A stretch of 54,773 nt of DNA. Origin: Sphingobium arseniciresistens (GTDB lineage Bacteria; Pseudomonadota; Alphaproteobacteria; Sphingomonadales; Sphingomonadaceae). A program made the translations under genes and the position numbers. Below the pieces are notes generated by a model. The model made no database searches. It was not told the origin of the DNA and saw nothing but the letters and a program-made list of their open reading frames with translations. Shown here piece after piece: positions 1-54,773 of the stretch. Numbering within the stretch: position 1 is the stretch's first letter; each line of letters opens with the position of its first letter. The stretch covers positions 1 through 54,773 of the forward strand of contig JARFNK010000032.1 in the NCBI GenBank assembly GCA_029167225.1. Reading direction: 5' to 3'.

Positions 1-67
1 GAAACTCACCCCAAGCAAAATCAGATACTTACGATCTCGCGTTCCCCGCGTGTTCCGCCAGCACTGT

Positions 68-163
68 TCAACTTGGGTTTGGGACGTTGCCGCCGCACCC
101 GCCCAGCGTCAAAACCGACATTCCCCCCGCCAAAAGCCCCAAAACCGAACGCCGCTTCATCAT
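68..163 (-). CDS. Very small lipoprotein-like ORF (31 aa)
   Basis: Reading the minus strand from an ATGATG at 163 gives a 31-residue peptide that begins with MMKRRS, continues with a hydrophobic stretch and ends a few residues after a lipobox-like LTLGGC. A basic n-region, hydrophobic h-region and Cys is the pattern of a type II signal peptide, so the product would be a minute outer- or inner-membrane lipoprotein. Only eight residues follow the Cys, so it may be the truncated 5' end of a longer lipoprotein gene. There is no strong Shine-Dalgarno sequence. It lies downstream of the diguanylate cyclase on the same strand, about 180 bases away. It may equally be chance; no function can be assigned. 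Confidence 0.35.
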   Translation of the reverse strand: MMKRRSVLGLLAGGMSVLTLGGCGGNVPNPS

Positions 164-346
164 ACCAAACCAATCTTCCGCGCTAATCCATCTGCACACA
201 TAGACCGCAGCCGGATAACGGGATTGTCTTAAGAAACGGGCGACCATGACGAGAATCAGGTAAAATCCGGCATCTTGAGCAAATATCTTGGCCGCTTCTG
301 TACCAATCTCGATGGCACACAGCCTATGATGCCCACCGTTGCCTCC

Positions 347-1525
347 TTACAAGAGCATCGCGCGCGATGGCCTCAATGGTACAACAACGGATAGAGTATC
401 TCCGACGACGCAGTTCCGTCCGCCTTGTTTGGCCCGGTACAGCAACTCATCGGCGCGCGCTATTGCTGATGGGAAAGGCTCGTCACCTCCTAACAAGGTC
501 ACGCCAAAGCTTGCGGTGACAAGGTTGTTATTAGCGCTCTGCGGCCAACGCCTGTCTTCAAGCGATCGACGCATTCGCTCTGCCAGAGTAATCGCCTGAT
601 CCAGGGAAACGCCAGGAAGCAAGATCGCAAACTCCTCGCCACCGAGCCTCGCGGCGCATCCCCGGTCGGTGGCGTGTTCGTTCAGCATCGCGGCGAAATC
701 TGCGATAACCTTATCGCCGAATTGATGGCCAAAACGATCGTTGATGGCTTTGAAATGGTCGATGTCGGCTAACAGGATCGCGCCGGCCCCTTCAACGAAT
801 GACTGGCCGCGATTTGACGCGAGAAAGGCTTCGAGGCCTCTCCTGTTGAGCAATTCTGTCAACGGATCAATATGGGCGTGCCGCCGATATTTTTCTATAT
901 GATCGAGGCTCACGGCAATCATCACCGCAAATGTCAGGATGATGCTGCCAAACAGGCCGGTATATTGAACCAGACTGCCCCATACCGACTGGCGCCAAGC
1001 ACCGACAATGGGTTGCGGATCATCGACTGCAAAGTAGAGCGTGCATTGCCCGGCCAAAACCAGCGTAAAAAATATGAAGGTCCCGAGGAAGATCCTGTCG
1101 GATAGTGTCGTACAGGAGCGCCATATCCTGTGGACGCACGACAGTAAAAGCAGCGAGCAGCCCACCTGTGTAAAAATGGTTTCGAGCCGTACGTTTTTGA
1201 ACAAGAGCAGGGAAAGCAGCGCCAGCACGCCAGACGAAGCGATTATCGCAAATTCCAGGGGAATATGGGGCTTGTGGCCGAAACGCTGGAGCAATGCCCG
1301 ACAGGCAAAGCTGACGCCCAGGAGGATGAGGACATCCTCGGTTATTGGCTTAACGAGGGAGAGGCTTTCCGTCTGAACCAGCATGAGGCCAAACCCCGTG
1401 CCGAGGAAGCATAATGCGCCTCCCCAGCGGATGGTTGGGAAACCGATGACACCCGCGACCATGAAACCCAGGCCACAAAGCAGGATGGCGGCAGGAATCG
1501 ACCATTCGACAAACGAAACAGGCAT
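347..1525 (-). CDS. Membrane-anchored GGDEF diguanylate cyclase
   Basis: A 392-residue protein. Roughly the first 210 residues form several hydrophobic segments (about seven), a membrane sensor region. The C-terminal ~165 residues are a GGDEF domain, which makes cyclic-di-GMP from two GTP. Visible signatures are HIDPLTELLNRRG at the domain entrance, the substrate pocket DIDHFKAINDRFGHQFGD and the active-site GGEEF, all consistent with an active enzyme. The position of the usual RxxD product-inhibition site, five residues before GGEEF, reads TDRG, so that feedback site seems absent. No EAL domain is attached. The start is not fixed by a clear ribosome-binding site. The gene stands alone, with no cyclic-di-GMP adhesin-control genes (LapD/LapG type) beside it. 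Confidence 0.9.
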   Translation of the reverse strand: MPVSFVEWSIPAAILLCGLGFMVAGVIGFPTIRWGGALCFLGTGFGLMLVQTESLSLVKPITEDVLILLGVSFACRALLQRFGHKPHIPLEFAIIASSGVLALLSLLLFKNVRLETIFTQVGCSLLLLSCVHRIWRSCTTLSDRIFLGTFIFFTLVLAGQCTLYFAVDDPQPIVGAWRQSVWGSLVQYTGLFGSIILTFAVMIAVSLDHIEKYRRHAHIDPLTELLNRRGLEAFLASNRGQSFVEGAGAILLADIDHFKAINDRFGHQFGDKVIADFAAMLNEHATDRGCAARLGGEEFAILLPGVSLDQAITLAERMRRSLEDRRWPQSANNNLVTASFGVTLLGGDEPFPSAIARADELLYRAKQGGRNCVVGDTLSVVVPLRPSRAMLL

Positions 1526-2231
1526 GGCGGACGCGTACTATGCCGCAGATTGATCGGTAGGTGTCAGCTTGACCCTGTCGGATGACTTCGCCGGAACCAT
1601 ATACTTCGCCCTATTCCATCAATTTTATGCTGTTCCGCTTTGCTCCATGTTAGTTCCCGAAGGCTTTCGAGGTATAGTTACCGACATGCGAGATCAGGTT
1701 TGTCGCAGGAGGGAGAAGCCATCGTTGCTATCCGGGGCATCCGCGAATATCAGGCCATAGCCGACATGCCGCGCGCCATGTTTTAGGTATAAGGGCGGTA
1801 AATGCGGTTCGTAGAATGTCTGCTTTACGACACCTGGACGTGGGCGAAACTCGTTCCATGATCGTTCGACGCTGCATCGACCTTGCCCTGTCAGATCAAC
1901 TTCCATGCCATTCATCCCGCGCGCATCATCAGGCCGCAAGTAGAGAGATTTCATCGTATTTTGATTAACAGTCCAGGAAATGCTGCTTTATCAGACGAGC
2001 GGCCAGTCCTGCCCGGAAAACCACCCTCTCCAACCCCAGCGTTTAAAAAGCCATCTCCAATTCTGTGTCAACAGCCCTCCCCAACAAGCACCTCACCTCA
2101 TTTTCGCCTCGCCAGCGGCATGAGTGAAGCAGCCGAGAGGACGGCCAAATCGGCTTCTATGCGATTAACAGGAGGCTCCTATTCTGGGCGATCATCTGGT
2201 AACAGCATGCGGAAATATCGGGGCTGTGCGA
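1526..2231. other. Gene-poor interval
   Basis: About 700 bases between the start of the diguanylate cyclase (minus) and the start of the metallopeptidase (plus). Short open frames exist on both strands, but none has recognisable sequence, a good ribosome-binding site or coding-like composition. Promoters for both divergent genes must lie here; I could not pick a convincing -35/-10 pair. Confidence 0.5.
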
Positions 2232-3407
2232 ATGGGCAATGACTGTCGGAAACTGGAACCTCTCCAATATCATAGCGACGTCGTCGCCTATCTCCGCCGG
2301 GAAGAACGGCATTCCTGGGAATGGTCCGCAACCGGCGCGCTCATGCAGGAGGCGGACGATATCCGTGACGCCATGTTGCGCGGGACCTACCGCCTGGAAG
2401 AGGGAAGCCATGCGCCGGCCTTCCAGGCCTGCCGGACCGCCATGTCGCGATTGGGCATCGAGGCACCGTTCACATTGTATCAGGCCCATGATGGCAGCAT
2501 GAACGCCTCCCTCATCTTCGTGCCGAATGAAATTCACCTCGTCTTCTTCGGCCCCATCCTCGAAAAGCTGGATCGGGACGAGTTGTTGGCGTTGATGGGA
2601 CACGAATTGTCGCATTACCTGCTGTGGTCCATGGGAGAGCAGGACCACTACCGGGCGAGCCGCGTATTCGACCACGCCCTGTCCTATCCGGGCGTCAAAC
2701 CCTCTCACCGTGAAACGGCCCGGCTCCTGAGCCTTCATACAGAGTTGTTCGCAGACCGCGGAGCGGCCCTTGCCGCAGGCAGTCCAGGACCGGCCGTCGC
2801 GGTCCTGGTGAAGGTCATGACCGGGCTCACCAGCGTCAACGCAGAGGCCTATCTGCGCCAGGCAGAGGAACTGGAGGCAAGCGAAGGCAAGTCGCAGGGC
2901 GTCTCGCATCCGGAAATTCACCTGCGCGCCCGTGCGCTTCAACTCTGGTGGGACAACGACCCCGAGCTTGCCGCCTGGCTTGAGGCACGCCTGCGCGGGC
3001 AGTTGTCGATCGAAGCGCTCGACTTACTGGGCCAGGAGAAGCTTACCGGGATCACCCGCGCCTTCCTCGCCCGCTTCCTGACCGAAATAGCACAAGCCGG
3101 CGATGAGATCGAAACGCAAGTACGGGCCGTCTTCCCCGATTTCGGGAAGCAGGAGGAGCCTCTCCTCAACCTCGCCGAAATAGGGATTGAGCGTATCGAC
3201 GATGCGACACGCGACTATTTCGTGGCGCTCATGTTCGATCTGGCCATGGCCGATCGCGATGCCACCGACGCCGTCATGCTCGCCGCAGCGAAGACAGCCG
3301 CCGAGATCGGAGCGACGGAACGGCTCACCGCCGCCCTCCGTCGCGATCTCAAATGGACCAAGACCCGCGCCGACAAGCTTTTGGCAGCGGCAGCGAAAGC
3401 CGCATGA
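2232..3407 (+). CDS. M48-family-like zinc metallopeptidase
   Basis: About 391 residues. The zinc-binding HExxH motif is seen as GHELSHYLLW around residue 132, and the third ligand region follows as HTELFADRGAA some 45 residues later, the layout of M48 (HtpX/Ste24/BepA-like) gluzincins. There is no signal peptide or membrane segment, so the protein is probably cytoplasmic, unlike HtpX. The C-terminal half is helical, with no motif I recognise, and may bind a partner. Start choice: an ATG at 2232 behind GGGG; an in-frame GTG at 2226 is the alternative. The stop overlaps the start of the large helicase gene as ATGA at 3404-3407, so the two are almost certainly co-translated and work together. 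Its substrate is unknown; in a defence setting it could be the effector or activator. Confidence 0.85.
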   Translation: MGNDCRKLEPLQYHSDVVAYLRREERHSWEWSATGALMQEADDIRDAMLRGTYRLEEGSHAPAFQACRTAMSRLGIEAPFTLYQAHDGSMNASLIFVPNEIHLVFFGPILEKLDRDELLALMGHELSHYLLWSMGEQDHYRASRVFDHALSYPGVKPSHRETARLLSLHTELFADRGAALAAGSPGPAVAVLVKVMTGLTSVNAEAYLRQAEELEASEGKSQGVSHPEIHLRARALQLWWDNDPELAAWLEARLRGQLSIEALDLLGQEKLTGITRAFLARFLTEIAQAGDEIETQVRAVFPDFGKQEEPLLNLAEIGIERIDDATRDYFVALMFDLAMADRDATDAVMLAAAKTAAEIGATERLTAALRRDLKWTKTRADKLLAAAAKAA

Positions 3408-6400
3408 CCATGGAGACACAGAACCAGGGCCCGCACCTGCGTCCCGTCGCGGCACGCACGCTTCGCACCTTCTTACGCGACGAGAAGCTATTGCCGCCCG
3501 ACGATCTCGTCCATGCCAGGCTGGGCCTGTGCCGGCAGGTCGCCGAGCTTCATGCTCACGGCCGTGTCGCCGACATCGGCCTCGATACGGTGGTCGAACT
3601 GGAGGATGGCCAGCTTGCCTTGAGCGATCCCGAGGGCATTCTTCCGAACGACAAACTGAAGGCCCTTCACGCCGTTCAGCCTCAGGTCTCCAGCGCACTC
3701 AAGGTCGTGGGCAGCTACCGGATCACGCAGGACGAGGGGCACGGCACCAGCATCGACGACCTGTCAGTGCTCGACGGGGATGAGGTGGAGGTTCGAAGCC
3801 CCGTCTACGTGACCCGCTTGCGAAACTGGGAAATATTGCTGGGCCATCACGACGAGATAACCGATGTCTTCCAGCTCGGCATGGTGATGGCATCGCTTGC
3901 TTGTGGCCTCGACCCGACAGAGTTCGATGACATCGAGCGCTTCTCGCTCAACCGAGACAATCTGTTCGCCATCGCTCCGCGCCTTCACCCGGTCATGGCC
4001 TCGCTTATTCTGGAGGCAACCGAACTCAACCGCCACCAACGGGCGACCGATGTTGCAGAATTGGCACGGCGCCTCGACACCTGGCGCGACCAGCCCGCCG
4101 GGATAGCGGTCGAGCGCGTCCTTGCCGATGCCAAGGGCCTCCCCGGCCGGCGCTCGGCGGTCCTCGCGCATCTGCGTGACCGCCTCTTCGATCTGTCGCG
4201 CCGTAACCGACTGATACATTTTCGCGCTACCCAGAGTTCAATCAATTTCACCGACGCCAGCATCCCCATCGTAATGCGCATCGAGAGCGTGCGGGCGGAT
4301 TCGCTGTGCACCTGGAAGGGGCCGTTCGCGCGCGAGCTGCTGTCCGGCAAGGCCGTACCATTGGGCCGCTGGCTGCGCTTTGAGGATCAGCCTCAAATAT
4401 CCTCCCAGATCGACCGGATCATCCAGGAGAACCGGCGTAACCGGAACGAATACGGCTTCTCCAGCCTGCGTCTGACGGTCGCGCACCTGCACTGGCACAA
4501 TCTCAAGGAATCCCCTGAAGAGCGCATCAGTTCGCCGTTGCTCTGGCTGCCGGTCGAAGTGGCGAAGCGCAAGGGCGTGCGCGATCAATATGTCATGACC
4601 TGTGAGGACCCGGTAGCAGAGTTCAACCCGGCACTTCGCCACATGCTGCGCCAGCTCTACGACATCGAACTTCCCGAAACGGTCGATCTGTCGGAAACAC
4701 CGATCGAGGCCATCCACGAGGCAATTCGTACGCAGATCCACGAGAGCGAGCCTGGCGTAAGGCTCGAACTCCAGGAGCGCCCCGCGATCCGCCTCATCCT
4801 GCAGCGCGCGGTGCAAGGGGTGAACCGCTTCAATCGACGCCGTACCGGGAAAAAGGAAAACATCAGCGCCAAAGCGGATTTCAACTATTCACGTGACGAC
4901 TATCGGCCCCTGGGGCTCGCGCTTTTCGAAAAGTTCGTCAAACCCGATGCGCTGCCGCAACGCCTCGCTGCCGGCGGCGGGCATTCGCCCAAGCGGGAGC
5001 TCATGGTCGCCGAAACGGAAGCGTCAGCCTATGGCAAGGCCGGCGGTGAAGGGCACAAATTTTCCTGGGAGGTCGATCTTACCCAGGTGACGCTCGCGAA
5101 TTTCAACTACAAGAAAATGTCTCTGGTGCGCGATTATAACGCCCTTATGGACACCCCCGAGACACAGCCGGCCTTCGACCAGGTTTTCTCGATCGAGCCT
5201 CGCCCCTTCATCGAGAATGTGCCGCCCCCCGCTCCCACCGACCAACAATGGAGCGTGGTTCCCTCCGATGCGACCCAGGACCGGGCGGTCGCCTTTGCCC
5301 GTACCGGTCGAAGTTACATCATCCAGGGACCGCCCGGGACCGGAAAATCACAGACCATCACCAACCTGATCGCCGACTTCACCGCGCAGGGTCAGCGTGT
5401 GCTGTTCGTTTGCGAGAAGCGCGCCGCGCTAGACGTGGTGTTCCACCGCCTGGGCCAGGCAGGCCTGGACGGCCTTGCGACAATCATCCACGATTCCCAG
5501 GAGGACAAGAAGGATTTCATCGCGGACCTGCGTGCTCAGTATGAGCAGTGGGGCCGGACTGCAGATGGGTACGCCGATGCGGAGGCCGCACGTGCGCAAA
5601 CTGTCGCGGCGCTTCAGGAGCATCTGCGGCAGATTGCGACCTTCGAGGCGGCGGTGGGCAACGACACGGCCGCAGGCGAGCCGCCCTTGCGCGATCTGGT
5701 TCGTCGCGCCGCGGCTTTGCCGCCCGTCCCGAGCGGCATTGGCCCCGCAGCGCGCGAGGCGCTGCCAAGCCTTGCTCTTTGGGATGGTCAGCGCTCCATG
5801 GCGACACGGGTGTTTCACGCCATGCACGAGATCGTCGGTGCGAACAGCCTCGCCGAACATCCCTTCGCGCGTCTCGGCGGTGATCTCCTGCGTGCAGCGA
5901 GGCCTTATGCCGTGCTGGAAGCCTCCATTGGTGGCGCCGATGCGCATTTTCAGTCCATCGACCCGTTGCTGGAGGATGAGGCCGTGTCGGTGTCCGGCAC
6001 GACGGCCCTCGCCGATGCGCAGGCGATTGCCATGCTTGCCGAGCAATTGGTGAAAGCCGGCGTCGCCCATATGCCCAGCCTCCTCGATCCGCTTTCAGCG
6101 GACTCCATCGCGCTGGACGCGGACCTTGCAGCGATCACCGCGCTCGAAACGGCCCGGGACGTCGCAGCCAATGAGGCCCGGGGATGGCGCTCGCCGCTCG
6201 ATCCTGGCGATACTGCCGCCGCGCTGGAGTTCGCACGGGCCAGAGAAGGGTCGATCTTCGCCATATTCAGCGGCGCCTGGCGCAGCCTCAAGAGGTCGGT
6301 GGAAGACCGATATGACTTCGTCTCCCATGCGGTAAAGCCAAAGCTGGTCGCCGTCCTGGAGGCACTTTCCACGCTTCAAGCGGCAGAGGTCAAGCTGGCG

Positions 6401-8905
6401 ACCACCCGCACAGCACTGGATCAGCGGCTGGGGATCTCGGACGTGCCCGCACTGCTTGCGACACGACGCCAACTTGCCGACGCTCCGGCTGGCAGCGCTA
6501 TAGCCATGACCATCGCGCTGGCGAAATCGCCGGATGGCCCCCGGATTATCGGCCGCATCGCCCAATATTCCGCCCCCATGTCCGGGCTCCTGGTGATGCT
6601 CGGCGCTATCCTGGACGACCCCGGCCTGCTCACGGTCGATGAAGCCGGGGAGTTGCTCCGCGACCTTCGCGAAAATCTGGACGATTTGCCCGATCTTCTT
6701 CCGCACCTGGCTGAGGTCCATGCTGCGCCGCCTGCCGTCACCGCCATGCTCACCAGCCTGCCTTTGTCCCTCGCCGCGATCGATGCCCTGATCGTGGACG
6801 AGGCTATCGCCGCCCGAGAACGAACGAACCCCGATATTCGCCGGTTTGACATCGATCGCATGGTCGCGATCTCTCGGAGGGCCGCTGCCGCGCGCGAGAT
6901 GCTACGCGATCACAACTCCTCGACCATCCGGGCAAGGCGCCACCGCCAGTTCCGCGATAATGTGAAACGCTCGGAAACCTCGGTCCAACAACTCGACACC
7001 AACGGGCGCGTGTTCAAAAAGACCTATGCGACCGGTCGCCGCGAGCTCGAGCATGAATTCGGGAAATCAATGCGCTACCGGTCGATCCGTGAACTGGCGA
7101 GCGGCGAGAGCGGGCGCGTCCTCAATGACCTTAAGCCTATATGGCTGATGAGCCCGCTCTCGGTCTCGGACACGTTGCCACTCGATCCAGGTCTATTCGA
7201 CGTTGTGATTTTCGATGAGGCGAGCCAGATTCCGACCGAGGACGCGGTGCCCGCCCTCTGCCGTTCGCGCCAGGTCGTGATCGTCGGCGACGAAATGCAA
7301 CTCCCGCCCACGAGTTTCTTCTCCGCCGGGCAATCGGATGACGAGATGGAAGTGGCCGCCGAAGAAGACGGTGAGCGGATCGCCATCGTTCTCGACGCGG
7401 ACAGCCTGCTCAGCCAGTCCGCCCGAAACCTGCCGGCAACCTTGCTAGCCTGGCACTATCGCAGCCGATCCGAGGCGCTGATCAGCTTTTCGAACGCCGC
7501 TTTCTATGCAGGTGAACTCGTCACCATCCCTGATCGCACCTTGCGCATCCGGCATGACGACAGCGCGCCAGTTCCCTCTGACAGCGAAGCAGCCTGGGCC
7601 GCCGGCGCCGACCGCCTGCTTGCTGCCCCCATCACCACCCATCGCATGGCAGACGGTCTCTACGAACGCCGGGCGAACCTTTCCGAGGCACGCTATATCG
7701 CCGGACTGGTGCGGGAATTGCTCGCCCGCGGAACGGGCCAGAGCATCGGCATCGTCGCCTTTTCCGAGGCACAGCAAGCCGAGATCGAAGACGCGCTGGA
7801 ACGGCTCGCGGCCGACGACGAGGCCTTTTCCGGCGCCCTCACCCGCGAGGTGGAACGGGAGGAAGATGGCCAGTTCGTCGGCCTGTTCGTCAAGAACCTC
7901 GAAAATGTGCAAGGCGACGAGCGCGACATCATCCTGATGAGCGTGTGCTATGCGCCCGGCCGCGACGGGCGAATGGCCATGAATTTCGGGCCGATCAACC
8001 AACGAGGCGGCGAAAAGCGGCTCAACGTGATCTTCAGCCGCGCCAAGCGCCACATGGCGATCATATCCACCATCGCGCCCGAGGCGATCACCAACATTCA
8101 CAATGACGGCGCGCGCGCGTTGCGCAGCTTCCTGGCGTTCGCGCAGGCGCAGTCGATGGGCTTGCACGACAACGCGCAAGCCGTGCTCGCCACGCTCAAT
8201 CCCGACGCCGCACGGACCTTCGATAGCATCCTTCCGCCCGATCCGGTGCGCAGCGCCATCGCGCAGGCTCTGCGCGCCAAAGGCCACGACGTGCACGAAC
8301 ATGTCGGCGGGGCCAGCTTCCGGTGCGACCTTGCGATCGTCGATCCCGCCGGCGGCAGCTATGTGCTGGGCATTCTGCTCGATCGGGCCGACAAGGTCGG
8401 CCTCGCGGTCGAGGAACGATACGTCTTCCGGCCGAACATTTTGCGCTCCTTCGGCTGGCGGGTGATCGATGTGCCGGTCACCAGCTGGCTGCGCGCCCGT
8501 GGACCGGTGATCGAGCGCATCGAGCAGGAGCTTCAGCGTTCAAGCTGGGATCTGGCAAATGCCGACCCGATGAGCGGCACCGGCCTTTCCCCCATAGCTA
8601 CCGGGCCGTCTGCGAACGACGCTGCCGCGGACAACCACGCCGATAACGCCGTTCAGGCATCCTCAACCGGAAGCGAAGCCAAGCGAGCGGACCCCGGCAT
8701 GACAGAATATCGACTCGTTGCCGGTGCTTCGAGCAAGTTCTGGCGGGTTGGCATCGACGGCGCCGACCTCATCGTCGAATTCGGCCGTATTGGAACCGGC
8801 GGCCAGCGTGTGGTGAAGAGCTTCGAGGATGCCGATCGCGCCCGCCGTGAAGCGAACAAGCTCACGCTCGAAAAGACCCGCAAGGGCTATGAGGAGTTCG
8901 GTTGA
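3404..8905 (+). CDS. Giant multidomain SF1 helicase: kinase-like, DUF4011, nuclease-like, WGR
   Basis: About 1833 residues, starting at the ATG that overlaps the peptidase stop (the frame is open 17 codons further upstream). Residues ~10-235 resemble a protein kinase fold without catalytic residues: ELHAHGRVADIGLD in place of HRD, LSDPEG in place of DFG, then a DVFQLGMVMASL helix. Residues ~250-500 are DUF4011-like, opening with LFDLSRRNRLIHFR. The SF1 core has Walker A GPPGTGKS (~642), Walker B VVIFDEASQIP (~1266) and late motifs QGDERDIILMS and NVIFSRAKRH (~1500-1555). Residues ~1610-1712 look like the MTES_1575/Vsr-type endonuclease fold, with DLAIVDP and LRSFGWRVIDV but a weak catalytic centre. 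The last ~70 residues form a WGR domain (FWRV...FGRIGTGGQ). Helicases of this COG1112 type recur in anti-phage systems. The product is likely cytoplasmic and acts on nucleic acid. Confidence 0.88.
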   Translation: MTMETQNQGPHLRPVAARTLRTFLRDEKLLPPDDLVHARLGLCRQVAELHAHGRVADIGLDTVVELEDGQLALSDPEGILPNDKLKALHAVQPQVSSALKVVGSYRITQDEGHGTSIDDLSVLDGDEVEVRSPVYVTRLRNWEILLGHHDEITDVFQLGMVMASLACGLDPTEFDDIERFSLNRDNLFAIAPRLHPVMASLILEATELNRHQRATDVAELARRLDTWRDQPAGIAVERVLADAKGLPGRRSAVLAHLRDRLFDLSRRNRLIHFRATQSSINFTDASIPIVMRIESVRADSLCTWKGPFARELLSGKAVPLGRWLRFEDQPQISSQIDRIIQENRRNRNEYGFSSLRLTVAHLHWHNLKESPEERISSPLLWLPVEVAKRKGVRDQYVMTCEDPVAEFNPALRHMLRQLYDIELPETVDLSETPIEAIHEAIRTQIHESEPGVRLELQERPAIRLILQRAVQGVNRFNRRRTGKKENISAKADFNYSRDDYRPLGLALFEKFVKPDALPQRLAAGGGHSPKRELMVAETEASAYGKAGGEGHKFSWEVDLTQVTLANFNYKKMSLVRDYNALMDTPETQPAFDQVFSIEPRPFIENVPPPAPTDQQWSVVPSDATQDRAVAFARTGRSYIIQGPPGTGKSQTITNLIADFTAQGQRVLFVCEKRAALDVVFHRLGQAGLDGLATIIHDSQEDKKDFIADLRAQYEQWGRTADGYADAEAARAQTVAALQEHLRQIATFEAAVGNDTAAGEPPLRDLVRRAAALPPVPSGIGPAAREALPSLALWDGQRSMATRVFHAMHEIVGANSLAEHPFARLGGDLLRAARPYAVLEASIGGADAHFQSIDPLLEDEAVSVSGTTALADAQAIAMLAEQLVKAGVAHMPSLLDPLSADSIALDADLAAITALETARDVAANEARGWRSPLDPGDTAAALEFARAREGSIFAIFSGAWRSLKRSVEDRYDFVSHAVKPKLVAVLEALSTLQAAEVKLATTRTALDQRLGISDVPALLATRRQLADAPAGSAIAMTIALAKSPDGPRIIGRIAQYSAPMSGLLVMLGAILDDPGLLTVDEAGELLRDLRENLDDLPDLLPHLAEVHAAPPAVTAMLTSLPLSLAAIDALIVDEAIAARERTNPDIRRFDIDRMVAISRRAAAAREMLRDHNSSTIRARRHRQFRDNVKRSETSVQQLDTNGRVFKKTYATGRRELEHEFGKSMRYRSIRELASGESGRVLNDLKPIWLMSPLSVSDTLPLDPGLFDVVIFDEASQIPTEDAVPALCRSRQVVIVGDEMQLPPTSFFSAGQSDDEMEVAAEEDGERIAIVLDADSLLSQSARNLPATLLAWHYRSRSEALISFSNAAFYAGELVTIPDRTLRIRHDDSAPVPSDSEAAWAAGADRLLAAPITTHRMADGLYERRANLSEARYIAGLVRELLARGTGQSIGIVAFSEAQQAEIEDALERLAADDEAFSGALTREVEREEDGQFVGLFVKNLENVQGDERDIILMSVCYAPGRDGRMAMNFGPINQRGGEKRLNVIFSRAKRHMAIISTIAPEAITNIHNDGARALRSFLAFAQAQSMGLHDNAQAVLATLNPDAARTFDSILPPDPVRSAIAQALRAKGHDVHEHVGGASFRCDLAIVDPAGGSYVLGILLDRADKVGLAVEERYVFRPNILRSFGWRVIDVPVTSWLRARGPVIERIEQELQRSSWDLANADPMSGTGLSPIATGPSANDAAADNHADNAVQASSTGSEAKRADPGMTEYRLVAGASSKFWRVGIDGADLIVEFGRIGTGGQRVVKSFEDADRARREANKLTLEKTRKGYEEFG

Positions 8906-8921
8906 GCGGATCGATGGGGCC

Positions 8922-10751
8922 TTACGCTCCGGCATTCAGATATTTGAACAAGGGCGGATTGATCGTGCAATTTTCGATCATCTTCGAAAGGTGCAGCACC
9001 GCCTGATCGATATCGCTGCCGCCCATCGCAATCAGCGTGGCGATCGCCGCATTGGCGATGATCTTCGAACGCATCCCGTCTTCTCCGGTCGACAGGTAGG
9101 TCGCGGCGGACTGTGCCACCTTCGACAGGCTGTCGATGGCGCGCGAGCGATCGGGCATCAATGCCACAAGCCAGGTAGCGCCGCGCAGGAACTCCTCATT
9201 CTCGATGCTGACCCTCATCCAGGTGGATATGCTTTCATAGGTCGCACGGCCGTCACCCTGTTTGTAATGCGGCCTGGCAAGGCCAAGGACGCCATCGGTG
9301 ACCCGTGTGTTCTTGTAGACATGATCATCGGTGCGGATCAGTTGCGTATGCAACGCCTTGCCAAGGGCATGGGAACGCTGGCTCGCAATAACCATCGCAA
9401 CGGCTCTTCCCAGCGCGCGCACCTCTCGGCCGTGACGTGAAGGCCAGTCGGGATGCGTCTCTTCGAGATCGCCCACTGTCGCTGCGAAGCGTTCACCGTT
9501 GCAGATATCGGTATAGACTGTCCGGTCGAGCGTCGGCGTATGGAACAGCGCCAACCAGTCATGCAGCCGCGCTTCCACCACCTCGATGCCGATCGGCCGG
9601 CACAGCGCAACTATCTCCTTTTGCCAGGTGGCGGTTGCCCTGGTGGCTCGGCGCTGCGTTATCATCTGTTCGACCAGCGCCGTCCAGTCGGGGTTCTCAA
9701 GATCTGCGAGCACATCCAGTCCGGGGATCTGGTCGCTCTTCCAGTTGAAGCGCGAATGTGGCTGTGCCAGCGCGATCGTATCGGGCAGGCGGCGATAGGC
9801 CTCCGCCTCGGCGAAGCCGGCCCGCTTGCCGTTATGCTGGCTAAGCGCAGCAAAGGGCTTGCCCCCCTCCTCCCACACCCCAAAATGCGGCACGACCTCA
9901 CCGACCGCTGGCCAGGCAGCAGCAAAGGCGGCGGGATCGCGCATCCAGGCCGGGTTGCGGCTCGTTTTGCTGCCGTCGCGGATTTCCTCTAGCGCGATGG
10001 TCGTTTCCGCCAGAAGGTCCGCCCAGAACCGGGCATTGGGCCTCAGCCCCGGAGCCAGAGCCCAGGGATTGTCCGCACCCTCGCAGCGCTGCATCAGCAA
10101 TTCCGTCGAACTCACCTCGGCGCCGGCCAGTTTTTCCAGCTTCTCGGCCCGGCCTATCATCTTCTTCGTGTCCGCCTTGCGGTAGGAGCGGCGCGCGCCG
10201 CGAATTTCCGCTGCCATTCCGACCAGGGCCTCGCAATCGCCGCTCGACAAATAGGCCCCCTGGCGGATGGCGCTATCGATCAGCTTGAGGAGCGTATCGA
10301 ATGTAGGCTGGTTGTAGCGCTCCTTGCGCAGCCGGTCATTCGACAGCAACAGGATCAAAAGCGCGGGGAGATGCTCAGGCCGTACCTCTACCTCGAGCCC
10401 GAAGACCGTGTAATGCGCGTTATAGGCAGCCTTTTCACGCAGTGATTTGCCATCGGCATAGCCGTCGAAGATGCCGGGCTGATGCGCGAGGTCGGCCAGT
10501 AATTCGCCCCGTTCCTCGGCGGAAAGGTCGGCCATGGCAGCGGACCGGGCATAGAGCTGACTATGACCCAACTTGCCAAGGTCCCTTTCCGCTTCAAGCC
10601 GCGCGGCAAAGCGATCGAATGGTGAACTGCCGTAGCTGCTGTCTCGACGGCCGAAAATTCGCGGCGGCGTCTGCGGCGCGGCATCCGCACCCACCTTGCG
10701 GCCGAAGCCTAGTCGCTGCAGCCCCTTGCGACCAAAATTGCCGAACGCCAT
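8922..10751 (-). CDS. Uncharacterised 609-residue helical protein
   Basis: I do not recognise this family. The N-terminus is basic and glycine-rich (GNFGRKGLQRLGFGRK), possibly disordered or nucleic-acid binding. Most of the rest reads as amphipathic helices, including LPALLILLLSNDRLRKERY, with a HEAT-like or DUF4132-like flavour. No nuclease, ATPase or protease motif is visible, nor any signal peptide or membrane helix. A good ribosome-binding site (GGGAGGT, five bases before ATG) fixes the start. The gene converges on the helicase gene with only 16 bases between stops. The PIN gene lies upstream on the same strand, 135 bases away across two hairpins. WGR proteins and DUF4132 proteins often occur together, which would fit the helicase partner, but the DUF4132 link is only an impression. 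Confidence 0.75.
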   Translation of the reverse strand: MAFGNFGRKGLQRLGFGRKVGADAAPQTPPRIFGRRDSSYGSSPFDRFAARLEAERDLGKLGHSQLYARSAAMADLSAEERGELLADLAHQPGIFDGYADGKSLREKAAYNAHYTVFGLEVEVRPEHLPALLILLLSNDRLRKERYNQPTFDTLLKLIDSAIRQGAYLSSGDCEALVGMAAEIRGARRSYRKADTKKMIGRAEKLEKLAGAEVSSTELLMQRCEGADNPWALAPGLRPNARFWADLLAETTIALEEIRDGSKTSRNPAWMRDPAAFAAAWPAVGEVVPHFGVWEEGGKPFAALSQHNGKRAGFAEAEAYRRLPDTIALAQPHSRFNWKSDQIPGLDVLADLENPDWTALVEQMITQRRATRATATWQKEIVALCRPIGIEVVEARLHDWLALFHTPTLDRTVYTDICNGERFAATVGDLEETHPDWPSRHGREVRALGRAVAMVIASQRSHALGKALHTQLIRTDDHVYKNTRVTDGVLGLARPHYKQGDGRATYESISTWMRVSIENEEFLRGATWLVALMPDRSRAIDSLSKVAQSAATYLSTGEDGMRSKIIANAAIATLIAMGGSDIDQAVLHLSKMIENCTINPPLFKYLNAGA

Positions 10752-10821
10752 GATTTACCTCCCGACCAACAGCGCACAGCGCGAAGTGATGTGACGAGTA
10801 GATCCACCTCGTTTAGATTTT

Positions 10822-10838
10822 GCCAACCGCCGGTTGGC
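10822..10838. terminator. Short perfect hairpin between the PIN and 609-aa genes
   Basis: The arms GCCAACC (10822-10828) and GGTTGGC (10832-10838) are exact complements around a three-base loop. On the minus strand the hairpin is followed by AAAAT, not a T-run, so it is not a classical intrinsic terminator. It could be an attenuator or operator ahead of the 609-aa gene. Confidence 0.35.
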
Positions 10839-10852
10839 GGCAGCCTATTCCT

Positions 10853-10876
10853 TTGCCCTCTTCGAAACGAGGGCAA
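10853..10876 (-). terminator. Probable terminator hairpin after the PIN gene
   Basis: TTGCCCTC (10853-10860) pairs exactly with GAGGGCAA (10869-10876) across an eight-base loop, starting 10 bases beyond the PIN stop codon. Position and strength suit a transcription terminator or 3'-end stabiliser on the minus strand, though a U-tract is lacking. Confidence 0.45.
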
Positions 10877-10886
10877 CCCGGTCCCG

Positions 10887-11954
10887 TCACTTGTAATTGT
10901 CGGGTGGATATAAGGTTACATATTGGAAATTGGCGCTCCTGAACCGCAGCCCGTCGATCTCTTCAATCTCGCCATCACCATCAACCGAGAGGCTAAGCGC
11001 GATATCGATCGACAACTCGATCTCCGTCTCCCCGCTGACGGTGTCGTACGGAATGGCGATCTTGTCTTCGGAATCCCACATCGCCTCGTCCCAGTTGGGG
11101 TGGGTGTAGGAAATGGTGGCACGCACGCCAGCCTTGGCGATGGCAAGGATCGACCCACCCTCGGCCAGCGGCTTGAACGCCGTGACCTTGCTTACTTCGA
11201 CGCCTTCGACCACGATATCGTCGATCTCGGTGTCCATCACATCATCGCTCTGGAGGCCCCAGCTTGTCAGTTCGTCATTGATCAGACCAACCAGTGCCTC
11301 ATTCTGCCCATCGAGGAAGGCATCGATCTCGGGGGCAGCCATCTCTAGCCCAAGCGCCTCGAACAGCGCCGGCAGGGATTTAACGAGTGAGATATGCTCC
11401 GCGTCTTTGACCGGCCCTGCAAAATCCCCATCGGCGGACACGATAATCACCGGCGTCTTCTTCGACGCAATCTGCTTGAGGCATTCGAACAGAAAGGCGT
11501 CGGGGAACTGGTCCTTCTTCCCTTCGCCCAAAAAGAACCCGGTTTTCTGGGAGTAGGCATCGAGTACGGCCGACGGCTTCACATCATCGACTTTCAGCGT
11601 CTGTGCGCAGAGAGCCTTGAACATCGCCAGTGTCTGGGCCTCGTAGCGCTCCTTCAGGACGGTGCGCAACTCGCCGTTTTTCATGGAGGGTAGCTTCGCG
11701 CCCGTCGCGGCCGCGACAATGTCACGGAAATGGGGCTGGCAGATCGAACGGATCAGATCGAAGTCATTCTGCGCGTGCTTCTTCGCGACCTCGGTGATGG
11801 TGAGATCGGTGGTCAGCATGCGGACCAGGCCAGCGTCTACCAGGTCCTTGACGCGATCCAGTTCCGGTCCACCCGGTGGCTTACCCGCGGCAATCACGAT
11901 GTTTGCGTCGAGAAATATGTGGGGTGATTTCTTGGGCTTCGTCATTTCGTTCAC
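10887..11954 (-). CDS. PIN-domain ribonuclease-like protein
   Basis: 355 residues from a GTG start; an ATG three codons in is an alternative start, and neither has a clear ribosome-binding site. Residues ~11-195 follow the PIN nuclease plan with four spaced acids: FLDANIVIA, a Glu in TITEVAKKH, an Asp in DQFPDAFLFE and the late pair in VSADGDFAGP. These would bind two metal ions and cleave RNA. The pattern is closest to the large-PIN/DUF4935 group rather than VapC, which is about 130 residues. Residues ~200-355 form an extra domain rich in acidic and beta-prone stretches that I do not recognise. No antitoxin-sized gene is adjacent, which argues against a simple VapBC pair. It lies upstream of the 609-aa gene and may belong to the same module. 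Confidence 0.78.
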   Translation of the reverse strand: MNEMTKPKKSPHIFLDANIVIAAGKPPGGPELDRVKDLVDAGLVRMLTTDLTITEVAKKHAQNDFDLIRSICQPHFRDIVAAATGAKLPSMKNGELRTVLKERYEAQTLAMFKALCAQTLKVDDVKPSAVLDAYSQKTGFFLGEGKKDQFPDAFLFECLKQIASKKTPVIIVSADGDFAGPVKDAEHISLVKSLPALFEALGLEMAAPEIDAFLDGQNEALVGLINDELTSWGLQSDDVMDTEIDDIVVEGVEVSKVTAFKPLAEGGSILAIAKAGVRATISYTHPNWDEAMWDSEDKIAIPYDTVSGETEIELSIDIALSLSVDGDGEIEEIDGLRFRSANFQYVTLYPPDNYK

Positions 11955-12175
11955 ATCGGTCGTTCAGACAACCTCTGTCATTGAGAGTTGCAGAGCGTTG
12001 AAGACTGGAGTTCCACTCGCTATCGGCGCGGCCTGCATCCGCAAAAGGCAATTGACCCGAGCCGCCATCAGCGATGGGCAACCAGCCCATCGTTCGTACC
12101 GCCAGGGAACGGCCGCACCGGATCGAATGCCGGGACGGCAACACGATGCCGTCCCGGCCAGAAGAAGACTGCTAA
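11955..12175. other. Spacer between acyltransferase and PIN genes
   Basis: 221 bases holding the strong hairpin at 12129-12158 and presumably the promoter of the minus-strand PIN gene. No open frame with support is seen. Confidence 0.5.
12129..12158 (-). terminator. Strong hairpin terminator after the acyltransferase gene
   Basis: A perfect 12-base stem: GCCGGGACGGCA (12129-12140) pairs with TGCCGTCCCGGC (12147-12158) around a six-base loop. It lies 17 bases beyond the acyltransferase stop on the minus strand. There is no long U-tract after it, only ATTC. It most likely ends the acyltransferase transcript and insulates the PIN gene. Confidence 0.6.
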
Positions 12176-12787
12176 TCAGTTAACGGTAGCGCTTTCCGGC
12201 ACGGTCGGCGCAGCATGCGGCGCCATCTTTTCGGCTCCCATCTTCTCGAGCGTTTCCGCGTCGACCAGACGAGTCACGATCGGGTGCAGGCGCAGGCTGC
12301 CTTCCTTCACGACCTGCTTGAAATTGGCGATGACGTTGGCGGTGGTCCGCTGATCGGGCGCGACGACGTCGAGCAGCCAGTTGATGTCGCCCGAATTCCA
12401 GTCCTCGGCCTTGAGGCGCACGGGGAAAGTGCCTGCCTGGATCTGCTCGCGAATGCGCGCGTCGGCCTCTTTGCTGACGCTCGCCCAGATCGCGAGACCC
12501 GCCATGTCGGCAAGGGGACCGGCCTTTTCGCCGCCGGGATAGGCGATCGCCACGCGATCGCGCATCAGCGGCTCGAGGACGAGATGCTGGAGGTCGGCGA
12601 GCGTCTGATTGCGGTAGCGCGGCAACATCATCAGCGCCATGACGACCTTGCCGAAGCTCTCCCGGATGTGCGTGCGCACCGCAGAGATTTTCGCCGCGAT
12701 CTCCGGGTCGATGCCGGTCGATGGCGCTGACGCTTCGACTGCGTCCAGTTGCGATTCGTTCGCAGATCCGTTCAACTTCTTTGCCAC
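12176..12787 (-). CDS. RTX toxin-activating lysine acyltransferase (HlyC family)
   Basis: 203 residues. HlyC-type enzymes move a fatty acyl group from acyl carrier protein to lysines of a pro-RTX protein in the cytoplasm. The family core is plain: IWASVSKEADAR (~100), then LKAEDWNSGDINWLLDVVAP (~125-144), matching the HlyC segment EDWTSGD...WFIDWIAP and its catalytic Asp. The segment LPRYRNQTLAD (~55) aligns with HlyC SPLHRNWPVS, but the catalytic His is Tyr58 here, so activity or mechanism may differ. The protein is longer than HlyC (170 aa), with an extended N-terminus. The start is GTG, with AGGAGG seven bases upstream. The gene is divergent from the giant RTX gene cluster, whose product is the natural substrate. 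Confidence 0.85.
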   Translation of the reverse strand: MAKKLNGSANESQLDAVEASAPSTGIDPEIAAKISAVRTHIRESFGKVVMALMMLPRYRNQTLADLQHLVLEPLMRDRVAIAYPGGEKAGPLADMAGLAIWASVSKEADARIREQIQAGTFPVRLKAEDWNSGDINWLLDVVAPDQRTTANVIANFKQVVKEGSLRLHPIVTRLVDAETLEKMGAEKMAPHAAPTVPESATVN

Positions 12788-13118
12788 TATAATCCCTCCT
12801 TCGATGCGGCCCCAGCCCTGCGGGCCATGTGCTGAGCTTGCAGGGCCATGACAGCCGATATGCGTAACCTCTGAACACCCTTAGTCAATGTCATAACGCT
12901 ATTATCAATAATCGTGTATAAACCAGATACATTCAATTTGGAGATAGTTTATTCTATCGATCATTCTGATTTAATTTCCTGATATTCTCCTACTTGATGG
13001 TTCATGGACAATATGATTGAGAGTTTATCGTCAATTTACCTAACCAGGGTGACATGATTGTAATTTTAGATCGAACATTTCTATTGCATACTTACAGGCT
13101 TGTGGCATCTAGGCAAGA
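12788..13118. promoter_or_regulatory. AT-rich divergent regulatory region
   Basis: Some 330 bases between the acyltransferase (minus) and the RTX remnant/Imm11/giant-gene run (plus). From about 12880 to 13110 the sequence is strikingly AT-rich compared with its surroundings, as expected for divergent promoters, nucleoid-protein binding or foreign DNA. I could not single out a well-spaced sigma-70-like promoter, and no operator repeat stood out. Confidence 0.5.
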
Positions 13119-13481
13119 GTGAAGGGGGAGTGTTTAAGGGGGTGTGTGATCGCTTACGATAATGCCTTGACCAAGCTACTCGGCACGCGGCCTCGGCCCT
13201 GCCTGGCAATGACCTTGGCTCTCAGTGCAGTCGTCGATCGCGAAATCGCCGAGCACCGCTGCTCGAAGTGGTTCACCAAGGCGCTGAAGTGGAGCGAGGA
13301 AGCCGATCCTCTGGTAATCGACCTCGACGACGACGGTATCGAGACGATCAGCCTGTCCAACAGCAAGGCCTATTTCGATGTGGATGGCGATCTCTTCGCC
13401 GAACGCACAGAGCGTGGCTTGGCCAAGCTGGCGGCTGATGAAAATTTTTATAACGCGCAGTTTGCGTGGGAGGCAGCCTAA
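13119..13481 (+). pseudogene. Truncated RTX gene remnant (duplicate of the EF-hand-like segment)
   Basis: A 120-codon frame whose middle, FTKALKW to DLFAERT (13272-13409), matches residues ~780-826 of the giant RTX protein (DNA 16572-16709). By hand alignment 38 of 46 residues are identical, including IDLDxDGIET and KAYFDVDGDLFAERT. The preceding 50 codons and the following 24 (ending NFYNAQFAWEAA) have no counterpart in the giant protein. It therefore looks like an internally deleted remnant of a second RTX gene that kept a calcium-loop piece and its own 3' end. The frame is still open and its TAA shares a base with the ATG of the next gene. A small functional peptide cannot be excluded. Confidence 0.65.
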
Positions 13482-14230
13482 TGGTTTGGGGAATGAGCAT
13501 ACCTTCGAGTTTTGGCGATTATTGGCCGGAGGGCGACTTTGAAAGCCTCGACCCGCATGGCAAAGGCGGTTGGCGCGATCGTCTCAACCGCTATTATCAG
13601 AGTCAATCGCCAGAACTTCAGAGGGCTTTGTACGACTATACCCAAGGTGGCGATATAGCCAGCTACCCCATCTATGTTACTTCCAAATTTTATCAGGAAC
13701 TTGGCGTAAGGCCTACCGAATTTCCCGAATTGGCCCCGCTCAACTCAATCAAAGATCATGAACCACCACAATGCTATATCACCGCCAAAAGCTATAAGTC
13801 GCTTGCTTCGCTAATTTCGTTAGGCGGCTTGCTGGCGGTCGATGAAATGATGAAGTCAATCATCGAACGGCTCGAGCCGGGTATTCACCAGTTCTTCCCC
13901 ATCGAAATTAGGATGCCGCGCGGCAACCCATATCCCAAGCAATATCATATCCTGGTCGTCGGGCAGTATATTGACGCTTTCTCGCCGGAGAAGAGCAAAA
14001 AAGGGGCGTATCGCTCCTATGAGCCGGAATATCCTGGCTACTATACGCTGATCGACTCGAAAAAGGAGATATCCGGCCTTGCATTCTCAAAGACTGCATT
14101 TGGCCGCGCACATTTATGGCGTGAACGTGCCCTGAATGGCAAGCTTACCTGTTTATCAGACCAGCTTGAAGCGGAAGCCGTCAAAGTTGGCCTTCGACTT
14201 CCCAAACATTATCGCATGACGGAGGTCTGA
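13481..14230 (+). CDS. Imm11/DUF1629-like putative immunity protein
   Basis: 249 residues, started at the ATG that shares its A with the preceding TAA stop; GGGAGG sits seven bases upstream. The C-terminal half, with HQFFPIEIRMP, YHILVVGQYIDAFSPEKS, FGRAHLWRER and a closing SDQLEAEAVKVGLRLP, resembles the Imm11 (DUF1629) family found beside polymorphic toxins. This is a pattern-level call, not an alignment. There is no signal peptide. Base composition is visibly less GC-rich than in the flanking genes, suggesting transfer. It lies between the RTX remnant and the giant RTX gene, two bases before the latter's start, so it should be co-transcribed with it. It may protect against a toxin domain lost from the remnant or carried by the giant protein. 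Confidence 0.6.
   Translation: MVWGMSIPSSFGDYWPEGDFESLDPHGKGGWRDRLNRYYQSQSPELQRALYDYTQGGDIASYPIYVTSKFYQELGVRPTEFPELAPLNSIKDHEPPQCYITAKSYKSLASLISLGGLLAVDEMMKSIIERLEPGIHQFFPIEIRMPRGNPYPKQYHILVVGQYIDAFSPEKSKKGAYRSYEPEYPGYYTLIDSKKEISGLAFSKTAFGRAHLWRERALNGKLTCLSDQLEAEAVKVGLRLPKHYRMTEV
14221..14225 (+). promoter_or_regulatory. Ribosome-binding site of the giant RTX gene
   Basis: GGAGG lies inside the last codons of the Imm11-like gene and seven bases before ATG 14233. It fixes the giant gene's start and implies translational coupling between the two genes. Confidence 0.7.
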
Positions 14231-14232
14231 CC

Positions 14233-17200
14233 ATGATCGAGATTCAAGGTCTGGACTCCATTCCCAAGGAAATCCATTTGGGAGCCACTTGGCGTGACAT
14301 TTTTACACGCTATCTTCCCGGCTGGAGCGGCGGCGGCGAATATAATTTCCACGCGGGGGCCGCGACGCAAAAGGCGGCGGGACAACTTCAGATATTGATG
14401 CAAAACGGATCTCATCCGTGGATCAATACAGCCATCAAAGAGCTTTTCGATCATCCGCGGTGGAAGAACGCAACCGAAGTAGAAAGACCCCGGCTGCTCG
14501 CCGGTTTTGTCAACTTCATGTACGAAGCCAATAGCGCGGAAGCGCTTGCGACCAAGGGTGCGAGTACCGGCGGCTATGTCGCCTTTTCTAGTCGAAGCGA
14601 TCCGCATCTCATTGCAGATCTAAATGGGCAGCCGACAAGGGAATATATGTACGCCGAGGCGCGGCGCGGCATTTCATGGAGCAATATCGAAAATTCCGTT
14701 GCGGGCCAGGCGGCAATCAACCTTAACCCCAAAGTTGTGACCGAGATTGTCGATGGTGAGACGGTCCGGACGCTGGAATTTGACGGCAAGCTCTCCAACG
14801 GCGGCTTCTTTTCGAAGGCAGCTGACAAGATTGGCGAATGGAAGGTCTGGGCCACGAGCGGCGCGTCAACGGCGTTTTCAAATAGATGGGCAACACAGAA
14901 CGGCATTACGTCTGTCGGTGACGGCTCGGTTCTCAGGAACGGGATTGCGGTCAGATTCGCGGAAGCAGATGCGCTTTTGGCGACCAAGGTTGCCGAAGAT
15001 CTGCCGATTTCCAGTTTCGGCAAACTATCTACCAAGCTCTTAAAGCGAATCGGAGGGCCAGCACTTTCTATCGTGGCACTGGCGGCATTGTCTCCAGCGG
15101 CAAATGCAGCGCAACTCGATGAAAGCTATACTCCAGAAGCTATCGTGCCCGCCAACAAGGCCTTCATCGAAGAGCTTTTCGGAACGGTCACAGGCGGTCT
15201 TACCGGCATTATCGCCGGACTTTTGGGCGGTGCCGCCACCGCAGGGATACTGGCGATACCGATCGGCATCGGCGCCGCAATTGCGGGGGATATTGCGGGC
15301 CGTGCGCTGGGCACATTCTTTTACGACAATTTCACTGAAGCCGCGAACGATCTTGCCGAATGGCTCGCACCGATTCTGGCTCCGGCAGGCGAGGGCCTGA
15401 TCGCCATTGGGGATGTTATCGCCGATGCCGCCGGGATGATCTACGGCGCGGTGACCGACGCCTTCGAGTATCTTGGTGACAAGGTGATTGGAACCGACGG
15501 TTTGTTCGGTTCGAACGGGCCTTTGTTCGGCCCCGAAGGACCTTTGCACGGGTTGATAGAACGAGGACAGGCGGAAGGGTTTCTCAAGCAAGACGGCAGG
15601 TGGGCCTATGACGGTTTCGATGCCATTCTTTACGGCACCGACGGCGACGACATATTGATCAACGACGAGGGTACAGGGGCAGTATTGGGCGGCAAGGGCG
15701 ATGACGTGCTGCTGGGCATTGCACCGAGATTTGTGCCTGCCGGGTCTGCATTGATCGAAGGTTCTCCTGCTCCGCTTGCGGAAGTGGACGCAGCGCTTGA
15801 GCTCGACGGCGGGGCGGGCAATGACTGGGTGATAACGGTCGGCGGCGAGAAGGCTGTCACTCTTGGCGGTCTTGGCCGAGACTGGATATTCAATACCAGC
15901 GCTGCCGGCGAAATCTACGGCGACACGATCGATGGCCTAGATCCTGACACTGGGCTGGCAGTTGCAGATTCCACGGCGAACAGCGACAATATCTGGTTCT
16001 GGGCCGACACGACGCTGATGGATGCCCAGCACCACGATGTGATGAAATATTTCGGGCTTCCCATGACCGGCGGCGACGCCAATGGCGGTCTCGCGGGCCT
16101 TGCGATCATGAACGGCTTGCTCGGCAGCGCAACCGGCATGGCCAACATCACGCGCTACATGACGGGGCAAGCAAGCGACTGGACCGGCGAGGTCTATGTT
16201 GACCACATCCAGCCGTGGATTCTCTACACCTTCCAGCATGACGAGGATGGAAACCTCGACATGTATGTGACGAATGCATTTGAGCAGATCTTCCGTGGCA
16301 TGATGGCCGCCACCGGCAATGAGGCGGGCTCGTCGGAAGGCATCCACAAGGGCTGGATGAAGATCGAGAATGTCGACGTCGTCGGTTCGCGCCTCGGCGC
16401 GCTGCAAGGCGAGCTGGCCGGTCAGGGCGACCTCAATATGGTGTTCCGCGCGGTCAATCCGCTGCAGGCACTTCTGCCCCTCCTCAATCTCGTTCCCGGC
16501 GCCATTGGCGCGGCACTCTATTATTCGGTTTTCGCAGACTCCCTTCTGTCGACCGTGGCAGCAACCCAGCGTTTCACCAAGGCGCTCAAATGGGCCGACG
16601 GTACGGACCCGCTCATCATCGACCTCGACGGCGATGGCATTGAGACAACCAGTCTCAGCGACAGCAAAGCCTATTTCGATGTCGATGGCGACCTGTTCGC
16701 CGAGCGTACCGGTTGGCTGAAAGGCGACGATGGTTTCCTTGTCCTCGATAGCAACGGCAACGCCCGTATCGACGGGATCGGCGAGATGTTCGGCAGCCGC
16801 GCCGGCGGTGGCTTCGCCGAACTCTCGCAGTATGACAGCAATAGCGACGGCAAGATCACGGCTGCCGATCTGATCTGGTCGAGCCTCCAGGTCTGGCAGG
16901 ACCGCAATCGCGACGGCGTAACCGATACGGGCGAGCTAAAGTCTCTAGATCAGCTCGGTATCGTTTCGATCAACCTCTCGTCGACCGCTCTTGGCGTGAC
17001 GACGCCTCAAAACGCCCATTTGGTTTCAAGCAGTACGGTCACATTCAACAACGGCCGGACCAGCAACATCTTCGAAGCACTATTCACCGCCAACGAAGTC
17101 GACACCAAATTTGCCGGTGAAGCCGGCCTCGCCCCCTGGCAGTCCAGTTCCGTGCTTAATGCGAAGGGCTTCGGCTCGATCACCGATCTCGCGGTAGCGG

Positions 17201-20200
17201 CTGCCAATGACGTAGGCTTTGCTGAGCTGGCGCAGGACCGTGCGGCAGCGATGACCACGCCCAAGATGAAGGATCTTGTCGCCAAGGTCGGCGATGTCCT
17301 GGGCGAATGGGGCATGACGCTCGAAACCAGCCAGGAACTGGTAGCCGTCAAACTCGGCAGCGATGGCGTCTTCGTCGACCGTGCAGTCTATGTCGAGGAT
17401 GCGACCGGCGGCTATTGGACGCTCGAATCCGGGAATCCGATTCTCGACGGACAAGGTGCGACCATCGCACGCCCGACGCTGGAGCAAGTGCTCGGCCAAG
17501 GCTCCAGCTGGAGACTCGAGCAAGCCTGGTCACCTTCCTCGCGTGAGAGCGCCCTCGCCTTCCGCGACGAAGCACCATATCTCATGAGCCAGGTGAATGG
17601 CCGTGCAGTCATTCTCGACTATGGCATCAAGCAGAGCGACGGAAGCTGGGCCCTCGCATCCAATTCGTCTGTCTCCTACGCTTCCATCGACGCTATCTTC
17701 GCCCTCCCCCACGCGATCGGGACCGAATGGCGCCGAGAGGACATCCAGTTCAATCCGCTTGCGAACCTCCCCGTCGAGACGATCGCCGTCAATTTCATCA
17801 ACGGGGTCGCCGTCGACTATACGGTGCGGATCACCGACAATGACGGCAGTTTCTATGTCTGGGCGCGTAACCTCGATCGGGCGCTTCAACTCCAGGCCAA
17901 GTCGGGTAACGCGTTCGAATTCAACCTGCGTAACTACCAGATTGATTTTGATACCCTCGATGAAGTCGGTTCGACCGACGACAGCGTATATCGCGTCGAG
18001 CTGCTGACACCGCAGCAATTCCATTTCGCGACCAGCCTCGGCGGCGTCGACTTCCGCCCTCAAATGCTGTCCGCAACCTACAATAATGTGAACGGCCAGC
18101 TCAGCTATAGCGTGAACGGTGTCGAAGGCGCGGGTCGTTACGTCAATCAGGTGGACGCCAATGGCGCCCCCGTCCTGGTGACCTATTCCGATGGGACGAC
18201 AGCGCCGGCAACCAGGTACCAGAGCGACATCAAAACGATGATCGCCATGCTCCAGCCGGTGATGGAGCAATATGTCATCACGTCGCGCCGTCTGGCGGTG
18301 CGCCTCGCCCTGCAAGGGGGCCTCAAGCCCTTTGCCCAGGGACTGTCCTATGACGCCTCGCGTGATGTGTTCGTCACGACCACCGATCGCCAGATGGCCC
18401 CGATGTTCGAGGCCATCTTCGCGGCGGCACCTGTATCAAACGCAAATGACGCAGTTCTCGACTATCTGACCGACTGGAACGAAATTCTCTGGCAGATTTA
18501 CCCCGACTTCGCGCCTGACGACGATGGCGGTGTCCTTGAGGCGAAGGTAGGCGTAGATCAGGCCTACATCATGCAGATGCTGATCCAGGCGTACGAGAAT
18601 GTAGGCGTGGACCTTGATATCCGCGGCGTCGCTCATGCGCTTTCGATCGATGAAACCCGGATCATCACCCATGCAAACGGCGACACGCTCGTCGAAGGCA
18701 CGAACGGCACCGACTATTTCTACATGACCGTTGGCGACCAGACCCTGCGTGGCGGCATGAGCGCGGATTATTACTTCGTCGGCAAAAACAGCGGCAATGA
18801 CGTCATCTTCGATCAGGACCTTGGCGGGAACGACGAACTGCGCTTCACCGATGTCGATTCCGGCGATGTCATCGCCATTCGCGATGGCGAGGACCTGATC
18901 CTCCAAATCCGCGGGCAGACGAATTTCGTTCGGTTGACCGATCAGTTCCTGGGCGAACTCAATCCCTATCTGTCCAACGGCAAACAGTTCCAGTCCGGCG
19001 TCGAACAGATCGTCTTCTCCGACGGTGTCATCTGGGATCGCTTCCGCATCGCGGTCGAAGTAGCCGACCCGCGCGATACAGGTGACGTCTATGCAGGCTC
19101 CGGCTCGGGCGACGTGCTCTGGGGCGGCAAGGGCAATGACGTTCTTACCGGTGGCCTGGGCGGCGACATCTACATTTTCGCGCGCGGCGACGGCCAGGAT
19201 GTCATCAGCGAACGCGGTGGTTTCTCGTTCGGCCCGATCAAGGCAGGCATCGACTTCCTCAAATTCACCGGCGATATCAGCGCCAGCGATTTGCGGCTGA
19301 CGCGCAGCGGCACGGATACGACGCTGCATATCACTCTGCTCGACAAGCAGGGGTACCCAACCAGCGATACGATCGAGATCGAGGATTATTTCGGCGGGTT
19401 GTCGCTTGGCCTCGGCCTGTTTTCCGAGGTGCTGGGCAGCAGCGACGGGCTCGACTATGTGTCACCCAGCCAGGTCGAACGCTTCATTTTTGACGACGGC
19501 ACGAGCCTTGAATTCACGCAGGTTGCCGAGCGGGTCCTCGCAAACGCGAAGACCGAAGGCGATGACGCGATCTACGGATTCCTCAACGACAACACACTCG
19601 ACGGCGGAGCCGGCGATGATTATCTCCAGGGTGGCCGCGGCGACGACACATATATTTTCGGACGCAACTATGGTTATGACGTCATCGAGGATAACGGCCC
19701 TAAATATGGCCTGTTCGATCCGCCATCGAAGGACGTCCTGAAATTCGTCGACGACATTCGCTGGACCGACCTCGACTATCTGCGCACCGGTAAGAGCGAC
19801 ACGCTGACATTGCGCGTTTCCGGTACCGATGATCAGGTGACCATGGTCGATTTCCTCGAGGAAATCATCTTCCTGGGTTATGTGAATGCGCTCGAGACAA
19901 TCGCGTTCGCGGACGGGACCGAGTGGAGCTACCTTCAACTCCTCCAGCATTTCGTGGACGTCGGCCAGACCGGCGGAAACGATGTCATATACGGGTTCGA
20001 GGGCATTGCCGACATCTTCTACGTTGGCGCCGGCAACGATCGCCTGGAGGGCCTGTCGGGTAACGATATTTATTATTTCGCTCAAGGGAGCGGCAACGAC
20101 ACGGTCTTCGATGAGGAAGGTGCGGATCGGCTCATCTTCGCAAACCTCAATTTCTCCGACGTCGCCATCACGCGTGCGGCGCTCGATCTCGTGTTCACGA

Positions 20201-23200
20201 TCAAAGCGACCGGCGAGCGGCTCATCGTCGAAGGCCAGTATATCCGCGAGGGCGCTCAGCACGCAGCGGTCGAACTGTTCGTCTTTGGGGATCGCCTGGT
20301 TTCCTTCACCGATCTCAACCCTGAGGACATCGCGCTCGACCGCTTCACCGGCGGAGCGACCAGCGGGGCAGACGTCCTCACGGGCTCCGATTTCGGCGAA
20401 ATCATCGACGGGCGCGGCGGTGACGATGAGCTGATCGGCGGCGACGGCGGCGACACCTATATCTTCGACGTCGGCTACGGCCACGATACGATCGTTGACC
20501 GCCGTACCCGCGCGCACTGGGGCGATCGCGCTGGCGCCAACGTGCCGGTCAACGACACGATCGAATTCGGCGCGGACATCCGCTTCCAGGGCGACCGCAA
20601 TATCGTCTTCACCAAGTCCGGCGATGATCTTCTCATCACGGTCACCGGCCGCCCCGACAGCAGCTTGCGCATCCGCAATCAGTTCCGCAGCATCGACGAC
20701 GCGGTCGAGATCTTCCGCTTCGCCGATGGCAGCATACTCTCGGCGGGTGATATCGAGCAGGAACTGCAGATCGAAGGCGGCAACCGCGGTGACAATATCA
20801 TCGAGGTCAGCGAGCTTCTCATCAATGTCCCTAACACGCTCGACGGCCGCCAGGGCGACGACACCCTGAAGGGCGGCAATGCCGGGGATACCTACGCCTT
20901 CACGGCAGGCTACGACTTCGACACGATCATCGAAAAGCAGGATCGTGCCGGCGCGATCGATCGCATCGTCTTCGGCGCCTCGGTTCATCTCGAAGATCTG
21001 ATCGTTACCCGCGACGGTAGCGACTTGATCATCGATCTTGGCAGCGGGGCAGACGTCCTGCGCATCGTGGGCGGCCTCGGCTCGACCAGCATTGAGGAAT
21101 ATCATTTCGCCGACGGCTCCGTGCTGACGCGTGACGACCTCATTGAACGCATGCTCACCGGCGGGTCGGGCGACGACAGCATCGTTGGCTTCGACGGTCG
21201 CGCCGACGTGATTTCCGGCGGCGCTGGTTCTGACCTGCTCGCGGGCGGTACTGGCAACGACACCTATAAGTTTGGCATCGGCGATGGCTATGATGCCGTC
21301 ACCGACACCGGCGGCATTGACCAGATCGTCTTCAAGGCTGGAGTGACCAGCACCGAAGTGACGTTCCGCAACGTTGACGGCGATCTCCTCATCTCGCTTG
21401 CAACCGGCACCGACCGTCTCGTTATTCTGGGTGGCTACAAGAACGCGCCGGTTGAATCCTTCGTCTTTGCCGACGGCGAGACGCTCTCGCTAGCTCAAGT
21501 GCGTAGCCTGATCCTCGCGGGCAGCGACAGTAGTGGCCAGGATATCATCGATCTGCGCGAACTCGACGTCACCGACGCCGTGGAACCTGGCAGTGGTAAC
21601 GACCGGATTCTCATGGCGAACGGCGGCATGGTCACGATCAATGCCGGGGATGGCGTCGACCGGATAGAAATGCCCGCTGGCGTAAACTCGGCCACCATCA
21701 ATTTTGCCGACTTTGGCGCAGCCGACGCACTCATCCGTCCCCTTGCGCGCGGCAGTAACGACATTGCTATCCTGTTCTCCACTGGCGACCAGGTCATTCT
21801 CGTCGATGGCATAGGAGGCGGTGCCCTACCCTCGCTCCTCTTTGCCGATGGTCAATTGCTCGACGGAGCTGCAATCGTGCAGCGCCTCGTCAACGATCAG
21901 GCGAGCAGCAGTGACGACGTCATTTTCGGCTCGAACCGGGCTGAAACCCTTAACGGTGGCCAGGGCGCCGACTATCTCGCCGGTGGCGGTGGGAACGACA
22001 CCTATGTCTTCGCGCGTGGCGATGGCGCCGACGTGATCGAAGATAGCAACGGCTCAGACGATGTGCTGCGCATCAAGGGCTACGCCGTTGCCGACATGCG
22101 GGTCTCCTTCACACCTGATTTCCGCGAGACCGAAATCTCCTTCGGCGATGGCAGCGACCGCATCACGCTACGCCACGCCTCCTCGACCAATTATGCGATC
22201 GACCGTGTCCTCTTCGATGACGGGTCGAGCTTCACACTTACCCAGCTCGAAGGCCTATGGCGCGGCCAGGGCACCGACAATGACGACTATCTGGTGGGCA
22301 CCAACCTCAGCGCCGGAGAAATCTTTACCGGTGGCAAGGGCAATGACACCATTGCCGGCAACGGCGGCGCGGATATCATCCGGTTCAGCCGGGGCGACGG
22401 GCAGGATCGCGTCCAGAGCACCACCGGGTGGGACGGCCTCGCCGTCATCGAATTTGGTTCGGACATCGCCCGAAGCGACGTAACCGCACAGCGCGACGCC
22501 AATGGCAATATCGTGCTGCTGATCGCCGGTGGCGATGACCGGCTTACGCTGGTCGATCCGGTAGGCCGTGTCGACGGCATTATCGCATCCATCAAGTTTG
22601 TGGACGGGACGAGCGTGAAGCTGTCCGCTCTCGCAGCGGCGATCCCGGGTACGGATGGAGACGATCATATCATCGTCCCCGCCGACGCCGCGAACACCGG
22701 CTGGGAAATCTATGGCGGCGGCGGCAACGACTATATCGAAACCGGACACGGCAACGACATCCTGACCGGTGGCAGAGGCAATGACCGGCTCGAGGGCAAC
22801 CGCGGCAGCGACACCTATTATTTCGACCGAGGTGATGGCCAGGATCGCATCCTTGATGCCAGCATCGTCAACGGCGGCGGCACCGATACGCTGAGATTTG
22901 GCCCCGGTATCAACCCGGACGACGTAATCTTCCTTGGTGTCGAAAACGGCTCGATCCGTCTTACCATCGCTGGCAGCCAGGACCGGCTCACCATCGAGGG
23001 CATGGGCAATAACGAGAGCAACTGGGTCGATAACGTCGACAACGTGATCGAGCAATTCGTCTTTGCCGATGGCACCGTCTGGGACACCGCCGAAATCTTC
23101 TCCAGAGCCTCGCAGGGCACGGACGGCAATGACGGGATCGAGTTCGGCATCTGGTTCGAGCGCACTCTGATCATCGCAGGCGGCAAAGGCGACGACACGA

Positions 23201-26200
23201 TCATCACCGGCAATGGTGATGCGACTTTCGCCTTCAACCGCGGCGACGGCCGTGACACGATCGATGTTCCTAATCCATGGAACTCGCTAAATACGCTGAG
23301 CTTTGGTGCCGGCATTTCTGCTGATGACGTCGTCGTCACTGTGCAAGGCGAAGACCTGCTCGTACGCCTCAGGGGCGGTGACGACCAAGTTCTCATTCGC
23401 GGCCAGGCATATAGTTCGCTTGATGATATCGACCGGGTGCAATTCGCGGACGGCACGCAGTGGAATCTGACCGAATTCCGCAGCCACATCGTCACGGAAT
23501 CCGCCGCCCAGAACATTCTCTACCCCACAGCGAGCACCGATCCCTTCGCTTCCGTGATCTTCGGCGGCGCCGGCGAGGAGCCGGGCGGAGGAGAGCCCGG
23601 GGGTGAAGAACCCGGCGAACCGCAAGGCGTGATCCTGAACGGCACCGTCAACAGCGACAGTCTCAACGGCACCCCGTTCGACGATCAGATCTTCGGCAAG
23701 GGCGGGTCCGATACCCTTTCGGGCATGGGCGGCAACGATCATCTCGTCGGCGATACCCCGAACGATGTCGCCGCTTCCGGTTGGCCAACCATTCAATCGG
23801 AATTGCGCGACTATTTCGGGCCTCAGACTAACATACTGGTGAATGGCCTGGGCGGCGACGCAGGGTTTGGCGAAGAAGCGCTGCCTGCAGGTGACGACGA
23901 AGAACTCTCCATCGACATCCCGGCTGTATTTCTGGCGGCAATCGGTGGCGAACTCACCATCAATGGACAGTCAATTACCGGAATCCTGGTTCGGACCAAC
24001 GGCTATAGCGAACTTGGCAACATCGGCTTTGGTATTCTGCCCTACGACGCGGACAACGGTGCAGGCCCCCTTTCGCCCAGCCCCGGTGGAACCTCGCAAG
24101 GCACCAACCGGGTTTGGTATGATTTCGACGAGACAACACAGACTATCACCGTCACCTGGGATGATGTCGGGCAATTTCCGGCTGATACGATCCCGAACGC
24201 TTTCCAACTCCAGATCAAGGTTCTGGGTCCAGACTCATTCGATATCGTCTATCGCTATGAATCCGTCGAATGGGCTAACGGCCAGACGCCATATCTCAGC
24301 AGCGCGGGATATAGCGAACTCGCAATGCCATCCGAAGGCCCACTCGGTCTCGATACCATGCCGGGGAACCTCGGCGATGCAGGGGTCTGGTCTTTCCAGA
24401 TCAGAGGTTCGACCACGATCGGCTTTCCCACCAGCCAGAATGACACGGTTTATGGCGGTAGCGGCAATGATCTTCTCGAAGGCGGCGAAGGCGACGACTA
24501 TCTGTCCGGTGACGACGGAAATGATTTACTCGACGGCGGTGCCGGCAACGATCAGTTGTCGGGTGGATCCGGTGACGATCAGCTCATCGGCGGCGACGGA
24601 AACGATAGCTTCTTCGACTATGCTGGCTCCAATTCGATGTCCGGCGGCGCAGGCGACGACTATTTCTCCTTCAATCGCGTCTTCAGCACTCAAAATCAGG
24701 CCGAAGGCGGCAGCGGCCGTGACACCTATGCGCTAGGCTTGCCTTCCCAAGACCAGAGCTGGTTTGCAGGCTCGGCACCGTTGGTATCTGACTTCACTCC
24801 TGGGCAGGATGGAGACATCATTGCCTTTAATGGCGGCAATGATGAAAATGGCGATCCTGTCATTGCCTGGGAACGCATTTTCCTGGTCCAGGACGGCGCT
24901 GACGTCGTTGTCTTTTACAAGCCTGAGAGCGCCGACGCACCGCCGCTGGTCGAACTGTTGCGGCTCCAGTCGCTCGATGGCAGCCTTCTCACACGCAACA
25001 ACTTCAACGATCTCGATGATCGCGCGGAAATCCTGTTCACCGGTGAGCTTCACTTTGGTGAAAGTAGCGACGACCATCTCGAAGGCGGCTCGACCGACGA
25101 TATCCTCGATGGCGGCTATGGCAACGATACGCTGATCGGTGGTGACGGGGATGATATCTTCCTCGATGCCGCCGGCGTTAACGTCCTTGATGGCGGGGCG
25201 GGCAACGACATATTCGACCTGACCGCGCCCGACGCTGCGGACCTGGCGACCGGCGGTGCTGGCAAGGATACCTATCTGGTGCGCATCCCGGCCCTATTCG
25301 TGCCGGGAAATAATGTCCTTTTCTCGACCGCGACCGACCTTGGCGCTGAACTTGTCTCGACGGTCACCGACTTTGCAGCCGGCCACGGTGGCGATGTGAT
25401 CACCTTCCGCCCAAGCCGGAATTCCCAGGGCGATTTCGAGGTTCTCGACTATGATCGCATCCTCTTCGCCCAGGAGGGCGACGATGTCGTGGTCTATGCA
25501 AGGACCAATGCGGCGACCTATGTCCCGATCCTGCGTCTAGCAAACCTCGACGGCAGCTTGCTCACGCTCGACAATTTCACCGAGCTCGACGGACGCACAT
25601 CGATTATCGCGCAACCCTTGTCCCTCACGGGAACCGAAGACAGTGACGAGCTCATTGGCGGCCCGCTGGCCGATACGATCTTTGGGCTTGGCGGCGACGA
25701 TCTCCTCTCGGGCGGCAGCGGCGGCGATGACATAATAGTTGGCGGCGATGGCAACGACACCTTCATCGATGTCGGCACGGGCCTGGGCAGCGACACGCTG
25801 ACCGGCGGCACAGGCCGCGATTATTATGAAATCCTCGCAAGCCCCGCGCCCGGTGCAACGGGCGTTGACATTATCACTGATTTCACAGTTGGTGACGAAG
25901 GCGACATCCTTGGCATTATCACGGGCTCCAGTCCGGATGGAGAAGGCTCGGTCTTCATTACCCAGGACGGGAACGACACGATCGTGTCGCTTGCCATCTC
26001 GAACGATGGCGTAGTGCGTTCGACCCGGCCACTGATCCGCCTGCTCGGCGTCGACGCTTCCGAGCTCACACTCGCAAACTTCGACGGCAATGATTTCCAG
26101 TTGGTCGAGAACCAGATCATCGTCGGGGACGCGGACGAAAATCTGCTCGAGGGGGGGCTTGGCAACGATCATATCTCCGGTCTCGATGGCAATGACCAGA

Positions 26201-29200
26201 TCTACGGCGGCGGCGGAGACGACGTCCTGCTGGGCGGCGACGGCGATGACCAGTTCGAGGACAGCATCGGCGCCAACGAGATGGATGGCGGCGCTGGCGA
26301 CGACATCTTCTGGAACCTCTCCTACGGGAATCAATCCAACCGGATCACCGGCGGCATCGGGCGCGACCGTTTCGTTATCGGTTATGGCGGCGTCGGCAGC
26401 GGCGGCGGTGTCGAAATCGGCCTGATGGCCCTCGAAAGCGGTGCGGCGGCGGGCGTGGTCCAGAGCGACGTCATTACCGACTTCGAAGTCGGCGCCCAGG
26501 GCGATATCATCGAGCTCGACTATGATTCCGCCTACCATGTTTCCTACAACATCTATGCAGCGCTCGTTCGACAGGACGGCGCGAACACGATCGTTTCAGG
26601 TCAGCGATATGACGGCAATACCGGTAATTACGTCACCACCACACTGCTGACACTCGAGAACGTCAACGCGAACAGCCTTACCTCCGAGAATTTCAACGGT
26701 GCACGTATCCTGCGCACCGACGACATCGTCGTTACGGGCACCAATGGCAGCGACCAGCTCCTTGGCGGTTGGGGCAATGACCTCATCAATGGCAGATATG
26801 GCAACGACACCATCAGCGGTGATAAGGGCGATGACCACCTGATCGGTGACAGCGGCCTGCCGCAGACCGACCTCCCCGACCTGACCACCTATTTCGGGAC
26901 GCTCTCCAGCGCGCTCGTCAACACGCTTGGTGGCCCGCTCGGCTTCGGTGAGAGCGCAATGGCGCGCGCGGATTATCTTTACACCACGATTCCTCTCCCT
27001 GAGGACTTCAACGACGGCTCGGTCACCATATATGGCGCGCCCGTCACCCAGATGGACGTCAACACCGACGGTTCGGTGACGATGGGGAACTTCTCCTTCA
27101 ACATCTGGACCCAGGACGTCGATACCCGGGGCGGAGCGGTAACACCAAGCGCGGGCGGCAATTCTGCCGGCAGCAACCAGGTGTGGTGGGATTTCGACGC
27201 GGCGACGAGCACGATCACCGTCACCTGGGACGACGTCTACGGCTACAATATTGGCTCGCCCGATGCCTTCCAGGTGCAGATCAAGGTGCTCGGCGATGAC
27301 GAATTCGACATCGTCTTCCGCTATGAAAGCCTGAGCTGGGCGCGCAACGGCACGCCCAACATCTATACGCCCTGGGGCAGTTTCTACCTTCCGCTTCCCG
27401 CAGATGGCGCAGTCGGACTCGATACGGCACCTGGCAACACTGGTGGGGCAGGCGTCTGGGCTGTTCAGATCCGTGGCAACCAGCTTATCACCGGCATCGC
27501 GCTCAACGATGACCAACTCTACGGCGGCGATGGCAACGACACCCTTGAGGGCGGGCTCGGTGAGGACCGTCTGGATGGCGGGGCCGGGTCGGATATCCTG
27601 ACCGGCGGCGCAGGCCGCGACACCTTCATTATCTCGGACAGCAGCGCAACAATCGGCGGGGCTGATATCGTGACCGATTTCGAGACCGGCGAGAACGGCG
27701 ACATCGTCGAAGTCCCCTATTGGGCGGTTATCGGCGGACTGGAGCAGGAATCCGTCCTCCTCAAACGGGAAGGATCCGACGTTCTCGTTCAGAGCATCCT
27801 GTCGACCAACAGCGATGGCAGTTACGTATTCGGCACCACGCTGGTGCTCCAGAATATCAATATGGGCGATCTCACGACCGCCAATTTCGGCGGTATGCGC
27901 TTTGCGTCCTCCGAAAATCAGACACTCACCGGCACAGACGGCAACGATGTGCTGACAGGCAGCCTCGGCAATGATCTGATTGATGGCGGCTACGGCGCTG
28001 ATTTCCTCACCGGGGGCGGCGGAAACGACTACATTATCGGGGACAGTGGCGGCAGCGATCCCTTCATCGGACAAGGTCTTGCAGCTTTCGGACCGGCGAG
28101 CAATGCGCTTGTCAACACGCTGGGAGGCCTGCGCGGCTTTGGCGAAACGGTACTTGCGCGCAGCGACGATGGCTCCGAGACGATCGGTATACCGGTCGGC
28201 TTCAATGGAGGCACGCTCAACGTCGAAGGCACGGCGGTCAGTGCGATCCAGGTTTCGACCAATGGCACACTCACCATTGGTTCGCTCAGCATCCAGATCT
28301 GGCCGCAGGACGCCGACACCCGCGCAGGCGATCTCACCCCCAGCGCAGGCGGCAATTCGACCGGCAGCAATCAGGTTTGGGTCGACTTCGATGCAGTGAC
28401 CGGCACGATCACCATCACCTGGGATGATGTCGGTGCTTATGGCAACAATACCACGCCCAATGCCTTCCAGGCGCAGATCAAGGTCATAGGCAATGGCGAT
28501 TTCGACATCGCCTATCGCTACGAGCAACTCACCTGGGGCGGCGGCAGCTATCCCGGCCTCTACACAACGCAGCAATCGCGCACCCTGCCCATGCCCGCAA
28601 ACGGTCTCGTCACTCTCGACACGGCCGAAGGTAATCTTGGTGTTCCGGGTTTCTGGTACATGCAGGTACGCGGCTCCAACGTCTCGACCTTCAACCGCAA
28701 TGATGACACGCTGCGCGGCGGCGACGGGAACGACGTCCTCGAAGGTGGCCTCGGCTCGGATTCTCTCGAAGGCGGCCAGGGTGCAGACACGCTAATTGGC
28801 GGGGATGGCGCGGACTTCTTTGAGGATATCTCCTCGGACGATGCCGTCGACACCATGACGGGCGGCAACGGTCGCGACACCTATCGCTACATCAACCGCT
28901 ACAACATGGGTTCGGCCGAAGACGTCATTACCGATTTCGAGACCGGCCCGACCGGCGATGTCATCAAGTTCGTCAACTATTATTCCGGAAACCCCTTCCA
29001 GCTCGGCCTGCTGGTGGTCAAACAAGATGGCGCGGACACGGTCATCCAGACCACCGAGAGCGGCGCCACGCCGCGCTCGATCCTGCGCCTTCAGGGCGTC
29101 AGTGCGGGTAGCCTGACGCCAGAGAATTTTGACGGCTACGCTTTCCCGTTCGACGGTACTGTCGACCTCGACGACAGCGATGACGGCCACATCCTTTCCG

Positions 29201-32200
29201 GGAGCCCCTCCGACGACCGCATCTACGGCTTTGGCGGCGATGACACGATCTACGGCTATGACGGCAACGACAAGCTTGCCGGCGGCACGGGCAACGACAT
29301 CGTCGATGCGGGCAATGGCGATGACTGGGTTTCGGGTCAGGAAGGTAATGACCGTCTGATCGGCGGCGCCGGCGCCGATATCCTTGCAGGTGGAACCGGC
29401 GACGATATTCTCTTTGGCGGCACGGAAACCCAGGTCCTGTCCGATAGCGACATCTTCGAGGGCGGGCGCGGTGACGACAAACTCACGGGCGGCACCGGCA
29501 ACGACCTCTATCGCTTCACGCGCGGCGATGGTCGCGACACGATCAGCGACGCCGGCGGCAATGACCGTATCGAATTTGCCGAGGGGATCGATGCTGCGGA
29601 CGTTTCCGTGGTGCAGATCGGCACCGACCTTGAACTGCGCGTCAACGATGACGGCGGCCGTATCAGGCTCTCCCAGGCGCTTGCCTCGGGTAATGCCGGC
29701 AAGATCGAGCAGGTCGCCTTCGCGGATGGGACGACCTGGACCTGGACCGACGTCCTCGCCCGCTCCGTCACCACCACAGCTGGCGACGACACCGTTGCGC
29801 TTTTGGGTGGCCTCGCGACAATAGACGGCCAGGGCGGCAACGATACGCTTACCGGCACGAGCGGCGACGATACGCTGGCGGGCGGCGCCGGCGATGATGT
29901 CCTCTACGGTGGTCTGGGCGACGACATCTATCTCTTCAACCGCGGCGATGGGCAGGATCGCATCTCCGACAGCGGCGGCGTGAACCGCCTCCTGTTCGGT
30001 GCCGACATCGCACCCCAGGATGTTCAGCTTGTACGCGGAGCATCCACGGTCATGCTCGCAATCACTGGCACGGGTGACAGGATCAACCTTGGGGAAGCCG
30101 CGTCGCTCTCCATGGCGATCCAGTCTGTGGAGTTCGCCAATGGCACGGTCTGGACGGCCTCCACCTTGCTCACGATGGCGACCGATCCCACCACGGGCGA
30201 CGATATCCTCTATGGCTCGAACTATGCCGACGATCTGGTCGGCGGGCTCGGCAATGACGAGATATACGCAAGCGGTGGTAATGATACGCTACGCGGCGGC
30301 GCGGGCGCAGACAGGCTCGCGGGCGGTCTTGGCGACGACATTTATCGCTTCGGCCGCGGCGATGGCCAGGATCTCATCATCGAAAGTGGCGGCGTGGACA
30401 CGATCGATTTCGATGCCGGCATTGCGCCGGGCGATCTCATCGTCGAACAAAGCGCCGACGGCGCGAACCTGATCCTCAAAATCCGCGATACCGACGATCG
30501 GATCACGATCCAGGGCGCGATGACCAACAAGGTCGAAGCAGTCCGCTTTGCAGACGGCACCGTCTGGAGCGACCAGAATCTTCTGGAAATGGCAACGACT
30601 GCTAGCACCACCATCATCACCGGCGATGCCGGTGCAAACGCCCTCGTGAGCGGTTCGGGCAACAATCTCCTGATCGGCAATGGCGGCGACGATACCTATC
30701 GTTATGCACGCGGCAATGGCCGCGACACCATCCTCGACGCATCAGACTCTGTCTTCGATACGCTCGAGATCTCTGGCTATGAATATGGCGAACTCAGCTT
30801 CGCGCGTCTCTCGCCGCAAAGCGATGATATCGTTATTCGGCTCACCCAGGCAGGCGACGAGATCGTCATCCGCGGCGGTCTTGCCGGCTTCCGGGGCATC
30901 GAGCGGGTGCTGCTGACCGACAGTGACGTGGTGGTAAACCTCAGCGCCATCCGCACCGCCGCGCTTGCTTCCCAGCAGAGCGATGGGGACGACATCATCG
31001 CCGGCACATCGGGCAGCGACACCCTCACCGGTGGTCGGGGTAACGACATCATCAGCGGCAGCGGTGGCACCGACACCTTCGTTTACCGTTCCGGCGACGG
31101 CGTTGATCGCATCGAAGGCTACAGTCCCGATGCCGACATCCTGCGCCTCGAGGATCTCAATCCGACCGATATCGCGAGCACCGCACGCGGCGGCCCCGAC
31201 AATCTCGACCTCGTCATCACTTTCGTTGGCGGGAAGGACCAGATCGTCCTGACGGGGGCGCTCGCTTCGTTCAACCTCTTCACCATTCGTTTCGCCAACG
31301 GCACGGTCTGGAACCTCGACACCATGCGCGCCCGCGCGCTGTCCGACATCGACGGGGCCGGCAACGACAAGGTCTACGGGTTCGACGGCACCGATAATTT
31401 CGCGGCACGTGGCGGTGACGACCAGTTGTTCGGCGCGGAAGGATCGGACAGCTATGCGTTCGCTCGCGGCAGCGGTAATGACACGATCCAGGACAAGCAG
31501 ACGCAGACGGGGCCGGTGGATGCAGTCTTTGTCGCCGATTTCGCGTCTACCGAAGCGTCGGTGTCGCGCCTTTTCCGCGGCAGCGAGTCGGTCATCATCC
31601 GCTTCACCTCATCGACGGACGACAGCCTGACGATCATCGATGCACTGGCTGCCGATGGCAAGGGCGTCGAGATCGTCCGCTTTGCCGATGGGGTCGAATG
31701 GACCAAGGCGGCGATGCGCGATCTCGTCGACAACCGCGCACCCGCGGCGCTCGATGACGGCTATTATACCCTGATCGCCGGCCAGACGATCACCATCCTT
31801 GCAAGCGAATTGCTGCAAAACGACCTCGATGCCGATGGGGACCCCATTCACATCGTCTCGGTCGATGGCGGCGCTAACGGTACCGCATCGCTCGATGCGA
31901 ATGGCAATGTGCTCTTCACAGCCAGCAGCAGCTATTACGGCCCGACCACGCTGACCTACACGCTCACGGACGGACGCAACGCTTTCGACACGGCGCAAGT
32001 CGATATCCGCATTCGTCCTGTCGCAACGGCAATCGAGGATCGCGGTTTTACCATCGCGGAAGACGGCACGCTCAATATCCGCGTAGAGCGCTTGCTCTCC
32101 AACGATCTCGACGGTGACCGGATGATCGTCGGACAGGTCAATAGTGCAGTGGGCGGCACCGTCTCGCTCTCCAGCGACGGCAACATCGCTTTCGATCCCA

Positions 32201-35200
32201 CCGCCAATTTCAACGGCACCGCCGAATTCACCTATGTCGCGAACACGCCGGAAGGCGGCTCCGCGAGCGCCAAGGTGTATATCACCGTCACGCCCGTCAA
32301 CGACGCGCCAGTCGCTCAGAATGACGGTACGATAGAGGGCGTAGAAGGCGAATCCCTCACCATCGACCCGCTTGCTCTGCTGGCGAACGACAGCGATGCC
32401 GATGGCGACGTTCTTACCCTTCAGTCCGTTCTCTCCAATGCCGACGTCACAGTCAGCATCGATGCGGACGGATTGATCCAGGTCATCCCGCGCGACCATT
32501 TCTGGGGGAATGCTCACTTCGATTACATCGTGAGGGACCCGTCGGGCGCGACCTCGATCGGACGCGTCAATCTGACCTTCGCGTCGGTCAATGATGCGCC
32601 GGTTGCCAATAACGATCTTATCGTAACGACCCAGAGCGGAGACCCGATCCTCGAAGATAATCCGATCATCCTCAATGCTCTTGCGCAGGAGGTGAACGGC
32701 ACGATCGTGCCCGGGCTGCTGTCTAACGATACGGATCCGGACAATGATCCGCTCGTCATCGATGCCATCGGTACAAGCCATGGCGGCACCGCTCAGCTTC
32801 TCGCCAACCAGACAATCCTCTTTACGCCGTCCGCCAACTTCAACGGTGACGCCTGGTTCGACTATCGCGTGAATGATAGCCAGGGCGGCACATCCTGGGC
32901 CCGCGCTACCATCGCCTATCAGCCGGTCAATGATCGCCCGATCGCTGGGAACGACAGCTATACTGGGCCGGGCCTCCAGTTCCTGCGCGGACCTGAAGAC
33001 GTGGCGATCGAGATCCCGATATTGGAGTTGCTCAAGAACGATTTCGATCCCGAAGGCTTCACCCTCACCTTCGCGACCGATCAGAGCAGCGTTCCGACCG
33101 CGGTCAACGGCGACATCACATTTACCGACCACGGTACGATCCTCTTCACGCCGGACGAGAACTTCTGGGGCGAAGCAAGCTTCTACTATCTTGTCACCGA
33201 TCTCGAAGGAGCGGTCGACGATGGCAAAGTCACGCTCTGGTTCGACAATGTGAGCGACGGCCCTCCGGTGGCCCGGAACGATTTTGTCGATGTGCTCGAA
33301 GACGTGCCGGTGACCATTCCCATCTCGGTGCTGCTCGCCAACGACAGCGACATGGACCGGGATCCGCTCCGGTTCCTTGGCTTCCGGCCCGACAATGATC
33401 TCAACGGCACGCTCGAATTCGACGTGGATGGCAATATTCTCTTCACGCCCAATCCGAATGTCACCCAATCGTCCGGCTTCTTCTATCAAATCACCGACGA
33501 CACCGTCGAAGGCGGCATCGCCGAGGGCTATGTCGATCTCACGATCATCGCCCAGCCCGACGATCCGACCGTCGTCGACGATTATGACTTCGCCACGCCT
33601 TTCGATGTTCCCCTGGTGCTGCGCGTCTCGGACCTCATGGCCAACGACTATGATGTTGACGGCGGGCCCCTGCCCCATTTCGTCGGAATTGACGAAGTGC
33701 TCGACCCCGTTGCACTGGCGCTGGGCAATCATGTCAGCATCGGCACGGCCGAGGTGGTCACCTTCTCGGGCGAGCAGTTTGTCGTCGTGCGCTTCAATCC
33801 CGGCTATTCAGGCGAAGCGACGATCCAGTATCGCATCGCCGACCCGACCGGCCTTGAGGATACCGGCTTCGTCAACGCCACGGTCGAGGCGACCTATGGC
33901 GGGACGCTGCGCGGTAGCCGCTATGTCGATTATATCGTCGGCAATGCGCAGGACGAACTGATCCAGGGCCTGGACAGCAACGATTTCATTCTCGCGTTCG
34001 CCGGCAACGACCGGATTGAGACCGGCGCTGGCGACGATGTCATCGATGCGGGCGACGGCGACGACACGATCGACGCCGGCTTCGGCGCCGACCACATCAC
34101 TGGCGGCGCAGGCTTTGACACCGTGCTCTTCGCCGGTTCCAATGTCGGTGTACGGGCCGATCTTGAATCGCGGATCGGCCAGGGCGGCACGGCTGCCGGC
34201 GACACCTATGTCGGGATCGAAGCCCTTATTGGCACCGACTATAACGACCAGCTCGGCGGCGACGCCGGCGACAACCGCCTGGAAGGCGGCGCGGGCAACG
34301 ACAGGCTCGAAGGTCGTGCCGGTAACGACACGCTGATTGGCGGCCTTGGCAACGATACGCTCGACGGCGGCGTCGGCGCCGACATCCTTGATGGCGGCGA
34401 CGGCATCGACACGGTCAGCTATTTCGACGCGACCGACAGCTCGCCCTCGACGCAGGGCGTTGCCATCTCGCTGGCGAACGGCACAGCCACCGGCGGCGAT
34501 GCGACCGGCGATACGCTGATCAGCATCGAGAACGTCATCGGCACCGACTATGACGACACGATCGAGGGCGATGCCGGCAACAACCGGCTCGAGGGCGGAC
34601 GCGGCAGCGACATTCTCTCTGGGGGCGCGGGTAACGACGTCCTGATCGGTGGACGCGGCGCCGATTCGCTGATCGGCGGCGAAGGCGAGGATATCGCGGA
34701 CTATTCGCTGTCGGCGGAAGGGATCACGATCGATCTCGTAGATAGCATGGCGGGCGGCGGCGATGCGCTCGGGGACACCCTGTCCAGCATCGAAATCGTC
34801 CAGGGCTCCTATCATGACGACATCATGCGTGGCGACGCGTCCGACAACCGTCTACGCGGCGGGCTCGGCGCCGACCTGATCGACGGTCGCGGTGGTTTTG
34901 ACATCGCCGACTATAGCGCGGCCGACGAGGCGGTGACCGTTGACCTGTCTCTGGGCCAGGGCCTGACGGGTGAAGCCGAAGGCGACACACTCGTCAGCAT
35001 CGAGATGCTGCTGGGGTCAGTATTTGCGGACAGCTTCGCCGGGTCCACCGGCAATGACATGTTCGATGGCGGCTATGGTGAGGATCTGCTGAAGGGCGGC
35101 CTTGGCTCCGATACCTATCTGCTCGGCTTCGACAGCGACAATGACCAGGTCATCGAACAGGGCGCTGCGAGCGATATCGATCGCGTGGCGATCAAGGTGG

Positions 35201-38200
35201 GCGCGCTACCCAAGGATGTCTCGCTGGTCCGCCAGGGTGACGATCTCCTGGTCGAGCTTGAGAATGTCGCCGGCGTGCTCACTTTCGATACAATGCTGAT
35301 CAAGGATCACTTCCTTGGCAATGAGAGCGGCATCGAGGAAATCGCCTTCGCCAATGGCACGGTCTGGGATCGCGCGAAGATCGAGGATCTGGCGCGCATC
35401 GGCCGTTTCAACGCGGAGGATGACGTCTATCTCTTGGGCGTCGAGGACGAGGTGGCCATCATCGATCCGGCGACGCTGCTCGCCAACGATGCCGAGGAAG
35501 GCGTCGATCAACTGGTGCTCAAATCGGTAAACGGAACCGGCGGGACCAATGCCTGGATCCGCGACGACGGCATGATCGCCTTCCAGGCTCCGGCGAACGT
35601 CAACGGCCAGGCCTATTTCGAATATACCGTCGCCGATCCCTACGGCCGCGAATCCACGGCCCGCGTGCGGGTCAATGTCGCAGCCGTCAACGACGCACCG
35701 GTCGCGGTGCCCGACACCAACGCGGCGCTCCACGGCGTCGAGGACGAAATCCTGCGCATTCGCATCGACACCGTCCTCAAGGACAACGACTATGATATCG
35801 ACGACGATTGGGAAGATTTGCGCGTCGTCGGCATCACGCCGCTTGTCGACGCGGACGGAAACCCGATCGATCCATTTGATTATGACGGCAATGGCAGCGA
35901 GTGGACGGCCGGAACCAATTTGTCGGCGCGAGTAGCCGGCGACTATCTCGAAATCATCTCAAGCACCGACTTTTACGGCTTCGCCGGGTTCAATTATATC
36001 CTTGAAGACCCGTCGGGGGCACGCTCGGTGGCGCCGATCGAACTTTATTTCGACGCGGTCAACGACGCCCCGCGCGGCTCCGGCGAATATGAGCAAAGTG
36101 TCCGTTTCGGCCGAACCACGAGCATTGCAGTCGCCGACCTCATGGCCACAGCCTATGACATCGAGGGCGATGCCATCACCTTCATCGGCCTCCACGCAGC
36201 CGCTGATGGCGACTCCGCGTTCAATGGCACAGCGGTCCTTGACGGCGCGACAATCGCATTCACGCCCGACGGCGAAGGCACGGCCGCCATCTCGTTCGAT
36301 GTGATCGACGCGCGCGGTGCCAGCGCAACACTCACCTATTTCATCGATGTTCTTCCGGCGAACTACGCCCCGCAGGCGATCGGCGACCGGTTCACGATCC
36401 TGGAAGACCAGACGATCATCATTGATCCCGCGACACTGCTCGCAAACGACCGCGACGCGGACGGCGACAGCCTGACTTTCGTCGGCGTCGAGCGTTTTGC
36501 CGATAACGGAAAGGTCAGCGTCAACGAGCTGGGCCAGATCGTCTTCAAGGCGAGGCCCGACTTCAATGGCGATGCGGGCTTTGAATATACGATCAGCGAC
36601 GGCCGCGGCGGCACCGCAGCTGGTTATGTCGCGATCGGCATCCTGCCGCAGAACGACGGCGCGACCCTGCGCGACGATCTCGTCACCGGCCTGGAAGACC
36701 AGCCGCTGTTCGTCATCCCGGCTGAAGCCTTCGGCAACGATGTCGAGCCCGAAGGCGACGTGCTGTTCTTCCGCAGCGCCGGCGTGCTGGGCGTGCTCGA
36801 TACCCGCTATCTCTCCGCTGATTACACAGTCATAGCCCGCCAAGCCAATGGCGAGGATCTACCCGGCTGGCTGAGCTTCGACGCCGCCACCATGACCTTC
36901 ACCGGCGAGGCGCCTGCAGGGGCGACAGCGACCATAAGCGTGATCCTCAAGGATCCGGTCGCAGGCAGCTACGCGCAGCGCTTCACGTTCAACAGCGGCG
37001 ACAACCAGAGCCTCGCTAACGGCCTGTCGGTGCAGGACGCGGTCCTGTCAGGCTTCACCGTCCGTCAGCCGCACCATAGCGAGATCGCCTTCGGCGCCGA
37101 CAATCTCGCTTCGGACGTAACCGTCACGGCGACACTCTCCAACGGCGATGCCCTGCCGGCCTGGCTGATCTTCGACCCCGCCACTCTCCGCTTCAGCGGC
37201 ACGCCGGATGCAGGCGCCACCGCGCCGCTCGATGTCGTACTCCACTTCACCAGGCCCGGGGCACAAGCCGGGGACCCAGCCAGCGTCTTCACCGACACGC
37301 TGGCGATCGACCCCGCATCGCTCGGCACGGGCATCGCCTATGATAGCGATGTGGCCCTCTTCGATGTGAGCCAGGGCAGCTTCTCCGTCAGCCTCGAAGG
37401 CGGCCGTCCGCTGCCCGATTGGCTGGAGTTCGACCTCGACACGATGACCCTGGCGCTGACGGGCGAATCGCCCGACGCCGATGCGCAGCCGGTCCGTCTC
37501 CAGCTGACATTCACGCCCGACGCCCCGGTCGTGCCGGAAGGCAGTTACTCGGCCGCGAAGCGCGGGTTCACCCTCGAATTCGTCATCGATCCTGCCGCGT
37601 CGCTCGATCCGGCGATCAACGCGCTCCTCCAGCAAAGCGACTTCTTCAAGTCCCAGGGCCTGTTCGCGATCGACCTCGGCTCGGCAGCGGACATCGTAGC
37701 GAAACGCGAAAGCGAAGCGCCGCTGCCTGACTGGCTTGCCTTCAACGAGGGAACGCTCGCGTTCGACGGCACCCCGCCGCCGGCCTATGTCGGTGCCCTC
37801 GGCGTGCGTCTCGACGTCGCCGGCAATAGTGGCACCCTGCCGAGCTTCTCGATCCTCACCGATGTGGTCGTCGACAGCGGCTTCACCCTTGCGGACGGGG
37901 GGACCAATGGCATTGGCATCCGCGCTTCGAGTGAGCAGATCGACCTTTCGGCACCCGAGGACTTCAACGGGTCGATTGCGCTCAGCTACACGACGATCGA
38001 CGAAAAGGGCGGCATCTCGCACAATAGCGGGACCATCATCTTCAACGTGCTTCCGACCGCCGAGAAGCCCGATGCGGTTGCCGATACGCTGGCGACCATC
38101 GAGAACCAGCCTCTCACATTCGCGCTGATGGACCTCATCGCCAACGACCGCGAGGACGATGGCGACTATCTGCGCGTCAAGTCGATCACCGCGGCGGGCC

Positions 38201-41200
38201 ATGGCGCGCTCGTCATCCATGACGGCATCGTCACCCATGGTCCGCCCGCCGCGCTGATAGCGCCCGGGGCGAACTGGACGGCGAAGCTGGCGGACGGATC
38301 GGACCTGCCCGCATGGATGAGCGTCGACAGCGCCACAGGCCTTGTCACCGCCACGGTTCCCTTCGACCTGCGCAGAAGCTTCGACATCGTCTGGACCGCG
38401 ACGAGCGGCGGGGACAGCCATAGTGCTTCCGCAACGCATCTGTTCGACGGCAAGCTGGTGGCAAGCGTCACCTACACGCCCGATGCCGGATGGTCGGGTG
38501 AGGACAGCTTCAGCTACGTCATCACCGACGACAGCCAGGGCGACGACAGCGCCACCGTGCGCATCACGGTCGAAGGGCGTCACGAAGCGCCCTATACCGG
38601 CCCTGACAGCTTCTCGACGCTTGAGGAAACCCCGATCGTCATAACGCCGGCGCAGCTCCTGGCGAACGACCATGACGTCGATGGCGATCCCATCCGCCTC
38701 GTCGGAGTCCTCAATGCCGCTCACGGCACGCTGAACTTCGACGGCTCGACGATCGTCTTCACGCCCGACGCCGATTTCAGCGGGCAGGCCGGGTTCGACT
38801 ATATCGTCACCGACGATATCGATGGCGCCAGGACCGGCACCGTCACCATCAATGTGCAGTCGACCAACCATGCGCCGGCCATCGTGGGCGACACGTTCAG
38901 CACCGACGAGGACAGGCCGTTCGAATTCACGGCAGCGGACCTCATCGGGAATGACAGCGATCTCGACGGCGATACGATAAGCCTCGTCTCGATCGAGATG
39001 GCGAGCGATCTCGGCCGCATCCAGCGCCTGCCAGGCGGCCGTTACAGTTTCGTGCCAAAGGAAAATGCCAGCGGAACCGCAACGTTCCGCTACACGATCA
39101 GCGATGGCCGCCTGAGCAGCACCGGCAGCTTCTCCTTCGAGATCGCGCCGATCAACGATGCGCCCTATGCCAACTCCGATGGTGTCGGCACCGGCAATAA
39201 TCCGGAAGGGGTGTTCGTCGGCGACCAGGACACGGCGCTCGTCATCGACCTCGCTACGCTACTTGCCAACGACCGCGACATCGAGGGCGACAGCTTCGCA
39301 ATCGTCGAACTGCTCGATGGCGACAACGGCACCGTTGCCATGGTCGGCAACACCGCCGTCTTCACGCCCCGCGAAGGCTATTTCGGCAACGCGGCCTTCT
39401 CCTATCGCGTGACCGACGCCCATGGCGCCGACCGCATCGGACGGGTGTCGCTCACCATCCTGCCGGAATTCAACATTCCGATCGCGGTATCCGACCATGG
39501 CTTCGGCACGCTCGAAGACACCTATATCGATATCGATCCGGCCCAGTTGCTGGCGAACGATTATGACCCCGAAGGCGAGACGATCACCTTCCTCGGCTTT
39601 ATCGGCTCGCCGGCCGACGCCTCGATCACGGCACTCGAGAACGGACAGTATCGGATCACGCCTGCAGCCAATTACCATGGCACGCTGCTGCTCAGCTATG
39701 CGATCACCAACGCGTCCGGCTTCCCGGTCACGGCCACTGTCGAGATCGAGGTCCTGCCGGTCAACGATGCGCCGATCGCGGTCGACGACGCCTTGTCGCT
39801 CATCGAGGATCAGCCGCCGCTGACGCTGTTCATCTCGCAACTGCTCGAAAATGACATCGAGCCCGACGACCAGGCACTTGTCTTCAGCCGCATCGTCGAG
39901 ACCCACGGCCTGACGGTTACCACCAATGGCATCGGCCAGCTCATCATCACGCCCGATGCCGACTTCAACGGCGATGGCTGGTTCGATTATGAGGTCACCG
40001 ATTCCGCCGGCGTCACCGACATCGCCCGGGTCGCGGTCACGATCGCTGCGGTGAACGACGCGCCGGTGATCAACGCGATCCCCGCCCTGCGCGGGATCGA
40101 GGATCAGCCCTTCACGGCGACCCTGCCCGCCGACCTCGTGTCCGATGTCGATGGGGATGCGGTGCTTGTCGAGGTCCGTGGTGTCGGCGGCGCTGCGCTG
40201 CCCTCCTGGCTGTCCTATGACCGTCAGACCAGAAGCTTCACCGGCACCCCGCCTGCGAACTTCAACGGCACGGTCACGCTGGAGATACTCGCGGCCGACC
40301 AGAGCAGCACGGTCATCCGGCAGTTCGCCATCGTGATCGATACGGTCAATGACGCTCCGGTCCTGACCCAGCAACTTGCCGATCTGTCGAGCGCCGAAAA
40401 CCAGGCCTTCAGCTTCGCCCTTCAAACCGGAGCATTCGCGGACGTCGACGGCGATGCCTTGATCTTCTCGGTCACGCTGGCCGACGGCAGCCCCCTGCCC
40501 GTATGGCTCAGCTTTGCAAATGGCGTGCTGTCGGGGCAGCCGCCGGCAAACTTCACCGGCGTGCTTGGCCTGCTGATCACCGCGAGCGACGGCCATGCCG
40601 TCGTCAGCGATGCGTTCGATGTGGTGATCTCGGGGACCAACGAAGCCCCCGTCCTGGCGCAACCGATCGCAGATATCGCATCGAGCGAGGACAGCGCGAT
40701 CGACCTGCTGCTTCCGGCCGGAACGTTCTTGGATGCCGATGGGGATGTCCTCACGCTCTCCGCCCGGCTCACTGACGGCTCGCCGCTACCGGCATGGCTC
40801 TCGTTCGACGGCGCTCGCTTCACCGGCACCCCGCCCGCCAACTATCACGGGACCATCGAGATCGAGGTCCAGGCAAGTGACGGCAACGCAAGCGCCACCG
40901 ACAGCTTCGTGCTGACGATCACCCCGGTCAACGACGCCCCGGTCGCTACCCTCGCGCTCGTCGATCGACAGAGCCTCGAAGACCAGGCCATCGACTTCAC
41001 CATTCCGGCAGGCGCCTTCAGCGATGTCGATGGCGATGCGCTGACCTTGTCCGCCACCCTCGGCTCGGGTGACCCGCTGCCATCCTGGCTGCATTTCGAT
41101 GCCGGCCGCTTCACCGGCCAGCCACCCGCGAACTTCAACGGCCTGATCGATATCCGCGTCACGGCCTCGGATGGCGTGCTGGTCGCGAGCTCGAACTTCC

Positions 41201-44200
41201 GGCTCACGATCGATCCCGTCAACGATGCTCCTGTCCTGACACAGGCGCTGGCAAATGTGTCGAGCGCGGAAGACGCGGCAGTCGACATCCTCATCCCGGT
41301 CGGAAGCTTCGCCGACGTGGATGGCGACGCGCTGACGCTGAGCGCGCGGCTCGGAGACGGATCGCCGCTGCCCTCATGGCTGACGTTCGAGGGCGGACGT
41401 TTCACCGGCACGCCGCCCGCCAACTATCATGGCGCGATCGAGATCGAGGTCCGGGCGAGCGACGGCAGCGCGAGCGCCACCGACAGCTTCGTGCTGACCA
41501 TAACCCCCGTCAACGACGCGCCTGTGGCAGCACTCGCGCTGGCCAACCGGAACAGCGCCGAAGACCAACTGGTCGACTTCAGCATTCCGGCTGGCACTTT
41601 CACCGATGTGGATGGCGACACGCTCACTCGTTCAGCAGTGCTTGCCTCGGGCGATCCGCTGCCCGCGTGGCTCAGCTTTGCCGATGGGCACTTCACTGGC
41701 CAGCCGCCTGCCGACTTCAACGGCTATCTCGACATCACCGTTTCTGCCTCGGACGGCGCCCTGTCGGCCAGTTCGACATTCCGCCTGACGATCGCCTCGG
41801 TGAACGATGCGCCGGTCCTGGTCTCCGCGCTGCCGGATGTGACCTGGACGGCCATGGGCGCGATCGACGTCGGACTGCCCGCTGGCGGTTTCACTGACGT
41901 GGACGGCGATGCGCTGACCCTGACCGCCCGGCTCGCTGGCGGGACCGCCCTTCCCTCCTGGCTTGCCTTCGACGGATCGCACTTCACCGGCACGCCGCCC
42001 ACAGGTTTCGACGGCTCCCTCGACATCGAGGTGCTCGCCAGCGACGGAAGCCTCACCGCAGCCGATGTCTTCAGGCTCACCATCGATGTCGGCAGTGGAG
42101 AGAATCGCGCGCCGATACTGGTGGAACCGCTCGGCGAGGGCTGGATCCCGCGCGGCGAGACATTCGAAGTCACGGTCCCGGCGGGCACCTTCTCCGATCC
42201 CGATGGCGACGTGCTCAGCTATTCGGCAGCCATGGTCGATGGTTCCCCCCTGCCCTCCTGGATGAGTTTTGCGAACGGCACGTTCACCGGAACCGTCGCT
42301 GCGGGCGCCCTTGGCGACTATGTCATCCGCGTCACCGCCAGCGACGGCAGCCTCTCCGCGAGCAGCGTGTTTACGCTCACCGTCGGCATGCTGCCGACCG
42401 GCCCCGAACTTGATCCTTCGCAATGGGCACAGTTCGGTGAAGGCAATGATCGCATCGTCGGTAGGGGGGCGATCAACGCCTCGATCTGGGCGCTCGGCGG
42501 CGATGACTATATGACGGCCGATGGGTGGGCTGTCAGCCTTCATGGCGACGACGGAAACGACGTTCTCGAGTTCCTCTACTATAGTGAGACCGGTGAAGGC
42601 GGCATGGGCGCTGATACCTTCATCTTCGACGGCTTCTCGCTGCTTGCCGGCAGCGAAGCCGAGACCTGGGCGACAATTACCGACTTCGAGAACGGCATCG
42701 ACCGGATCGGGATCGTCAATGGCACGGGCGGGGTCCGCAGCTTCGCAGACCTGGCCTCCCATCTGGTCCAGAACGGTGCGAACGTCGACATCGCCCTTCA
42801 GGGCTTGCCGGTCATCACCATCGAGGACATCGCGCTGGCCGACCTCGATGCGTCCGACTTCATGTTCGGCAACTGGGAGACGTCCGGCGGCTTCGGTCCG
42901 GCTCCTGTCGCAGGCACCGTTCCGTGGCCAGCCACGACCGTGACCCGCGCGATGTCCGACTGGGAGAATATCGGCAATGCCAGCGAGCGCATCGTCGGCA
43001 ATGCTATGAGCAACGGCTCGGTCGATGCGCTCGACGGCGACGACTATATCACCGCCGATGGCTGGGCTGTCAGTGTCTATGCCGGGCGCGGCAACGATGT
43101 GATCGAGCTGTTCGGTCCGCAGGGCTATGCCTTCGGTGGCGCTGGATATGATTATTTCGTGTTCGATTCCGCGATGCTCGAAGCCGAGGCCTGGGAAGAG
43201 ATTTGGGCGACCATCGGCGACTTCCACGACGGCGCCGACAAGATCGTCTTCCTCAATGGTTCGGACGGCCTCTTGAGCTTTGCCGACCTCGTGCCGTTCC
43301 TCTCCCAGGATGGCGACAATGTGAAGATCGCGCTCACGGGCCGCCCGGCGATCATCATCGAGGATGTCGCGCTCGCGAGCCTCAGCGAGGACGACTTCCT
43401 CTTCGTCAATCAGCCTTCGGCGGTGACCGCCGGCTACGCTGGGCAGGCGCTGCGGATAGGGTCGACCGTGGGTCTCCAGACGATCGCGGCGAACGGCTAT
43501 GCGAACGTGACCGTCACGGGCACGAGTTTCGGCAACACGCTCGATTTCACGAACGTCACGCTGACCGGGATCACGGCCATCAACGGCCTTGACGGCGACG
43601 ATGTCATCACAGGCTCAGCCGCCGCCGATACGATCCAGGGCGGCGCGGGCAATGACGCGCTGAACGGCGGCTCCGGCAATGACACGCTGGTAGGCGGTGT
43701 CGGCGACGATGCGCTCAGTGGCGGACTGGGCGACGACCTCTTCAAGGTCAGCGGCACAGGCGATGGCTTTGACGCGGTCGATGGTGGTGCCGGCAACGAC
43801 ACGATTGCGGCCCAGGCCAACAATAGCGCTATCGGCCTGACCTATGTGTCGGGCATCGAAACGATCACTGCCGGCGCATATTCGGGTGTCTACATCCGCG
43901 GATCGAGTGCGGGCGACCTCCTTGATTTCAGCGCCATCACACTCGTCAACGTCACGCGCATAGATGGCGGAACAGGCGATGACACCATCATTGGATCGGT
44001 AGGCAACGATACGATCCTGGGGTCTGCCGGAAACGACAATCTGTCGGGCGGCGCGGGGAACGACGTCTTCCAGTTCACTGGAACCGCCGCCGGAAACGAC
44101 ACTATCGACGGCGGCGCGGGCACGGACAGCATCGTGGCTCTCGCCAACAATACAATCATCCGCCTCGCCGCCTTCTCGAACATCGAGACGATCTCGGGTG

Positions 44201-46482: not shown

Positions 46483-47156
46483 CGGTCGTGGAAACGCACG
46501 AGCCGCCGCATATCGGAGCCGAAGACCGAGAGGAGTTCGGGTCCGGTCATGGACGCGGAAAATGCAAATCTCAGGCGCTTGATCAATGCAGGAATTATGA
46601 ACAGCGGGACGATGGGGATGATCGAGAGAGCAGAAGATGGCCGAGCGGAGTGCGCCTCTTGTCCATGATGCGATCGAGACCATGGCCTGACGGAATAGGC
46701 CAGCAGATTGAAGAAACCCACTGGCAGTGTGAGCCGCTGACTACGTTACCCGCGCCTAATTGCGTGATGCTATCTGACGCAACACATCTTGAGCAGTGCA
46801 TTAGCAACGCTCATTGAAGATGCGCGGCCAATGATATTCTATCATACCGAACAGAAAGATACTTTCATCATCAGACAATGAGCTAACGCTTCACTTCGCC
46901 GGAATTTACATTCAAATTGATTGTTTTTTACTCGTCATCGAAGCGATTGACTTGGCCCCTCGGCGGGATAATAGATGAACCGGGGATATGGCGCAGCGTT
47001 TTCCGCGCCATTCAGGGGCTGGCAATTTTGATGTACAAGACTCTTGCTGTTGGCGTTATCGGCCGTCGTCCCGCGATCGCGACCCGCACGCAAAACTGTG
47101 CGGCCATGGTCCATCTTTTCGCTTTTGACGGCGTTTGATCCGATCTGGATCGAGCC
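46483..47156. promoter_or_regulatory. Spacer before the type I secretion operon
   Basis: 674 bases, AT-rich from about 46800. Short frames on both strands here look non-coding. The exporter operon probably has its own promoter in this stretch. One weak candidate is TTGACT at 46947 with an ATAATA-like box at 46968, but the spacing is only 15. An inverted repeat lies at 46760-46782. Confidence 0.4.
46760..46782. repeat. Inverted repeat, possible operator
   Basis: TTGCGT (46760-46765) and ACGCAA (46777-46782) are exact complements across 11 bases. A second imperfect pair, TGAGC and GCTCA, follows between about 46790 and 46814. The loop is long for a terminator, so a dimeric regulator site is the more natural reading, though chance is possible. 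Confidence 0.25.
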
Positions 47157-48842
47157 ATGGCGCGCTTCCGCTACCGGTATGTCGGCCGCCTTGCCGTGAC
47201 GGCATCGGCCTTGTTCCTGACAGGCAATGCCCAGGCCCAGGCTCCTTCGCAACGCCTGAACAAAGCGCATGATGCCTATCCAACCCCGCGCATTGCCTTT
47301 GACGAAGAACCTGTGCCGCCGCCTGCCGACGATAGCCTCTCGGCAGCTATAGCGGACAGCTTTACATCCAATCCAGGGCTAGGCGCGCGCCGCTACGATT
47401 TGCGGGCAACCGACGACGAGGTCGGCATAGCGATGTCCCAGACGCGTCCGTCGGCACAGTTGCAACTGTCCGGTGGCTATGAACTGACATTGCCCGGCGC
47501 GATCACACAAGCGAACCGCCCCCTCTCGGACCGCCTCAACGACCCGAATATCGAGCGTAACGATCTCGCCTCCCAATTTGTCATAGACCAGCCGATTTAC
47601 ACGGGAGGCCGTGCATCAAGTGCCTTGCGTGCGGCCCTTGCCGGCAGCGCAGCGGGAAGGGAAACCTTGCGCGGGGCGGAGGGTGATTTGCTCGTCGATC
47701 TGATCGCGGCCTATACCGATGTGCGCCGCGATGGCCGCTCGCTTGCCATCCGGCAACGCAATCTACGAACTCTGGAAGCTACCCTCGACGAAATCGTCGC
47801 GCGGCGCGACGCCGGTGAACTTACCAGAACCGACATTGCGCAGGCTGAGACACAAGTGCAGGCAGCACGTGTGCAGCTCAACGCCGCCGAAACCCAGCTG
47901 GAATCGAGCCGCGCGGCGTTCACGGCCATTGTCGGCCGCGAGCCCGGCAACCTCGCGCAAGAGCCGGGGCTGCCGGATTTACCTCACACGGCTGACGAAG
48001 CCTTCGCGATGGCCGAAGCGAGTAACCCGGACCTTGCTGCCGCCATCGCGACCGCCCGCGCCTCGCAGGAAAGGATCGCCGCCGCGCAAGCGGAAGGCCG
48101 TCCCGAACTATCGATCAGAGGTACGGCGGGCACGACCGGTCCGGCCGCGCATTTCGACCGCTCCGATCAGGACGTCACTTTTACCGGACGCGCTACCCTG
48201 ACGATCCCTCTGTTCGCGGGGGGGCGCGTCCGCTCGGCCGTTGCCCAGGCTCGCAATCGCCAGACCGCCGATACGCTTCGTATCGAAGCAACCCGGCGGC
48301 AACTGGTCCAGGCGATCGTCAATGCCTGGAATCAGTGGGTAACGGCTGATCGAAATGCATTGGCGCAGGATTTGCAGGTTCAGGCGGCCCGCATTTACTA
48401 TGAGGGCACGCTGGAGGAGTATCGCGAGGGGCTGCGGTCCACATTCGACGTACTCTACGCGCAGAATTCGCTCAATGAGACGCAGATTGCCCTGCTTGGC
48501 AGCAAGCGTGACCGCTATGTCGCGCAAGCCATCCTGCTGCGTCATCTGGGCCAACTTGAAACGAAGCGGCTGCTCGCCAGCCCACCCGTTTATGCGCCGG
48601 ACGATTATCTTGAAAAAGTCGAGCGGCGCAGCGCCGTCCCCTGGGGCGGCGTCATTCGCGCGATTGACAGGCTCGGCGCTCCGGTCGGCAGGCCTCGCGC
48701 CCCTGAGATGCCGGAACCGCAGGCAAGCGCCCTTCCCGCGGCAGCTTCGCCCGCCCGGGTCCCCCAAGACCTCATGCGCGGTGGACCGACTCCTTCAGAA
48801 ACCCGCTCTCCTTCAACCGCCACCCCGAGAACCAAGCAATGA
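47157..48842 (+). CDS. TolC-family outer-membrane channel of the type I secretion system
   Basis: 561 residues. The N-terminus MARFRYRYVGRLAVTASALF...NAQAQA is a Sec signal peptide with likely cleavage after AQA. The mature protein follows the two-fold TolC plan: helical coiled-coil halves beginning LSAAIADSFTSNPGLGARRYD and AFAMAEASNPDLAAAIATAR, with strand-forming segments FVIDQPIYTGGRASSALRAA and LTIPLFAGGRVRSAVAQARN. It would form the trimeric channel through the outer membrane for the HlyB/HlyD-like pair. A C-terminal tail of about 90 residues, rich in Pro, Ala and Ser, is longer than in E. coli TolC. It is the first gene of the export operon; its stop overlaps the next start as ATGA. 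Confidence 0.93.
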   Translation: MARFRYRYVGRLAVTASALFLTGNAQAQAPSQRLNKAHDAYPTPRIAFDEEPVPPPADDSLSAAIADSFTSNPGLGARRYDLRATDDEVGIAMSQTRPSAQLQLSGGYELTLPGAITQANRPLSDRLNDPNIERNDLASQFVIDQPIYTGGRASSALRAALAGSAAGRETLRGAEGDLLVDLIAAYTDVRRDGRSLAIRQRNLRTLEATLDEIVARRDAGELTRTDIAQAETQVQAARVQLNAAETQLESSRAAFTAIVGREPGNLAQEPGLPDLPHTADEAFAMAEASNPDLAAAIATARASQERIAAAQAEGRPELSIRGTAGTTGPAAHFDRSDQDVTFTGRATLTIPLFAGGRVRSAVAQARNRQTADTLRIEATRRQLVQAIVNAWNQWVTADRNALAQDLQVQAARIYYEGTLEEYREGLRSTFDVLYAQNSLNETQIALLGSKRDRYVAQAILLRHLGQLETKRLLASPPVYAPDDYLEKVERRSAVPWGGVIRAIDRLGAPVGRPRAPEMPEPQASALPAAASPARVPQDLMRGGPTPSETRSPSTATPRTKQ

Positions 48843-51028
48843 TCCCCGACCAGACGACTGAAACTTCAGCCGAGACGGCGGGACAGGACGATTCCGGACT
48901 GATCGCCTATGCAACGCTCCTTGCGCTTCACCGCATCGCGGTGGACCCGGCACAGCTGCGCCATAGCCTTGGCCATGACCGCGGGGTAGACGCCGACGAT
49001 CTCAAGCGCATTGCCAAACGCCAGGATGACGTCCGCGCCAAATCCGTCCGTTCAAGCTACGACAAGCTGCCGCAAACGCCCCTTCCCGCGCTAGCCAACG
49101 GCCCGTCAGGATGGTTCATCATTGCCAGGGTCAGTGACGATGAAGCCCTGATCCAGCCGCCCTGCCACAGTTCGGAAGGCGTCCAGCCCCAGATCATGAA
49201 GGTCGACAGGGCGGCGCTCGAAGCCATGTGGTCGGGCGAACTTCTGCTGGTAACAACCCGTGAAGGCATTGGCGGCGTCACGCGCGCGTTCGACGTTTCC
49301 TGGTTTATCCCCCAGATCGTCAAATATCGTCGTCTGATCGGCGAGGTGCTGCTGGTGACGCTCGGCATCAACCTTCTGGGGCTCGCTTCACCGTTATTCT
49401 TCCAGAATGTCATCGACAAGGTGCTTGTCCACAATACGCTCGATACGCTCACGATCCTGGTAATCGGCTTTGGCGTCGTATCGGTGTGGGAAACTCTTTT
49501 CGGGTGGCTGCGCACGCGGCTCTATTCGGAAACCAGCCAGAAAATCGACGTCGAGCTGGGCGCCAAGCTGTTCCGTCACCTGCTTGGCCTTAACCTCGCC
49601 TATTTCGAGGCGCGGCGAGTCGGTGACATCGCCATGCGGGTACGACAACTCGAAACGATCCGCGAGTTCCTTACGAACTCGTCGCTGACCGTGCTGATCG
49701 ATCCGCTCTTCACGATCGTCTTCCTTGTGGTGATGTGGTTCTATTCCACTCAGCTCTTCCTGATCTCGATCCTGGCGATCCCGGCCTATGTCGCAGTCGC
49801 TGTTTTCGTCACGGGTCCCCTGCGCGCGCGTATCGAGGAAAAGTTCGAGCGCGCAGCGGCCAACAACGCGCTGCTCATCGAAAGCATCGGCGGCATCCAG
49901 ACCGTCAAGGCCGGCGCGGTCGAGCCGCAATGGCAGGATCGGTGGGAACGCCAACTCGCCGGCTACAGCTTCGCCAGCCAGAAGGTCATCAATCTCGGCA
50001 ACACCGGCAGCCAGCTGATCCAGCTTATCTCCAAGATCAACATGGTGCTGATCCTCTATTTTGGCGCCAGAGCGGTGATCGACAAGGACCTGACCGTGGG
50101 CGGCCTCGTCGCGTTCAACATGTTCGCCCAGCGCGTATCGGGCCCGGTGATCCGCATGGCGCAGCTATGGCAGGATTTCCAACAGGTGCGGATCGCGATC
50201 GAACGCCTGGGCGACGTGCTCAACCAGCCGGTGGAACCTGGTACCGGTAGCCGCGTCGCCCTCCCCTCGCTCAAGGGCGAGGTCAAGTTCGAGGGCGTCA
50301 AGTTCCGCTATGGCCTCGATGGACCCTGGACGCTCGAAGACATCGACCTCACGGTCGCGGCGGGCACCTCGCTGGGCATCGTCGGCTCCTCGGGCTCAGG
50401 CAAGTCGACGCTGACCAAGCTGCTTCAACGCATGTATGTGCCCGCCGCGGGGCGTGTCCTGATCGACGGTGTCGATATTGCCCAGATCGACCCGGCATGG
50501 TTGCGGCGGCAGATCGGCGTCGTCCTCCAGGAAAACCTTCTGTTCAACCGTTCGATTCGCGAGAATATCGCGCTCGCCAATCCGGCTCTGCCGCTCGAAA
50601 AGGTGATGGCGGCGGCGGAACTTGCCGGCGCGCACGAGTTCATCGTGCGGCTGCCGCAAGGCTATGACACGCCGGTCGAAGAGCGCGGCACCAACCTGTC
50701 CGGCGGCCAACGTCAGCGCCTCGCCATTGCCCGCGCACTGGTGACGGGACCGCGTATTCTCATTCTGGACGAAGCGACCAGCGCACTCGATGCCGAAAGC
50801 GAGGAGATCATTCAGAAGAACCTCAAGGCGATCTCCGCCGGCCGTACGGTGATCATCATCGCGCACCGCCTCTCTGCCGTACGGCAATGCGATAATCTTA
50901 TCTCGCTGGAAGCCGGCCATATCGTGGAACGCGGTAGCCATGAGGAATTGTTGCGCGAAAATGGGCGCTATGCGGATCTCCATCGACGGCAGAGCGGCGC
51001 AGCTTTTGCGCAAGGTGCCGAGGCATGA
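48839..51028 (+). CDS. HlyB-like type I secretion ABC transporter with inactive C39-like domain
   Basis: 729 residues. Residues ~15-135 form a C39-like domain in which the catalytic Cys position is Ser (DSGLIAYATLL) and the His region reads SGWFIIARV without His, so it binds rather than cuts substrate, as in HlyB. Residues ~150-430 hold the membrane segments. The ATPase shows Walker A GSSGSGKST (~517), signature LSGGQRQRLAIARAL (~621) and Walker B ILILDEATSALD (~640), then an H-loop in IIAHRLSAV. It powers export of the RTX protein straight from cytoplasm to exterior. It overlaps both operon neighbours by ATGA. A dead C39 domain matches a substrate with an uncleaved C-terminal signal such as the giant RTX protein. 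Confidence 0.95.
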   Translation: MIPDQTTETSAETAGQDDSGLIAYATLLALHRIAVDPAQLRHSLGHDRGVDADDLKRIAKRQDDVRAKSVRSSYDKLPQTPLPALANGPSGWFIIARVSDDEALIQPPCHSSEGVQPQIMKVDRAALEAMWSGELLLVTTREGIGGVTRAFDVSWFIPQIVKYRRLIGEVLLVTLGINLLGLASPLFFQNVIDKVLVHNTLDTLTILVIGFGVVSVWETLFGWLRTRLYSETSQKIDVELGAKLFRHLLGLNLAYFEARRVGDIAMRVRQLETIREFLTNSSLTVLIDPLFTIVFLVVMWFYSTQLFLISILAIPAYVAVAVFVTGPLRARIEEKFERAAANNALLIESIGGIQTVKAGAVEPQWQDRWERQLAGYSFASQKVINLGNTGSQLIQLISKINMVLILYFGARAVIDKDLTVGGLVAFNMFAQRVSGPVIRMAQLWQDFQQVRIAIERLGDVLNQPVEPGTGSRVALPSLKGEVKFEGVKFRYGLDGPWTLEDIDLTVAAGTSLGIVGSSGSGKSTLTKLLQRMYVPAAGRVLIDGVDIAQIDPAWLRRQIGVVLQENLLFNRSIRENIALANPALPLEKVMAAAELAGAHEFIVRLPQGYDTPVEERGTNLSGGQRQRLAIARALVTGPRILILDEATSALDAESEEIIQKNLKAISAGRTVIIIAHRLSAVRQCDNLISLEAGHIVERGSHEELLRENGRYADLHRRQSGAAFAQGAEA

Positions 51029-52419
51029 GCGCGTGGCGTCATCATTGGGATGTGCTCAAGGAAGCCCTTCGGGCGGATCGGGAGTGGCGCCGGACCTTTG
51101 TCCCGTCCCGCGAGGCTGATTTTCTTCCTGCCGCGCTCGAGGTTGCCGAACGTCCTGTGTCTCCCACGGCGCGGATGGCCGCCTGGATCCTGACGATCGG
51201 CCTGCTTCTTACGATCCTGTGGACGGTGTTCGGCAGGATCGACGTTGTCGCTTCCGCGCCGGGAAGCGTGATTCCGACCGGCAACATCAAACTGGTCCAG
51301 TCGCCCGGAGCAGGCGTTGTTCGGGCGATCTATGTACGCAACGGCGATTTTGTGCGCAGGGGCCAGCCCCTGCTCGACCTCGACCCAACGCTTGCCGGTG
51401 CCGACCTCGCCTCCGCACAGAAGGCGCTGGCGAGCACCGAACTCGACATCGCACGCAACCGGGCAATTGCCGACGCTCTATCCGGTAGGGGATTACATTT
51501 CATCGCTCCGAGCGGCACGCCGCCGGAAATCGCGGAGACCCAACGCCGCCTGATCGCCGCGCAGCTCGCTCAGATCGAAGCGAGCGTCACGGGCCTGAGC
51601 GACGCTCGTTCTTCCGCACTCGCCGATGTCAGCGCGGCTCGCGCGTCTGCATCGCGTCTTGCCGACACGGTGCCTATTCTCGATCGGCAGATCGCCCGGA
51701 TGAACCGGCTCGATGCAAGGGGCTATGCGCCAGGACAGCGCCTACTGGAACTGGAACGCCAGCGCCGATCTGAAGCTGGAGATCGCGACGTCGCGCTGGC
51801 GCAGGTCGATCGCGGCTTGGCTGAGGCGCGCAAGCTTGGTCAGCAGGGGCGCGAAGCTCGTGAGCAGGCACGGCATACGGCACTCACCGACCTTGCAAAA
51901 GCAGAGGCCGACGCAATCCTGCGCCGTGAGGAAGTCACCAAGGCGACTCAGATGAACCGTTTCCAGCGGCTCGTTTCGTCGGTGGATGGAACGGTGCAGA
52001 GCCTTGAGGTCCATACCGTCGGCGGCGTTGTGGAAGCCGCAAAGCCGTTGATGACGGTGGTGCCCGCCCGCGGTGGGCTGGAGGTCGAAGTTCGCATCCT
52101 CAACAAGGATGTCGGCTTCGTCCGCGTTGGGCAGGAAGCGGCGGTGAAGCTCGAGGCCTTTCCATTCACGCGCTATGGCACGATTCCTGGTCGTGTTCGC
52201 TCGATAAGCCGCGATGCTGTGCAGGATAAAGACCTGGGCCTGGTCTATATCGCCACCATCGCGTTGGCGCGGAGCTACATAGACACGGATGGTCGGCGGA
52301 CCGGGCTCGCTCCGGGTCTTGCCGCAACCGTGGATGTGAGAACCGGGACACGCCGTATCATCAGCTATCTGCTCAGCCCTTTGCAGACGAGCATCGCGCA
52401 AGCGGGGCATGAGAAGTGA
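51025..52419 (+). CDS. HlyD-like membrane fusion protein
   Basis: 464 residues. A short cytoplasmic N-terminus precedes a single membrane helix (~52-74, WILTIGLLLTILWTVFG). The lipoyl-like half follows (IKLVQSPGAGVVRAIYVRNGDFVRRGQPLLDLD), then a long helical hairpin and a C-terminal beta-barrel region (RFQRLVSSVDGTVQSLEVHT, later VGFVRVGQEAAVKLEAFPF), all standard for HlyD/PrtE adaptors. It links the ABC transporter to the TolC-like channel across the periplasm. It is the third and last clear gene of the overlapping export operon; the start is set by the ATGA overlap with the transporter stop. Confidence 0.95.
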   Translation: MSAWRHHWDVLKEALRADREWRRTFVPSREADFLPAALEVAERPVSPTARMAAWILTIGLLLTILWTVFGRIDVVASAPGSVIPTGNIKLVQSPGAGVVRAIYVRNGDFVRRGQPLLDLDPTLAGADLASAQKALASTELDIARNRAIADALSGRGLHFIAPSGTPPEIAETQRRLIAAQLAQIEASVTGLSDARSSALADVSAARASASRLADTVPILDRQIARMNRLDARGYAPGQRLLELERQRRSEAGDRDVALAQVDRGLAEARKLGQQGREAREQARHTALTDLAKAEADAILRREEVTKATQMNRFQRLVSSVDGTVQSLEVHTVGGVVEAAKPLMTVVPARGGLEVEVRILNKDVGFVRVGQEAAVKLEAFPFTRYGTIPGRVRSISRDAVQDKDLGLVYIATIALARSYIDTDGRRTGLAPGLAATVDVRTGTRRIISYLLSPLQTSIAQAGHEK

Positions 52420-52474
52420 TTAATGGGACTACCGGTTCAAAATATAGAATATGCAATTGCGAAGGATCCGGAAT

Positions 52475-52894
52475 ATGCAACGCCCTGTAGCAACTTCTCT
52501 GCTCCTGTCGTCTTTGGCAGTCGCATCATGTGGGACGCTGGGTGAGCATTATCTGCCCCATGAGTTCATGGGCGTGAAGTTCAATTCGAACGACACGCCT
52601 GCAGATATCCGGAATCTTGCTCGACGTGCGCAAGCCGGCGACAAGCGAGGACAACTTGAGCTTGGCATCTTATTCGAGGAAGTGCGCGGTGTCCCGCAAG
52701 ATCTCAAAGGGGCGAAAGACCTGTATTTAATGGCAGCTACGCCTGATAGCGGGAAAATATGGGGTTACAGCCCTACCGCTGAAGGCAACGGTCGAGGCAG
52801 GATTTCGCAAATCAGCAGCGAAGAGCGGCAAGACGGTCTGCCCGAAGCGAAAGCGCGTCTTGAAACGCTCCAAAGTACTCACGGATATAATTGA
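52475..52894 (+). CDS. Sel1-repeat-like lipoprotein, copy A
   Basis: 139 residues from the ATG at 52475, preceded by AAGGA eight bases upstream (an in-frame ATG at 52451 would spoil the signal peptide). MQRPVATSLLLSSLAVASC is a lipoprotein signal with lipobox VASC. The body has one Sel1/TPR-type unit, RRAQAGDKRGQLELGILFEE...DLKGAKDLYLMAA, a protein-binding helical pair. It is homologous along its length to copy B at 53596-54003, sharing AGDKRxQLELGI, FEExRGV and EAKARL. It lies 55 bases after the adaptor gene, so it may be read from the export operon. The next gene starts one base after its stop. An inhibitor or immunity role is possible but unproven. Confidence 0.75.
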   Translation: MQRPVATSLLLSSLAVASCGTLGEHYLPHEFMGVKFNSNDTPADIRNLARRAQAGDKRGQLELGILFEEVRGVPQDLKGAKDLYLMAATPDSGKIWGYSPTAEGNGRGRISQISSEERQDGLPEAKARLETLQSTHGYN

Positions 52895-52895
52895 A

Positions 52896-53249
52896 ATGGC
52901 ATTCGTTGCTGATCACGTAAATTTTCGAACCTTCGATCTAGATCGAAAGCTTGAACTATTTGTTTTGAGCTGTGGTTCTGATGGGACATGCCGTTTTCGT
53001 GTCACCAGCCCCGGTAAAGAACATTACTTCTCTGCCCACTACGAGCGCCTGAACATATCCGAAAATTCAAAAGTCAATGTTGGCGACGGCGTGATACCGA
53101 TCGTTTGGATTATTCACCGCTGGTATGATGAATGGAAGCCAGTGATTCGTGAAGCTATGCTCGCGTACGTCATCAATCATGGTTCTCCGAACGGTCACTT
53201 TAAGGCATTTGTTCGGTTTGGAGAAAAGGGGGCGCTCAACGATGCCTGA
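52896..53249 (+). CDS. MAFxxDxVNF-type variable protein, copy A
   Basis: 117 residues. The start at 52896 is chosen because the first residues, MAFVADHVNFRTFD, match the start of the gene at 54005 (MAFTPDNVNFHTYD) and both begin one base after a Sel1-lipoprotein stop. After about 17 residues the two proteins diverge completely. This copy has no signal peptide or clear membrane segment; VIPIVWIIHRWYDEWKPV is a short hydrophobic piece. I do not recognise the family. Composition is AT-richer than the export operon. A constant head with a swapped body is typical of polymorphic effectors or their chaperoned partners, but function is unknown. Confidence 0.6.
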   Translation: MAFVADHVNFRTFDLDRKLELFVLSCGSDGTCRFRVTSPGKEHYFSAHYERLNISENSKVNVGDGVIPIVWIIHRWYDEWKPVIREAMLAYVINHGSPNGHFKAFVRFGEKGALNDA

Positions 53250-54003
53250 TCTTACCTCCTCGCAGGCGCTTGCTGAACCGCAAGCGATGACAACCCCAAC
53301 CATCGATAAACTGTGTGTATTGATCCAATGCATGTCTGTTTATCAGACAAATCCTTCAGTACCTACAAAAGCCACAATCTTATATAGCGGGCCATTGGCA
53401 ACAGGATTTAAGATCGACGGTAGCGCCCTGAAAGCAAACGACCTTGAAATGACTGAGGCTGAACCGTTACTCAGGATCATTGATAATTCTCATGTTGATC
53501 AACTACTAACTCCCCCGCTATTTTCGACAAATTGGGTCAAGCCCCGAGCCGCGCATGGACTTGAGCGAGGTCTTTTGGATTCAAAAAGCGCAGGCATGAC
53601 GCGTCGGTTTATTGGTGGGATCGCCGCTGCCGCAGCTCTTCTGCTGCTCCAGGCCTGCGCAAGCAGAAGCAGCTTCATGGGCATTCCTCTCTCTGCGGGG
53701 CAGACTAACCCAGAATTGCGCCAACTCGCTGCGCGCGCACGCGCCGGAGACAAGCGGGCGCAACTCGAACTGGGGATCAGATTCGAGGAAGGGCGAGGCG
53801 TTGGGCGCGACATCGAGAAGGCCCGAGACATGTATGGCCTTGCGGCGTCCGACAGCGGTGGGTCCGTTTGGGTGTATATCCCATCAATAGGAAATGGAAT
53901 CAGGGGCCGGGTTATGCAGGTAGACAGAGGTCCGAAAATGTCAGGACTGGCCGAGGCGAAAGCAAGACTCCATTTGCTAGCAACAAATCCAGGTAAGAAT
54001 TGA
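53242..54003 (+). CDS. Possible third cassette gene, in frame with lipoprotein copy B
   Basis: The ATG at 53242 overlaps the preceding stop by eight bases (ATGCCTGA), just as the last gene of the window overlaps its neighbour. The first ~118 codons (MPDLTSSQALAEPQ...) have no recognised motif. The frame then continues without a stop into lipoprotein copy B, whose signal peptide begins at codon 119. Either two genes were fused by loss of a stop, or the upstream part is a decayed third gene and translation restarts at 53596. The signal peptide at 53596 makes a cytoplasmic fusion unlikely to be the functional product. Confidence 0.35.
   Translation: MPDLTSSQALAEPQAMTTPTIDKLCVLIQCMSVYQTNPSVPTKATILYSGPLATGFKIDGSALKANDLEMTEAEPLLRIIDNSHVDQLLTPPLFSTNWVKPRAAHGLERGLLDSKSAGMTRRFIGGIAAAAALLLLQACASRSSFMGIPLSAGQTNPELRQLAARARAGDKRAQLELGIRFEEGRGVGRDIEKARDMYGLAASDSGGSVWVYIPSIGNGIRGRVMQVDRGPKMSGLAEAKARLHLLATNPGKN
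53596..54003 (+). CDS. Sel1-repeat-like lipoprotein, copy B
   Basis: 135 residues from the internal ATG at 53596. MTRRFIGGIAAAAALLLLQAC is a textbook type II signal peptide (basic start, hydrophobic run, lipobox LQAC), the reason for preferring this start over the longer frame. The body repeats copy A: AARARAGDKRAQLELGIRFE, then RDIEKARDMYGLAAS and AEAKARLHLLA, a Sel1-like helical unit. No strong ribosome-binding site is visible, so expression may depend on coupling with upstream translation. It ends one base before the MAF-type copy B gene. Confidence 0.68.
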   Translation: MTRRFIGGIAAAAALLLLQACASRSSFMGIPLSAGQTNPELRQLAARARAGDKRAQLELGIRFEEGRGVGRDIEKARDMYGLAASDSGGSVWVYIPSIGNGIRGRVMQVDRGPKMSGLAEAKARLHLLATNPGKN

Positions 54004-54004
54004 T

Positions 54005-54529
54005 ATGGCATTCACTCCCGACAACGTGAATTTCCACACCTACGATCCTGAACGACAACGTAGGCGCGCGCCATATTATCAGCAATTAATGATCGCATCG
54101 CTTTCTCTGATAGCCATCGCCACGCAAGGATGTTCAATGGAAAATATTATCGAAGAGCATGAGCGGGTGTGCAAGCAGAACATGAAAGTCATTGTGCACG
54201 ATGAAAAACTGTGGCGCGAATATCGCGCTCAATCCGAAGCGGCTTATCAAAAAGAGATTTTAGAAACACCTCCGATGATCGGACGCACATATTACATTCC
54301 GATCGGTGAGTTCGAAGTCAAATTTGGAGATGGAAAAACAGATTTTAGAGCAAATATACCCGAAAATAAAATAGTCAGGGAAGACGTATTCATCATGAAA
54401 GGCGGAAAAATTGTTGCTCAAATAGTGGATTTTATTGCTTATTATAAATCTATAGACGGACCGACTGGATTCAATTGTTTGCATCTTTATAAAAATTTGA
54501 ATCTCCGGGAGAACGAAAATGAGCGATAA
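54005..54529 (+). CDS. MAFxxDxVNF-type variable protein, copy B
   Basis: 174 residues. The head MAFTPDNVNFHTYDPE matches copy A; the rest does not. Around residues 27-44 a hydrophobic run, MIASLSLIAIATQGC, follows a basic patch RQRRR and ends in a lipobox-like TQGC, so this copy may be a lipoprotein or membrane-anchored. The remainder is hydrophilic, with TYYIPIGEFEVKFGDGKTDF, and markedly AT-rich at the DNA level. The function is unknown. It sits between lipoprotein copy B (one-base gap) and the final short gene (11-base overlap). Confidence 0.6.
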   Translation: MAFTPDNVNFHTYDPERQRRRAPYYQQLMIASLSLIAIATQGCSMENIIEEHERVCKQNMKVIVHDEKLWREYRAQSEAAYQKEILETPPMIGRTYYIPIGEFEVKFGDGKTDFRANIPENKIVREDVFIMKGGKIVAQIVDFIAYYKSIDGPTGFNCLHLYKNLNLRENENER

Positions 54530-54761
54530 TCCGCCTCCGGCTTTTGCGCGTGACTATCTGACCTCGGCTCAAGTCGCGGCACTGGGATATATTGCTCCGA
54601 TAATAGATATATCTCCCAATGATACTGGAGCGACTCTTGCAATTAAGATAGCGGCAAATCCCAAAGCCAATGGGGTCTTTACATCGGAAGAGCTAACCCG
54701 CACTATTCATGAGGCCTCCGCTCCGGGTTCGTGCGAGCATGGTTTGTCGGTCGTCGGGTGA
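54519..54761 (+). CDS. Short hypothetical protein, third gene of cassette B
   Basis: 80 residues; the start overlaps the preceding stop by 11 bases. The sequence MSDNPPPAFARDYLTSAQ... includes a mildly hydrophobic centre (ALGYIAPIID). It shows no known motif. Position and overlap mirror the frame starting at 53242 in cassette A, although the two share little beyond M(S/P)D and TSxQ. It ends in TGA 12 bases before the window edge. Confidence 0.5.
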   Translation: MSDNPPPAFARDYLTSAQVAALGYIAPIIDISPNDTGATLAIKIAANPKANGVFTSEELTRTIHEASAPGSCEHGLSVVG

Positions 54762-54773
54762 TCAGAGCAAGCT

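Follow-up and report, generated by a model that had tools for sequence, protein, structure and literature searches.

Helicase-nuclease immune proteins are generally held to end in DNA cutting. Hhe (PADLOC PDLC02194) is a DUF4011 domain-containing anti-phage protein, whose definition we take to be the domain order DUF4011, SF1 motors and MTES_1575, while Mokosh MkoA carries an active Ser/Thr kinase domain. SPRTN and Wss1 are DNA-protein crosslink proteases that cooperate with helicases in eukaryotes. Shango (PMC10250203) is a three-gene set of TerB, ATPase and DEAD/DEAH helicase, and a predicted M48-family peptidase gene is present in the E. coli RRDM phage-defence island, together with a type I R-M system and DarTG (PMC12255303). 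In the window (the whole stretch of DNA that was analysed, 54,773 nucleotides), we found an M48-type zinc peptidase gene overlapping the gene of a DUF4011 helicase (Table 1).

Table 1. Positions of the gene pair, its domains and motifs, and the adjoining convergent gene in the window.
Feature	Position	Strand	Details
M48-type zinc peptidase gene	2226..3407	+	393 aa from GTG 2226; alternative start ATG 2232
Peptidase catalytic domain			aa ~14-255
Peptidase helical C-terminal domain			aa ~260-393
HELSH zinc-binding motif	2601..2615	+	aa 126-130; third ligand E173, then D177
ATGA stop/start overlap of peptidase and helicase genes	3404..3407	+	read from the sequence
Helicase gene	3404..8905	+	1833 aa; pseudokinase C-lobe, DUF4011, SF1 helicase, MTES_1575 nuclease-like, WGR
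Pseudokinase C-lobe, without N-lobe	3437..4096	+	aa 12-231; structure searches, motif table
DUF4011	4181..4648	+	aa 260-415; Pfam 52.1 bits, cut-off 22.2
RecA-like motor 1, Walker A GPPGTGKS	5255..5563	+	aa 618-720; AAA_11
RecA-like motor 2, DEAS Walker B	7016..8173	+	aa 1205-1590; AAA_12
MTES_1575 (PD-(D/E)xK-type) nuclease-like domain	8255..8533	+	aa 1618-1710; Pfam 48.7 bits; without catalytic acid
WGR domain	8717..8896	+	aa 1772-1831; Pfam 55.4 bits
Convergent 609-aa protein without known domain	8922..10751	-	adjoins the pair in 9/47 loci, all 9 alphaproteobacterial by record title

A sequence-only reading of this DNA had proposed that an M48-like peptidase with a HELSH motif is joined through ATGA to an 1833-residue helicase with five recognisable regions, and the sequence together with Pfam matches confirmed this layout. 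The window peptidase matches Pfam PF01435 with 31.9 bits, above the gathering score of 20.3, and all 40 peptidase rows match it at E ≤ 0.1. Moreover, HExxH, the downstream Glu ligand and the Asp (ExxxD) of M48 peptidases are conserved in 52 of 52 aligned rows, and the window protein has the M48 fold, its structural match to SPRTN/Wss1-type (SprT-like) proteases being weaker than that to M48 peptidases. Two peptidase alignments were used, A4 with 40 rows, covering 39 of the 47 loci described below, and A5 with 32 rows (31 loci). A TerB domain, first read by eye in the standalone peptidase, was rejected, as Pfam TerB matched only 1 of the 40 rows (E 0.011). Given this weak match, and since a structure search with aa 260-390 of the peptidase returned no clear match, we claim TerB solely for a fused relative, L086.

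Relatives of the pair were sought in 84,980 species genomes using an alignment of five peptidases and two peptide patterns, a search that is not exhaustive. The two-pattern scan matched 93 stretches, 47 of them encoding a peptidase relative, and each of these 47 loci has the helicase downstream of the peptidase, in the same orientation. By their record titles they belong to Alpha-, Beta- and Gammaproteobacteria, Planctomycetes and Lentisphaerales. With script-chosen starts, of which that of L048 is ambiguous, the two genes overlap by 4-13 nt in 34 loci (20 by 4, 13 by 13 and 1 by 8) and are separated by 2-61 nt in nine, so that 43 of the 47 either overlap or lie at most 61 nt apart. In three planctomycete pairs (L049, L052 and L053) other genes separate the peptidase from the helicase, by 7.5-9.0 kb; the intervening block is similar in all three and consists of unrelated-looking genes (P450-like and dehydrogenase-like by eye), with the helicase on the same strand. 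Among the 296 genomes of the source order, the pseudokinase part of the helicase and the peptidase occur in the identical five, and DUF4011 in general occurs in 34. None of 20 unlinked DUF4011 loci (out of 29, in stretches of 16-18 kb) encodes a peptidase relative at E ≤ 1e-3; one ORF flanking the unlinked locus L137 holds an HExxH motif, yet matches no peptidase relative. In a search of the phylum, 13 of 398 passed E ≤ 0.001, and in nine of them the match is short and partial (E 1.8e-4 to 8.0e-4); from this search G000, G591, G656 and the fusion G476 were used further, and the collections overlap, as L012 is G284 and L018 is G124. A chance pairing is ruled out by the 47/47 linkage and the identical occurrence in 5/296 genomes. 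The neighbourhood survey that the sequence-only reading had named as a check on the pairing thus bore it out, through the linkage at all 47 loci, the shared five genomes and a natural fusion of the two genes. We regard it as nearly certain that the two genes are one unit.

Both proteins keep their main motifs. All 47 linked helicase rows carry Walker A and the DEAS Walker B, while the WGR domain is missing from the Variovorax rows; for this alignment the truncated helicases L016, L049, L051, L052 and L053 were excluded, L086 was split into peptidase and helicase parts, and the uncertain start of L048 was trimmed. By sequence, the helicase motifs and the peptidase zinc site are intact and under strong purifying selection, with dN/dS values over six pairs of 0.015-0.044 for helicase motor 2 and 0.02-0.08 for the peptidase domain. 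The kinase catalytic Asp appears in just 2 of 32 rows of the motif table, and judged by structure searches and motifs the kinase part is a C-lobe-only pseudokinase.

The nuclease-like domain separates linked from unlinked helicases. In the unlinked DUF4011 helicases of the source order it follows the pattern ..IDLG..GIECDG..YH.., in which the catalytic residues are those we take to correspond to the PD-(D/E)xK family pattern. All 20 unlinked helicases retain the Glu of ExDG, which is the (D/E)xK acid, and 0 of 47 linked ones do, with Leu, Val, Ile or Met in its place in every row (16 linked rows were aligned jointly with the 20 unlinked helicases and the rest were read in the same column of the linked alignment). 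The first Asp is retained in 45 of the 47 linked helicases, and YH in 18 of the 20 unlinked ones. These counts speak against the earlier assumption of a working nuclease. The missing acid is a strong sign, short of proof, of a dead nuclease; with dN/dS of 0.03-0.14 (six pairs), the domain is still constrained despite its loss. Because the acid is lost while the domain remains constrained, we read it as a putative binding module kept after cutting was lost.

The history of the helicase is less uniform. A tree of motor 2 with 53 rows, from which near-identical rows were left out, gathers every linked helicase except L086 into a single group (93/97), and places L086 with L139 on long branches. 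When L139, L129 and some other rows are omitted, the smaller tree has one branch (100/98) that divides 15 linked rows, L086 among them, from 18 unlinked ones. A single linked branch that includes L086 therefore depends on omitting L139 and L129, and the grouping of L086 with L139 when both are included makes it possible that the M48 link arose twice. L139 is an unlinked helicase from the genus of the window, with a Pkinase domain (58.9 bits) ahead of DUF4011 and with the nuclease Glu kept; its kinase-DUF4011 fusion suggests where the pseudokinase may have come from. We also observed that this kinase-DUF4011-helicase-nuclease fusion (L139:6774-13154, + strand), which has an AAA_2 ATPase gene of the Cdc48/Clp type upstream and no M48 gene, is possibly a further uncatalogued variant.

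The natural fusion is found in G476, of the same phylum and another class, where peptidase and helicase are joined in a single 2073-aa ORF (L086) with the order M48-TerB-DUF4011-helicase-MTES. Its Pfam matches are M48 at 22.7 bits (cut-off 20.3), TerB at 26.1 (24.4), DUF4011 at 32.1 (22.2) and AAA_11/12, with MTES_1575 at 31.9 bits, under its cut-off of 38.2. The same stretch also encodes GajA (2e-185), GajB (3.5e-182), AbiEi and AbiEii, with E values ranging from 2e-108 to 2e-185, so that L086 adjoins the defence genes of a Gabija/AbiE island.

Apart from the fusion, the pair mostly lies among ordinary chromosomal genes, unlike the R-M-rich surroundings of the unlinked DUF4011 helicases. The PADLOC scan (E ≤ 1e-10) took in 130 ORFs flanking 31 linked loci, at most two before and three after the pair, a set that excludes nine copies of the 609-aa gene, ORFs above 1000 aa and all Variovorax loci except L045. 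The linked flanks matched 45 PADLOC families, none in more than two ORFs, versus 175 families in 85 ORFs around 20 unlinked DUF4011 loci, with type I methyltransferases in front, in as many as 4 ORFs, along with specificity subunits; as PADLOC models overlap widely, families are not to be equated with genes. Strong single matches in the linked flanks were MTase_II (a type II methyltransferase, 2.9e-93) and mad3 (2.5e-39), followed by CARF5 (7.8e-33) and a PtuA-type ATPase (1.1e-30), and a TnsB-type transposase model was matched by a single ORF (6.8e-27). Among the 25 commonest of the 150 Pfam families in these flanks, MFS transporters, M20 peptidases, response regulators and epimerases lead. 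By eye, phage-tail-sheath-like and lysozyme-like ORFs lie directly upstream of the pair in one locus (L009:368-2956, - strand).

The pair is patchy, occurring in 5 of 296 genomes of the source order, 7 of 149 of the genus of G591 and 14 of 61 of the genus of G656. Neither the 72,556 plasmid records nor the 50,697 phage records searched contain the peptidase, and scanning IMG/VR for close relatives of it gave none; helicase matches on 415 plasmid records were at best below 60% identity, with none covering 80%. The 14 Pseudomonas copies (13 plus L087, from G591, whose helicase nests among theirs) have helicases of 78-98% identity; compared over 3 kb per side, their surroundings fall into 12 upstream and 13 downstream contexts. 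By eye, DNA similarity begins about 115-140 nt ahead of the peptidase and runs out at most about 100 nt from the helicase stop codon, sooner in some rows. The many contexts and the ends of similarity close to the gene pair make the two genes the moving unit in Pseudomonas. These cassettes (L020-L031, L034 and L087) have rather sharp ends and a common leader, TAGGTATGCTCCGC, mostly preceded by TTTCACAAGTA, and many rows show a hairpin-like end. An empty-site search in Pseudomonas with joined L022 flanks matched 93 of 99 genomes, mostly one-sidedly on the chemotaxis-receptor flank, with no junction-spanning row among the matches listed. In Variovorax (12 copies plus L088), the downstream context is shared by 13 of 13 and the upstream one by 12 of 13, a fixed site like that of an inherited chromosomal gene. 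Eleven alphaproteobacterial loci have 10 upstream contexts, and the downstream side common to eight of them is the convergent 609-aa gene. One copy, L089 (G752, genus of G591), is decayed: its peptidase match is broken in two and its helicase match spreads over more than one frame, which indicates that the pair is dispensable.

Of the 296 order genomes, 4 have strong matches to the 609-aa gene, and all four belong to the five that carry the pair; the matches in three further ones are weak and partial. The protein matched nothing in Pfam, PADLOC or NCBIfam (E ≤ 0.1), nor in the PDB with a four-row profile. It is probably a third gene of the system in part of the alphaproteobacteria. The PIN-domain gene at 10887-11954 was rejected as a member, since none of the 47 loci gave a match to it. 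Further along the window, a single 10,749-aa ORF rich in cadherin-like/RTX-type repeats (14233-46482, +) is followed by outer-membrane-factor-, ABC-transporter- and membrane-fusion-type genes (47157-52419, +), which we read by eye as a secreted adhesin-like protein with a type I exporter. An HlyC-type acyltransferase gene (12176-12787, -; PF02794, 38.5 bits) lies upstream of the giant ORF and an Imm11-type gene (13466-14230, +; PF07791, 49.2 bits) directly upstream of it.

A dead-looking nuclease next to a conserved, linked protease suggests that the protease cuts instead. We therefore propose, with only slightly less than even confidence, an effector swap with a role in conflict, in which sensing and movement would fall to the helicase and the M48 peptidase would serve as effector in place of the dead nuclease. 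The two translationally coupled proteins would form a complex in the cytosol, where the WGR and nuclease-like domains would offer surfaces for binding nucleic acid and the SF1 motor would engage aberrant DNA or RNA, most likely invading. ATP-driven movement could then be relayed via the DUF4011 and pseudokinase parts so that the M48 active site is exposed, and the exposed peptidase would cleave host or phage proteins and halt infection. We infer complex formation, trigger, substrate and phage defence, and of the proposal as a whole the substrate and the trigger are the most speculative parts. The fuller version, a nucleic-acid-triggered proteolytic immunity in which a helicase with a dead nuclease licenses a cytosolic M48 protease and which in Pseudomonas is borne by a two-gene cassette that inserts at many sites of the chromosome, we put forward tentatively, as somewhat less probable than its opposite. 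If true, one and the same sensing motor could be coupled to the cleavage of proteins, not of DNA.

The conflict role itself may be supported by the homologous helicases catalogued as anti-phage and by the fusion in the Gabija/AbiE island. Against a plain defence reading stand the flanks outside the fusion, where a few strong single matches but no defence island are seen, the lack of copies on the plasmid and phage records searched and the fixed Variovorax site. The idea of an undescribed conflict system, raised by the sequence-only reading, therefore holds for a conserved unit that reaches no NCBIfam defence cut-off, and is weakened in its conflict role by these mostly ordinary neighbourhoods and by the plasmid and phage records searched. 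Because the usual copies lie outside recognisable defence islands, the best rival, although unlikely, is repair: the helicase would track damaged DNA and the zinc peptidase remove proteins stuck there, in the manner of SPRTN/Wss1. The WGR domain, which is a DNA-binding domain of PARP-type proteins, would suit such a role, and if this rival is right the pair is instead a bacterial helicase-protease machine clearing DNA-stuck proteins. We also give a low probability to a regulatory peptidase, one that cleaves either the helicase or a repressor when infection or stress sets in, with the helicase itself blocking phage DNA. Zinc peptidases of the ImmA/IrrE and CapP kinds do act as regulators in this way, but the 45 largest clusters among flanking ORFs of at least 100 aa offered no conspicuous repressor-like gene: besides the 609-aa gene, the families that recurred in more than one genus group were common paralogues. 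In L086, peptidase and helicase are a single protein. A chromosomal stress or housekeeping system without a conflict role, patchy through repeated loss, would fit the mostly ordinary neighbours, the lack of plasmid or phage copies and the fixed Variovorax site, but is quite improbable considering the 14 Pseudomonas copies in 12-13 places, with similarity bounded close to the gene pair, and the decayed, hence dispensable, L089.

The pair stands close to several known systems. The closest helicase models are ProA (NCBIfam NF058533; E 8e-202, 673.4 bits against a cut-off of 1500; best stretch aa 554-1724 of the helicase) and the PADLOC candidate PDC-S37 (E 2.8e-193, 643.2 bits; best stretch aa 553-1726, covering 216-1353 of 1550 model positions, in two stretches), and neither brings a match to the peptidase. 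Hhe shares the DUF4011 helicase and the MTES-type end (PADLOC E 1.1e-88), with DUF4011, SF1 motors and MTES_1575 in the same order in the window helicase, which scores 443.5 bits with Hhe's NCBIfam model NF042953 against a cut-off of 2000. The window helicase differs from Hhe by its kinase C-lobe ahead of DUF4011 and its coupled M48 gene, and by the nuclease acid, which all 47 linked helicases have lost. The search of defence collections agreed with the view that the pair is not a catalogued system, as no NCBIfam defence model reaches its cut-off and PADLOC matches the helicase alone, with no model for the peptidase. Open-licence PMC full text, a scope that leaves subscription papers and preprints outside, holds no description of an M48/DUF4011-helicase pairing that we could find, mentions DUF4011 in three papers but never together with WGR, and yielded no paper on ProA.

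Mokosh MkoA resembles the window helicase as an SF1 helicase with a kinase-type region (PADLOC E 1.1e-37), but the match covers just aa 1264-1555 (motor 2), and the window pair has an inactive C-lobe, with the catalytic Asp in so few rows, and a zinc peptidase partner. Shango likewise combines a helicase with a TerB-type domain, and TerB passes its cut-off in the fused L086; Shango's helicase is, however, of the DEAD/DEAH type, its genes are three, and TerB in window-type peptidases is a weak match in a single row. The RRDM M48 gene has other partners, type I R-M and DarTG, and DUF4011 does not appear in the text of PMC12255303. SPRTN and Wss1 are alike in being zinc peptidases that act with helicases on DNA, and we know of no DUF4011 helicase that accompanies them. 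We count the pair as new because the NCBIfam cut-offs are missed, PADLOC has no peptidase model for it and the literature searched does not describe it. The helicase family is already known and catalogued as anti-phage (PDC-S37, Hhe, ProA); what is new is its coupling to an M48 peptidase in a pair whose nuclease acid has been lost.
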